DNA of 64,000 bases from the NCBI RefSeq assembly GCF_026151205.1, contig NC_087078.1, forward strand, positions 1,092,175-1,156,174. Direction: 5' to 3'. The DNA comes from Bolinopsis microptera (Eukaryota; Ctenophora; Tentaculata; Lobata; Bolinopsidae). Position 1 is the first letter of the stretch, and each line of letters starts with the position of its first letter. Below are positions 1 through 64,000 of the stretch, in pieces. The position numbers and the translations under genes are program-made. Under the pieces are notes generated by a model, which saw only the letters and a program-made list of their open reading frames with translations, was not told the DNA's origin and searched no databases.

Positions 1-3000
1 GCTGATTGGTTTATACCAGTCATGTGTTACAAGTCTGCACGCTGATTGGTTTATACCAGTCATGTGTTACAAGTCTGCACGCTGATTGGTTTATACCAGT
101 CATGTGTTACAAGTCTGCACGCTGATTGGTTTATACCAGTCATGTGTTACAAGTCTGCACGCTGATTGGTTTATACCAGTCATGCGTTACAAGTCTTCAC
201 GCTGATTGGTTTATACCAGTCATGTGTTACAAGTCTGCACGCTGATTGGTTTATACCAGTCATGTGTTACAAGTCTGCACGCTGATTGGTTTATACCAGT
301 CATGTGTTACAAGTCTGCACGCTGATTGGTTTAAACCAGTCATGTGTTACAAGTCTGCACGCTGATTGGTTTATACCAGTCATGTGTTACAAGTCTGCAC
401 GCTGATTGGTTTATACCAGTCATGTGTTACAAGTCTGCACGCTGATTGGTTTATACCAGTCATGTGTTACAAGTCTGCACGCTGATTGGTTTATACCAGT
501 CATGTGTTACAAGTCTGCACGCTGATTGGTTTATACCAGTCATGTGTTACAAGTCTGCACGCTGATTGGTCTATACCAGTCATGTGTTACAAGTCTTCAC
601 GCTGATTGGTTTATACCAGTCATGTGTTACAAGTCTTCACGCTGATTGGTTTATACCAGTCATGTGTTACAAGTCTGCACGCTGATTGGTTTATACCAGT
701 CATGTGTTACAAGTCTGCACGCTGATTGGTTCAGCGCTGTCATGTGTTACAAGTCTGCACGCTGATTGGTTCAGCGCTGTCATGTGTTACAAGTCTTCAC
801 GCTGATTGGTTTATACCAGTCATGTGTTACAAGTCTGCACGCTGATTGGTTTATACCAGTCATGTGTTACAAGTCTGCACGCTGATTGGTTTATACCAGT
901 CATGTGTTACAAGTCTGCACGCTGATTGGTTTATACCAGTCATGTGTTACAAGTCTGCACGCTGATTGGTTTATACCAGTCATGTGTTACAAGTCTGCAC
1001 GCTGATTGGTTTATACCAGTCATGTGTTACAAGTCTTCACGCTGATTGGTTTATACCAGTCATGTGTTACAAGTCTGCACGCTGATTGGTTTATACCAGT
1101 CATGTGTTACAAGTCTGCACGCTGATTGGTTTATACCAGTCATGTGTTACAAGTCTGCACGCTGATTGGTTTATACCAGTCATGTGTTACAAGTCTGCAC
1201 GCTGATTGGTTTATACCAGTCATGTGTTACAAGTCTTCACGCTGATTGGTTCATACCAGTCATGTGTTACAAGTCTGCACGCTGATTGGTTTATACCAGT
1301 CATGTGTTACAAGTCTGCACGCTGATTGGTTTATACCAGTCATGTGTTACAAGTCTGCACGCTGATTGGTTTATACCAGTCATGTGTTACAAGTCTGCAC
1401 GCTGATTGGTTTATACCAATCATGTGTTACAAGTCTGCACGCTGATTGGTTTATACCAGTCATGTGTTACAAGTCTTCACGCTGATTGGTTTATACCAGT
1501 CATGTGTTACAAGTCTGCACGCTGATTGGTTTATACCAGTCATGTGTTACAAGTCTGCACGCTGATTGGTTTATACCAGTCATGTGTTACAAGTCTTCAC
1601 GCTGATTGGTTTATACCAGTCATGTGTTACAAGTCTGCACGCTGATTGGTTTATACCAGTCATGTGTTACAAGTCTGCACGCTGATTGGTTTATACCAGT
1701 CATGTGTTACAAGTCTGCACGCTGATTGGTTTATACCAGTCATGTGTTACAAGTCTTCACGCTGATTGGTTTATACCAGTCATGTGTTACAAGTCTGCAC
1801 GCTGATTGGTTTATACCAGTCATGTGTTACAAGTCTGCACGCTGATTGGTTTATACCAGTCATGTGTTACAAGTCTTCACGCTGATTGGTTTATACCAGT
1901 CATGTGTTACAAGTCTGCACGCTGATTGGTTTATACCAGTCATGTGTTACAAGTCTGCACGCTGATTGGTTTATACCAGTCATGTGTTACAAGTCTGCAC
2001 GCTGATTGGTTTATACCAGTCATGTGTTACAAGTCTTCACGCTGATTGGTTCATACCAGTCATGTGTTACAAGTCTTCACGCTGATTGGTTCATACCAGT
2101 CATGTGTTACAAGTCTGCACGCTGATTGGTTTATACCAGTCATGTGTTACAAGTCTGCACGCTGATTGGTTTATACCAGTCATGTGTTACAAGTCTGCAC
2201 GCTGATTGGTTTATACCAGTCATGTGTTACAAGTCTGCACGCTGATTGGTTTATACCAGTCATGTGTTACAAGTCTGCACGCTGATTGGTTCATACCAGT
2301 CATGTGTTACAAGTCTGCACGCTGATTGGTTCATACCAGTCATGTGTTACAAGTCTGCACGCTGATTGGTTTATACCAGTCATGTGTTACAAGTCTGCAC
2401 GCTGATTGGTTTATACCAGTCATGTGTTACAAGTCTGCACGCTGATTGGTTTGTACCAGTCATGTGTTACAAGTCTGCACGCTGATTGGTTTATACCAGT
2501 CATGTGTTACAAGTCTGCACGCTGATTGGTTTATACCAGTCATGTGTTACAAGTCTGCACGCTGATTGGTTTATACCAGTCATGTGTTACAAGTCTGCAC
2601 GCTGATTGGTTTATACCAGTCATGTGTTACAAGTCTTCACGCTGATTGGTTTATACCAGTCATGTGTTACAAGTCTGCACGCTGATTGGTTTATACCAGT
2701 CATGTGTTACAAGTCTGCACGCTGATTGGTTTATACCAGTCATGTGTTATAAGTCTGCACGCTGATTGGTTTATACCAGTCATGTGTTATAAGTCTGCAC
2801 GCTGATTGGTTTATACCAGTCATGTGTTACAAGTCTGCACGCTGATTGGTTTATACCAGTCCTGTGTTACAAGTCTGCACGCTGATTGGTTTATACCAGT
2901 CATGTGTTACAAGTCTGCACGCTGATTGGTTCAGCGCTGTCATGTGTTACAAGTCTGCACGCTGATTGGTTTATACCAGTCATGTGTTACAAGTCTGCAC

Positions 3001-3102
3001 GCTGATTGGTTTATACCAGTCATGTGTTACAAGTCTGCACGCTGATTGGTTTATACCAGTCATGTGTTACAAGTCTGCACGCTGATTGGTTAAGCGCTGT
3101 CA
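1..3102. repeat. 40-bp satellite/minisatellite array
   Basis: About 77 head-to-tail copies of a 40-bp unit starting GCTGATTGGTTTATACCAGT, plus a partial unit ending near 3,102. The array is already in progress at base 1, so it continues outside the window. Most units differ by zero to two bases, commonly G or T at unit position 36. Units at 721-800 and 2,921-2,960 carry a TCAGCGCTGT variant in place of TTATACCAGT, and the terminal partial unit has the related TAAGCGCTGT. Short reading frames across it are by-products of the repeat. Confidence 0.98.
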
Positions 3103-3260
3103 CTTTTGGAAACAAAAGTCCTCCGCTTGGGATGGTCACAGTTGAAAGAGGCCGCAGTAAAGTTAAACCAAGTGTCAAATATTACTGATATTGCACTTAT
3201 TCAAATATTCAATGGGTTTCTCACAATACTTGTGAGCGTTGTGTTAAAAACACACATAGG

Positions 3261-3316
3261 GAACTTCACTAGAACTTCACTAGAACTTCACTAGAACTTC
3301 AATAGAACTTCAATAG
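3261..3316. repeat. 12-bp tandem repeat
   Basis: Four to five copies of a 12-bp unit (AGAACTTCACTA, the last copies with CAATA). It is followed by two imperfect copies of TTTGCAGACAGGAAAGTG around 3,317-3,370. Simple local duplication with no sign of function. Confidence 0.85.
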
Positions 3317-3370
3317 TTTGCAGACAGGAAAGTGGACAGGAAGGTTTATAGTTTGCAGACAGGAAAGTGA

Positions 3371-5126
3371 ACAGGAATCAAAGGTTAAAGACAATGACTG
3401 CAGAGGAGTGTTACTTCACTGTTGGAATTGTTACGTCACTGTTAAGGCAGTTATGTGACCCATATTACGTTATTTACAACACTTTATGTCCAGGTATTAA
3501 CATGATATGTTAATAGTGTCTACATTTAATAACAATAATTACAATCTATTATTAACATTAAACTGGTCGTTTTAACTTTTATCAACGCTTAACAATGTAA
3601 GTAACAACGCCACGACATAAGCTCATCTCCAGTACCTACTCCCATCAGAAGATGAGGGGCCTCATGTCTAGATATTTTCTGCAAAAACCTAACAAATATG
3701 CAGCCCGTCACCAGTCCCCACCTTCTTGTACCCCTAGTTGCAACTTCTATAATTAACATTTGACAGTGACTGGCCGCCACGGCCCAGTAAGGCTCTAAGC
3801 TGTTAAAACTAAAAACAGCTTTACTTTGTGGTAGGACCCTTCTACTGCTTCACGGTGATGAAATATGTTAGAGGGGTTGCAGAAGTGCTGATAAATTTAA
3901 AGTCTGCGAGATAAGGAACAAGATAGGGACTAGGGGTGAGGTTAGGTTGAAACACATGCTGACATGGTGAGACGAAGCAGTAATAGTACTCTTCTTCACA
4001 CTCCCCGCTGTCTTGTAGCAGTATCAGTATTATACAGGTTGTGGGTTTGTAGGCCTCCTTAATGGGTGGCCTAATTGTCCGCCAGGCTTTCCTGTTTTCT
4101 TGTTTGCCAGGTACTAGTTATCGTCTACAGCCTCCCTGCAGTATCTCCTTACTCCTTACAGGTGCTGCGCGGCTCACACTGCAACAGGGGTTTGCAGTAA
4201 ATGAGGCACCCATAAAGGTTACATATAGGATACAGTGTGTTGCTTTACTTGCTCTAATTTATCTCATATCTGTGTTAGTAGCGTTCTGTTTTTCAGCCTT
4301 GAACTGATAATGAGGAATTTGTTCTAAAAGGCAAATCTAATTAACTGCTATTCCAGTTTGTATATGTCTACTTTATGTGTGAGAAATTTATATGCTCGGT
4401 ACTATGTCGTGTTAGTTCTTGTATTTTGTAAGGAATTTTTATGAGCGTAGGATATTGCTGACGTTAAAATGAGTTAAAAACGTTTAATAGATTGACAAAT
4501 CATTAAGTACTTTGTGGTGAACTGCGATAGGCCGTTCATCACAAAGTACTCTAACGTATTCTCCAAACGATACTTTTACACTGCCGAAAGTTTTTGAATT
4601 GCTGTACAAAAAAGTTTCGATAAAATAGTTATAAAATATAAGGCATTTTTTCTGTGTGCGTTGAATACATTTCACAGCAATACTCGTCAACAAGTCAACA
4701 TAAGTTACTATTACTACACTTATGTCTTATATTTTAAACTCTTTATGACGTTTTATGACGAAACAGTCTCCACCTAAACAGCCTCCACCTTGACGGACAC
4801 TTTACCTATGACTTTATTATGACTAGTAAACATGTGTTAACTATATAATAGTCGGATCAGAACCGCAACCTATTAGTTATTAACTGTTCTTGTTTTGCGG
4901 GAATGTTATTCAATTAGTCTTGTGTAATTAAAGTAAAATTCGCCAGTTACATTAAGATAGTATTTTGTCCAACATTTGTTATTATCCAGAAGCCAATAGC
5001 TTCAAATGCTATTCAAAACGTGGCTTCACTCTTCAATTATGTTTCTTAGTTGTTATATCAACTAATGAATTAGTAAAATATTTGTAAGATAATAACTTAA
5101 TTGACTTAACAACTTCCCCTGCACCA
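3371..5126. other. Non-coding stretch upstream of the Ly6-like gene
   Basis: AT-rich sequence without a convincing gene or repeat. The short open frames here lack codon or splice support. The 3' end, AACTTCCCCTGCACCAG, looks like a pyrimidine-rich 3' splice site just before the ATG at 5,131, so part of this stretch may be a 5'UTR intron of the downstream gene. Confidence 0.5.
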
Positions 5127-5130
5127 GGTA

Positions 5131-5658
5131 ATGTTAATACTACTGCTGATCCTCCCGACAACAATATACTCCAGACGGCTCCAGCAGTGTGTACAAGGTT
5201 ACCAGCGAGATAGCCACAACCTCACCGACCTCAAGCTCTTTTGGTGCTCCAGCACCGCTATCTCACACTGTTACACGCAGCGAACACGCCTGGAAGACGA
5301 CCCCCAGCACACCTTTAGTTTCATGTATGGCTGTGGGCTCTGTGCTACAGTGCACACTCCCCCTGACTACCTTGAGAGGGAATGTCAGGAATGTGACGAT
5401 GACGAGTGTAACACTCCGCACGACTTCTGGAATATGGAGTACGCTGAGTTCCCTAATGAAGACGAGGAGGAGCCGGTGAAGAATTTTGTATCTTTTAGGG
5501 AGGGCAAGTCTTTCTCACAGTACGAGGCCATGGCAGAACCCTTTCTATGGGCCCTACCTGTTGCTATTTTAGGGATTGTGCTTTGCTTGGTAGTTTATAC
5601 TATTGTGTGGGCAAATGCTTCAGCGTGGTACTCTGAGTGCGTCAGATTCATGAATTAA
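5131..5658 (+). CDS. Ly6/uPAR-like (three-finger) single-pass membrane protein
   Basis: An open frame of 175 codons. Residues 1-14 are strongly hydrophobic (MLILLLILPTTIYS) and fit a signal peptide. The ectodomain (about 15-96) has eight cysteines, C20, C39, C47, C68, C71, C85, C88 and C93, ending in the C-x2-C-x4-C-N pattern (C93-N94) that closes three-finger/Ly6 domains. The usual CxxC near the N-terminus is absent, so the assignment is by pattern only. N30-L-T is a glycosylation sequon. An acidic linker (103-114) leads to one membrane span at about 138-161 and a short tail. The ATG lies four bases after a likely splice acceptor (…TGCACCAG), suggesting a 5'UTR intron. Such proteins usually sit at the cell surface as receptors or modulators, but the ligand is unknown. 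It could instead be an unrelated cysteine-rich type I membrane protein. Confidence 0.7.
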   Translation: MLILLLILPTTIYSRRLQQCVQGYQRDSHNLTDLKLFWCSSTAISHCYTQRTRLEDDPQHTFSFMYGCGLCATVHTPPDYLERECQECDDDECNTPHDFWNMEYAEFPNEDEEEPVKNFVSFREGKSFSQYEAMAEPFLWALPVAILGIVLCLVVYTIVWANASAWYSECVRFMN

Positions 5659-5713
5659 CAGATCACAGAGGTTAAAACTTTATCTTCTGGTACGTTCTGA
5701 GTGCGTCAGATTC
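5633..5713. repeat. Short direct duplication at the 3' end of the Ly6-like gene
   Basis: The 17-mer CTGAGTGCGTCAGATTC spans the last coding bases (5,633-5,649) and recurs at 5,697-5,713, just past the stop codon. A small local duplication with no clear role. Confidence 0.7.
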
Positions 5714-5729
5714 TTCAGCAACTTCTTGT

Positions 5730-6400
5730 CTTGGTGGCACATCTACATGTTTAGCAGAGTGGTACCCAACACTCCAAGAACCAGTTGTGGATTGACAACT
5801 TCACTACTTCACTACTTCAGCCACCATTTTCACAGTCTCCGGACCCTAACACTTCTTAACACGGAGACACGCGCACAGCTCACAAGTCACAACATCATTA
5901 CTATTTATAACTACATTAAATTGTGTTGATGATGCGTGGAGATTCTCATCTAATACTACTACTATACGTGTTAGCCGGCGGGAAAACTGTTCTGGAATTA
6001 TTCATTTGGCGGGAAGAAGTGAAAGCAGAGATTTCCCTGATTCTTCAGCTAAGTTTGCCATCAAGACGAACACTATTCTCACAGGCGCCAACAGGTGCTG
6101 ATTGCTGAACAGTCAGCCAAAATACCATGTCATAATGTAAATATACACTGGATGGTTGGGTGTTATACAGCGCATATTATATAGCAATTTGGAACCCTAC
6201 GGTTAATGTAAAATATCTGTGTTTTACTGGACAATTGTGTGCTATAACATTTTCACCGACTAGTATACCTTACGACTTTTGTGGGATCTTTATTTATTTA
6301 TTATCTTTTACTGAATGAATGTTTAGTAACTAACATTGTAATTTAAATGCTTTAAAAAATCCAAAAAAAGTAAGAATTAAAAATTCAGTATTACAAAAAA
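5730..6400. other. Non-coding stretch after the Ly6-like gene
   Basis: Likely 3'UTR and intergenic DNA. An ATTAAA hexamer lies near 5,914 and could serve as a weak poly(A) signal. No other gene or repeat is seen. Confidence 0.4.
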
Positions 6401-6445
6401 GTGCAAAACGACACGTGCAAAACAACACGTGCAAAACGACACGTG
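6401..6445. repeat. Short ACACGTGCAAAACG repeats
   Basis: Three imperfect copies of a 17-bp unit containing ACACGTGCAAAAC. A simple tandem repeat. The minus-strand frame that crosses it (6,377-6,832) is repeat-driven and unlikely to be a gene. Confidence 0.75.
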
Positions 6446-6608
6446 CATTGCCTCACCATGCCTGCATTGCTTGTTGAGTTTGTTGAGGACCTTACATCGC
6501 TCCCAGACCCCGCGAACTAGCATATCACCACGGGCTCGGTAGTTACAGTGCTTACAACGAATAACAACATCAGTTCTCTGCTGCACACCACGGTGGTGGT
6601 GGGGTCGC

Positions 6609-6706
6609 GGTACCACACCACACTTGCACGTGCAGGTGCGTGGTACCACACCACACTTGCACGTGCAGGCGCGCGGTACCACACCACACTTGCACGTGCG
6701 CTGTTT
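6609..6706. repeat. 33-bp tandem repeat, three copies
   Basis: Units begin at 6,609, 6,642 and 6,675 with GGTACCACACCACACTTGCA. Each contains the palindrome TGCACGTGCA. The unit length is divisible by three, which keeps a shadow frame open on both strands. Confidence 0.9.
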
Positions 6707-6839
6707 ACGCACGTGGTCCCTCACACGGGACCAGGATTGACCAATCATTGGTGAAATGGTAATATCACGTGTGCAACAACAGGTCCTTTCACCACGGAGT
6801 GATATTACATGCAGTTTACAAGGTTCTAACAAAACACAG

Positions 6840-9420
6840 CAGTAGATGCGGGATATAAAGATAACTAATTACTATCGTTATATATACCCGACACAAAATA
6901 ACTGAGCAAAACCAGAAATATCCAACGTCTCTCTGGTGGCTGGTCTGTTAGTGCTTATAAATTGGTGGATGCCAAGCAACAGCTGACGCTACTAACCGAT
7001 ATGGTGCTGAAATGTGCTCAAATTTTGCTACAAATATAAAGAAATATAATAATATTCACGTGGCACATAACAAAGCTAGCTAACAATTACAAGACCCACA
7101 TATAGCAATGATTTAATACGATCATAGCCCAAATATTCAGGCTCCCAGGTCAATCAGCTCACCGGCAAACAATATAGCCTTGTACATAGATCCCAACCAC
7201 TCAAAACAAAGACAGATCGTGTCAAAAATAAAAGGGCGGATTTGTCAAATGTGACAGTGAATTCCTTCACAAGATGCTTGCTATAGGAGCCCTCAAATAA
7301 CTGGAACAAAAGGAAAGACGGCTGTAGCAGCTGAATATTTGAATTGTGATGTGTAACAAGCAGTCAACCACGTGAGAAGAAGTGCTCCTTCATCAATGTT
7401 ATAGTTGTGAACGTTTCTTGTTTTTGTGACAAACATCACGCAGCTACCTGGCAAGGACACCACACGCTTTATCTCGCTCTCATTCATACTCGTTCTTATA
7501 GCGGGCCACTAATTTATTGTTATCGTGTACATATTATCCACATATAATAACAACTGTGTACTCTTTGTTTAGTGCTTTAACAAGCATTATAGTTGGCATG
7601 TATCATGCTGAGCAGTGCAGTCTACCCTTAATAGCTACATTATAGGTTACAAGTTACCGGCCTTATTTCAAGTATTTAGTACACCTAAATAATTTCAATA
7701 TCTTGGGGTGCGCCTAATCTTATATTACCCAAGATCAAAGAGAATAAGCAACTATCTCACTTAGTACAGTTCTCTTACACGCTCACATTATAATACAACT
7801 AGATGTTATTATGAAGGAGCAAGATGAGATTACTTCACATCTCATTAGACGATTACACGGGAGAGGATTCTAGAAGATGGGGCAGAGTATTGACAATACA
7901 CACATCTCCACCAACTACTACACGTGCACACAATAACATACTCCACATATCCACTAATCATACTACACATGAGTATAATAACACACCACGTATAATACCA
8001 CCCTTACTTAGCACATTATAACACTGCAACATTAACCTCCTACCACCATATTGAGCACAATATTGCAACACAGACGCCCACACAGCCCCCACACGGCCCC
8101 CACACAGCCCCCACACAGCCCCAACACAGCCCCCACACGGCATCAAGTACCTTACAGAGGTTCTGTCATTACACAACACGGTTACCTAATATTACTGCAG
8201 AGCATTACAACCCTCACAGATGCGGGGGGTGTGGTACAGTAATGACAATGTATCATTATAATAATACGTAAACACACCGAGACACACCACATCAAATGCC
8301 TTACAAATGTTAAGCAATGAACTTTTATATTTATCTTAGGATAGATAACATCTATAATAGGGAGAAAAACTAAAATTAAACTTTAATAAAGTATTATAAG
8401 AGTTTTTACAGCGATATAAAACTGATACGAAACTAATATAAAAGTACGGCACAAAACAAGAAAACTGTTTGTTAATATGAGCCAGCATTCGTGTTAGTAG
8501 CATTCGTGTGTACTAACCAACGAACGGTCCATCAATCAACAATCATTTATGCAAATTATAAAATTAGGCTATATACGAAAGAATTACGGTTACCGTTCAT
8601 ATTATGGGTGTGACATTATCATAATAATTGTACGTCAGATACAGATTATACTATTATAGGCTTGATATATACAGTGAGGCTGTGAGGCGTTAGCAATAAC
8701 ACACACGGTTACCATGACAACGTAATACAATGTAAAACTGGTCAGGATACTACACAGATAACGTTAAAGTACATAATATAATACGGAGTGAATATATCCT
8801 GTATAGAGAAGAAAAGGAGGAGTAAAGTCACGAGTACTGGTAAGATGAGAGGAGGAGATTAAGAGGAGTCATCACACAAGAACATGTGACGGGTTCAGCG
8901 GACCGTAACACTCAACACTGTAGCGGAGGAGAGGAGTTCACTAACCATCTATAGTAGTACAAATTGAGGGTAAATAGGAGGTAATTGGGGAGCAGCTTCC
9001 AAATAAGCAGTTAAACACAAATAACAACACACACCTGGAGTCACTATCAGAATGGGCGGGTCCAAAGTAGCACTCATTCGCCAAGGTCCCTCTAAAACCG
9101 GGGATCACACAACTCTACAACTCTACAACTCTACTGTACACTATCACTACACTAGAGGGGCACGGAAATAGAAAGCGGCTAAAGACAAGCGGAGGAGTAT
9201 ATTATAAAGGAGTATTATAAAGCAAGAGAGAGGGGGACAAGACAGGGGGAGTTGCGGCGACTAAGAAAAGTGATGTAAGGTACAATAGTGACATACAGGG
9301 TTACAATGTGTTATACAGGTAACAGTTGTAGTGAGCTGTTATACAGGAGGTATTATTGTTAATACATGTGGGGAACTCTTACAATAACAGCGGAACACTA
9401 AACCTGATCAACAATCACAC
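6840..9420. other. Intergenic stretch, no supported gene
   Basis: AT-rich DNA with scattered short frames but no frame with convincing splice sites or family similarity. It holds a short C-rich minisatellite (8,072-8,140, about 10-bp units of ACACAGCCCC type). A 39-codon frame starting MGGSKVALIRQ lies at 9,052 on the plus strand but has no other support. Confidence 0.5.
8072..8140. repeat. CCCCCACACAG minisatellite
   Basis: Six to seven imperfect copies of a 10-11-bp C-rich unit (CAGCCCCCACA). Simple sequence. Confidence 0.85.
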
Positions 9421-9431
9421 TGAACACTACT

Positions 9432-9672
9432 ATAGTATAGAGTACTACTACTATAATATAGAGTACTACTACTATAATATAGAGTACTACTACTATAATA
9501 TAGAGTACTACTACTATAATATCATACTACTATAATATAGAGTACTACTTCTATAATATAGAGTACTACTACTATAATATCATACTACTATAATATAGAG
9601 TACTACTTCTATAATATAGAGTACTACTACTATAGTATCATACTACTACTATAATATAGAGTACTACTACTA
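9432..9672. repeat. TATAATATAGAGTACTACTAC minisatellite
   Basis: About eleven copies of a roughly 20-bp unit with internal deletions. It directly abuts the dispersed repeat at 9,672. Confidence 0.9.
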
Positions 9673-9990
9673 TCTTACTATATATAAAGCGAGACGATAT
9701 ATATATATATATATATCTGTGCCATTTTACTGACACCACGGCATCAACTTTAACGCGACTTTCCGCAAAAACCGTAAAAGATATACAACTGGAACTTTTT
9801 TGGCTGGGTCAAATGCTTTAATGGCCTTCAAATCAGCATGAAAAAATAAAAAATTGGCCAAGGAATAATGATTTTAGAGCCTAAAATTTGGACCCCCAAG
9901 TGGTGTCAAAAACGCCAATTAAATAGGTAATAATTATTTTAGTATTTTGAGTCTTGACACCGTTTAGGGTTATATTATACGGGTTCCTGC
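9672..9990 (+). repeat. Dispersed repeat, copy 1 (second copy at 34,299-34,651)
   Basis: This stretch matches the reverse complement of 34,299-34,651 across its full length, from CTTACTATATATAAAGCGAGACGAT through an (AT)n run to ACGGGTTCCTGC. The copies differ by many substitutions and small indels, and their flanks do not match, so this is a discrete interspersed repeat. No open frame or clear TIR. The other copy lies inside the 3' region of LINE A. The class (SINE or MITE) is undetermined. Confidence 0.75.
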
Positions 9991-9999
9991 TAGTAACAT

Positions 10000-10800
10000 A
10001 GAGTACTACTAGACTACTGTACTATACTACTTATCATAGAGATAACCAATAACCGTTTATTGATCATGAGGCGGTGTCTTACTCAAACAAGATGACAGTG
10101 GCTTCAAAACACAAAATGTAGACTACCAATCAGTGTGACAGCGGAGAATGAGCTTGTATCGTTACAAATGTAATGAATCATTAGTCGGTTTATTTTACCT
10201 GGTATTTATATGATTTATTAAATAGTCTGTAGACTTCATGTAAATATCATAGTTTTATACTTCAGCTACGTTAAACGTGCAGAGACTGTAAAGTGTATAA
10301 ACTTAAGTAAAGCAGACTGTTTAGTCTAAACTACTGTCTACTCACCCACTGTTAATGACGTTGGTTGGTGACGGACGAATACGAGGCTAATTGAGTTGCT
10401 GAACTTAACGGTTTTACTACAACTACTAGTAGTTTTACTACAACTACTAGTAGTAAAACTCATCGCACTACTAGTTGGACTGTTGTCAAGTTAAGTAACA
10501 CAGCGGAGTCACTCAGTTCCTAACTTTACACAAACCGATAAACAAATTGACCACGATTCAAGAGAAAGAGAACCAAATTGGGTCGTAACAGGAGATGGGA
10601 TTATCTAATATTGGAGGAATAAAGTATCAGATTGTAAACCAGGGCATGAGCTCATAACTGCATAATATATTAGAATTAATACAGTGCTTTCATCAGAACG
10701 AGGCGTTTACGCTCGGTGCTCCGTGGTTGCGAGCACTGATGGTTACTGTTGCTTGGTTACTAAAATTACTGGTTACTAGGATTGCTGGTCACCAGGATTA
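10000..10800. other. Intergenic stretch with a small palindrome
   Basis: No gene. It contains two tandem copies of TTTTACTACAACTACTAGTAG at 10,423-10,455 followed by an inverted partial copy (…ACTAGTAGTAAAAC), so it can fold into a short hairpin. Around 10,730-10,808 there are degenerate GGTTACT / GGATTACTGG repeats. Confidence 0.5.
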
Positions 10801-10813
10801 CTGGTTACTGTTC

Positions 10814-10819
10814 TTTATT
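10814..10819 (-). terminator. Poly(A) signal AATAAA of the minus-strand host gene
   Basis: AATAAA on the minus strand, about 61 bases past the stop codon at 10,880. This is the usual position for a short animal 3'UTR. Confidence 0.6.
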
Positions 10820-10879
10820 CTGCCCTCTCTCTCTTAACTTGATAAATACATGATTATGTTAATCAACTTAACAATCCTA

Positions 10880-13800
10880 TCATGACATGCTAAAGGAGAT
10901 CCATAAACCAGAACCAATTTCGTATATTTTAGTCCAATATTCTTCATTTTTATTTACTAAAATACTATCTAAATCAAGCAGCAAAGTTTCACAGTTTGTA
11001 CAGTCTTCACAGCAACAGCCAGTAAGATTATAGTTTGTAAGTTGATGTAACAATCCAACATTTTATATTCAGCACAATTTCTATGATTATTGAAAAGTAA
11101 AACAAACTACAACAAACAGTCTCACAAATAACGAATGTAACATAATGGGGATGCTTTATTTAGAAATTCTGTAGATAGAGTAGAATTAGAGTAGCATTTT
11201 TAGAATTAGAGTAGCATTTTAACATTTCTTATCAGTAGATGTACAGTAACACTTTACTGAGCTAATGAGCAATTTCATATCACACTTGGTTATCAGAACT
11301 TAGATACAAGGGTCTGTCAATATAAGGGTCTCATCGAGTAAGACACTTTAGTTCGTCAATATAAGGGTCTCATTGAGTAAGACACTTTAGTTCGTCAATA
11401 TAAGGGTCTCATTGAGTAAGACACTTTAGTTCGTCAATATAAGGGTCTCATTGAGTAAGACACTTTAGTTCGTCAATATAAGGGTCTCATTGAGTAAGAC
11501 ACTTTAGTTCGTCAATATAAGGGTCTCATCGAGTAAGACACTTTAGTTCGTCAATATAAGGGTCTCATTGAGTAAGACACTTTAGTTCGTCAATATAAGG
11601 GTCTCATCAAGTAAGACACTTTAGTTCGTCAATATAAGGGTCTCATTGAGTAAGACACTTTAGTTCGTCAATATAAGGGTCTCACTAAGTAAGACACTTT
11701 AGTTCGTCAATATAAGGGTCTCATCAAGTAAGACACTTTAGTCTATATAAGTGCATGATATAGTAACTAAATAGGTATATCTTTAAGGAATGCACCTTGG
11801 TAGTGTCTATTTCGTTCTAAATTTAGCCGCTACAAAGGCCGCATGTTAATTGTTTGTAGTTATGTTAATTGTTGTAAGTTCACGGCCAAATTTAGGGGAT
11901 CACGTAATGTCCCCAAAATATAAAACATAGCTGGCTACATGGCTACATGGCTACATGACATAACTCACCCTCGTTAACTTCGAACAAGTTCTCGAAACCC
12001 CCGAACCTCTGGAGCCCCCGACTAGTGCTCTGGTGAGTTGAACCATCTGATCCTCCGAAGAACAGCTCATCGTTCAGTGAGTCTGAACTGCTCATTGTAC
12101 CATTAGTGGGATCCTGGGGGAGGTATTATAAATGTCAGGTCTCTCCCAATTGTACTGCTAGATGTATTTATCTTTCACCTTACACCATGTTACTAGTTGC
12201 AAGACAGTCCCTGATAAGGGCACATAATGTGACTCAGATAGCATGATATAATTGAATTGCTTTTCCGTGACATTCGCCTTTTAGTTCATTATTTTCCTCA
12301 TATAAGGTGATGTTTCTGATCAGTCTTGGAAACTTCTCCCCGAAATAGAAAGACCAGGTTATCTAATTTAAGATATCTCTATAATTACCTAATAATTAAG
12401 TAATTACCTAATTACGTTTACCATCCTCACATCCCCTCTAATAACTACTGCTCGCAAACCCCTGCTTAGTGCTTAGTAGAGCGAAACAGTTAAAGCTTTA
12501 TCTCACTGTCAGAAGGATAATTAATCTTGTAATTGGTTAATCTTGCTTACAACACCTACTTTATCTCACTGTCAGAAGGATAATTAATCTTGTAATTGGT
12601 TAATCTTGCTTACAACACCTACTTTATCTCACTGTCAGAAGGATAATTAATCTTGTAATTGGTTAATCTTGCTTACAACACCTACTTTATCTCACTGTCA
12701 GAAGGATAATTAATCTTGTAATTGGTTAATCTTGCTTACAACACCTACTTTATCTCACTGTCAGAAGGATAATTAATCTTGTAATTGGTTAATCTTGCTT
12801 ACAACACCTACTTTATCTCACTGTCAGAAGGATAATTAATCTTATAATTGGTTAATCTTGCTTACAACACCTACTTTATCTCACTGTCAGAAGGATAATT
12901 AATCTTGTAATTGGTTAATCTTGCTTACAACACCTACTTTATCTCACTGTCAGAAGGATAATTAATCTTGTAATTGGTTAATCTTGCTTACAACACCTAC
13001 TTTATCTCACTGTCAGAAGGATAATTAATCTTGTAATTGGTTAATCTTGCTTACAACACCTACTTTATCTCACTGTCAGAAGGATAATTAATCTTGTAAT
13101 TGGTTAATCTTGCTTACAACACCTACTTTATCTCACTGTCAGAAGGATAATTAATCTTGTAATTGGTTAATCTTGCTTACAACACCTACTTTATCTCACT
13201 GTCAGGAGGATAATTAATCTTGTAATTGGTTAATCTTGCTTACAACACCTACTTTATCTCACTGTCAGAAGGATAATTAATCTTGTAATTGGTTAATCTT
13301 GCTTACAACATCTACTTTATCTCACTGTCAGGAGGATAATTAATCTTGTAATTGGTTAATCTTGCTTACAACACCTACTTGAACGTAATGAAATAATCTA
13401 CTTTAGTACTGGCACTATAGCAGTAACTTAACAACATTTATTGTAACTTAAAGTGTAAAGAGAAGATCTGCAATAATTAAGACCAACCCAAATGTCTATC
13501 AATCCCTTATTAGGTACTCGTCTCACCAATGATCTTATTGCTCAGGATTTCAAGTTTGGTATTATACACCTCAACAACTGACGTCTTATGTTATCTAAAG
13601 GAGTTCCGTGGCAGTGCCATAGAGGCCCTTACTTAGTTCAGTGGCAGTGCCATAGAGGCCCTTACTTAGTTCCGTGACAGTGCCATAGAGGCCCTTATTT
13701 AGTTCCGTGGCAGTGCCATAGAGGCCCTTACTTAGTTCAGCGGCAGTGCCATAGAGGCCCATACTTAGTTCCGTGGCAGTGACATAGAGGCCCTTACTTA

Positions 13801-16800
13801 GTTCCGTGGCAGTGCCATAGAGGCCCTTACTTAGTTCCGTGACAGTGCCATAGAGGCCCATACTTAGTTCCGTGACAGTGCCATAGAGGCCCTTACTTAG
13901 TTCCGTGGCAGTGTCATAGAGGCCCTTACTTAGTTCCGTGGCATTGTCATAGAGGCCCTTACTTAGTTCCGTGACAGTGCCATAGAGGCCCATACTTAGT
14001 TCCGTGACAGTGACATAGAGGCCCTTACTTAGTTCAGTGGCAGTGCCATAGAGGCCCTTACTTAGTTCCGTGGCAGTGCCATAGAGGCCCTTACTTAGTT
14101 CAGTGGCAGTGCCATAGAGGCCCTTACTTAGTTCCGTGGCAGTGCCATAGAGGCCCTTACTTAGTTCAGTGGCATTGCCATAGAGGCCCTTACTTAGTTC
14201 CGTGGCAGTGCCATAGAGGCCCTTACTTAGTTCCGTGGCAGTGCCATAGAGGCCCTTACTTAGTGGGTGAACACGAAGTTTGCCAGGAAAATAAACTAAA
14301 AGAAGAGAGAAATACTAACCCTACTCGAAGTTCTGTAATAATCAGTCTCTTCAAAGTTAGCGCCACAATTCTCAATATCTGACTGCGAGGAAGTGAAATG
14401 GGTCCGAGTCAACTTGGGGCCAGTTATAACATCGTCATCTGCACACGTGACGTCATCAGAATTAGATATGACGTCATCAGACACTACGTCACCGTGGGAT
14501 AACTTGACGTTTAAAGAGGTGTGACCCTCACTCAGGTTGGAGAGCTTTGGGGAAGTGTTTAGTTTGTTGTAGCCCGAACAGTCATCTTGATCTGGAGTAC
14601 CGGATAGTATCGCTCTGAAATAGACAGGATAATTAATATAATAATATTAGTATAATAATTAACATAAATAAATATTCAGCTTAATTTGGAATATTATAGT
14701 CTTTAGTTTTGATCTATTTTGGAACACTGTTCATTAAATTATGGTAATTTATTGGCGCACACTTTGACATTTTAATAGATTGATCGGGAATTCAATAAGC
14801 GTGACGTTCGATTTTTGTTTTTCTACCGAACTTTGAGCCGTTGGTGATAGGAACTTGTGTAGATCCTCGGACAAGTGACGCAATTCTCTTGGAGGCTTGC
14901 TTAAAACATAGTTGAGATCCAACTCCTCTTTTGGGCAGGTTTAAGACATGTATCCAAGGTTCCGTTTTTTTGTGTTAGTTGCTTTCCATATGCTCATATG
15001 TGTGGTATAAAGGGGGGGGGGGGGGGTGTCATGTCCGTCTATGTCCGCCTATGTCCTGTCCTTTTTGGATTCTATGAGACAACGGACGTGTTTTTTGGGA
15101 CATTGGCGGACACGGACGGACATTGGCGGACTCGGACGGACATTGGCGGACTCGGACGGACATTGTCGGACTCGGACAGACATTGGCGGACCCGGACGGA
15201 CATTGGCGGACTTGGATGGACATTGGTGGACATTAGCGGACATTGGTGGACATTAGCGGACAAACATTTTGAGGACTGAAGAGTACTGAAGAGTACTGAA
15301 GAGTACTGAGGAGGATGGCTGAGAAGGATGGCTGAGGAGGATGGCTGAGGAAGATGACTGAGGAGGATGACTGAGGAGGATGACTGAGAGGGACGAGAAG
15401 GATCAGGAAGACCCAGGAGGAGGAGGAGGAGGAGGACCCAGAAGGAGGACCTAGGAGGAGGAGGAGGAGAACTGAGGAGGATGACTGAGGAGGAGGAGGA
15501 CTCAGGAGGAGGACTGAGGAGGACTGAGAAGGAGGAGGACTGAGGAGTACTGAGGAGGATGGCTGAGGAGGATGGCTGAGGAGGATGGCTGAGGAGGATG
15601 ACTGAGAGGGAGGAGGAGGAGGAAGAGGAGGAAGAGGACTGAGGAGGAGGAGGAGAAGGACTGATGAGGAGGACTGAGGACGAGGAGGAAGAGTAGGAGG
15701 AGGACTGAGGAGGGGAGGAGGAAGAGTACTGGGGAGGATCAGGAAGACCCAGGAGGACCCAGGAGGAGGAGGAGGAGGAGGACCCAGGAGGAGGAGGAGG
15801 ACTGAGGAGGACTGAGGAGGAGGACTGACGATGACTGAGAAGGAGGAGGATTGAGGAGTACTGAGGAGGATGGCTGAGGAGGATGGCTGGGGAGGATGGC
15901 TGAGGAGGAAGACTGAGGAGGATGACTGAGAGGGAGGAGGAGGAGGACTCAGGAGGAGGACTCAGGAGGACTCAGAAGGAAGAGGAGGAGGACTCAGGAG
16001 GAGGAATTAAGAGAAATGAGAAGGAGGACTGAGGAGGAGGAGGAGGAGGAGGACTGAATAGGAGGAGGAGAAGGAGGGGGACTGGGAGAGGACTGGGGAG
16101 GAGGAGGACTGAGGACCGAGGAGGAAGAGGAGGAGGATGAAGAGGAGGAGGAGGACCCAGGAGGAGGAGGACTGAGGAGGAGGACTGAGGAGGACTGAGG
16201 AGGACTGAGGAGGACTGAGGAGGATGGCTGAGGAGGATGACTGAGAGGGAAGAGGAGGAGGAGGAGGAGGAGGACTGAGGAAGACTGAGAAGGAGGAGGA
16301 GGAGGAGGACTGAATAGGAGGAGGAGGAGGGGGACTGGGGGGAGGACTGAGGAGGAGGATGGAGGACTGAGGAGAAGGATGAGGAGGAGGACCGAGGAGG
16401 ACTGAGGACTGAGGAGGAAGAGGAGGAGGATGAAGAGGAGGAGAAGGACCCAGGAGGAGGACCCAGGAGGAGGACTCAGGAGGATAAGGAGGAGGACGAC
16501 TGGGGAGGAGGAGGACTGTTGAGGACTGATGAGGAGGACTGAGGACGAGGAGGAGGAGTAGGAGGACTGAGGAGGGGAGGAGGAAGAGGACTGAGGAAGA
16601 TCAGGAAGACCCAGGGGGAGGAGGATGAAGAGTAGGAGGAGGAAGCATCTAAATGTTATTTCCATTTTTGTCCGTTTTTGTCCATTTTTGTCCGTTTTTG
16701 TCCGCTCTATTTTTTGTCCGTTTTGAAAATATAGGGTACCGAACGGACAAAAAACATGATCCCCCTATAACAGCAAAAATTGAACATTTTATTTAGCAAT

Positions 16801-16937
16801 TTAGGTGTCCATTAATGTCCGCCTATGTCCGCCTATGTCCGCCTATGTCCGCCTATGTCCGTCTATGTCCGCCTATGTCCGCCTATGTCCTGTCCTTTTT
16901 GGATTCTATGAGACAAGCGGACATAGACGGACGTGAC

Positions 16938-16969
<32 letters not shown>

Positions 16970-19900
16970 TATAAAGCACATTATTTCATAATATGCCTGT
17001 TTAGTGTTTATATTGTTAAAAGAACGTTGCCTACTATTTTATCAAAATGCAAGTATGAGTTTGTCGCTCTCAATATAAAAACCATATCAAGGTAGCTCGT
17101 AAGATATGAGTGGGCTGTATTTTACGATGGAGCTAACACTCCTAATATGGTATAATTACACCAGCCTCCCATCTCTATTTCTATACCACAGGTTGATTTA
17201 TCTTGAAGAACATGGAATCTTCTCGACGGAATTCAGCTTGCTAAATTTTGATGATATTTGAAAGACGATGTAATAAACAAATTGCTAAATTTTCGTGAAG
17301 CATCGAACATGAAATGTAACGTGTACTGATATATACGGGCTAGTGTAATACTGAAGAGCCGTACCGTCCATAATAACGATATCATATTTACTTAAACATT
17401 ACATAACACTTCTAGTGCACTTTTACGGCGATATTTCTAGATCTGCCCGGACCAAATGTTTCATAAAGATCTGATCCTTCTTCAGCGTGACAAATTTAAG
17501 AATGCCCCGTTCTAAGGCTTCTTTGGCAGTCGACGAAAAGTGAGTAGTTCTACACTAGTTTTATACTTGCAGTGATGATTCGTACTAATAGTGGCCCAGG
17601 ATCGTACGTGTCACTACAGTTTCTGTTGATATCTTAACATTTACAACGTGTCATCATAACTAGGCTATAATATCCATATAATGGATATTGGCCCTTGGGA
17701 TGGGGAATTCAGATGAGAAGATGGGTGATGGGGTTGATTTTTTACTGTATTTTTTTAAACACATAAGATATGTCTCTCAAATAATAATAAGATGTGACCG
17801 TATTAATAGTGGTCAACGAACAGCAATAATAACAAGCTAGCCCAATAGTACAGTAATACGTCGTTTGGCAGGATCACTGGATCGGTTTCTTATTCAGACA
17901 CCCAGACCGTGAACTAAACAATTCCGCTGATTTTCAGTGCCATGAATCCTGATTCAGGATAACGACAAAAGAATACTGATAGTGACTATTATTATATATC
18001 AAGACTGGAGACTTGAAGGACGGTGGGGATTTTTGCAGGCTTTACTACTTCTAGTTTTCCCCTGCGATTAAGTCACCAAGTGAGATGATGTTTTGATATG
18101 GTTGCCAGAAATATTTAATCTTCATCTAACATAAGTGCAGCTATAACTCGAATTAATGTGATAGTTGTATGAGTTACATATTGCCCATCTCTATTTCTTG
18201 TAACTAAAGAATCAAAATTAAAAAACAGAGTACAGTACCTCTCCAGGTAACCAGGTAACCAGGTAACCAGGTAACCAGGTAACCAGGTAACCAGGTAACC
18301 AGGTAACCAGGTAACCAGGTAACCAGGTAACCAGGTAACCAGGTAACCAGGTAACCAGGTAACCAGGTAACCAGGTAACCAGGTAACCAGGTAACCAGGT
18401 AACCAGGTAACCAGGTAACCAGGTAACCAGGTAACCAGGTAACCAGGTAACCAGGTAACCAGGTAATCATGATTTAAAAACAGAGTACAGTACCTCTCCA
18501 GAAAATCAGTCTTATCCTCCAGAGGTATTTCTTTAGCTTGGAGATGTTTCTCCGCTGACGTTGAAAAGTTAGCTAATATCTGAGGAAGGTGCTGATTAGG
18601 AGAGCGCATTGTAAATGATAAACTGAGTGGTAGAAATAAGGGAACTGAACCAACACAGTGAGCTGTAATTTCAGGGTTTAAAACTTCTGCACAAGTTGAA
18701 TTTAAGGCAAACCCATCAACAACAATAAAATCAGTGCAGTTTTTAGGTCAACAGCTCAAACAAAACTCGAATGTAACTTCACGATGTTTTTTTCGTATGT
18801 ATTCGAGGCTTAAAACAGAGGTTTTGGTTTAAGGTAAGTGTTTGTGTGTAAACATATGAAAGATGGAAGCACATTAATTGGGCAGGTTTTAACAAATAAG
18901 ATAAGTTACTTCTGGTTCCAGCATTGGTGAGACAGCCCCTGATATCATGAAATAGTTGTCTTCAAACACGTGATCGTGATCTCTGTTCTTCCTGCAGGTG
19001 AGAGAGTGCTGTTTATCTATTTCGTAAAATCAAATAAATGGGAAATTCAGCAATTACAAAGTTTGCTGTATCAGTACTATACGAAAATAAAACGTACATG
19101 TCTTCAATGAACTTTGTTTCCTTGGTATCGTTAAGCTCCACTATTTGGTTATTGAGGTAGCACACTTCCTCACAAAGCTTTGTTATCAACTCGTCTTTTC
19201 TGAACGAGCTGTGTACAGTCAATATTTGGAATCAAATAACTCAACAAATGTCAAATAGTTAATTCAGTTCAGGTACCATGATCTTTTAATGATTTCATGT
19301 ATTTCAGTTTGAAAATGTGACAAGTTTATTGAAATAATCAGGACTGACATTTTTATAACAGTAATAAGAGCAAGGTGACTAAAAATGAGTAAAACACAGT
19401 ACAACACAATATGGAAATATCTTACCTATGAACCACAGATTTGTCATTCCCATTTAGCTTTGGCGGAGCTGTTATGGGCCTAGGTGGCATATCCTCAATC
19501 GTTACAGTGTTTTGTTGGAAACTCTCAAATTTCTGGATTATGTTTGCTATTGTATCTGAGTGATTTTTCTCCTCGTTCATTACCTATTGAATATTAATTG
19601 GATTTGAAACATTACCAAAAGAAGATATTTTACAATAGCATTTGGAACCAATATTTTATTGAATTTTGTACAAAATTTGGTAATATCTCAATGTTATCTA
19701 ATAACATCCATGTAGAGTTCGAATTCTTGTACTGGTTTGGCAAAAACAATGGCAAATCAGTAATTGACACTTAATTAACACCTAAATAATAAATATCTAT
19801 GTTGTATATCATTGGTTTGATGAAACATTTCAAATTGTGAATGTTTATAAGCAACATTATGCATCTTATTAACAACATAAAATTATCTCAATAGCTTATT

Positions 19901-21265
19901 ATTAATGGAAAAAAATACTCTTAATTAACACTGTTCAAGTGTTCATACAGAACTATGAAATAATGAACCCATGTATCAACAGATGCCTCGTATCTGAATA
20001 ACATGACCTGATGTGGAACGGCCTACTACACACCTATAATATGTCTTTCCAGGCTGTAAAGCTTTAGTTTAATCGATCACATTCCTTGTGGTAGACACCA
20101 CGCATCTACTTATCTCAAAATATCTTATACTATTATATAAACAGTCCAGCTTCTGTTTCTACTACTTCTTATGGGTAACCAATAACCATGGGGATTGTGA
20201 AATCAAGAAGTCCTGAATGTGGGCCTCTCCTTCTTATGAGGGATTGTACCAGCTCTTATTTGCTAGAAGGGACTTTTCAATTCAATACAAACCATATTCA
20301 TCCGATTCAAATCAAACCACATTCTTCCAGTACACGGATTGGTTGGCTGCGTATATATACACAGCCAACCCTGTCATGAAATGTTACCGTAGGGTGGGAA
20401 CATCAGTGTCTTGTTATTTGAGTTCACATGATAAATTCATAAATAGATGTTAGAGTAATAAGTTAATTAATAAATCTTAAAAACATGGTCAGCAAACTGT
20501 TATGAGTATCAGCTCATAAACTTGAAAAAGAAACGAATTTCAATAAGATGATATCCACAATAAGGTACTGCAGCTCAATTAATTCTGAAAGAGCGTTTTT
20601 CCAAAGAATAATTTCATTTCAACCATCATTTCAATGAGCAGTTTAGGGAAAGCCGAGCCAAAGCTTGACGGCATAATTATATACCTACATTAAGGTTTTA
20701 GATGATATATGGCCTAAAGAAACATCTCCATACAATTCGTAATTCAAGCACTAGTGCTTGTCCTATGTGCTGCGACGAAGAGGAGACTGTCTCGCACTTT
20801 CTAGGACAGTGTTCGGCTATTGCCCAAATAAGAGGGCTATATTTCCAGGACTTTTAAAAAAATCAAAATCAAAATATAATGACACAAACATCATCACACA
20901 TCATCAAAAATAAATCTACTAAAGTTAAAAAATTATCTTAAATCTATTGGCCTGGACAACCAAGTTAAAATGAATCTAATTTACATACTTTCCACTACTA
21001 TATAAGTTGATAAAGCGTTTTTTAGCAACACTATTACCTCTCCATCGATAATATACAACACATCTCCATTATTGTCAACTTCGCAAACCGCACCAAACAC
21101 GTTATTGTGCCCGAGGAGCTGGACTGTAGACCAGACCGGTGTGACATAACGACTACCCAATACTCTTGTTTTGTCAACTTTTTCTTCCACAGTCCAAACC
21201 CAGCTGGTGCTTAAGCGTTCATTTAAGACATATCTCCCCTCATAACACTTACCATCATCCTCCAT
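10880..21265 (-). CDS. Spliced host gene, eight coding exons, 413-aa protein of unknown function
   Basis: Hand-built model. Exons (minus strand): 21,265-21,038; 19,583-19,426; 19,208-19,098; 18,991-18,910; 18,591-18,494; 14,614-14,320; 12,113-11,969; 11,004-10,880. Every intron is GT-AG and every junction is in phase: total 1,242 nt, 414 codons with stop. Residues 1-76 (exon 1, start MEDDGKCYEGRYVL) look beta-rich. Exon 3 (RKDELITKLCEEVCYLNNQI) is helical, probably coiled coil. Exons 6-7 are Ser/Asp-rich and low-complexity (SDDVISNSDDV; SSSDSLNDELFFGG). The C-terminus has a CTNCE motif. No family is recognised. Internal weak points are the acceptors of exons 5 and 8; exon 5 could begin earlier or later, and exons could be missing from the long introns. 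Introns 5-7 are crowded with minisatellites. Exon 1 begins 130 bp from the outer end of the giant inverted repeat, so its promoter probably overlaps that boundary. Confidence 0.7.
11317..11742. repeat. 39-bp minisatellite in intron 7 of the host gene
   Basis: About eleven copies of a 39-bp unit (GTCAATATAAGGGTCTCATT…ACACTTTAGTTC), differing mainly at the GATT/CGAG/TAAG positions. Lies between exons 7 and 8 of the minus-strand gene. Confidence 0.97.
12498..13379. repeat. 63-bp minisatellite in intron 6 of the host gene
   Basis: Fourteen copies of a 63-bp unit starting TTATCTCACTGTCAGAAGGA. Copies are nearly identical (single-base variants such as CAGGAGG for CAGAAGG), implying recent expansion or homogenisation. 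Confidence 0.98.
13600..14263. repeat. 33-bp minisatellite in intron 6, open in frame on the minus strand
   Basis: Twenty copies of a 33-bp unit (TTCCGTGGCAGTGCCATAGA…). One minus-strand frame reads as 11-residue repeats GLYGTATELSK over much of the array (13,595-13,993 and beyond). The array begins 57 bp beyond the 5' splice site of exon 6, so I treat it as intronic. A read-through or alternatively spliced product cannot be excluded. Confidence 0.95.
15117..15263. repeat. 20-bp (ACATTGGCGGACTCGGACGG)n tandem repeat
   Basis: Six 20-bp units, then four 10-bp half units (ACATTGGTGG / ACATTAGCGG). Several overlapping short frames on both strands are artefacts of this repeat. Confidence 0.95.
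15270..16640 (+). repeat. 1.37-kb polypurine (GGA/GAG) tract
   Basis: An almost pure purine strand made of GAGGAGGAT, GGCTGAGGAGGAT and ACTGAGGAGG units with few pyrimidines. Mirror-symmetric purine tracts of this kind can adopt triplex (H-DNA) structures. It sits inside the G15/C30-bounded element, in the intron of a minus-strand gene, so its transcript would be pyrimidine-rich. Confidence 0.95.
17486..17539 (+). other. Possible small plus-strand exon nested in host-gene intron 5
   Basis: A good acceptor (GATCCTTCTTCAG at 17,473-17,485), 54 bases containing an ATG with frame MPRSKASLAVDEK, then a near-consensus donor GTGAGT at 17,540. No partner exon was found, so this may be chance. Confidence 0.2.
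18240..18466. repeat. 8-bp (AGGTAACC)n array flanked by a duplicated splice donor
   Basis: About 28 copies of AGGTAACC. On both sides lies the same segment AACAGAGTACAGTACCTCTCCAG (18,222-18,244 and 18,480-18,502), which on the minus strand is the exon 5 end plus its GTACTG donor. The array therefore sits between two copies of one 5' splice site. Repeat-driven frames across it (TWLPGYLV repeats) should not be annotated as protein. Confidence 0.95.
19600..20730. other. Host-gene intron 1, nothing else recognised
   Basis: AT-rich intron between exons 1 and 2. The overlapping plus-strand frames at 20,188-20,453 have no splice or family support. Confidence 0.5.
20740..20862 (+). pseudogene. LINE C-terminal zinc-knuckle fragment
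   Basis: The plus strand reads SACPMCCDEEETVSHFLGQC, a C-x2-C…H…C knuckle followed by SAIAQIRGLYFQDF. This pattern is typical of the extreme C-terminus of many non-LTR retrotransposon polyproteins. It ends at an A-rich stretch near 20,855. No reverse-transcriptase domain remains upstream. A short dead 3' fragment in intron 1. Confidence 0.6.
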
Positions 21266-21548
21266 TATTGATTATACATTTTGATTCCTTCGGCATCCTC
21301 CCATAGGACTGCCATAGCCCTAGAAGTAGGCAAAGCATCCACATACTATCCTTTCGTGGGCCAACCATACCCAGCCTCTCCAAAAATGTATAATTATAAT
21401 TACAATTAAATTGAGCCGCGCGCTGATCGCTGTAAAGAATTGACATCTTTTATAAACGGTGAAATGACAGGCCACAGGCTGAGCGCCGCGCAGCAGTTTA
21501 ACGGGTGATACTCGTAAAATATCTGTTCCATATATTGTCGACCGTCGG

Positions 21549-21596
21549 CGAGTCCAACTCGGCGCGCGTCCTGGTAGGTTGTAAACCTACAACGCA
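21549..21596 (-). repeat. Dispersed GTAGGTTT…ACCTAC-CAGGACGCGCGCCGAG repeat, copy in left arm
   Basis: A short palindrome (GTAGGTTTACAACCTAC) followed by CAGGACGCGCGCCGAGTT. Other copies are at 44,738-44,776, 56,443-56,490 and 57,899-57,955. It marks a GC-rich, CpG-rich repeat family found in the arms, in the central foldback and just outside the right arm. Confidence 0.7.
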
Positions 21597-22261
21597 GCAA
21601 TTAGCAATGGTTAGCAGCAGTTAGCAGTAGTTATCAGCAGTTCGCAGCAGTTAGCCGCAGTTCATAGCAGGAGTGAGCAGCAGTGAGCAGCAGTTTTTGT
21701 ACTTTGGCCCTTCTGTGTACGTCGGTGGATGTTACTCAAATCTAAATTTTTTGAATGTTGAAGTTATAGTGCGCGCCGCATTCTTTTCGAAATATTATTG
21801 ACCCGAGACAATTGTTACAAAGTAGCGTGCGCTGTTGTTGTCATACGTTGTATGACCCACCGCGCACGAAGTGCGCGGCTCCCCTCGTATCGTCAGGACG
21901 ATATAGTGAAACGACCGTGGGGGTCGCAACGTGATACAACGCTGTTGACCAATGTTGATGATCTGCAGGCCAGGCCCAGCGCGGCCATAACATTTCTTGT
22001 CATACGTTGTATGACCCGCCGCGGCTTCCCCTGTATCGTCAGGACACCATAGTGAAACGACCGTGGGGGTTGCAACGTGATAAAACAACGTGATAAAACA
22101 TTTCGAGAAGAAAGCGGCGCGCGCTACTTCGAAGAAATTTAGACGAGTAACATTCGTCAACGTGCGCTGGGTCAGTCGTTGAATTGCTCTAACCAGAGCA
22201 CTTTCGCCTGTAGTATCGTGCGACCGCCGAAACAAGCGCGTCACGCAGTACGCGTATATGG

Positions 22262-22600
22262 TGGCCGAGGAGGGTCATTTTAAAAAATAAAATATAAACC
22301 ATACTCACGTGGCCGAGGAGGGTCATTCGGCCGAGGAGGGTCATTTTTTAAAAATGGCCCTGCTCGGCCATGGCCGAGCAGGGCCAAACAATATGAAAAA
22401 AATGGCCCTCCTCGGCCATGGCCGAGCGGGGCCAAACAAGAAATGGCCCTCCTCGGCCATGGCCGAGCAGGGCCAAACAATATGACAAAAATGGCCCTCC
22501 TCGGCCATGGCCGAGGAGGGTCATTTTAAAAAATAAAATAAAAAACCATACTCACGTGGCCGAGGAGGGTCATTCGGCCGACGAGGAGGGTCAAAACATC
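22262..22600. repeat. Cluster of perfect GGCCATGGCC-centred palindromes (left arm)
   Basis: Five palindromes, some extending to CCTCCTCGGCCATGGCCGAG-type 24-30-bp perfect inverted repeats (GGCCCTGCTCGG|CCGAGCAGGGCC), spaced about 45-60 bp. The cluster is bounded by direct CACGTGGCCGAGGAGGGTCA motifs. The right-arm copy is at 55,440-55,778 and an extra copy at 56,643-56,950. Confidence 0.9.
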
Positions 22601-22904
22601 GCGCGCGCAATGCGCGTCTTTTACTTCTTAACAATGTCACGCACAGCGGCTTACGTAAACAACAAGACAGCGTGGAATAAGTTTGCATAATCAATATTTC
22701 GACTCGAATTATACTATTATAGAACGGACATGTCATTGTCATCATCTTTATACTTGAAATCTTTTTTACAAAATGAAACACAGATGTAAAATAATGAATT
22801 TATAAGAGCATTATCCGAGAACCCTTAAACACTGCAATGAAACTCCGCTGAAAAATCTTTTAAGTAGGTGAGAATTTACCTACCATCGGAAAGTTCCAAA
22901 ATCT

Positions 22905-23220
22905 GTAGCTAAATCCAAAACGTTTACAATCATACACTCCTTGCACCTTGAGATACGGAGATTGAACAGCGAGACGGAAAATAAACGATGAGACAGATAT
23001 TGAACACTAGGAGTTGGACGGACATTAAATACAGAGAGAACTATTTAACACGAGATAGAGATTGAAAACTGAAAGACAGATATTAAACACTGCACAGTGA
23101 GACGGACAGTCAATACGCAGGGATACGGAGGGAAACACTGGGTCGGTCATCAAACATTGAGGGAGACGGAGAATCGAGAGAGTAAACACTGAGTGACATA
23201 AACACTGATGTGCATGATTG
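22905..23220. repeat. Degenerate about 30-bp repeat (GAGACNGANATTGAACACT)
   Basis: Eight or so diverged units with GAGACRGAYATTNAACACT character. Paired with 54,819-55,134 in the right arm. Old minisatellite or satellite remnant. Confidence 0.6.
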
Positions 23221-23987
23221 TTGAACTACTCAAACTCTTTCCCCATTCAAAACATCAAATAACAAATGCTGTCAGTAGCAGATTGAAAAATAACATTGCA
23301 TTACTTTAAGATTAAAATTATAACCATTCTGAGCTGCGAAAGTAACATTTGATGATTTGAAAGTGAATTTCAACCCTCCAACAAACTTTAGTAAAATACA
23401 CGACGTCATATGTTTCAAAAGATTGTTATATTTTAAGCTACCCTTGCTTATTTAATTAACCTCGTGCTATTTGCTAAAGAGAGAATAGCATTAGCAGATC
23501 TAGTTCACGTCTTCATATTTTCATCAAGTCTGCGTGATCTGATGTAATTCGATGAAGCCACAAATCTCACAGAGCTACAGAATTCAGTGATCGTCTACAA
23601 CACCAATAAAACCTGAAAAAAATGGAAGTTATGATATACATTTTAGAAACTCCATTGCAACATATTGCAATAGATCATCTAATCCGGGGTATAGTATGAT
23701 GTGAAATTTGAAAAGTATTTAATATAAAAGCAAATTGTTTATCTCGTTAGGAAAATTTATCAAATAACCATGCGAATTGTGATAGCGTGCTACGACACCG
23801 TGAATGAATAATATAGTGTTCATCGTTTACTCTCAAATCTGGATCCTAATTCTACCAGCTTCACGGAACTCAGAAAATAACTTTCCTCTGCCACTACACG
23901 AAGGCCAACGCAGTAAATTTTAATGCTAAAGATATCTTTCTTCAAGAAGCACTCTAAAATTTGGATCAGAATAATAAACAATGAACC

Positions 23988-24209
23988 TTATGCCAAATTA
24001 TTAGACGGAGATCGTCTACTGATATTTCTCCGGAGTTTGCAGTTCCACGACCGGAGACCATCTACGGTAATTTTGTTGATACTGTATGAATTAATCTCCG
24101 AGAAATTCCCGGAGAGCTTCATCTCCGTCTAATACAGTAGACGGAGCCGGAGAATCATCTCCGGAGATGATCTACGGGAAATGGACCTCCGTCTAATAAT
24201 TTGGCATAA
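23988..24209. mobile_element. 222-bp MITE-like TIR element (left arm)
   Basis: Terminal inverted repeats TTATGCCAAATTATTAGACG and its reverse complement at the other end, with CTCCGG-rich internal sequence that is itself partly palindromic (…CTCCGGAGATGATC…). No coding capacity. It is duplicated at 53,830-54,051 because it lies inside the inverted repeat. Confidence 0.8.
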
Positions 24210-24478
24210 TATCCGGCCATGGAACTGGGGGGTAAACTGTTTTGGAAATATCTGTAAATTTTGAAAATGTTTTTTATAAATGATGGCAACGTCTCGACTA
24301 AGACGTTGCCACCTCGACAGTCTGTCTATTGTGTAATCAATTTTACCTAAGTTAAGTCAGAATTCACACACCATCTGTACCTCAAATAGTCCACTGGCAA
24401 AATCATTTTCTACAGAACCCATATACTGTTGAATGGACTCTTTTAATTACAGGTAAGACAGATTGTGTCTGAATTATT

Positions 24479-24900
24479 ATCTTTTATTCAGAGACCGTGT
24501 AGACTATATAATATATATTAAGTAACTGCAATTATTTCTTGGAATCATTGCAGTTGTGTGATAAGTTCATGTTTTAACTCTTAAGTAGTGTTCGTGGTGA
24601 TCATATTTTTGGATCCCAAAACTTGGGAAGCACTCAACACACCAGGCTGAAGCAAAACTTTCCCCATTTCACCGTACGAGGTGAGATGATCTAAAAGTAT
24701 GTACTCAGCTTACAACTTTACTCGTGGGACGAGACGTCCTGACTTGAGCCCCGAAAATTATTGAAATTATATACAGTTAGTAATAAGTATGCATACATAA
24801 ATATGATACCAAACAATGTACAATGTGGTTTGGCCATTGCTATATATTTAAAATAAAATAAATCTGCCATATAATTATAAAAAATTTAAAAAATAAACCT
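24479..24900 (-). repeat. Dispersed repeat (GACGTCTCGTCCCA family), left-arm copy
   Basis: Paired with 53,140-53,560 in the right arm. A third, clearly diverged copy lies at 41,205-41,610. Shared blocks include GACGTCTCGTCCCA, GGGATCCAAAAATATGATCA and TTCTTCAGGTTTATT. No open frame. Class unknown. Confidence 0.7.
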
Positions 24901-25639
24901 GAAGAAAGGAGATGGAGAGTACTGAGTAGTTTCACAAACATACATAGAATTAATTAAATGTTAGACAGAATAAATGCAAGCTTGTATCATTTTATTTTAT
25001 TTCTCTAGCTCCCAAGACCCGTATTTTAGCCGTTCAATCTACTTTTAGTCATCATAACTGTCATTTATTGAAATTTCTTCCTATTGATCGATAATTGTTC
25101 ATGACTTTTACAACTTTACTCACTCCCGCATATTGTCATTCATCAGATCACTGTATAATAATGTGAACGTCTTTAACTAGAATTTCTCCTTCAAAAAATC
25201 AGAACTTGAGGTGCTGAAAAGATAAAGAAAACAAGGAAATCAAAGTCGGGGCCAAACACAATGAACAGTACAGCATTGTAGAGTAAAAAATAAACTCTTT
25301 TAAAATTGTGCCCTACAGATCAGTACAATTAGTTGCACTGAACAGGTGGTATACAGTCCACTACAATTTAATAAAATGTCCACTGAAATCAGGAGCACAA
25401 TAGCACCAGCTCAAGCTTGTTGACAACTTCTATACAATCATCATTGCTAAAAGTCGCCTAGGAATTCATAAAGCTGCAACATGCAGCCAACAATACAGCA
25501 TGGACCTCAAGTGATTATGACACCGCTATTGATTAAAAATAACCTCCATCAACAAAAATGAGTAACCAGAGTAAGTATCGCAAAACATTCAGAAATTGCC
25601 ATTAAACTTTAGAACTACCAACAACTATTTACAGAATAA

Positions 25640-28294
25640 ATGTTAGAAAAAAGGATAAAAAGTTATTCAAAAAGTACAACTTGTATGGTGACCTTTATTA
25701 AGGCAGTTTTAGGCAAATTTCGAGACTCATCGGGTGATACTGTCCTCTGTGCTTGTGTTTACCGACCAGGGTCATTGACTGATGTATTTTTTGAAGATTT
25801 GGATGAGTTTATTGGGAACATATTCATGAAATACAAGAAGTTTTTAATCTGTGGTGATCTTAATATTCATTTGGATGATCATAAATCAAGAAACACGGCC
25901 AAACTGACTGAAGTATTGGCCAGCTATGGACTGCATCAATACGTGAGAGATCCAACTCACAACAAAGGACATATTCTGGATGTTGTAATCTCCTCCCATC
26001 AGATAGTCAATCCAAAGAGTGTCACAGTAGACTCGCACACCTCGGAAATGTTCCCAAACTGTGACCATTTCCCCGTTACTTTTAGCCTCACAAAAACAGT
26101 TGCAAGCAATCTCAACAAGAAAAAAGTTATCACATTCAGAAATGTCAAAGAAATTGACAAAAATTGTTTTGCGGATAATCTTGCTGAGGAATTGGTTACT
26201 GTAATGGATCCTGAGGGTCTATCACAAGCTGAAATGCCGTCATTTGAAAGCCGCATCAGCCTATACAACTCTAAGTGCCTAACTGTGCTGAATAACCATG
26301 CTCCTCTCCTCACAAAGGAAATCAAAGAACGTAAGTCTGCCCCTTGGTTCGATGGTGAATATAAAGCACTTAGAAGCCAAAGAAGAAAAGCCGAGACAAA
26401 GTGGAAAATCTCCGGATCTTTAACTGACAAGAAACACTATGAATCAGTCAGAGAGCAGTGCACAGAACTCTCAGACAGGAAGAAACATGAGTTTTTCAAA
26501 GTCGAATTCATAAAGCATTCCTATTCTTCTAAGAGTCTTTTTAGATTTGTGGACACCTTTCTTGATCGGGATAAAAGCATTGTGTTGCCTTCGTCGGAGT
26601 CTCTCAAGGACACAGTCGAAAACTTTAACGTATATTTCCAGGAGAAAATAAAGGCAATACGAAATAACTTTGATCATGTGGAGTCTGACGATCAAACGCC
26701 CTCTTACTGCGGAGAAAAACTAGCTGAGTTCTCTCCAACTACTCTAGAAGAACTAGAGGAGATAATCAAGGCATCTGAGATCAAGTCTTCTTCAATTGAC
26801 CCTCTACCTGCAAACATCTTTAAAGAAAACCTTGAGGTTCTACTACCCGTCTTAGTTGACATAGTAAATGCTTCATTATCTTCTGGCAGTATTGATGGCG
26901 CTAAACTAGCTCATATCACACCCCTGATCAAGGGCCAGGGATTAGATAGTGATAATCTCAAGAATTACAGACCAATATCTAACCTTAGTTTTGTGGGCAA
27001 GTTGATAGAAAGAGTAGTGCTCAGGCGTCTAAATGAACATCTAGAAAACAACAACCTGAACATCCCACAGCAGTCTGGATACAAATCAAAACACAGCACC
27101 GAGACTCTGCTTGTGAGAGTTGTTAACGATATACTCATTGCATCTACAGAAAGCAAGGCAACTGTTGTTCTTCTCCTAGATCTCAGCGCAGCTTTTGATA
27201 CAGTTGACCACTGCAAACTACTGAACATCCTCAGAAATGAGTTGGGAATAACAGGGACAGCTTGGAAATGGTTCAGCAGCTTCCTCACAGGTAGATGTCA
27301 AACGATTAAAGTTGGAAATGAGGAATCTTATGAGATAGTGATTAAGTTTGGAGTCCCACAGGGCTCTGTGCTGGGTCCGGTCCTGTTCAACATCTACATT
27401 CGCTCTTTGTACTCAGCAGCACATGATTTGAACTTCTCCATCCAGGGTTACGCCGACGATCATCAGCTGTATAAAAGTTTCAAGCCAAACGAGGAGCCCA
27501 CCGTCCTTATCAACGATGTTCCCAAATGTTTCCAAGAAATTAATGACTGGATGAAAAAACATTATCTACAGCTCAATGCAGGAAAAACCGAGATTCTTGT
27601 CTTTGGGACACCGCTTGTTCTCCAGCAGCTGTCTATAGGGGGCGTGTTTGTTAACTCTGAGACGTGTGTCAGGCTGTCACCTGTTGCAAAGAACCTCGGA
27701 TTTCGTCTCGACTCTCAACTAAACTTTGGTGAGCAAATCAAGCAACTTAAAACATCGTGTTTTCTGAAACTAAGAGACCTTGCTAAGATGAAAACATTCC
27801 TCACAACCAAACAGATGGGAACACTGACTCAAGCAATTGTAATCTCATCGCTTGACTACTGCAATGCACTTTACTATGGTTGTAGTCAAGCCTCAATTAC
27901 GCAGCTGCAGAACATTCAGAACCGAGCATGCCGTCTGGTTTTTGGATTAAAGAAGAGAGACTCAGTCGAGGAGAAGCTCAAATCCCTTCATTGGCTCAAG
28001 GTGAAGGAGAGGATTGAGTTTAAGTTATGCTTACTGATTTTCAAAGCAGTCAATGGTGTTGCTCCTGCATATCTGTGTGATCTAGTAACATTTGTTAGTT
28101 CGAGTAGCAGAAGAACTTCCTCCTTACACCTACCCGTCGGATCTACAAGATCACACCCAAGAGCGTTTCAGACTGTTGCTCCGAAAATCTGGAACCAACT
28201 ACCAATTGAAATTAAGACTTGTTCCAATGTTGATCTGTTCAAAACATTATTAAAAACTCACCTGTTTAAGAAAAGTTATGGCAAAAGCGATTAA
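25640..28294 (+). CDS. CR1/L2-like LINE ORF2 (left-arm copy), N-terminally short APE plus RT
   Basis: Uninterrupted 884 codons. The first 150 residues are the C-terminal half of an APE endonuclease (YRPGS at 41-45, GDLN at 72-75, CDHFPV at 141-146); the N-terminal APE motifs are missing, so the enzyme is incomplete or its start lies in another exon or frame. The RT domain has YRPIS at 443-447, catalytic LDLSAAFD with D514, GVPQGS at 571-576 and YADD at 604-607. A typical LINE tail ends at FKKSYGKSD. The 3'UTR runs to a (TTA)n tail near 28,560, where the R4/Dong-like element is inserted. The right-arm copy (49,745-52,399) encodes an identical protein. Lack of stops in both copies indicates youth or homogenisation between arms. 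Confidence 0.9.
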   Translation: MLEKRIKSYSKSTTCMVTFIKAVLGKFRDSSGDTVLCACVYRPGSLTDVFFEDLDEFIGNIFMKYKKFLICGDLNIHLDDHKSRNTAKLTEVLASYGLHQYVRDPTHNKGHILDVVISSHQIVNPKSVTVDSHTSEMFPNCDHFPVTFSLTKTVASNLNKKKVITFRNVKEIDKNCFADNLAEELVTVMDPEGLSQAEMPSFESRISLYNSKCLTVLNNHAPLLTKEIKERKSAPWFDGEYKALRSQRRKAETKWKISGSLTDKKHYESVREQCTELSDRKKHEFFKVEFIKHSYSSKSLFRFVDTFLDRDKSIVLPSSESLKDTVENFNVYFQEKIKAIRNNFDHVESDDQTPSYCGEKLAEFSPTTLEELEEIIKASEIKSSSIDPLPANIFKENLEVLLPVLVDIVNASLSSGSIDGAKLAHITPLIKGQGLDSDNLKNYRPISNLSFVGKLIERVVLRRLNEHLENNNLNIPQQSGYKSKHSTETLLVRVVNDILIASTESKATVVLLLDLSAAFDTVDHCKLLNILRNELGITGTAWKWFSSFLTGRCQTIKVGNEESYEIVIKFGVPQGSVLGPVLFNIYIRSLYSAAHDLNFSIQGYADDHQLYKSFKPNEEPTVLINDVPKCFQEINDWMKKHYLQLNAGKTEILVFGTPLVLQQLSIGGVFVNSETCVRLSPVAKNLGFRLDSQLNFGEQIKQLKTSCFLKLRDLAKMKTFLTTKQMGTLTQAIVISSLDYCNALYYGCSQASITQLQNIQNRACRLVFGLKKRDSVEEKLKSLHWLKVKERIEFKLCLLIFKAVNGVAPAYLCDLVTFVSSSSRRTSSLHLPVGSTRSHPRAFQTVAPKIWNQLPIEIKTCSNVDLFKTLLKTHLFKKSYGKSD

Positions 28295-28581
28295 TCGACA
28301 ATATAATAACTTTATGTTATTTGCTTAAACTGTTTAGGATGCAACCTAATGTCATGATCTTTTTGAACTTATTAGCAATTAGACTGTTAGCTCGCTTCAC
28401 AAGCATGTCATCTTCGTTCCAAAACTTTTTATGTCCTATGCATACACTCCTTGATAGTTATCTTGATCTAGTATCTTTGTTTCACACAATAGAGCATAAG
28501 TTTTGTGGTTTATCCACTGGGCTTAGAGTTTGTGTTTAAGCTACCAAATTTTATTATTATTATAAAGGGTCTCAATAAGAG

Positions 28582-28664
28582 GTCTCGACTGCCTAGGCGT
28601 CAAATCTTGGCAGTCGGTAGTTTTCCTCTGGCCCGGGATCAGCTGACCCTAGGGACCAGAGGGT
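28582..28664 (-). other. Two stem-loops at the 3' end of the R4/Dong-like element
   Basis: CGACTGCC…GGCAGTCG (8-bp perfect stem, 28,583-28,614) and CCTCTGG…CCAGAGG (7-bp stem, 28,626-28,663) lie next to each other just inside the element's 3' terminus. They could be the RNA structure its reverse transcriptase recognises. Confidence 0.5.
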
Positions 28665-28710
28665 AAAGGTGTAGAGACTATGTGTATCTACAAATCTTTC
28701 GAGGTTGTTT

Positions 28711-29260
28711 TTACAAGAGACAGGGCTTGCTACGCAAGGGAAGAAAACCGGGAGAAACAATCACAAATTATACAAATAAATATTATAAAACCTAGCAAAA
28801 AGAAATTCAAACAATCCTACACTACTACAAATGTTTATTACATACTACAATGTAATACACGATAAATAAATGCTGTATAATCAAGAAACAGGGCTTGCAG
28901 GGCAAGGGACGGAACACAGGGACTGGCTACAGAGTGTAGAAAACAGTGATTCAGCAAGTACCCATTGGGTATTGCTGAATCTGACCCACAAAATACCACA
29001 ATCAATACAAGAATATACAATATTTAAACAAACATCATGTTTATACAAGAAACAGGGCATGCAGAGCAAGAGAAGAAAAATAAGAGAAAAACTCCAACAC
29101 ATGTATACCCCTTAGTCCAGTAAATAACAATAATTACTTGTACACAAAACTGTATAATATGAAATACGTAACAAATACACAGTCTACCCAATATACGGGT
29201 TAAAAATTGTATAAACAAGAGACAGGGCTTGCATAGCAAGGGAAGAGATATAAGAGGACC
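28711..29260 (-). repeat. Four direct repeats with short hairpins in the 3'UTR of the R4/Dong-like element
   Basis: Copies near 28,711, 28,886, 29,046 and 29,213 (spacing 160-175 bp) share ACAAGARACAGGGCTTGC-nnn-GCAAGGGA. Three of four keep a CTTGC/GCAAG stem while the three-base loop changes (TAC, AGG, ATA). The third copy has CATGC and AGA. Confidence 0.75.
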
Positions 29261-29342
29261 AGGTAAAAAGTGTTTATTACAGTATCCAGTGAAGAATAAA
29301 CTAAATATAGAGTATCTACAGTGTATTATACTCTCAATAATA

Positions 29343-30041
29343 TCATATGTCTAAGACCATCCTGAGAATTCTGGCTGATCCAAGCAGAGCTGTCTTCTGG
29401 AGATTAGAGATGCTCAGATTGCAGTGGACTGCGTCGAGGTGTTTACGAAAGTTAATGGTGATAGTTCCTAATGCGCCTATCACCACAGGGACGATTGTGA
29501 CCTTTCGTAAATTCCAGTTCTTCTTAATTTCTCTTTTTAGGTCTTGATATTTCAGTATCTTTTCTTGTTCTCTATCCAGGATCCGGGTATCTCCTGGGAC
29601 TGCAACGTCAATGATGGTTGCTGCGTTGGTTACCTTGTCTATCAGGAGGAGATCCGGTCTGCAGTGTTCGATAACGTGGTCCGACTGGACATGGAAGTCC
29701 CACAATATCTTGACTTTTTCGTTCTCCAGCACCTTCTCTGCCCGGTGTTCGTACCACCTTTTACTGCGTGGGAAGCCGTATTCCTTGCACAGACTCCAGT
29801 GCAATGCGGCAGCTACTTTGTCATGCCGACACTTATATTCTGTCTGTGAAAGTTTTGGGCACCCATTCAGTATGTGGTCTATTGTCTCGTAATGATTTCT
29901 GCAGAGTCTGCAGAGGGGAGAAGAGCCAGGTGTTTTGTCAATCCTGTGCTTCACATAATTCGTCCTAAGTGCTTGGTCTTGGGCTGCTATCAACAATCCT
30001 TCTGTCTCCTTCTTCAAGTCTTGTTGAGTGAGCCAGTTCCA
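29343..30041 (-). CDS. C-terminal zinc-knuckle and restriction-like endonuclease of an R4/Dong-like LINE (partial)
   Basis: The frame is open from the truncation point (reading NWLTQQDLKKETEGLLIAAQ at its start) to a stop at 29,343. Counting from the internal Leu codon at 30,017, the knuckle is C36-x2-C39-x8-H48-x4-C53. The RLE core is R120-P121-D122, then D137 fourteen residues later, then K156-Y157. This is the PD-x(12-14)-D…KY arrangement of R2/R4-type LINE endonucleases. The conserved tail (TALLGSARILRMVL) is present. The reverse-transcriptase domain upstream is lost. No stops or frameshifts, so insertion is probably recent. Confidence 0.85.
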   Translation of the reverse strand, partial: WNWLTQQDLKKETEGLLIAAQDQALRTNYVKHRIDKTPGSSPLCRLCRNHYETIDHILNGCPKLSQTEYKCRHDKVAAALHWSLCKEYGFPRSKRWYEHRAEKVLENEKVKILWDFHVQSDHVIEHCRPDLLLIDKVTNAATIIDVAVPGDTRILDREQEKILKYQDLKREIKKNWNLRKVTIVPVVIGALGTITINFRKHLDAVHCNLSISNLQKTALLGSARILRMVLDI

Positions 30042-30059
30042 AGAGGTTATTATTATTAT

Positions 30060-31150
30060 TATTAAGAGGGAACTGCATTGTTATTAATATTAGATATAAA
30101 TCCACGATCTACATAAGCACTATTACACTCAGGTACTAGCATAAATTAATGATTTTCTTAGTGAATAAATAGATACATTTACAGTATACGTTAAATTTCG
30201 GTTATTCACAAATCACAGGCCGTTAGATTCATTGTCTCCTAGAGTCCTAGTGTAATGTGTAGTGTTTAGCGTGTAAGGCGTAGTGTTTAGTGTCAAATGT
30301 GGATGTGTAGTGTTTTGTGTCTCACAGCAACAAATACAAGCGATCATTAATTGTTGGATTAATACGATTATGATCTCAACTTTAATAATCTTAATCATTT
30401 AATCAAAACTTGGTTCAGTCTGCTCAGTAATATAAAATACTAGCAATAAATCAGTGTTTCAAAGTTGGTTGAAACTGTGGAGGAAAGCTTGAAGGTATAC
30501 GATTAAAAATAACTATTATAACTAACCAGGTTACAAGTAAGACAGTCAGTATGTTGCAGACTGCAGAGGTTGAGAGGTACATTAATCAGTCACAGTGTGA
30601 ACTAAAGCATCTGGCTTTGGTCTGACTTCGTTTTCACCGCACTTAGATCGTTGCACTGCTTCAAATCATCTCCTAAACAGTTAAAAACTAAAGCAGTTTA
30701 AACGAATAGTAACGCAAAATATTTTTATTAAGAATGGACCACATTAAAATCAATAAATCTTCGGCTGCAACTTCAAATTGCTACATCAATCAAAATGGAT
30801 ACTTGAAGAGCCATAAAATGATGACATTATACAATAGACATTTTACAATATTATTCCCATTATACCTTGAAAAAACTACACAGGGAATTTAAACATAAAT
30901 TTCGAGATACAATTCGAAAGGTTCGAATATCCAGACAAGATATAATAATAATAATACTGTTAGGTATCTGTGTGTGCACACAAAAATTCTTAACGACCTA
31001 CTGACATTAAGCTAGTTTTTTATTGAAGAGTGAAAAATGTTAAACAGTATATATAATATATATATACAATAAATTAAATCAAGTGATGCAATTGGCAGAG
31101 CACAAACGTTAATCCTGAGCAATAGATATCGTCTATCCTTCGTAGCTCTT
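30060..31150. other. Inverted-repeat arm segment without genes
   Basis: Matches 48,380-49,480 of the right arm. AT-rich, with short GTGTAGTGTTTA-like repeats (30,240-30,320). The small frame at 30,213-30,398 has no support. Confidence 0.5.
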
Positions 31151-31159
31151 CTCCTCAGG

Positions 31160-32430
31160 TATCAGGTTGAAGGAGACATTGGATATAGGGGCGGTCCATG
31201 CCTTCTTTGGCTTTCCATGTACACCTCTAACTGCTACTAGCACACTCCTCTTTAGTCTTTATATCCATGCTCAGGCGTGTCCTGATGTTACACATCACCT
31301 GGCTGTAGTCCTCCTTGGTCTTGGTGGCTATCAACACAGCAAGTCTCCTTATAAAACACTTGGCCTCAAGCTCAGGTGCCATTCCTCCTGTAGTGGTAAA
31401 TACAGGGAGGACAAAAATGACCCTTTCTTCAATTATTGTAGCACACTGTTCATGCATACTGGTTCTATTTCTCATTCTCGTGCAGAGTGTAGAGCTGTGG
31501 CATGGTCTTTCCTTGATATGTAGGCGATTTAGGATTGAAAATACGCATGTCAAAGAAAGTCCTCTCAAATGTGCTCCATACTCCTCTTGCTGATATATCG
31601 AGCCTAGCCTTATATCAGCATTGTTGCCCTTTTGTTGGAAGTTGGCTGATTCTATAGGTGTTTTAACAGGGGCTAAATCCTCAGCTCACATCCTTGGTCA
31701 CCAGCCTAAGGTATTCAGCAACAGAGTCTCTCACGTTGTTATGACGGTAGTTCTTACAGTTGAGGATATGATTGTGATCATTCTTGGCTCCATAATCACA
31801 GATTCTTGGGGTGTTAGGGATGTCCCAACCACACCAGAGATGAACAGCATCTCTGAAGTCTTGCTCGCTATAAGCATACCCTAGCTGTTGAATGGGGAGA
31901 CATGTTAGCCAAGCTCCTGACCCATGTTCTTGTACCAGTTGCAGTGACTCCCTAGTATTCTCATCCACTTCACTCATTATCTCAGCAAGCTCCTTCTTCA
32001 AGCGTAATTCTTTAACTAACTTGAGGCTGTTAACTCTGCCCTTTATCTTAATTTTATCCAACTTCATCAGGGATGCTTCCTGGTCATAGATGAGGTCAAC
32101 CAGCTCCTCCGTTATCTTGAGTGACGTCTGGTATTCCTTTTCCGCGCTCAACGCTACCAACCACCCCTCATCTTACAGGTAGCGCAGACATTCTCCTGTG
32201 CGGGTCAGTCACATTCCTACCAATAATTGCCGGAATTTTTTTGCATACGTCTCTCTAGCCTCCTCTCCACCTATCACTGTTCCCAGATGATGCTCCCCAT
32301 CGCATGTGATCTCTATACCAGTATCTCCAAATAAAAACATGGCTGCTGGTAGTAGCCATTTTGGGCCCTTTAGGATAAGAATAGTCTTCACTTTTTTGGG
32401 GAAGTAGCCTAACTTAGGACCGTTCAAACT
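31160..32430 (-). pseudogene. RT plus RLE-like element, decayed (left-arm copy, with 180-bp deletion)
   Basis: Minus strand. It begins with the end of a reverse transcriptase (NGPKLGYFPKKVKTILILKG), then lacks about 180 bp that the right-arm copy keeps. It continues with a helical linker, the FRDAVHLWCGWDIPNTPRIC segment, a knuckle and an RLE-like domain (ARLDISARGVWSTFERTFFD reading, frameshifted near 31,600 and stopped after ENEK). Homologous to the intact domain at 43,406-44,176. I recognise this protein family from cnidarian-type retroelements but cannot name the clade with certainty. Confidence 0.75.
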
Positions 32431-32592
32431 GAGTAAATCCTACAACAGCCCGAGTTTCTTCAGAGAACCTGCTGCTGCAGAGTCATCCACACACCACGCT
32501 TGCATCAATTGTAAGCTAGTAGCCGGCTGTTACAGGCCAGTAGTTATCGGGTATAATCCACGATTCTGTATTACATTACCGATTATCAAAGT

Positions 32593-32925
32593 TTGGTGTG
32601 GGTAACTTCTCTGCAGTGGCTCCTAAGATGTACAAAGGACTTCATGTTACCAGGCAACATATCATTTGCATTGGCTCAATCTTTGGAATCTTTTAAGACT
32701 CTTCTAAAATCTTTCCTATTTAGACTGTCCCTTATGCTTTCATCAAAGGTTCAAGGTGCTCCACAAAGAATCAGATCATCAACTAAAGAACCACTTAGAC
32801 CAAGCAAGGGAGAAGGGAGCCTCAACAAGTTTCTTGAAACTCAGGGAAACTCTAAGAAAACCTGGGAACTTATAAATAAAATTCGTGGCAAACAGAAACG
32901 TGATATCAGACCTAAAGATAACTAA
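32593..32925 (+). pseudogene. LINE 3'-end fragment fused to the truncated start of LINE B
   Basis: The frame reads AQSLESFKTLLKSFLFRL, the typical C-terminal motif of CR1-like ORF2 proteins (arm sequence, shared with 46,597-46,680). After the arm ends at 32,746 it runs into different LINE sequence (FLETQGNSKKTWELINKIRG), which is the linker just upstream of the RT domain of LINE B. The fusion is a product of the rearrangement junction, not a gene. Confidence 0.7.
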
Positions 32926-33889
32926 TCGCAGAGTTATAGCGAATGAATTCAATAAGTATTTTGTATCCCTAGCATCTAACCTTAATGCAGCCTACACAGA
33001 ACTAGGAGAAATACAAATTAATCAGCTTCCAAGTTTCTGTGACCTCTTACCTAAATCGAGTACAGCTAATATATATCTACATGACTGCTCACCTGAAGAG
33101 GTGGCTAAGATCATATCGGAACTTAAGAATGGCAAGGCTAGTGATATACCAGTACATATAATAAAGGCAGTATCAGGTATAATTAGTCCACTACTATCGG
33201 TATTGTATAACGAATGTATGCAACAGGGAGTTTTTCCAGACGACCTAAAAGTAGGTAAAATAAGTCCAATACATAAGAAAGAAAATGCTGAGCTTCTTGA
33301 AAATTACAGGCCTATCTCAACCTTAGCGATATTTGGTAAAATACTTGAGAAGATCATATTCTCCAGGCTTTACAGTTTCTTTCAGTCGCAAGGATTATTA
33401 TATGAAAATCAATATGGCTTCAGAAAAAATCATTCCACAAGCCATGCACTTAACTTCTCTGTCGACTACATTGAAAAATCACTAAGAGATAAAAATCATG
33501 TACTAGGCATCTTCATTGATTTAAGTAAAGCTTTTGATACAATCTGTCATGATAAACTGCTTAAAAAACTGAATGATTATGGAATTCGAGGGACTGCAAA
33601 TAAATTAATAGCCAGTTACCTCTCTAATAGACAGCAATATGTTTCAGTACTTGGAGAAGAATCCGAAAAACTGTCTGTAATATTTGGTGTGCCTCAGGGG
33701 TCAGTATTAGGTCCCTTGCTTTTCATTATCTACATCAATGAAATATATAGAGTATCAGATCTAGGTAAGTTTATACTTTTTGCCGATGACACCAACATAT
33801 TTGTTGTAGATAAATGTATAAAAACACTATACTGCAAAGCTAACAAAATTCTTAAACTTGTTCATCAGTATATGAAAATAAATAAATAA
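32747..33889 (+). pseudogene. LINE B ORF2, N-terminal part: RT domain, 5'-truncated, frameshifted, split by LINE A
   Basis: No endonuclease. The linker is in one frame to about 32,920, then the RT continues in another (32,885-33,889, 334 codons). In that frame are YRPIS at 141-145, IDLSKAFD with catalytic D212, GVPQGS at 268-273 and FADD at 299-302. The frame ends artificially at AATAAATAAATAAATAAA where LINE A is inserted; the C-terminal part resumes at 40,132. Jockey/CR1-type reverse transcriptase. Two lesions (frameshift and insertion) make it dead. Confidence 0.85.
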
Positions 33890-34298
33890 ATAAATAAATA
33901 AAGTCAATTTTTACAGCACAGCAATATATATCTAAATATCAGATCCTCTGTAATCATAATGTATAAAAAAAGGAGCTTTTCTCTGTGCTGAAGGATGAAT
34001 CAAGGCAGATCATGGTTCTGTTAGCAGGCCACCCTAGTTATGGACAATACATATATATAAAATAATTAAATTATAATTTTAAAATTGTGTCAAGATTGAA
34101 CTAAAACATAACTCAGGGTAAAATAGACGTATTCCCTTCGTCAAATTAACTATTTACAATACTAAACTTAAACGAACTCCGGGTAAAATAAACGTAATCC
34201 CTTTGTCAAACTTGCTATTTACAATAAGTTAATAAATTAATACGGTTGAAAATTATGTCATATTTAATAACAATGTAGCATCAATATAATTGATACAA

Positions 34299-34651
34299 GC
34301 AGGAACCCGTCAAACCTTTAAGACTGGTGTCAAGGCTCTTTGGTGGCCGGATCAGTTTCCTACCCTAAAGTCCCCCAGTGAAAATAATTATTACCTATTT
34401 AATTCGCGTTTTTGACACCACTTGGGGGTCAAAATTTTGGGTACTAAAATTCTTATTCCTTGGCCAATTTTCGATTTTTTCATGCTGATTTGAAGGCCAT
34501 TAAAGCATTTGAATCAGTTAAAAAAGTTTCAGTTTTATATCTTGTACGGTTTTTGCGGAAACCCGTGTTAAAGTTGATGCCGTGGTGTCAGTAAAATGGT
34601 GCGGATAAATAAATATATATATATATCGTCTCGCTTTATATATAGTAAGAT
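34299..34651 (-). repeat. Dispersed repeat, copy 2, inside the LINE A 3' region
   Basis: Reverse-complement match to 9,672-9,990, including the (AT)n run and TCGTCTCGCTTTATATATAG. Its flanks differ from those of copy 1, so it is either a separate element inserted into the 3'UTR of LINE A or a 3'UTR module shared with another family. Confidence 0.75.
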
Positions 34652-34849
34652 GAGGAGCATACATAGCAGTGAGAATTGCACATAACAGGAGGACTGGAGG
34701 TATGGAGCAATAATGATTGACAGTGCACCTTTCCACTGATGTTCCTAATTTCCTGTAATAGCTTAATAGGCATGGAAATACTTTGATTGCAGGGGATGGA
34801 TTGGATTCACTTATGTACTGAGATAACTTAACCGAAATAACATAACTGC

Positions 34850-37800
34850 CTAGATACATTGGCTAGTGTTGGGTGGGATCATGAATTTATCGTAAGAGTT
34901 ATCCCCTTGGTAATTCTCATCAGTTAGCACCATATTCATAAGAGTTTCTTTGTATAACTTAGAAAATTTCTTAACGTCGTCACACTCTCTAAGGGACTTT
35001 GGTAATATGTTCCAGGCCTTAGTTCCTAGATAGTTAAACTCCTTGTGAGATCTTGATTTAGGAGTATAAAGATTGCAGTTTTCTGCCTCACGTGATCCAC
35101 CAGAAATATACGAGAATTTCCCGATAAAATGCTTTAGACATGTTTCATTGATTATACGGTACATATATGAGCTAAGATGAACCTGTCGTCTCAAACGGAG
35201 AGGAAGCCATCCCATATTTTTGTATACATTAACCGACCTCTCTCTGGTGCTTACATCTAGGGCTATTTTAGCAACCTTTTTGTACATGATATCTAACTCT
35301 CCTAGTCGTTTTTTATATGTTCTTGACCAGATGGTGTCTAAGTAGTCAAAATGTGGCAACATAAGTGCATTAGCAAACATCTTCCTGAACTTAAGAGGGA
35401 GAAGTTTTTTTGATCTATACATAGCACCAATTCTTTTGGATATCTTTTTCTTAATGTTATCAATATGTTCATTAAATGTCAATCTGCTGTCAACTATAAG
35501 TCCAAGGTACTTATGGGATTTAGTTTCACAGATTACCAAAGTAAGGTCATCACAAATTTCAACAAGGATGGCATCAAGGTTAGGCTTAGAGTCAAGGATC
35601 ATTAGTTTTGTTTTTTCATTATTCAGGGATAGTTTATTAGCCTGAAGCCATCTGATAACTAATTTCAACTCTTGTTTGATGTTACCATAGTTTCCTCTAG
35701 ATATATTGTCAAAATATAATGCACCGTCATCAGCAAATAGATAAGGTTTAGAAAATAGGCATGCATTAGGCAGGTCATTGATAAAAATGCTGAATAGAAT
35801 TGGTCCTAATATACTTCCTTGAGGCACTCCAGAGTTCAATGAATGTAAACTGCTTATCCTACTCCCAACTCTAGTTTGCTGTAATCTATCTGTGAGGAAG
35901 CTCCTAAACCAGCTCAATGCAGTATCTTTTATTCCATAATGCTTCAGCTTTTGAATGAGAATATCATGGTTAACAGTATCAAATGCCTTTCTGATGTCCA
36001 GGAAGATAATTGCAGGATGCTTGGCACTGTTCTTAGCAGTAAATATACGATCAAACAGATCTAACATGAGATAAGTTGTAGAGTGATCTTTACGGAAACC
36101 ATATTGATGCTCTGAAAGTATTCCCTTTTCATCAAGATATTGAGTCAGTTGGGAGTTCACACAAAATTCGATGCACTTTCCAAGAATCGGTAAAATTGAG
36201 ATTGGTCGATAATTACTAGGATTCTCAATATCACCATCCTTATGGATTGGGGTGACTTTTGCAACCTTGCAGCTGTTTGGCATGATGCCACTGGATAAAC
36301 TCAAATTTACAAGATGTGTTAATGGAGCAATAAATGCAGGTAAAATTTGTCTAAACACTCTCAATGGTATATGATCATTAGTGGATTTGCTACAAGGGAT
36401 ACTTGCCACATAGTCTAAGATATTGGACTCAGTTATTTCAGTAAAGCTATTCAAGCTGGTCTCGTTGTCAATCTGCTCATTTTGTAGATAAGATAGAAAT
36501 TCATTTTCATTTTCCAGCTGCACTTCTGCTTGGATCTTTGGACCTATTTCAGCAAAATATTTATTGGTGGTTTCAGCATCAAGATTGTTATTGATATTGT
36601 TAGCTTTCACAGGCAGATTTGATGCTGTCTTTATCGTTTTCCATACACCCTTTAGATCATTCATGGCACACTTGGCTTTCAGTTCTGTTGCTAAGTTAGT
36701 CTTCCTATTAATTCTAGACAAATAGGTTGAATAGTTTCTCTGCCGTTTATATGCCATCCATAATGAGTCACATTTATTACAGTGTATAAGACCATTTGGA
36801 TGTATACGTCTGTTCTTGTTGTGTGTTAAAAATTTACGGTAAAGTTTCCCTTTCAATTTCTTACTTTCTAAAAATTCTGGAGATGGCTTATGGATGTAAT
36901 CACTATGGCACTTAATTTGTTTAATTGGACAGAAGTGATCATAGTAGTGATCAATATGTTCGTTTAAACCATCAACTGCATCATTCAGACTAGTTGAATC
37001 TATTATTGGTCTATAATCACAAGTTTCCAAAAATTCTTTAAGAGCAGTAACATTCATTTTGCTGTGATCTCTTATTAGTAACTTCTTGAATTTTGAGGCC
37101 TTATGCACATTGAAATCGACAATGAACTTTACGACCTGATGATCTCCTATACAATCATCAAGGACTTTGCAGTCAAGAAACTTGGAGTAAGTGTTTGTTA
37201 TGACAACATCGATTGTGGTCTTTGTGATTCTGTTTCCTAGTTTAGCAATGCGGGTAATATCCTGAACTACCTGTACCATTCCAAACATTTTCATTGTAAT
37301 GTCTAATTTCTTATAGTTCATACTGCTGATGTTGTTTTGGTCTACATTTACATCACCCAGCCAAATAACATTCTTACTTCCTATACTCATCATGCAGTCT
37401 GTCATATAATCTAAAAATTTGTCAAGAGGACTAAACAACTCAGATCTGTAGAAACAGCAGATGAAAATATTGCAATCTGTAAGATGGATCCAAATAGCCT
37501 CGATTTGGTCATATTGCAAAACTAAGTTTAGTTGAATCATTTTAAACTTTATGTGCTCACTGATGAGAATGCCACATCCCCCATGACCGTTGTCGTTAGG
37601 ACGGTCTTTGCGGATAAAAGTAAAATTCTTGGGTAGGTTTAGACTGGCTGAGTCAATATCCGACTTAAGATTTGTTTCATTCAGGCATAAAACATCTAAT
37701 TTCTCTTTCCAGATTAGATCTTGGATTTCAAGACATTTTGGCATACCTGTTAGTCCTCCCTGCATGTTGCAATGTTCCACTGCAAGCTTTTTGGCATGGT

Positions 37801-37870
37801 ATGAAACTGTGATTTTACTAATGCACGGGTTAATGCAAGAACTGCTGTGAGAGCATGAAAATTTTTCCAA
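34850..37870 (-). CDS. LINE A ORF2: APE endonuclease plus reverse transcriptase, intact
   Basis: 1,006 codons without stops. The APE-type endonuclease (about 30-250) has N35 (HCNMQGG), E65 (NETN), GDVN at 172-175, D221 (TTIDVV) and GDH at 242-244, the expected catalytic and metal-binding set. A Cys/His pair region (HCNKCDSLW, 363-371) lies in the linker. RT (about 500-780): NYRPIS 553-558, IFLDIRKAFD with D625, GVPQGS 681-686, FADD 712-715. A LINE-type C-terminal region follows. It would nick DNA and copy its own RNA by target-primed reverse transcription. All catalytic residues I looked for are present, so it may encode an active enzyme. Similar in layout to CR1/L2 LINEs; the length is normal for that group. 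Confidence 0.95.
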   Translation of the reverse strand: MEKFSCSHSSSCINPCISKITVSYHAKKLAVEHCNMQGGLTGMPKCLEIQDLIWKEKLDVLCLNETNLKSDIDSASLNLPKNFTFIRKDRPNDNGHGGCGILISEHIKFKMIQLNLVLQYDQIEAIWIHLTDCNIFICCFYRSELFSPLDKFLDYMTDCMMSIGSKNVIWLGDVNVDQNNISSMNYKKLDITMKMFGMVQVVQDITRIAKLGNRITKTTIDVVITNTYSKFLDCKVLDDCIGDHQVVKFIVDFNVHKASKFKKLLIRDHSKMNVTALKEFLETCDYRPIIDSTSLNDAVDGLNEHIDHYYDHFCPIKQIKCHSDYIHKPSPEFLESKKLKGKLYRKFLTHNKNRRIHPNGLIHCNKCDSLWMAYKRQRNYSTYLSRINRKTNLATELKAKCAMNDLKGVWKTIKTASNLPVKANNINNNLDAETTNKYFAEIGPKIQAEVQLENENEFLSYLQNEQIDNETSLNSFTEITESNILDYVASIPCSKSTNDHIPLRVFRQILPAFIAPLTHLVNLSLSSGIMPNSCKVAKVTPIHKDGDIENPSNYRPISILPILGKCIEFCVNSQLTQYLDEKGILSEHQYGFRKDHSTTYLMLDLFDRIFTAKNSAKHPAIIFLDIRKAFDTVNHDILIQKLKHYGIKDTALSWFRSFLTDRLQQTRVGSRISSLHSLNSGVPQGSILGPILFSIFINDLPNACLFSKPYLFADDGALYFDNISRGNYGNIKQELKLVIRWLQANKLSLNNEKTKLMILDSKPNLDAILVEICDDLTLVICETKSHKYLGLIVDSRLTFNEHIDNIKKKISKRIGAMYRSKKLLPLKFRKMFANALMLPHFDYLDTIWSRTYKKRLGELDIMYKKVAKIALDVSTRERSVNVYKNMGWLPLRLRRQVHLSSYMYRIINETCLKHFIGKFSYISGGSREAENCNLYTPKSRSHKEFNYLGTKAWNILPKSLRECDDVKKFSKLYKETLMNMVLTDENYQGDNSYDKFMIPPNTSQCI

Positions 37871-38029
37871 TTTATGCTGCTATAAACTTGTCAGAATAAG
37901 ATAAATTGCAGAACTGGCAAATTTGTATGAGATAATAACAAAACTTTCTAAAACTTCAATAAACATGAGGAACAATGTGTAATTATCCCTTATCTAGATG
38001 AAATAAATGTTAACAATCTTTCTGAAAAT

Positions 38030-39904
38030 TCAAACTTGCTTATGGGCCCAATACTTCAGAAATTTAGCAAGTCGAATAACACCGCTTGTATTGAGGTGAC
38101 AGTTATCAGATATTTTTGCAGATGGTCTGGCAAAATAAAATTCTTTCCTGAATCCACTTCTATTATAGTTAAATAAATTATGGGTGCTAATGTAATTAAA
38201 ACAAGAATCTTTGCTACACATATCCTTAATAACCTTATTCAGCTCTGCCACAACATCATTGCGGCCTTTTGTACTCCTGGGAAGAATATTGAGAACATTA
38301 ATTGTTGCATTCGGATACACTGACTTGAGATAATTTAAGAGATTACTAAAGTCACCCGCTGCATCCTTCAGTGACTTTGAGCCAAAACAGACTGTGTTCA
38401 CATTATTAGTTCCTGTCATAATATAAATAATAGATGGGGATGGAACAGAGTGTAGGTCAGTTTTTAGTTTATTTAACATTACTTTGGCATCAGCCCCAGG
38501 ATAAAACAGTTTACTAGCACTAACAGTGGACGATGATAACTTGTCCGCATCAAGAAACCTGAACATAGAGCTGCTTATGAATAGGACAGACTTTTGTGAA
38601 GCTTTAGCTGACTGTTTGCAAACTGAGAGTGCAGGTGAAGAAGAGTCTGTCAGTTTGTGTCCTGAATGAGGGATGGGTGGGGGCGGTGAACGCAGACCAA
38701 ACTCAGTTGACTGAGTGATCCTAGGGGGCTTCATCAGTCTTAGGGTGATGCTGATCCGGGGTTCATCACACATTTCGTCTGGCAGTATCTCATGTTGAAA
38801 GTCAGCCTGAGACAATTTGGACATGATGAAGACATCTCCATGCTGAAGCTGCACAGAGCCCACAACTTCATTGCTGCCGTTTGATCTAATTTGCAGTGTT
38901 CTCGTCGCACCAAGTGAAATGGTTACAATATCAGAGTGTTCTACAATACATGATTCAGAATCGCTATGAGCTGGCATGAACTCTGCTCCAGTTTCATATA
39001 GATTGACGAGAATACTATTGTGTCTGAAATTGGGTAATATCACATTAATGTAGGAGCTGAGTTTAGCAAGGTAGGAATCATTGTGTACACTTTTTGGGTC
39101 ATGTGTTGCACCTGAATACTCATAGGGAAAGTCACCAAAATAAACCGATTTCCTGTTTTTAAAACCGTGACTGAACTCAAGTTCTTCCATTAATAGATCA
39201 AGTGAAAATTTAGAGAATGGACCATCATCTAGTAGGGTAACTGGTTTCACTGGTGATGGGGAACAAGTTACAGATATATTCATTGGCCCCGGTGTTATAG
39301 GATCGTAGACAGGGGCAGGGACCAAGTTTGGATATTTGTCTCTGGGCTTAGGGGTGTTGATCCGTGATTCACCAGTAGCAGTAGATACAGGGAGATCAGA
39401 CACATCATCCTCGTCTGCCATAACCTCGTTAACAACAATCTCACTGATAACAATCTCGTTTCCAACAACCTCCTGTGGAACAACCTTGTCCACGACATCG
39501 TTGTCAACAAACAAACTGTCCGATACAACATCTTCCACAACAATGTCATCTACATCAAACGCTTCTACTTGATTGATAACAACGTGTGACTGAGGGGTAA
39601 TGGTTATGATCTCACATTCAATCTCCTCTGATAAGTTTGGCAGCAAATTTTCACACTTAAAACTCTGTTCTTGTATTTGAGTTTGATCTGATATGAGACT
39701 ATCATTGTACTGAGCAATGAGATCACTAGTTCTGATAATTTCATTCAATAAAGACAACTTTTTTTCTAAAAAGTCAATCTTGATGTCTTTTGACAGACAA
39801 TTGTTACAGTTCTCTGATTTTTCAGACTGGAATGAAAAGTTCAAATGTTCTAAAGGGCGCTCACAAGAGTGGAGACTAATGTCTGAGCTCTGATTATTTG
39901 ACAT
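38030..39904 (-). CDS. LINE A ORF1: AlkB-like 2OG-Fe(II) dioxygenase plus SGNH/GDSL esterase fusion
   Basis: 624 codons. N-terminal helical segment (about 41-66, likely coiled coil), then an acidic Val/Asp-rich stretch (115-170). Residues about 250-392 match the AlkB pattern: NLYETGAEFM at 301-310, H313-x-D315, DIVTISLGATRTLQIR 325-340, HGDVFIM 355-361, distal H371, and R383-I-S-I-T-L-R389, the RxNxTxR signature with Ser for Asn. The His-to-His and Arg-to-Arg spacings agree with bacterial AlkB. Residues about 438-622 look like an SGNH hydrolase: block I FISSSM with S446, block II PG470, block III GTNN with N500, block V D600-x-x-H603. Esterase domains are known in CR1 ORF1 proteins. The AlkB-like domain suggests oxidative demethylation of RNA or DNA, which is inference. 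A normal GDS is replaced by SSS. Confidence 0.85.
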   Translation of the reverse strand: MSNNQSSDISLHSCERPLEHLNFSFQSEKSENCNNCLSKDIKIDFLEKKLSLLNEIIRTSDLIAQYNDSLISDQTQIQEQSFKCENLLPNLSEEIECEIITITPQSHVVINQVEAFDVDDIVVEDVVSDSLFVDNDVVDKVVPQEVVGNEIVISEIVVNEVMADEDDVSDLPVSTATGESRINTPKPRDKYPNLVPAPVYDPITPGPMNISVTCSPSPVKPVTLLDDGPFSKFSLDLLMEELEFSHGFKNRKSVYFGDFPYEYSGATHDPKSVHNDSYLAKLSSYINVILPNFRHNSILVNLYETGAEFMPAHSDSESCIVEHSDIVTISLGATRTLQIRSNGSNEVVGSVQLQHGDVFIMSKLSQADFQHEILPDEMCDEPRISITLRLMKPPRITQSTEFGLRSPPPPIPHSGHKLTDSSSPALSVCKQSAKASQKSVLFISSSMFRFLDADKLSSSTVSASKLFYPGADAKVMLNKLKTDLHSVPSPSIIYIMTGTNNVNTVCFGSKSLKDAAGDFSNLLNYLKSVYPNATINVLNILPRSTKGRNDVVAELNKVIKDMCSKDSCFNYISTHNLFNYNRSGFRKEFYFARPSAKISDNCHLNTSGVIRLAKFLKYWAHKQV

Positions 39905-40131
39905 AGTTATATTATCAAGAGTTCAATGTTCAGAAGCACAATAAACACTGTAAACGCAATACCTTCAGTCCAGATAGTAGTTTTGATGAGAATAGTTTTG
40001 ATGAGAAGGAGGAGGATGAGTAATCTTCAAGTACACTCACAGCAGTCCTTTGCACGTCAACACTTACGCTCGTCTATCATATCTCATACCTCAAATTATT
40101 TGTTATATAGTAGTGTTGAAAGTATTAAAAC

Positions 40132-41004
40132 TTGCTGCATATCAACACAAAGAAATGTTGTTATATCCACTTTAAGCCGAACTGTAGAAATGAACCAGAT
40201 TCAAACACCAATGAATTAGAACTGACACTGAATAATATAATAATTAAAAAGGTAGAGAAAACTAAGTTTCTTGGACTCATTATTGACCAAAAACTGAACT
40301 GGGATGCTCACTTACGAGCGTTAAATAGTAAATTGAAATGTGAGATTGGTAGACTATGTGGAATTAGACGCTGTGTACCTAAAAAACTATATAAGGACCT
40401 GTACCACACCCTTTTTGAATCACACCTATGTTATGGAATATCTGTTTGGGGAGGTGTATCAAATAATAAACTAGAAGCCATATTTAAAACACAAAAGAAA
40501 TGCATAAGAATTCTCTTTGGTGATAATGATGCGTACTTCAATAAGTTCAAAACATGTGCCAGAGTAAGGCCTATCACTAGGGATAAGACCGGTAAAGTTA
40601 TCAAGCAGATGTTAGGCAAAGATTTCTTTGAACTAGAACACAGTAAACCAATCTGTAACGAGTATAACTTCCTGACTGTCCACAATCTTCATAAGTTGCA
40701 CTGTTTACTGGAAAGGTTTAAAATTAATAAGTTCCAATCACCAGTCTCAATGTTCTCTTTATTCAACAGGTCACCAAGACGAGACAACTACTTCATCCCA
40801 CCCACTCCGTCCTCACTATTCATCTATCAATCAACTAGTATTTGGAATCACTGCCGTAAGTCAACGAGTGAAATAGACTTCTCCACTCCTATCAGTATAT
40901 TCAAGAATAATCTTAAGAAAGCTTTGTTAGAACTACAATCTAAATATGACAGACAACTATGGTGCAGTTACAACTTTGACGCAAATGAATTATCATTGAA
41001 ATAG
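40132..41004 (+). pseudogene. LINE B ORF2, C-terminal part
   Basis: Continues the RT of 32,885-33,889 after the LINE A insertion. It reads HINTKKCCYIHFKPN, then KTKFLGLIIDQKLNWDAHL (RT thumb region typical of Jockey/CR1 LINEs), SHLCYGISVWGG, TQKKCIRILFG, and a normal C-terminal tail ending NELSLK. Together the halves make a LINE lacking its endonuclease. The 290-codon stretch has no stop, so the main lesions are truncation and insertion. Confidence 0.85.
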
Positions 41005-41204
41005 GTTAATTAACTAAACTTAATCATATGAGTAAACCACGGTGTTATTGCAAAGAACCATGACAAGGGTATCAGACCTATATTAATCTAAGAGACGAAA
41101 CAAAACGAATCATCATACAATAAATTTTAAAATCCTGCGGCACAGGATCCTGTTGTTTTCCTACTCTGCCTCTCCCAAACCCCTCTCTCCTTCTCCTTCT
41201 TCAG

Positions 41205-41610
41205 GTTTATTCTACAATTTTTTAAATTAGATAGCAGATATATTTTCTTTCGAATGTAGTAATGGCATTATACATTATTTGGTATCGTATGTATGTTGTG
41301 TTTAGTGTTTGCTAACTAGGTATGTGCTATATATTTTGAAGAATTTTGAGGCTCACGACGTCTCGTCCCATGGGTTGAGTTGCAAGCTGAGTATATGTTC
41401 AAATCGCCTTACTTCGTATGGTGAAACATCGACAGGTTTGCATTGACCTTTCGGACGAGTGTTTGCCCACCGGGGATCCAAAAATATGATCACCATGAAC
41501 ATTACTTTGACACGTGAACTTATCAAACGACTGTAATGATTCCATTAAATTTTCTTAGTACATTTAGCTAGTTTAGTAGATACACACGATCACAGAATAG
41601 AGGAGCACAA
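41205..41610 (+). repeat. Dispersed repeat (GACGTCTCGTCCCA family), diverged third copy
   Basis: Aligns with 53,140-53,560 in the same orientation, at clearly lower identity than the arm copies share with each other. Shared blocks: CTTCAGGTTTATT, GACGTCTCGTCCCA, GGATCCAAAAATATGATCAC. This shows the family is dispersed independently of the giant inverted repeat. Confidence 0.7.
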
Positions 41611-41700
41611 TTGGGCTCTTTGTTCTGCGACCGTGTTTCCTCGGTGGGCCGACAGGTTTTTGTTGTGTAGTAGTGCTGGGGAAAAAACACGCTTTAAATA

Positions 41701-42466
41701 CAGGGTGGGCCAAAAGTCAGTACCCATACGTTGGCCTTAATAGCTCCGCCGTGTTTTATATTTGAGAGCTGTTGCTTTGCAGATGGCATACTGTACTTAC
41801 TGGTTCGAGGATTCCGTCGTCAAAATTTGAAATTCGAATATTTTAGACCACGCCCATTCAATATTAAAACACCTATATTGTTTTCTCTGAACATGCTGAA
41901 CGCCTAATTTTTTCAGAGACGGTAGATTATCAAATGTTGCATATGATCTGAAAACATGAGGCAAAACGGATTAGAAATGACGAAGTTATCAAGCATTTTC
42001 TGTATCTCGTTAACAATATTGACTGTGTGATTATGTGACACCGTGATACGACACCTTAATTGGGCACCCTTAACAATTCCCATAATGTTTAACGGGGTAG
42101 TTAACGGGGGCACCTTATCACGTGATTAGGTAAACCAATCACCTGATTACACGTAATGAATAAACTCGTTATGCTGCATATCTCGGTCATCTGAGAAGCT
42201 ACAGTTCTAATTCTTTCAGGACAAACGTAATTCGAATGGCCTAACACAATTCAATAACATTTAGCTTGATCCGACTAACCAAACTATCAAATAAATGTGA
42301 AAATGAACCTCCATTTGAAAAAAATGAACGCGAATATTTTTTGAGTTGACAAATTCCTCGAACCAGTGGTGGTACTAAGTCATACCAGAAAGAAGTATTT
42401 AAATTGGGCACTCAGTGACTGAGCTATAAAGGCCAACGTATGGGTACTGACTTTTGGCCCACCCTG
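41701..42466. mobile_element. Mariner-type MITE, 766 bp, TA target duplication
   Basis: Terminal inverted repeats of about 46 bp starting CAGGGTGGGCCAAAAGTC, flanked by TA on both sides (41,699-41,700 and 42,467-42,468). CAGGG…CCAAAAGT ends with TA duplications are characteristic of Tc1/mariner-related MITEs. No transposase frame. Internal sequence is AT-rich. Confidence 0.9.
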
Positions 42467-42469
42467 TAT

Positions 42470-43380
42470 CAATGAATGTAAATATTGTTAATTGACATAA
42501 GTGCCACAGTTTATGTGGTAAAAACAAATTTATGGTCAAACATTATATATCGTAGAAGGGCAAATTTGTATAAACATAGTTTTAGTAATATATTTTAGTA
42601 GGAAGTAAAGACTTTTAGTTCGGATATTATTTGGTGATATTTTAGTGTAGTAGTTTTAGTAAGTAGTTAGTTAGTAGTTAGTTTATAGTGGGAATCGGGT
42701 ACAGGTCTAGGGAGGTTAGTGAGTAAGTGAATTATTATAATATCTAGTGTTAATTTATTAACACCTTCTATTTCAGTTTATTTATTATAATTCCGAGTTT
42801 TATTTTGTATTAACATTCCATTTTATTGTGTATCAATTAAGGTCAGGAATAGGTTGTAACATGATTTACCCACATCACTAAGCATCTGGATGGATAATTA
42901 GCACACAAGGATAAACTGAGCTTTAAACATGACCACCAGCAATAGCATATAACCATAGCTCCAAAATAAATAAATTGCTCTACATAGAAACATCTGGCCT
43001 GATCTTATCACATTGTGGTCCCCTGGGGTTCGGTAAAGCCCTTACAGGCAACTGGGTCCTTTTACCAGCCACAATAAAACTAGTCATGCCAGTACTGTCA
43101 TAAACTGTAACCAACTATTTAAAAATAAGATATCTTTTGCTAGAATTCTAAATTTTAAGCCATAGAGCAATCTTCTCAATTTTAAAATTTAAAAATAACA
43201 TTTTACCCTAACTATGATGTGGTGGCATTTCATACTTAACTAAAATTCAACATTGAAAGTCAATAGATTATTAGTTACAACAAAATTATAGTTTAAGACA
43301 TCCATTTTGCATTGTGTTTCCATTATTAGAATTTATGATATGTATTGATTGAATAATTGGTAATAAATTTAACTTTTGTT
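42470..43380. other. AT-rich spacer, nothing recognised
   Basis: No open frame with support. It includes TTAGTAGTTAGTTAG-like runs (42,640-42,690). It ends in an A-rich stretch (43,383-43,406) directly abutting the next retroelement fragment. Confidence 0.45.
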
Positions 43381-43405
43381 TTAAAAAAAACAAAAAAAAA
43401 AAAAA

Positions 43406-44176
43406 ACATGGCTTTCGACACTACCACTGAAAGACCTCAACTATGTTCTGAACAGGCAGGAGTTCCAAGACAGCATACGCTTAAGGTATGGTTGGAAGAT
43501 CCAAGGAGTGCCCTCTAAATGTGCTTGTGGAAATGTAAACAGTATCTACCACGCCCTTGACTGTAAACTAGGCGGATACGTGAGCATGCGCCACAACGCT
43601 ATTAGAGATACTGCTGCTTTCTTCCTCCGAGAAGCAAAGTGTAAAGATGTAAGGATAGAACCAGCACTCCTGACAGTCCAACCAAGCTCCTTCTCAAGAA
43701 AGACCAACACCCAGGATGAAGCCCGTCTTGATGTTGCAGCTGTTGGATTGTATGCACCCTTTGAAAGAACATTTTTTGACATTAGGGTCACACATCCTAA
43801 CTGTGACACAAACACATTTAAGACGCTAGATAAGATCTATAAAGATCACGAGAAAGAAAAGAAAGATTTGTATGAAGAGAGAGTACTTCAGTCAGAGAAA
43901 GGATCCTTTGTCCCTCTAGTCTTCACAACCTCTGGAGGTATGGGACCGCTATGCACTGTATTTGTAGATCGTGTCTCTGAGATGATAGCTGACCATAAAA
44001 AAGAAGCCAAGAGCCAAGTCAAAAATCATATCAGAACACGATTCAGATTTGATCTGTTAAGAAGTACACTCATTGCACTAAGAGGAATCAGAGGAAGATC
44101 AACGGCCCAGCATCTTGAACTGCATGACATCTCCTTCAACCTCATCCCCCAGAAGACGAGCTTTGAGGTCTCCTAG
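43406..44176 (+). CDS. C-terminal knuckle and RLE-like domain of an RT/RLE retroelement (5'-truncated)
   Basis: The frame opens directly after an A-rich run and has no ATG of its own in frame. It reads TWLSTLPLKD, then FQDSIRLRYGWKIQGVP, then a C-x-C-x7-H-x3-C knuckle (CACGNVNSIYHALDC) and LGGYVSMRHNAIRD. An RLE-like core follows: ARLDVAAVGL…ERTFFDIRV (D, then D-x-R about 13 residues on), and FVPLVFTTSGGMG. The reverse transcriptase is missing. The frame is intact to its stop, followed by a structured 3' end. It is related to the arm pseudogenes at 31,160-32,430 and 46,909-48,420 but clearly a different copy. Confidence 0.75.
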   Translation, partial: TWLSTLPLKDLNYVLNRQEFQDSIRLRYGWKIQGVPSKCACGNVNSIYHALDCKLGGYVSMRHNAIRDTAAFFLREAKCKDVRIEPALLTVQPSSFSRKTNTQDEARLDVAAVGLYAPFERTFFDIRVTHPNCDTNTFKTLDKIYKDHEKEKKDLYEERVLQSEKGSFVPLVFTTSGGMGPLCTVFVDRVSEMIADHKKEAKSQVKNHIRTRFRFDLLRSTLIALRGIRGRSTAQHLELHDISFNLIPQKTSFEVS

Positions 44177-44250
44177 ATTTGTTTATGTAAATTTTGATAT
44201 TTTACTGTACTATTTTATGTTGTATATAATTTTACGGACGAAATGATCCC

Positions 44251-44369
44251 AGGGGGGACTCCCAACCCACCGCTTCGGCGGGTAGTTGACGCACCTTTCA
44301 CAAGCAAGAGCCACTTTGGTCTACTTGCTGTGAGGTGTCTCAGCTACATGGGTTGGGGGTCCCCCCTTT
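44251..44369 (+). other. Strong multi-stem hairpin at the 3' end of the RT/RLE fragment
   Basis: GGGGGGACTCCCAACCCA at the left pairs with TGGGTTGGGGGTCCCCCC at the right. Inside are CCGC-TTCG-GCGG (a UUCG tetraloop hairpin) and AAGCAAG…CTTGCT. A T-run follows. A likely RNA structure at the 3' terminus of the element. Confidence 0.75.
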
Positions 44370-44384
44370 TTTTTATTTTTTTAA

Positions 44385-46597
44385 AAATTCTTTCATCAAT
44401 GTGTACTCAATATCAATGACAATACGAGAAAACATAGATAGTAATCAAATTAATCGTCGAAAAGATAACTTAATAAAGTGAATAAAGGAGGTTTGAAATG
44501 CAACGATAACACTAAAAAATTACTAAAGTATTCTTGTGAAAATTTGGCCGTATTTGCTTTAGCGCTCGATTTTCATACTACGGTGTAAATTTTCGAAAAT
44601 ATGCGCGGCGCACCTAAAATTTGGTTCCATTAAGAATTAATTATTTTGCCAGAATTATATTTGATGCATTTAAATTAGTAGTTATTAGTAGACGTACAGA
44701 AATAAATTTCGAAAATATTGTTATAGGTTATAAATTGTAGGTTTACAACCTACCAGGACGCGCGCCGAGTTAAGTAAAACAAAATTTTTTGTTAAGTTAT
44801 AATGTATAAACAATTATATATTATAATTTATATCATATATTAATAACCTATCAAAATCAAAATGATCGCCGAGTTGAACCCGTTTACGGTCAAATGTTTT
44901 TGGTTTTACCAGTATAACATGTTAAAATAGCACTTAAGTTTTCAATATAAGGTCCTAAGGCCAGGCCAGGAAATCTTACTGGCAGCTCGCAGGGGCCTTG
45001 GAGCGCGATGTGTAACTGTGCTGCGCCGCGCACTCAATTATGCTTCTCACTAGTGACTAGATCGCAAAATGCGTTATTGTGCCTCGCCGAGCTGCGATGA
45101 ATTTACATCGTCAATTAGGCACGTACAGCTGTGTAGTAAAAACAATTTAGTAAGCTGCCAGCGTGCAAATTTTGACCGTATGGATTTTATGCCAACATGA
45201 CACCGTTAAAGCTTGTATCACGCGCGTGGTGACCCCCACTGTCGCTTCACTATAGTGTATCGTATTTGACATCGTCCGTCAGTCAATTCACAATTACGAC
45301 GTCAAACTTTCCATATCGGTACTCTGCGAATTATGAACAACAAACAAAGCACAAAGCAACTTGTAGCGCGATGCGTTACTGTGCCTCTCCTGGCTAGATC
45401 GGCGAGATGCGCTACTGTGCCGCGCCGAGCTGCCATGAATTGACATCGTCAATTAAAAAGCAACAAACGCTTGTCGATACAAAGTGAAAATGATAATTTG
45501 CGCGGCGCGTCCAAGCCCTCCAAGCAAAGAAAGTGCTGCTAACTGCTGATCAATTGCTTTATCCAAAGCCTTTTATTTGCATTGCGTGAAATTCGCAGTT
45601 AGCACATGCAACATGGTTATGTGAAGCTAATATCAAATATATTACTGCTAGCTGACAACTGCTGCTCACTGCTGTCTAGTCTTGTCGACGTTCTTATTAT
45701 AGACTTAATATTTGCAGCAAGAATTTTAAGAGTATCACTGGGTAAACCTTAAACCTTTGGTAACCGATGTTGATTCACGATGTCAATCCTCGCATCTCGC
45801 CAATATATCTGCATACGGTTGCAAGAAGCATTATTTGATGCGCGCGCGACCCAGTAGTGCATCGCGCTACAACAGCAAACAGCTGTACTGTGTATGTGCT
45901 TAATTGACGATGTAAATTCATCGCAGCTCGGCGAGGCACAGTAGCGCATCTTGCCGCGATCTAGTCACTAGTGAGAAGCATAATTTAGTGCGCGGCGCAG
46001 CACAGTAACACATCGCGCTACACTGCCTTAGGCCCCTGCCAGCTGCCAGTAAGATTTCCTGGCCTTAAGACCTTATATTAAGTCCTTAAGTGCTATTTTA
46101 ACATGTGATACTGGTAAAACCAAAAATTTTACCGTCAATGAGTTCAACTCGGCGCGCATTTTAATTTTGATAGGTTATTAATACATTATATTAAATTGTT
46201 ATTAAATTATTATAATAATTATTAAATTATAACATATAATGATTTATATATTATAACCTATAACAATATTTTCGAAATTCAACTCTCTACGTCTACTAAT
46301 AACAAATAATTTAAACATTAAATGCATCAAGTATAATTCTGGCAAAATAATTAATTCTTAATGGAACCAAATTTTAGGTGCGCCGCGCATATTTTCGAAA
46401 ATTTACACCGTAGTATGAAAATCGAGCGCTAAAGCAAATACTGCCAAATTTTCACAAGAATACTTTAGTAATTTTTTAGTGTTATCGTTGCATTTCAAAC
46501 CTCCTTTATTCACTTTATTAGGTTATCTTTTCGACAATTAATTTGATTACTATCTATGTTTTCTCGTATTGTCATCGATATTGAGTAGACATTGATG
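44385..46597. mobile_element. 2.2-kb foldback element with about 0.7-kb arms
   Basis: 44,385-45,140 is the reverse complement of 45,885-46,597 at roughly 90 percent identity. Both outer ends read ATTCTTTCATCAATGT. The loop (45,141-45,884) carries further GC-rich CGCGATGCGTTACTGTGCC repeats. No coding frame. The left arm carries an extra GTAGGTTT-palindrome copy at 44,738. Its right end coincides with the inner end of the giant inverted repeat. Confidence 0.8.
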
Positions 46598-46908
46598 AAA
46601 GAATAAGGGACAGTCTAAATAGGAAAGATTTTAGAAGAGTCTTAAAAGATTCCAAAGATTGAGCCAATGACATGTTGCCTGGTAACAGGAAGTCCTTTGT
46701 ACATCTTAGGAGCCACTGCATGCAGAGAAGTTACCCACACCAAACTTTGATAATCGGTAATGTAATACAGAATCGTGGATTATACCCGATAACTACTGGC
46801 CTGTAACAGCCGGCTACTAGCTTACAATTGATGCAAGCGTGGTGTGTGGATGACTCTGCAGCAGCAGGTTCTCTGAAGAAACTCGGGCTGTTGTAGGATT
46901 TACTCAGT

Positions 46909-48420
46909 TTGAACGGTCCTAAGTTAGGCTACTTCCCCAAAAAAGTGAAGACTATTCTTATCCTAAAGGGCCCAAAATGGCTACTACCAGCAGCCATGTT
47001 TTTATTTGGAGATACTGGTATAGAGATCACATGCGATGGGGAGCATCATCTGGGAACAGTGATAGGTGGAGAGGAGGCTAGAGAGACGTATGCAAAAAAA
47101 TAAAGTAGAAAAATGGGTGAAGGATGTAGAAGAGTTGTCAGAAATTGCTCTTGATGAACCTCAGGCAGCCCTATCATTGTATACCAAAGCCCTCTGGTAT
47201 CGGTGGACCATTGTGATGCGCACCATCCAAAACACTATTAATACCTCTTCATCCCATTGGAGAAGTGTACAAGAGAAAAGTTCATTCCGGCAATTATTGG
47301 TAGGAATGTGACTGACCCGCACAGGAGAATGTCTGCGCTACCTGTAAGATGAGGGGTGGTTGGTAGCGTTGAGCCAGTAGAGATCGCGGAAAAGGAATAC
47401 CAGACGTCACTCAAGATAACGGAGGAGCTGGTTGACCTCATCTATGACCAGGAAGCATCCCTGATGAAGTTGGATAAAATTAAGATAAAGGGCAGAGTTA
47501 ACAGCCTCAAGTTAGTTAAAGAATTACGCTTGAAGAAGGAGCTTGCTGAGATAATGAGTGAAGTGGATGAGAATACTAGGGAGTCACTGCAACTGGTACA
47601 AGAACATGGGTCAGGAGCTTGGCTAACATGTCTCCCCATTCAACAGCTAGGGTATGCTTATAGCGAGCAAGACTTCAGAGATGCTGTTCATCTCTGGTGT
47701 GGTTGGGACATCCCTAACACCCCAAGAATCTGTGATTATGGAGCCAAGAATGATCACAATCATATCCTCAACTGTAAGAACTACCGTCATAACAACGTGA
47801 GAGACTCTGTTGCTGAATACCTTAGGCTGGTGACCAAGGATGTGAGCTGAGGATTTAGCCCCTGTTAAAACACCTATAGAATCAGCCAACTTCCAACAAA
47901 AGGGCAACAATGCTGATATAAGGCTAGGCTCGATATATCAGCAAGAGGAGTATGGAGCACATTTGAGAGGACTTTCTTTGACATGCGTATTTTCAATCCT
48001 AAATCGCCTACATATCAAGGAAAGACCATGCCACAGCTCTACACTCTGCACGAGAATGAGAAATAGAACCAGTATGCATGAACAGTGTGCTACAATAATT
48101 GAAGAAAGGGTCATTTTTGTCCTCCCTGTGTTTACCACTACAGGAGGAATGGCACCTGAGCTTGAGGCCAAGTGTTTTATAAGGAGACTTGCTGTGTTGA
48201 TAGCCACCAAGACCAAGGAGGACTACAGCCAGGTGATGTGTAACATCAGGACACGCCTGAGCATGGATATAAAGACTAAAGAGGAGTGTGCTAGTAGCAG
48301 TTAGAGGTGTACATGGAAAGCCAAAGAAGGCATGGACCGCCCCTATATCCAATGTCTCCTTCAACCTGATACCTGAGGAGAAGAGCTACGAAGGATAGAC
48401 GATATCTATTGCTCAGGATT
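46909..48420 (+). pseudogene. RT plus RLE-like element, decayed (right-arm copy, less deleted)
   Basis: Reads NGPKLGYFPKKVKTILILKG…HHLGTVIGGEEARETYAKK, frameshift near 47,100, then VEKWVKDVEELSEIALDEPQ…YRWTIVMRTI (end of an RT). A second frame (47,356-47,850) has the helical linker and FRDAVHLWCGWDIPNTPRIC. The RLE-like domain follows across a frameshift near 47,930 (FERTFFDMRI) with a stop after HENEK. Then TTGGMAPELEAKCFIRRLAV and MCNIRTRLSMD. At least three frame breaks: dead. Confidence 0.8.
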
Positions 48421-49744
48421 AACGTTTGTGCTCTGCCAATTGCATCACTTGATTTAATTTATTGTATTATATATATTATATATACTGTTTAACATTTTTC
48501 ACTCTTCAATAAAAAACTAGCTTAATGTCAGTAGGTCGTTAAGAATTTTTGTGTGCACACACAGATACCTAACAGTATTATTATTATTATATCTTGTCTG
48601 GATATTCGAACCTTTCGAATTGTATCTCGAAATTTATGTTTAAATTCCCTGTGTAGTTTTTTCAAGGTATAATGGGAATAATATTGTAAAATGTCTATTG
48701 TATAATGTCATCATTTTATGGCTCTTCAAGTATCCATTTTGATTGATGTAGCAATTTGAAGTTGCAGCCGAAGATTTATTGATTTTAATGTGGTCCATTC
48801 TTAATAAAAATATTTTGCGTTACTATTCGTTTAAACTGCTTTAGTTTTTAACTGTTTAGGAGATGATTTGAAGCAGTGCAACGATCTAAGTGCGGTGAAA
48901 ACGAAGTCAGACCAAAGCCAGATGCTTTAGTTCACACTGTGACTGATTAATGTACCTCTCAACCTCTGCAGTCTGCAACATACTGACTGTCTTACTTGTA
49001 ACCTGGTTAGTTATAATAGTTATTTTTAATCGTATACCTTCAAGCTTTCCTCCACAGTTTCAACCAACTTTGAAACACTGATTTATTGCTAGTATTTTAT
49101 ATTACTGAGCAGACTGAACCAAGTTTTGATTAAATGATTAAGATTATTAAAGTTGAGATCATAATCGTATTAATCCAACAATTAATGATCGCTTGTATTT
49201 GTTGCTGTGAGACACAAAACACTACACATCCACATTTGACACTAAACACTACGCCTTACACGCTAAACACTACACATTACACTAGGACTCTAGGAGACAA
49301 TGAATCTAACGGCCTGTGATTTGTGAATAACCGAAATTTAACGTATACTGTAAATGTATCTATTTATTCACTAAGAAAATCATTAATTTATGCTTGTACC
49401 TGAGTGTAATAGTGCTTATGTAGATCGTGGATTTATATCTAATATTAATAACAATGCAGTTCCCTCTTAATAATAATAATAATAATAAAATTTGGTAGCT
49501 TAAACACAAACTCTAAGCCCAGTGGATAAACCACAAAACTTATGCTCTATTGTGTGAAACAAAGATACTAGATCAAGATAACTATCAAGGAGTGTATGCA
49601 TAGGACATAAAAAGTTTTGGAACGAAGATGACATGCTTGTGAAGCGAGCTAACAGTCTAATTGCTAATAAGTTCAAAAAGATCATGACATTAGGTTGCAT
49701 CCTAAACAGTTTAAGCAAATAACATAAAGTTATTATATTGTCGA

Positions 49745-52399
49745 TTAATCGCTTTTGCCATAACTTTTCTTAAACAGGTGAGTTTTTAATAATGTTTTGA
49801 ACAGATCAACATTGGAACAAGTCTTAATTTCAATTGGTAGTTGGTTCCAGATTTTCGGAGCAACAGTCTGAAACGCTCTTGGGTGTGATCTTGTAGATCC
49901 GACGGGTAGGTGTAAGGAGGAAGTTCTTCTGCTACTCGAACTAACAAATGTTACTAGATCACACAGATATGCAGGAGCAACACCATTGACTGCTTTGAAA
50001 ATCAGTAAGCATAACTTAAACTCAATCCTCTCCTTCACCTTGAGCCAATGAAGGGATTTGAGCTTCTCCTCGACTGAGTCTCTCTTCTTTAATCCAAAAA
50101 CCAGACGGCATGCTCGGTTCTGAATGTTCTGCAGCTGCGTAATTGAGGCTTGACTACAACCATAGTAAAGTGCATTGCAGTAGTCAAGCGATGAGATTAC
50201 AATTGCTTGAGTCAGTGTTCCCATCTGTTTGGTTGTGAGGAATGTTTTCATCTTAGCAAGGTCTCTTAGTTTCAGAAAACACGATGTTTTAAGTTGCTTG
50301 ATTTGCTCACCAAAGTTTAGTTGAGAGTCGAGACGAAATCCGAGGTTCTTTGCAACAGGTGACAGCCTGACACACGTCTCAGAGTTAACAAACACGCCCC
50401 CTATAGACAGCTGCTGGAGAACAAGCGGTGTCCCAAAGACAAGAATCTCGGTTTTTCCTGCATTGAGCTGTAGATAATGTTTTTTCATCCAGTCATTAAT
50501 TTCTTGGAAACATTTGGGAACATCGTTGATAAGGACGGTGGGCTCCTCGTTTGGCTTGAAACTTTTATACAGCTGATGATCGTCGGCGTAACCCTGGATG
50601 GAGAAGTTCAAATCATGTGCTGCTGAGTACAAAGAGCGAATGTAGATGTTGAACAGGACCGGACCCAGCACAGAGCCCTGTGGGACTCCAAACTTAATCA
50701 CTATCTCATAAGATTCCTCATTTCCAACTTTAATCGTTTGACATCTACCTGTGAGGAAGCTGCTGAACCATTTCCAAGCTGTCCCTGTTATTCCCAACTC
50801 ATTTCTGAGGATGTTCAGTAGTTTGCAGTGGTCAACTGTATCAAAAGCTGCGCTGAGATCTAGGAGAAGAACAACAGTTGCCTTGCTTTCTGTAGATGCA
50901 ATGAGTATATCGTTAACAACTCTCACAAGCAGAGTCTCGGTGCTGTGTTTTGATTTGTATCCAGACTGCTGTGGGATGTTCAGGTTGTTGTTTTCTAGAT
51001 GTTCATTTAGACGCCTGAGCACTACTCTTTCTATCAACTTGCCCACAAAACTAAGGTTAGATATTGGTCTGTAATTCTTGAGATTATCACTATCTAATCC
51101 CTGGCCCTTGATCAGGGGTGTGATATGAGCTAGTTTAGCGCCATCAATACTGCCAGAAGATAATGAAGCATTTACTATGTCAACTAAGACGGGTAGTAGA
51201 ACCTCAAGGTTTTCTTTAAAGATGTTTGCAGGTAGAGGGTCAATTGAAGAAGACTTGATCTCAGATGCCTTGATTATCTCCTCTAGTTCTTCTAGAGTAG
51301 TTGGAGAGAACTCAGCTAGTTTTTCTCCGCAGTAAGAGGGCGTTTGATCGTCAGACTCCACATGATCAAAGTTATTTCGTATTGCCTTTATTTTCTCCTG
51401 GAAATATACGTTAAAGTTTTCGACTGTGTCCTTGAGAGACTCCGACGAAGGCAACACAATGCTTTTATCCCGATCAAGAAAGGTGTCCACAAATCTAAAA
51501 AGACTCTTAGAAGAATAGGAATGCTTTATGAATTCGACTTTGAAAAACTCATGTTTCTTCCTGTCTGAGAGTTCTGTGCACTGCTCTCTGACTGATTCAT
51601 AGTGTTTCTTGTCAGTTAAAGATCCGGAGATTTTCCACTTTGTCTCGGCTTTTCTTCTTTGGCTTCTAAGTGCTTTATATTCACCATCGAACCAAGGGGC
51701 AGACTTACGTTCTTTGATTTCCTTTGTGAGGAGAGGAGCATGGTTATTCAGCACAGTTAGGCACTTAGAGTTGTATAGGCTGATGCGGCTTTCAAATGAC
51801 GGCATTTCAGCTTGTGATAGACCCTCAGGATCCATTACAGTAACCAATTCCTCAGCAAGATTATCCGCAAAACAATTTTTGTCAATTTCTTTGACATTTC
51901 TGAATGTGATAACTTTTTTCTTGTTGAGATTGCTTGCAACTGTTTTTGTGAGGCTAAAAGTAACGGGGAAATGGTCACAGTTTGGGAACATTTCCGAGGT
52001 GTGCGAGTCTACTGTGACACTCTTTGGATTGACTATCTGATGGGAGGAGATTACAACATCCAGAATATGTCCTTTGTTGTGAGTTGGATCTCTCACGTAT
52101 TGATGCAGTCCATAGCTGGCCAATACTTCAGTCAGTTTGGCCGTGTTTCTTGATTTATGATCATCCAAATGAATATTAAGATCACCACAGATTAAAAACT
52201 TCTTGTATTTCATGAATATGTTCCCAATAAACTCATCCAAATCTTCAAAAAATACATCAGTCAATGACCCTGGTCGGTAAACACAAGCACAGAGGACAGT
52301 ATCACCCGATGAGTCTCGAAATTTGCCTAAAACTGCCTTAATAAAGGTCACCATACAAGTTGTACTTTTTGAATAACTTTTTATCCTTTTTTCTAACAT
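49745..52399 (-). CDS. CR1/L2-like LINE ORF2 (right-arm copy)
   Basis: 884 codons identical in protein sequence to the left-arm copy, so the same motifs hold: partial APE endonuclease (GDLN, CDHFPV), RT with LDLSAAFD, GVPQGS and YADD. Its 3' end runs into an uninterrupted (TTA)n tail near 49,465-49,490, the pre-insertion state of the left-arm site. Missing APE N-terminus as on the left. Confidence 0.9.
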   Translation of the reverse strand: MLEKRIKSYSKSTTCMVTFIKAVLGKFRDSSGDTVLCACVYRPGSLTDVFFEDLDEFIGNIFMKYKKFLICGDLNIHLDDHKSRNTAKLTEVLASYGLHQYVRDPTHNKGHILDVVISSHQIVNPKSVTVDSHTSEMFPNCDHFPVTFSLTKTVASNLNKKKVITFRNVKEIDKNCFADNLAEELVTVMDPEGLSQAEMPSFESRISLYNSKCLTVLNNHAPLLTKEIKERKSAPWFDGEYKALRSQRRKAETKWKISGSLTDKKHYESVREQCTELSDRKKHEFFKVEFIKHSYSSKSLFRFVDTFLDRDKSIVLPSSESLKDTVENFNVYFQEKIKAIRNNFDHVESDDQTPSYCGEKLAEFSPTTLEELEEIIKASEIKSSSIDPLPANIFKENLEVLLPVLVDIVNASLSSGSIDGAKLAHITPLIKGQGLDSDNLKNYRPISNLSFVGKLIERVVLRRLNEHLENNNLNIPQQSGYKSKHSTETLLVRVVNDILIASTESKATVVLLLDLSAAFDTVDHCKLLNILRNELGITGTAWKWFSSFLTGRCQTIKVGNEESYEIVIKFGVPQGSVLGPVLFNIYIRSLYSAAHDLNFSIQGYADDHQLYKSFKPNEEPTVLINDVPKCFQEINDWMKKHYLQLNAGKTEILVFGTPLVLQQLSIGGVFVNSETCVRLSPVAKNLGFRLDSQLNFGEQIKQLKTSCFLKLRDLAKMKTFLTTKQMGTLTQAIVISSLDYCNALYYGCSQASITQLQNIQNRACRLVFGLKKRDSVEEKLKSLHWLKVKERIEFKLCLLIFKAVNGVAPAYLCDLVTFVSSSSRRTSSLHLPVGSTRSHPRAFQTVAPKIWNQLPIEIKTCSNVDLFKTLLKTHLFKKSYGKSD

Positions 52400-53139
52400 T
52401 TATTCTGTAAATAGTTGTTGGTAGTTCTAAAGTTTAATGGCAATTTCTGAATGTTTTGCGATACTTACTCTGGTTACTCATTTTTGTTGATGGAGGTTAT
52501 TTTTAATCAATAGCGGTGTCATAATCACTTGAGGTCCATGCTGTATTGTTGGCTGCATGTTGCAGCTTTATGAATTCCTAGGCGACTTTTAGCAATGATG
52601 ATTGTATAGAAGTTGTCAACAAGCTTGAGCTGGTGCTATTGTGCTCCTGATTTCAGTGGACATTTTATTAAATTGTAGTGGACTGTATACCACCTGTTCA
52701 GTGCAACTAATTGTACTGATCTGTAGGGCACAATTTTAAAAGAGTTTATTTTTTACTCTACAATGCTGTACTGTTCATTGTGTTTGGCCCCGACTTTGAT
52801 TTCCTTGTTTTCTTTATCTTTTCAGCACCTCAAGTTCTGATTTTTTGAAGGAGAAATTCTAGTTAAAGACGTTCACATTATTATACAGTGATCTGATGAA
52901 TGACAATATGCGGGAGTGAGTAAAGTTGTAAAAGTCATGAACAATTATCGATCAATAGGAAGAAATTTCAATAAATGACAGTTATGATGACTAAAAGTAG
53001 ATTGAACGGCTAAAATACGGGTCTTGGGAGCTAGAGAAATAAAATAAAATGATACAAGCTTGCATTTATTCTGTCTAACATTTAATTAATTCTATGTATG
53101 TTTGTGAAACTACTCAGTACTCTCCATCTCCTTTCTTCA

Positions 53140-53560
53140 GGTTTATTTTTTAAATTTTTTATAATTATATGGCAGATTTATTTTATTTTAAATATATAGC
53201 AATGGCCAAACCACATTGTACATTGTTTGGTATCATATTTATGTATGCATACTTATTACTAACTGTATATAATTTCAATAATTTTCGGGGCTCAAGTCAG
53301 GACGTCTCGTCCCACGAGTAAAGTTGTAAGCTGAGTACATACTTTTAGATCATCTCACCTCGTACGGTGAAATGGGGAAAGTTTTGCTTCAGCCTGGTGT
53401 GTTGAGTGCTTCCCAAGTTTTGGGATCCAAAAATATGATCACCACGAACACTACTTAAGAGTTAAAACATGAACTTATCACACAACTGCAATGATTCCAA
53501 GAAATAATTGCAGTTACTTAATATATATTATATAGTCTACACGGTCTCTGAATAAAAGAT
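53140..53560 (+). repeat. Dispersed repeat (GACGTCTCGTCCCA family), right-arm copy
   Basis: Mirror of 24,479-24,900. Ends near TGCAATGATTCCAAGAAATA. Related to 41,205-41,610. Confidence 0.7.
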
Positions 53561-53829
53561 AATAATTCAGACACAATCTGTCTTACCTGTAATTAAAAGA
53601 GTCCATTCAACAGTATATGGGTTCTGTAGAAAATGATTTTGCCAGTGGACTATTTGAGGTACAGATGGTGTGTGAATTCTGACTTAACTTAGGTAAAATT
53701 GATTACACAATAGACAGACTGTCGAGGTGGCAACGTCTTAGTCGAGACGTTGCCATCATTTATAAAAAACATTTTCAAAATTTACAGATATTTCCAAAAC
53801 AGTTTACCCCCCAGTTCCATGGCCGGATA

Positions 53830-54051
53830 TTATGCCAAATTATTAGACGGAGGTCCATTTCCCGTAGATCATCTCCGGAGATGATTCTCCGGCTCCGTCT
53901 ACTGTATTAGACGGAGATGAAGCTCTCCGGGAATTTCTCGGAGATTAATTCATACAGTATCAACAAAATTACCGTAGATGGTCTCCGGTCGTGGAACTGC
54001 AAACTCCGGAGAAATATCAGTAGACGATCTCCGTCTAATAATTTGGCATAA
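53830..54051. mobile_element. 222-bp MITE-like TIR element (right arm)
   Basis: Mirror copy of 23,988-24,209 with the same TTATGCCAAATTATTAGACG termini. Confidence 0.8.
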
Positions 54052-55439
54052 GGTTCATTGTTTATTATTCTGATCCAAATTTTAGAGTGCTTCTTGAAGA
54101 AAGATATCTTTAGCATTAAAATTTACTGCGTTGGCCTTCGTGTAGTGGCAGAGGAAAGTTATTTTCTGAGTTCCGTGAAGCTGGTAGAATTAGGATCCAG
54201 ATTTGAGAGTAAACGATGAACACTATATTATTCATTCACGGTGTCGTAGCACGCTATCACAATTCGCATGGTTATTTGATAAATTTTCCTAACGAGATAA
54301 ACAATTTGCTTTTATATTAAATACTTTTCAAATTTCACATCATACTATACCCCGGATTAGATGATCTATTGCAATATGTTGCAATGGAGTTTCTAAAATG
54401 TATATCATAACTTCCATTTTTTTCAGGTTTTATTGGTGTTGTAGACGATCACTGAATTCTGTAGCTCTGTGAGATTTGTGGCTTCATCGAATTACATCAG
54501 ATCACGCAGACTTGATGAAAATATGAAGACGTGAACTAGATCTGCTAATGCTATTCTCTCTTTAGCAAATAGCACGAGGTTAATTAAATAAGCAAGGGTA
54601 GCTTAAAATATAACAATCTTTTGAAACATATGACGTCGTGTATTTTACTAAAGTTTGTTGGAGGGTTGAAATTCACTTTCAAATCATCAAATGTTACTTT
54701 CGCAGCTCAGAATGGTTATAATTTTAATCTTAAAGTAATGCAATGTTATTTTTCAATCTGCTACTGACAGCATTTGTTATTTGATGTTTTGAATGGGGAA
54801 AGAGTTTGAGTAGTTCAACAATCATGCACATCAGTGTTTATGTCACTCAGTGTTTACTCTCTCGATTCTCCGTCTCCCTCAATGTTTGATGACCGACCCA
54901 GTGTTTCCCTCCGTATCCCTGCGTATTGACTGTCCGTCTCACTGTGCAGTGTTTAATATCTGTCTTTCAGTTTTCAATCTCTATCTCGTGTTAAATAGTT
55001 CTCTCTGTATTTAATGTCCGTCCAACTCCTAGTGTTCAATATCTGTCTCATCGTTTATTTTCCGTCTCGCTGTTCAATCTCCGTATCTCAAGGTGCAAGG
55101 AGTGTATGATTGTAAACGTTTTGGATTTAGCTACAGATTTTGGAACTTTCCGATGGTAGGTAAATTCTCACCTACTTAAAAGATTTTTCAGCGGAGTTTC
55201 ATTGCAGTGTTTAAGGGTTCTCGGATAATGCTCTTATAAATTCATTATTTTACATCTGTGTTTCATTTTGTAAAAAAGATTTCAAGTATAAAGATGATGA
55301 CAATGACATGTCCGTTCTATAATAGTATAATTCGAGTCGAAATATTGATTATGCAAACTTATTCCACGCTGTCTTGTTGTTTACGTAAGCCGCTGTGCGT
55401 GACATTGTTAAGAAGTAAAAGACGCGCATTGCGCGCGCG

Positions 55440-55778
55440 ATGTTTTGACCCTCCTCGTCGGCCGAATGACCCTCCTCGGCCACGTGAGTATGGTTTTTTA
55501 TTTTATTTTTTAAAATGACCCTCCTCGGCCATGGCCGAGGAGGGCCATTTTTGTCATATTGTTTGGCCCTGCTCGGCCATGGCCGAGGAGGGCCATTTCT
55601 TGTTTGGCCCCGCTCGGCCATGGCCGAGGAGGGCCATTTTTTTCATATTGTTTGGCCCTGCTCGGCCATGGCCGAGCAGGGCCATTTTTAAAAAATGACC
55701 CTCCTCGGCCGAATGACCCTCCTCGGCCACGTGAGTATGGTTTATATTTTATTTTTTAAAATGACCCTCCTCGGCCAC
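55440..55778. repeat. Cluster of GGCCATGGCC-centred palindromes (right arm)
   Basis: Mirror of 22,262-22,600. The same palindromes are repeated outside the arm at 56,643-56,950 in direct orientation. Confidence 0.9.
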
Positions 55779-56442
55779 CATATACGCGTACTGCGTGACG
55801 CGCTTGTTTCGGCGGTCGCACGATACTACAGGCGAAAGTGCTCTGGTTAGAGCAATTCAACGACTGACCCAGCGCACGTTGACGAATGTTACTCGTCTAA
55901 ATTTCTTCGAAGTAGCGCGCGCCGCTTTCTTCTCGAAATGTTTTATCACGTTGTTTTATCACGTTGCAACCCCCACGGTCGTTTCACTATGGTGTCCTGA
56001 CGATACAGGGGAAGCCGCGGCGGGTCATACAACGTATGACAAGAAATGTTATGGCCGCGCTGGGCCTGGCCTGCAGATCATTAACATTGGTCAACAGCGT
56101 TGTATCACGTTGCGACCCCCACGGTCGTTTCACTATATCGTCCTGACGATACGAGGGGAGCCGCGCACTTCGTGCGCGGTGGGTCATACAACGTATGACA
56201 ACAACAGCGCACGCTACTTTGTAACAATTGTCTCGGGTCAATAATATTTCGAAAAGAATGCGGCGCGCACTATAACTTCAACATTCAAAAAATTTAGATT
56301 TGAGTAACATCCACCGACGTACACAGAAGGGCCAAAGTACAAAAACTGCTGCTCACTGCTGCTCACTCCTGCTATGAACTGCGGCTAACTGCTGCGAACT
56401 GCTGATAACTACTGCTAACTGCTGCTAACCATTGCTAATTGC

Positions 56443-56490
56443 TGCGTTGTAGGTTTACAACCTACCAGGACGCGCGCCGAGTTGGACTCG
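56443..56490 (+). repeat. Dispersed GTAGGTTT…CAGGACGCGCGCCGAG repeat, right-arm copy
   Basis: Mirror of 21,549-21,596, followed by TTGGACTCGCCGACGGTC. Confidence 0.7.
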
Positions 56491-56642
56491 CCGACGGTCG
56501 ACAATATATGGAACAGATATTTTACGAGTATCACCCGTTAAACTGCTGCGCGGCGCTCAGCCTGTGGCCTGTCATTTCACCGTTTATAAAAGATGTCAAT
56601 TCTTTACAGCGATCAGCGCGCGGCTCAATTTAATTGTAATTA

Positions 56643-56950
56643 TGTTTGGCCCTGCTCGGCCATGGCCGAGGAGGGCCATTTCTTGTTTGGCCCCGCTCGG
56701 CCATGGCCGAGGAGGGCCATTTTTTTCATATTGTTTGGCCCTGCTCGGCCATGGCCGAGGAGGGCCATTTCTTGTTTGGCCCCGCTCGGCCATGGCCGAG
56801 GAGGGCCATTTTTTTCATATTGTTTGGCCCTGCTCGGCCATGGCCGAGCAGGGCCATTTTTAAAAAATGACCCTCCTCGGCCGAATGACCCTCCTCGGCC
56901 ACGTGAGTATGGTTTTTATTTGATTTTTAAAAATGACCCTCCTCGGCCAC
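56643..56950. repeat. Extra GGCCATGGCC palindrome cluster just outside the right arm
   Basis: Direct repeat of about 55,560-55,778 with one additional palindrome pair. It begins at the exact base where the right arm stops matching the left arm, so the boundary of the giant inverted repeat coincides with a palindrome cluster. Confidence 0.9.
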
Positions 56951-57049
56951 CATACGCGTATACACATGGCTATGTGAAGTCGAGTTTAACAATGGCCAAC
57001 AAAATAGTGCGTCGACGGCGATCATAATTTCTATTTTAACAGTGATACT

Positions 57050-57440
57050 CTTGTAGCGCGATGCACTACTGGGTCGCGCGCGCATCAAATAATGCTTCTC
57101 TTCGGTAGATCGGCGAGATGCACCACTGTGCCTCACCGAGCTGCGAAGGATTGACATCGTGAATCAATGATACTCGTACAATTAACTAGTTAGTGTTAAA
57201 GCTCTAACCAGATCAGCCCTCTCGCTTGCAGTAGCGCGCTTGCAGTAGCGCGCGACTTACCTGGGGACCTCAGGCTATCAGTATAATCATATTCATAAAC
57301 ATAAAATATTAGGCGGAATGACAGGCTGAGCGCGGCCCAGTATGCAGTAACGCGCGACCGCCAAATATATTCTATTTGTGAAACAAGCGCGTCACGCAGT
57401 ACGCACACAGTGTAGCACGATAACTGTAACATGTAAAAAT
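57050..57440. other. GC-rich CGCG repeat region outside the right arm
   Basis: CpG-rich fragments (TAGCGCGATGC, CAGTAGCGCGC) resembling those in the central foldback at 45,050-45,450 and 45,850-46,020. No gene. Confidence 0.5.
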
Positions 57441-57499
57441 TATGTCAAAATATTCGATATTTACGAGTTATATAGGCATTTTAAGTTGCTACACGGTGC

Positions 57500-57888
57500 A
57501 TACGTACGCTCCTACTAAATCGCTCGCCCAAATTTTAAGAAAATTCTTGTGAAAATGCCCTTTAGGCATGAAAGTGATCAAGATCGGTGTATTTTTGGAC
57601 GCTGATTCCGAATCACCCCCCATGACGTAGTAAGGTTAAAATGCTTCCCTAGAGAGTTATGGGCAAAAAACCGTTTTGGTCACGTGACAGGCTAGTAAAA
57701 CGTGAATTCGATTATTTAGGGCTCGGGTTAGGGTTGTGGTTAAGATTATGGATAGCTTCGGGGTTATGGTTAGGGTTAGGGTTGGGATTAGGGTTTATGT
57801 AAAACCGTTTTGTACGGCTGCAAAACCAAAAAACCAAAGTCACGTGAAATTTTTGGGCGAGCGATTTAGTAAGAGCCGCGTACGTACC
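57500..57888. mobile_element. 389-bp TIR element with TTAGGG-like interior
   Basis: Ends ATACGTACGCTCCTACTAAA…CGCTCGCCCAAATTTT and the inverted counterpart AAATTTTTGGGCGAGCGATTTAG…GCGTACGTAC, about 37 bp with small mismatches. A second inner inverted pair is GTCACGTGA. The middle (57,716-57,800) is degenerate GGTTAGGGTTAGGGTTGGGATTAGGG. Non-autonomous, superfamily unknown. Confidence 0.65.
57716..57800. repeat. Interstitial telomere-like TTAGGG patch
   Basis: About twelve TTAGGG-like hexamers, several with variants (TTGTGG, TTATGG, TTGGGA). Located inside the TIR element at 57,500-57,888, not at a chromosome end. Confidence 0.75.
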
Positions 57889-57898
57889 TCTCTTGTGC

Positions 57899-57955
57899 TT
57901 GTAGGCTTATAACCTACCAGGACGCGCGCCGAGTTGGACTCGTCTACGGTCCTGG
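57899..57955 (+). repeat. Dispersed GTAGGCTT…CAGGACGCGCGCCGAG repeat, fourth copy
   Basis: GTAGGCTTATAACCTACCAGG then ACGCGCGCCGAGTTGGACTC. Diverged from the arm copies by a few bases. Confidence 0.7.
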
Positions 57956-58293
57956 AATAGGATTTTACTAATTCACTCGCCAGCGCGCTATTACGTGTTT
58001 TTAATGCCGTGATTTCATTGGTCATGCTCTATAGCGCGCATTATTTGTGACAGCATAGTTGTTTTTACACAATTTGTCCACCGCGCGTGCAATAAACTCA
58101 ATTTAAGCTCCGATTTGTGACCGAAATGGGCCATAATATGGTTTATGAAACTGTAATATCATTGGTCATTTTTATATCCAATGCGAAATACAAACGAGCG
58201 CATTTTTCCTATAATCCATGGCGAGTAAATTAGTGAAACCGGCTCCATTCAGCTCAAACATTGAACCTTGCACTTTTTATATATCTATAAATT

Positions 58294-58436
58294 TGACCAA
58301 AACCCATAATCATGGGTCGAGTGTACCGCTGCCAGTGTCTCTCTTTTCCAAACAAAAGGAAATGATATTAATTTGAGGAACAGTCCGCTAATGCAAATTG
58401 ATACCGAGAATGAAATCGGTCGCTCGCTTTTTCAAA
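58294..58436 (+). repeat. Solo arm of the long-TIR element family
   Basis: Same sequence as the inner part of the TIR at 60,055-60,199, directly oriented with it and inverted relative to the adjacent TIR at 58,472-58,618. It forms a 145-bp-arm hairpin with that TIR. Confidence 0.85.
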
Positions 58437-58437
58437 T

Positions 58438-60239
58438 CAATAAGCTTTATTACAATTCGTGAGCCGTGATCGAATGGAAAAAGCGAGCGACCGATTTCAT
58501 TCTCGGTATCAATTTGCATTAGCGGACTGTTCCTCAAATTAATATCATTTCCTTTTGTTTGGAAAAGAGAGACACTGGCAGCGGTACACTCTACCCATGA
58601 TTATGGGTTTTGGTCAAATATCATCTCTTTTTGATTATAATGTCAGGATAATTTACACAGCTAGTCGAAACTTCATTAACAAGGAGGTAATTTCGACGAT
58701 TTCGAAATTCTGCCTTTGAAAACGTTTCCTTGTGTTTAGTTAGGTATATCTGTCGATAACCGACTGAATATGGCACTTTTTACTCATTCAAGTTGGCATT
58801 AAATTCATATATAATGCCATTTAAATATCGTGGAAAGCAGAATATATTCGAAATCACGAATGAGCAAAATTCTCACCTTTCGCACGTGCAAACTTTGAGC
58901 GGACGTTACGTGCGCATACAATATTGAATCACCGTAAATTTTTGCGTAGTGGTATTTAATATATAGTTTGATAAGCATGCAAAGTTTCAGAAGATTTCAA
59001 AAAGAACTTGGATCACAACGGGACTCCAAAGTTGATAAAAATCGTGAAAATCAAAATTTTTAGTGATTTTAGCTATTTTAAATCAATTTGGGCGTGTCCC
59101 CACGTGTGCAACTTTTCGATTTTTAACTTTAAAACTAGCCTATAACACAATTTACACCTTTAAGAAGCAAAATTGAGCTCCACAACCCAAGGGATAGCCC
59201 AACACCAGAGAATACTAATTCACAACTTTTGTGTTTTTATAAAATTATTCTTCAAAAAAGCACTAACTTCAATAGCAAATATCTTTATGAAGGAGTAAGG
59301 TAGGAAACTTTTCCGGTAGATTTTTAGAATGCTTGAACAATTATCTAAGGTGAAAATGTCCTCAGATTTTGAATAAAATTACTCTTTAATGGTGTAAAAT
59401 CGATTTGAAAAGTTGTTGTTTTGTCAAAAATCAAGTTTAAAAAACACTTAAATTGATGACGTCATCAAGTGATGATGATGATGATAAATTATTTTTCAAT
59501 ATAAAGTAAACTAAAGTATAAACGATTATCTTTAAAACCTGTGGTTCGAAATGACTGTATCTTTTATACTTTTGAATCTACGGACACTTAAATGTAGGCT
59601 ACAATTGACTGCAAAAAGCGTCTATATATCTTCACGACAATCTGTTGTAAAACAGGGGTTCCAGAAAACCCACTTCCCGATACTCCTGAAACATGAAATT
59701 TTTTTTACTGTCGACTTGGACAAGGTCTAGACGCCCTGAAAAGTTTCAGATCTCTAACTCAATTTTAACATGGTTTTTAAGGCACCTGAATATGGCGATT
59801 TTGGGTTTTTTACCTAATTTCGTATAACATGCTGGCGCGTATTTTGCGCAAATTTCTTAAAAACCTCCATATAACTATTTCTTATTCCTGTCATCTTTAA
59901 CATTGAATCAGAATGTTTTGAACTTAAATGTACCTGCTGAATTACTTTCGAAAAAGTCTTAATGCCTGGAAAACAATAAAGGGGATATAATAGTATAGGG
60001 GGTAAATAGTATTGTGAATATAAGGGCGACGGTAATGCTTGCCAGCATTGTGATTTGACCAAAACCCATAATCATGGGTAGAGTGTACCGCTGCCAGTGT
60101 CTCTCTTTTCCAAACAAAAGGAAATGATATTAATTTGAGGAACAGTCCGCAAATGCAAATTGATACCGAGAATGAAATCGGTCGGTCGCTTTTTCCATTC
60201 GATCACGGCTTACGGATTGTAATAAAGCTTATTGATTGT
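58438..60239. mobile_element. 1.8-kb element with about 183-bp terminal inverted repeats
   Basis: 58,438-58,620 and 60,055-60,239 are inverted copies (CAATAAGCTTTATTACAATT…GGTCAAAT), nearly identical. The interior (58,621-60,054) is AT-rich with no transposase. Inside each TIR is CCCATAATCATGGG, itself an imperfect palindrome. A non-autonomous foldback-like DNA element. The target duplication was not resolved because a solo arm abuts the left end. Confidence 0.8.
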
Positions 60240-60241
60240 AT

Positions 60242-60480
60242 AGTACGCCTAACAGTACCTAGAGAATGTACTAGTACTTACTTACAACCCTGAGTCTATG
60301 ATAGAGAGTACGCCTAACAGTACCTAGAGAATGTACTAGTACTTACTTACAACCCTGAGTCTGTGATAGAGAGTACGCCTAACAGTATCTAGAGAATGTA
60401 CTAGTACTTACTTACAACCCTGAGTCTATGATAGAGAGTACGCCTAACAGTATCTAGAGAGTGTACTAGTACTTACTTAC
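60242..60480. repeat. 65-bp tandem repeat, 3.7 copies
   Basis: Units begin at 60,242, 60,307, 60,372 and 60,437 with AGTACGCCTAACAGTA. Nearly identical. Confidence 0.95.
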
Positions 60481-60484
60481 TTTT

Positions 60485-61190
60485 GTTAGTTTTGTTAGTT
60501 TTGTTGGGTTTAGCGCACTGCAACAGAGTCATCAACTATCTTGACCGCCCCATAGCTCCGATGTTACAGAATCCTTTCGCCATTCCAGGATGGATTTGGT
60601 ATTAGGGGATGTGTCTCGCTTGACCGGAGGCTGGTCAGGGATCTGCCGGAGCAAAGATGTGAGTTGTATTTTGAAGGATTCAAATTCTTCCAGTAGTAGT
60701 AGTAGTAGTACATTCGTGTCAATTTTACAAATAAAGAAACCATTGTTTACAGTCTTGTAGTGGTCACACTGAGCCGAGGTAAACGTAACGCTGGTATGTG
60801 ACTCAGTGAGTATGTGCCTGGACGTTGGACAGAAGAAACTTTTCTAAATGAATTAGGAGTGGTCCAGCATCGCCCAATATACATCTCCAAGTGGATACTG
60901 TGTAGACAAATCAGCTGAGGACAGATGAGCATTCCATTGTTTGTAATGGAATTATCTTAGGAAATCATATCACCTTCTGATGCATCGACCTTCAAATTCT
61001 TTAGCATATTGAATCGTCTCAAGTTTTCATTTTACAAAAATGTTTCTAAGTTTTTAGAAAGTTAGAATCGACTATTATATGAAATACTAGCAAATATCTA
61101 ACAAAGGGAAAGTGTACTTGAAATGCTGCTGCAGTGGACTAAAACGTAAAGTTAAAGACGCACAACAAGCACTATTCAGTGTTACTATGG
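60485..61190. other. No supported gene
   Basis: Unrecognised sequence with an AGT microsatellite (60,691-60,710). The minus-strand frame at 60,747-60,932 is unsupported. Confidence 0.45.
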
Positions 61191-61205
61191 TAACTAGCAG
61201 TGTTT

Positions 61206-61469
61206 CCTAACAGTAATATTTCCTCTTCTGTTGGTTATAATGTTTTTTACGGTCAGGTCCTTCGTTACTCTTCCATTATCTCTGACCTTGATTCTTTTCT
61301 GTGTTCTACCAACACCCTTTATAGGACACTTCGTTCAAGATGTTATAATGACAGACTCCTGAAGAGTAAATTCAGAAAGCTTCTGAAAGACCGACCTAGT
61401 ATTCTGTACAAATACAGTATACTTGATGTCAGCGACATCCTTGACATCACATTTAACGTGAACAGGTGA
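61206..61469 (+). pseudogene. C-terminal tail of a retroelement reverse transcriptase (fragment)
   Basis: The frame reads NSNISSSVGYNVFYGQVLRY, then SDLDSFLCSTNTLYRTLRSRCYNDRLLKSKFRKLL and a stop at 61,467-61,469. A tail of this form (xNVFYxQLLRYSxI…F…L…LxxRGYxxxxLxxxFxKxL) is one I associate with the ends of certain retroelement polymerases. I cannot name the clade with confidence (a Penelope-like element is possible). No RT core upstream, so this is a 5'-truncated fragment. The sequence just after the stop folds strongly. Confidence 0.5.
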
Positions 61470-61493
61470 TCACTGACGAGTGATTGCTAGGGG

Positions 61494-61552
61494 GTCTTGG
61501 CACATTAAACCGGTACAGGTATTAAACCCCCGAAACCGGTGTGCCAAGTCAT
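61494..61552 (+). other. Hairpin after the retroelement fragment
   Basis: CTTGGCACA…ACCGGT pairs with ACCGGTGTGCCAAG, with a TTAA bulge. It is enclosed by GTGAACA (61,457-61,463) and TGTTCAC (61,562-61,568). Confidence 0.6.
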
Positions 61553-61569
61553 CTGCTGATGATGTTCAC

Positions 61570-63030
61570 ATAACATTATTTCCTCTCTCCTTTATTCCTT
61601 CCGTCTTTTCTTAAACTTACAGTTCAGTTACTTTATTTCACCAGGTCTACCTAAGGATCAATTATTCTTTGGTGGGGTTTCACTTCTGGTATTGGCTTCA
61701 TTCCCGTTCCTTTTCCTTATTCTTTATACTTATTTTTTTATATAGTTTAATGAGATTACTATTCAAATTTTCCAATAATGATTAATTTTAAATCTTATTT
61801 TCAAATGATTTTTATATTGTGGCATTTATAATTTTGGTCTCCAATGTATAGTATTCTGAAAAGAAAAGAAGGATAGATATTATAGAGCACTAACGTCTTT
61901 GTCACTAGAGGAAGAAGTGGTCTGAGGGAAACAAAATTTATAAACGCGACGGATTTTAAAAATTTGAATAATTGATGGTATTGTATCTATGTGTGTAATT
62001 TCCTGTTTCGCTGAAACAGTTATGATCTATGACTATAGTGACTACAAGTTACAAGGTTTTGTCCTGCACCGAGGACGTTAAGGACTTTATCGTGTAAATC
62101 AATTTGGGAGCAACCCGTGTTATCAGTACCACGCAGCTGTTGTCATAAGCGTTTAGTCTTCATGACCTGCAAATCACGTCCTATAATATATGTTCTACAA
62201 TCACTAAGGGAAGCTAATTCCTAATTCCTATGAAAATGATGATTTTGTGAGTTAGCTCATTAGGGGGGATTGCACTCATTGCGGTCTGTTTGGACTGTAG
62301 AGAGAGTTCATACTTTCATACGACATTTTTATGCGTGTTTTCAAATATAATAGGCGGATTAATACTTTAGCATTTCTATTGCGATAGTGAAGTCCCGGCC
62401 GTAAGCGCGGGTTACACTAGTAATTAAATAATTACAATATTTGTCCCATGGCTCCAAGAAGTCGGCTCCCACATTAGGTGCAGAAAACAATGCGAAACCG
62501 GAAAATTAATAACAGAACATATTGCACGGAGAAACCTTGCGCAGTTATAAAATTGAAAGATTTAAATTAAACAAATTTCATTAAAAGTTAGATCTTTTGC
62601 GTGATTTCAGGATTTGATTTGATTGGAAGATTGAATTCTATGATTAAATTTTTTAATGGAATCTTATACGTCCTACGACGGTCGACGAATTCAGTACCTC
62701 AAGTGGCTAGCTCTATTTGCCTAAGAACTAACCGAGGCCGCTACAGAGTGTTAATTGTATGTTGCCTATGCACCTATTAAACTCCATATTTTTTGTTAAT
62801 ACTATGACCATTTGTAAATCTGCTTTTCAAATAGCACAAGATTTTGCACTAGCGTAGCCAAGCGAAGGAATTTTGAATTTGATAAATCCTTTTTCTGATC
62901 ATATTGCCCATAAAACTGTAATAGTAATACTTTCAGGATCAGATATCAAAATTACGTAATAACAATTTTGGGCGCTTAACTAAAAATATCGTAAAATGAT
63001 TTTGTTTAAAAAACGAAATTACCATTAACC
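61570..63030. other. Intergenic, nothing recognised
   Basis: AT-rich sequence with no frame, repeat or RNA gene that I can support. A likely splice acceptor (ACCATTAACCAG, ending at 63,032) lies seven bases before the ATG at 63,040, so the last part may include a 5'UTR intron. Confidence 0.45.
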
Positions 63031-63039
63031 AGGTTCGCC

Positions 63040-63522
63040 ATGAAAACCACGTGCCTTCTAGTTCTACTTTTGGTATGTGTGATACCGTACATGCGAGCTG
63101 AAAGTGAAGGAGATAACGGAGATGCAGCTGCCGGAGATGCAGCTGCCGGAGATGCAGCTGCCGGAGATGCAGCTGACGGAGATGCAGCTGCCGGAGATGC
63201 AGCTGACGGAGATGCAGCTGCCGGAGATGCAGCTGACGGAGATGCAGCTGCCGGAGATGCAGCTGACGGAGATGCAGCTGCCGGAGATGCAGCTGACGGA
63301 GATGCAGCTGATGATGACAAAGACGAGGACGATCACCATGAGGACCAAGACGAGGACGATCACCATGAGGACCAAGACGAGGACGATCACCACGAGGACC
63401 AAGACGAGGACGATCACCATGAGGACCAAGACGAGGACGATCACCATGGCGACTTTTCAGCTGGTACAGGTGTTAAGATCAGCAGTATTGTCTTCGGTGT
63501 TGTGGCAGCAAGGTTCCTTTAA
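63040..63522 (+). CDS. Secreted Asp/His-rich two-repeat protein
   Basis: 160 codons starting in a good context (TTCGCCATGA). Signal peptide 1-20 (MKTTCLLVLLLVCVIPYMRA). Residues 26-90: thirteen GDAA(A/D) pentamers, most paired into a 10-residue unit GDAAAGDAAD. Residues 95-136: five nonamers of DEDDHHEDQ type. The C-terminus (137-160) has small residues (SAGTG) before a weakly hydrophobic end VKISSIVFGVVAARFL, possibly a GPI-attachment signal. No cysteines in the mature chain. Extremely acidic with HH pairs, so divalent-metal or calcium/mineral binding is plausible (inference). AATAAA at 63,622-63,627 fits a poly(A) signal. Similar frames on the minus strand are repeat shadows. Confidence 0.8.
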   Translation: MKTTCLLVLLLVCVIPYMRAESEGDNGDAAAGDAAAGDAAAGDAADGDAAAGDAADGDAAAGDAADGDAAAGDAADGDAAAGDAADGDAADDDKDEDDHHEDQDEDDHHEDQDEDDHHEDQDEDDHHEDQDEDDHHGDFSAGTGVKISSIVFGVVAARFL

Positions 63523-63621
63523 GTTAAAAACAGTTATGAAGATATGTCGTGTCAACGCATCTAAGGACCAATAAGCGTACAATTTCAATTTAGACTTGAT
63601 CATAGAATTGCTAAAATTTTA

Positions 63622-63627
63622 AATAAA
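63622..63627 (+). terminator. Poly(A) signal AATAAA of the Asp/His-rich gene
   Basis: AATAAA 100 bases past the stop codon. A second AATAAA lies near 63,810. Confidence 0.55.
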
Positions 63628-63629
63628 AT

Positions 63630-64000
63630 AGTTTCAGATTTAAGTAGAATGTTTGACACCCTGTTTACAGTTTATTACCAATCCTATAAGGATAGTATTT
63701 ACATATTTAGCTCATATATTTAATCTAAAATTTGTAAAAATCATTTTGTCCTGTAAAGTGTAACAAATAGTTTTACTTATCATTAAAATGAAATGAAATG
63801 TTCACACAAAATAAAAAGTTCTGTGGTAATCGTTAAGCGGCTAGCGTAAAGTACTATCTATGGCTACGGAACTTTTTTATTCGAACCCAGCTTTTATACT
63901 TTTTATTGAATTTTAACTTTCGCAAAATCATGGGCATCTAAAAATCTAACTGAAATTAAATAATTGTTTCCTATTATAAGTATAAATATTAAATATAAAT
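63630..64000. other. Downstream flank, nothing recognised
   Basis: AT-rich, no feature supported. Confidence 0.45.

Follow-up and report, generated by a model that had tools for sequence, protein, structure and literature searches.

AlkB-type dioxygenase and SGNH hydrolase domains joined in LINE ORF1s, and a related AlkB in Helitrons, of the ctenophore Bolinopsis microptera

Can the ORF1 of a LINE carry an AlkB-type dioxygenase and an SGNH esterase in a single protein, and if so, how widely is such an ORF1 distributed and what might it do for the element? The question is raised by a stretch of 64,000 nucleotides of the Bolinopsis microptera genome (contig NC_087078.1, positions 1,092,175 to 1,156,174 of the forward strand; hereafter the window), in which a first-pass annotation, made from the letters alone, had placed an ORF1 of this kind at 38030-39904 as part of an apparently intact LINE. 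The esterase half has a familiar counterpart, the type IV ORF1 of CR1/L2 LINEs (PMC4120745). According to the accessible text of that 2014 survey, esterase ORF1s occurred only in two groups, both exclusively vertebrate (PMC4120745).

ORF1 is a stop-free frame of 624 amino acids on the minus strand (38030-39904). It belongs to a LINE copy (about 33875-40131, minus strand) whose boundaries were set by comparison with seven other copies (L002-L008 and L041-L047), and which runs from a 5' end GTTTTAATAC... to a microsatellite-like (TTTA)n 3' tail (33875-33902, minus strand). ORF2, of 1006 amino acids (34850-37870, minus strand), has a reverse transcriptase (RT) match in Pfam (RVT_1, E = 4.9e-37) and weak endonuclease matches below the cut-off (2e-4 and 5e-4); the ORF2 of another AlkB-bearing family (L023) has a clear endonuclease match (3.4e-14). 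The 3' UTR contains an insertion of about 350 bp (34303-34655, no strand assigned, its approximate ends placed by inspection) that is absent from the seven other copies. The whole element interrupts the RT frame of another LINE, which is thereby split into a left piece (32876-33886, plus strand; RVT_1, 2.3e-31) and a right piece (40129-41001, plus strand), the latter read as its continuation by inspection and having no Pfam match at E <= 0.01. No clear target-site duplication was seen at the ends of any of the eight copies.

Compared across ORF1 and a portion of ORF2, these eight copies diverge by 0.11-0.46%. The genome searched comprises 264,652,675 bases in 232 contigs. One of its iGluR frames (L151) matches the Mnemiopsis protein ML032222a with 407 bits along a chain of 256 residues, the best kainate receptor giving 243 bits; for a second iGluR frame (L148), ML032222a does not appear in the 60 rows listed of 387 matches. 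For ORF1, 71 of 983 candidates were scored and gave 81 match rows, 19 of which cover residues 1-624 stop-free at 99-100% identity; other rows, at 36-53% identity, represent other families. For ORF2, 46 of 6555 candidates were scored, and among the resulting 47 match rows 21 cover residues 1-1006 stop-free. The window LINE is young, intact and recently mobile. A chance reading or an assembly artefact was considered, and is ruled out by the many near-identical full-length copies together with the Pfam and PDB E-values reported below.

Three parts can be distinguished in the ORF1 protein. The N-terminus (39680-39808, minus strand) has C33-x2-C36, both cysteines being invariant in all six aligned ORF1s, followed by a stretch that resembles a coiled coil as judged by eye only. 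An AlkB-type Fe(II)/2OG dioxygenase domain occupies residues 245-393 (38726-39172, minus strand) according to Pfam, the PDB profile, AlphaFold and dN/dS in related families. The SGNH hydrolase (esterase) domain, basic with a computed pI of 9.7, occupies residues 436-624 (38033-38599, minus strand) according to sub-cut-off Pfam matches, the PDB profile and the predicted fold. In Pfam, 2OG-FeII_Oxy_2 matches residues 261-389 with an E-value of 3.6e-18 and 66.9 bits (cut-off 31.2), and Lipase_GDSL_2 matches residues 489-607 at 8e-5, with Lipase_GDSL at 4e-4, both below their cut-offs. No Pfam match to RRM or CCHC is listed for the ORF1s scanned. The residues on which the annotation had been based are all present, namely H313-S-D315, H371 and R383-x5-R389 as the ligand set of the AlkB, with NLYETG (301-306) and HGDVF (355-359), and S446, G470, N500 and D600-x2-H603 in the SGNH domain. 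The choice of G470 as an SGNH residue stands in part: it is invariant in six close ORF1s but not in a wider set of 12, where the invariant glycine is G498.

Against the PDB, the window ORF1 alone matches human ALKBH3 (8.4e-15) and ALKBH2 (1.8e-6). A profile of 12 ORF1s, the 11 others being 23-43% identical to that of the window, ranks human ALKBH3 (3.4e-27) above ALKBH2 (8.7e-24), ALKBH8 (5e-13) and E. coli AlkB (8e-9), with a nematode DNA-6mA demethylase at 0.0095; the 57 PDB sequences that it retrieves at E <= 0.01 include neither FTO nor ALKBH5. On the SGNH side, the same profile matches 2hsj (3.7e-11) and the ZfL2-1 ORF1 esterase 4c1b (1.3e-7). No match to the window AlkB was found in viral contigs.

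An AlphaFold model was computed from ORF1 residues 200-624 and 12 aligned ORF1s (mean pLDDT 78.3, pTM 0.46). It consists of two domains joined by a low-confidence linker (model residues 195-234), the AlkB core lying mostly at pLDDT 80-96. Foldseek matched the model to ALKBH2 (3.1e-15) and ALKBH3 (3.9e-15), with TM scores by target of 0.71 and 0.76, respectively, and also to ALKBH5 (3.6e-9). In VIA-align, the AlkB domain is closest to ALKBH2 (Z 22.8, 2.3 A over 172 residues) and ALKBH3 (Z 21.0, 2.7 A over 174), and the SGNH domain to a sialic acid esterase (Z 20.1, 2.3 A over 170) and PAF-AH (Z 19.9, 3.8 A over 187); the ZfL2-1 esterase is not among the 50 matches listed, which has no bearing on membership. 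Thus the structure prediction that had been named beforehand as a check gives a double-stranded beta-helix for the AlkB region (the Z of 22.8 to ALKBH2) and an SGNH fold (Z about 20) for the C-terminus. Predicted fold and residues together point to an AlkB of the ALKBH2/ALKBH3 type rather than the FTO or ALKBH5 type. A TET/JBP-type dioxygenase was considered as well and set aside, the best matches being ALKBH2/3.

Loss of the HxD...H...R residues in other family members had been named as an outcome that would count against the annotation. No such loss was seen. H313, D315, E317, H371, R383 and R389 are invariant in the 12 aligned ORF1s, as are S446, G498, N500 and H603 of the SGNH domain, and the HxD...H...R residues are also retained in all 17 rows of a table of LINE families. 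In these 17 rows, the equivalents of ALKBH2 H171, D173, E175, H236, R248, R254, Y122 and Y161 are kept throughout, and that of F124 is Y in 15 and F in two. The R110 equivalent is R in 13 rows and replaced in four, and is S in all six Helitron rows. The D174 equivalent is D in six LINE rows, N in nine and S in two; with D in only six of the 17, specificity may have shifted. ALKBH2 numbering was anchored on R110 and F102 in PDB titles. A wider table (34 LINE and six Helitron rows, near-identical copies included) agrees with the 17-row table. The rows of both residue tables derive from strong Pfam hits and, like those of the trees, were excised by a motif pattern; they are no random sample, and counting residues in them is in part circular, although the pattern rejected no row of the 40-row table. 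Outside the 17-row table stand L158, L159 and L161; in L159 the D174 equivalent is R.

The first-pass annotation had also called for a test of purifying selection on the ligand residues; for the AlkB domain as a whole, such selection is seen in dN/dS. Among the ten pairs with dS <= 1.1, nine have an AlkB dN/dS of 0.04-0.23; the remaining pair has 0.49, based on only eight changes. The other five of the 15 pairs have dS > 1.6 or lie beyond the method. For nine of these ten pairs, dN/dS is higher in the region before AlkB than in AlkB itself, dS of that region being saturated in the tenth (L024/L027); in the three Helitron pairs this region includes the SGNH domain.

The AlkB-SGNH arrangement is not confined to the window LINE. 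A genome search with PF13532, in which 150 of 587 candidates were scored, returned at least 151 AlkB matches, every listed row being over the curated cut-off. At least four of the matches listed are cellular ALKBH genes: L009 matches ALKBH2 at 3.9e-60, L010 matches ALKBH3 at 2.5e-39, L011 clusters with ALKBH3 in the tree, and L033 combines AlkB with a methyltransferase, as ALKBH8 does. Nearly all other AlkB loci retrieved are LINE ORF1s in which AlkB is followed by SGNH; in some of them a PHD-like finger, below cut-off, precedes AlkB. An endonuclease and/or RT match lies downstream of ORF1 in the families scanned. By our own grouping by sequence, there are about 14 AlkB-bearing LINE families: A (window), B (L024/L027), C (L025), D (L026/L012/L014), E (L017-L019/L030/L032), F (L021/L028/L031, with F2, L039), G (L022), H (L023, with H2, L036), I (L034/L037/L038), J (L035/L040), K (L153/L154), L (L156, AlkB by motif only) and M (L155). 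In family L, Pfam gives no match to AlkB at E <= 0.05; the domain is read there from motifs and from the tree, where it has a long branch. In several loci, e.g., L017, L036, L038, L039 and L159, no GDSL/SGNH Pfam match was obtained at the limit used and the domain is read by motif. Two further AlkB-SGNH cases are L158 and L159.

The annotation had called for a search for other ORF1s with both domains next to an APE-RT ORF2. The reading of an AlkB-SGNH ORF1 beside an RT-bearing ORF2 is supported by HMM and PDB-profile matches and by the predicted fold, and also by the number of copies, by purifying selection and by its return in about 14 LINE families. A host ALKBH gene that merely adjoins the LINE was also considered, and is ruled out by the single frame and the roughly 14 families.

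As a control, the upstream regions of six RT places were inspected, hand-picked from strong RT hits (thus not at random) and not chosen for AlkB. Two of them, L157 (two frames) and L160, have CCHC/PHD-like ORF1s by sub-cut-off matches, with no AlkB detected; L158 and L159 have an AlkB-SGNH ORF1, the SGNH of L159 being read by motif; L161 has SGNH with only the end of an AlkB in frame; and the L162 stretch holds ORF2 only. The mixture of ORF1 types at these places indicates that AlkB-SGNH is one of several ORF1 types in the genome.

A related AlkB was also found in Helitrons. One copy of a giant frame of 3388 amino acids is a Helitron with SGNH, AlkB, Rep and helicase: L015 contains SGNH (10-177), AlkB (488-620), DUF6570 and Helitron_like_N (1e-7), and L152, the continuation of the same frame, contains a PIF1 helicase (3.3e-22). 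The order of SGNH before AlkB is the reverse of that in the LINE ORF1s. A search with the Helitron AlkB (150 of 728 candidates scored) gave, among the matches listed, fragments and ten places where 155-156 of the 156 residues align at >= 76% identity; the next matches are to LINE family K at 42-44%. On sequence similarity, we take the ten places to be the same Helitron group, Rep and helicase having been read in one copy. The SGNH start is also seen in L013 and L016.

Where these AlkBs came from was addressed with trees. The final AlkB tree (46 rows, unrooted) separates 20 transposon AlkBs from 26 cellular, bacterial and viral ones on a branch with support of 95/93, and joins the Helitron AlkB to LINE family K (100/99). 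A second tree, which lacked the long rows ALKBH8 and VIR_L063 as well as family K, also places the transposon AlkBs on one side (90/96). In a first tree (47 rows, without family K), the transposon rows are not on one side, family E lying with cellular and viral rows. Helitrons were placed with LINE families F/G in the first and second trees and moved to family K once K had been added. Monophyly of the LINE AlkBs alone is rejected in the final tree (p-AU 0.0272) and not rejected in the second (p-AU 0.236). For the final tree, the motif pattern was loosened for the three added rows. Viral rows were drawn from 16 loci, of which L053, L059, L061 and L062 failed the pattern, L052 was dropped because its translation was bad and L058 was not entered; 12 of 80 bacterial loci were used, and two Helitron rows were omitted from the second and final trees.

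The transposon rows do not nest within cellular ALKBH2 or ALKBH3, and they lie apart also from bacterial and viral AlkBs. Their separation from ALKBH2 and ALKBH3 marks the transposon AlkB as a member of the AlkB superfamily and not as an orthologue of either. It resembles human ALKBH3/ALKBH2 in predicted fold, in the iron/2OG ligands, in an aromatic residue at the F124 position and in the E175 position, but differs in lying inside a retrotransposon protein, in often having N or S at the D174 position and in standing apart in the tree. Given the grouping of the Helitron AlkB with family K and the rejection of LINE-only monophyly, AlkB seems to have moved between LINEs and Helitrons, in one direction or the other. 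Family E is the transposon row nearest the cellular ones in the final tree as well, and since the trees are unrooted, its AlkB may have been captured separately.

In the RT trees, families A-D fall together (98/99), as do F/G/I (90/86), and E and K have very long branches; the trees gave long-branch warnings and hold only RTs of this genome. The spread of the families over these trees indicates that AlkB ORF1s accompany widely diverged RTs, and because the domain is common to such LINEs, it is probably old in LINEs. L025 and L026 share 97.9% DNA identity in ORF2 and 69% in most of ORF1, the break lying about 18 bases before the L025 ORF2 frame; from this contrast, ORF1 was probably swapped between the two LINE families. 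ORF1 exchange has been described for L2/CR1 lineages (PMC4120745).

What, then, could the dioxygenase do for a LINE? A methyl group on N1 of adenine or N3 of cytosine stops reverse transcriptases, and ALKBH2/3-type enzymes remove such groups. Our best explanation, which we hold with about even confidence, is that ORF1p would use its AlkB to demethylate the single-stranded RNA or cDNA of its own element, with the basic esterase tethering the RNP to membranes. The window ORF1 is read as the known esterase-type ORF1 with an ALKBH2/3-type dioxygenase, complete in its ligands, set between the N-terminal part and SGNH. The protein would coat the element RNA, and within the RNP the AlkB would strip m1A/m3C-type methyl groups off single-stranded RNA or first-strand cDNA, lesions that would otherwise block an RT copying several kilobases of RNA at the target. 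A like demand for lesion-free single strands would account for the related AlkB of Helitrons; Helitrons and LINEs share a single-stranded intermediate. In the accessible text on an orchid Ty3/Gypsy element, a transposon-borne AlkB is active on RNA and demethylates m6A in vitro (PMC9289625), and the ZfL2-1 esterase is described as binding acidic membranes through surface charge (PMC3905857). The two LINE lineages in which no AlkB was detected (L157, L160) indicate that retrotransposition as such can proceed without the domain, and the host's own ALKBH2, ALKBH3 and ALKBH8 weaken a pure repair need.

The AlkB might instead act against the host, removing from transposon RNA or DNA a host mark (m6A, m1A or DNA 6mA) that lowers stability or flags the element for silencing. 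The activity of the orchid enzyme on m6A in vitro fits such an eraser (PMC9289625), as do the MT-A70-type genes of the host (seven exon-level matches), and the spread of related AlkBs over numerous LINE families and Helitrons, together with exchange of ORF1, looks like a shared advantage against the host. Yet these seven MT-A70 matches and two DNA_methylase matches are all that the host shows, and the nearest structures are ALKBH3 and ALKBH2 and not ALKBH5 or FTO, the Foldseek match to ALKBH5 notwithstanding; we consider this function rather unlikely. We are somewhat more inclined, though still tentatively, to think it possible that AlkB and SGNH are an exchangeable enzyme pair of unrelated transposon classes (LINEs and Helitrons) in one animal lineage, passed between the classes and swapped among LINE families because it strips host or damage modification from single-stranded intermediates. 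Were this true, animal transposons would encode a demethylation system for nucleic acids in the manner of an arms race.

Two explanations would deny the enzyme a part. With no RRM or CCHC match in the ORF1s scanned, something else must bind RNA, and the AlkB fold could be the nucleic-acid-binding module of ORF1p, its catalysis being irrelevant; pure binding would not hold five iron/2OG ligands invariant in 12 ORF1s and in 17 of 17 family rows, which makes a purely structural role improbable. If the element had recently picked up a host ALKBH gene by chance, without function for it, the host ALKBH2, ALKBH3 and ALKBH8 could have been donors, and family E may have gained its AlkB in a separate capture. 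However, the transposon AlkBs fall outside host ALKBH2 and ALKBH3 in the trees, are under purifying selection and occur in about 14 LINE families whose RTs have diverged widely, which leaves very little room for such an event.

The observation has thus grown beyond the single element first noted: many LINE families of this genome carry related AlkBs, and so do its Helitrons. The LINE AlkB is probably old and under selection, yet it is found in very young copies. Among the open-access papers listed, no title or abstract opening describes an AlkB in either a LINE or a Helitron, and an earlier mention elsewhere is possible. Retrotransposons seem very rarely to encode enzymes that edit nucleic-acid methylation, and the one tested case found is that of a plant LTR element. 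Whether RNA/cDNA base methylation limits non-LTR retrotransposition has become a testable question, for which one genome offers natural controls in LINEs with and without AlkB and in Helitrons with AlkB.

Other systems share parts of this arrangement. The AlkB of plant flexiviruses is used by an RNA replicon and reportedly repairs RNA, the replicon there being an RNA virus. By description, the orchid AlkB (2-ODD) ORF is similar in that a transposable element encodes an AlkB-type demethylase; in the accessible text it is m6A-type and a separate extra ORF of an LTR element in a plant host (PMC9289625), whereas here the AlkB is fused with an esterase in LINE ORF1s of many families in an animal. 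A LINE counterpart is the type IV ORF1 of ZfL2-1 (4c1a/4c1b), which, as far as the accessible text describes it, shares a C-terminal SGNH and, with the coiled coil of the window ORF1 judged by eye, perhaps an N-terminal Cys/coiled-coil-like region (PMC3905857). The window ORF1 is like that type also in keeping the catalytic Ser/Asn/His, in the RT-bearing ORF2 that follows and in the profile match to 4c1b, and unlike it in the AlkB dioxygenase between the two parts and in its ctenophore host. SGNH hydrolase genes related to CR1 esterases are carried by fish Helitrons as Texim, which in the accessible part of that report is a separate gene with introns, with no AlkB mentioned (PMC4021074); here, in contrast, SGNH, AlkB, Rep and helicase are in the one 3388-residue frame. 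Sharing of GDSL domains has also been described among rotifer retroelements (PMC5408684).

The L025 and L026 loci, which represent LINE families C and D as grouped by ORF1 sequence, share 97.9% identity in ORF2 but only 69% in ORF1 in a pairwise comparison, and the break in identity sits close to the ORF1/ORF2 junction. ORF1 has probably been swapped between LINE families. Variation was also observed at the 5′ end of the window LINE family (the window element and L002-L008), in which two alternative ends, beginning GTTTTAATAC and AAACTAATTAC, are each found in 4 copies, window included, upstream of nearly identical ORF1s.

In several AlkB LINEs (L021, L023, L036, L155, L158), ORF2 opens with a PHD-like finger, which in some cases is also seen in ORF1; every match falls under the Pfam cut-off, and the ORF2s of L155 and L158 were judged by eye. 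Chromatin-reader and demethylase modules may therefore be found together in one element. Another LINE ORF2, present at two places in the window (25640-28291, plus strand; 49748-52399, minus strand), has a full-length relative, L157, in which AlkB was not detected and ORF1 is PHD/CCHC-like.

Outside LINEs, a single Helitron frame (L015:2883-8999 with its continuation L152) encodes SGNH, a long Ala/Pro-rich repeat, AlkB, DUF6570, Rep, and PIF1 helicase. L013, L016, L020, L029, and L065 are candidate relatives of this Helitron; Rep and helicase were identified in one copy, L015/L152.

Low-complexity tandem-repeat frames in the window at 13598-14314 and 15075-16764 (both minus strand) and at 62942-63571 are probably not genes. 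The window also contains a large inverted repeat (21396-32149 versus 47382-56643), with three pairs of arms (7168, 1018, and 1086 nt) showing 100% complementarity in each; its spacer contains the AlkB LINE. The repeat could be either a palindrome that formed recently or a fold-back in the assembly.
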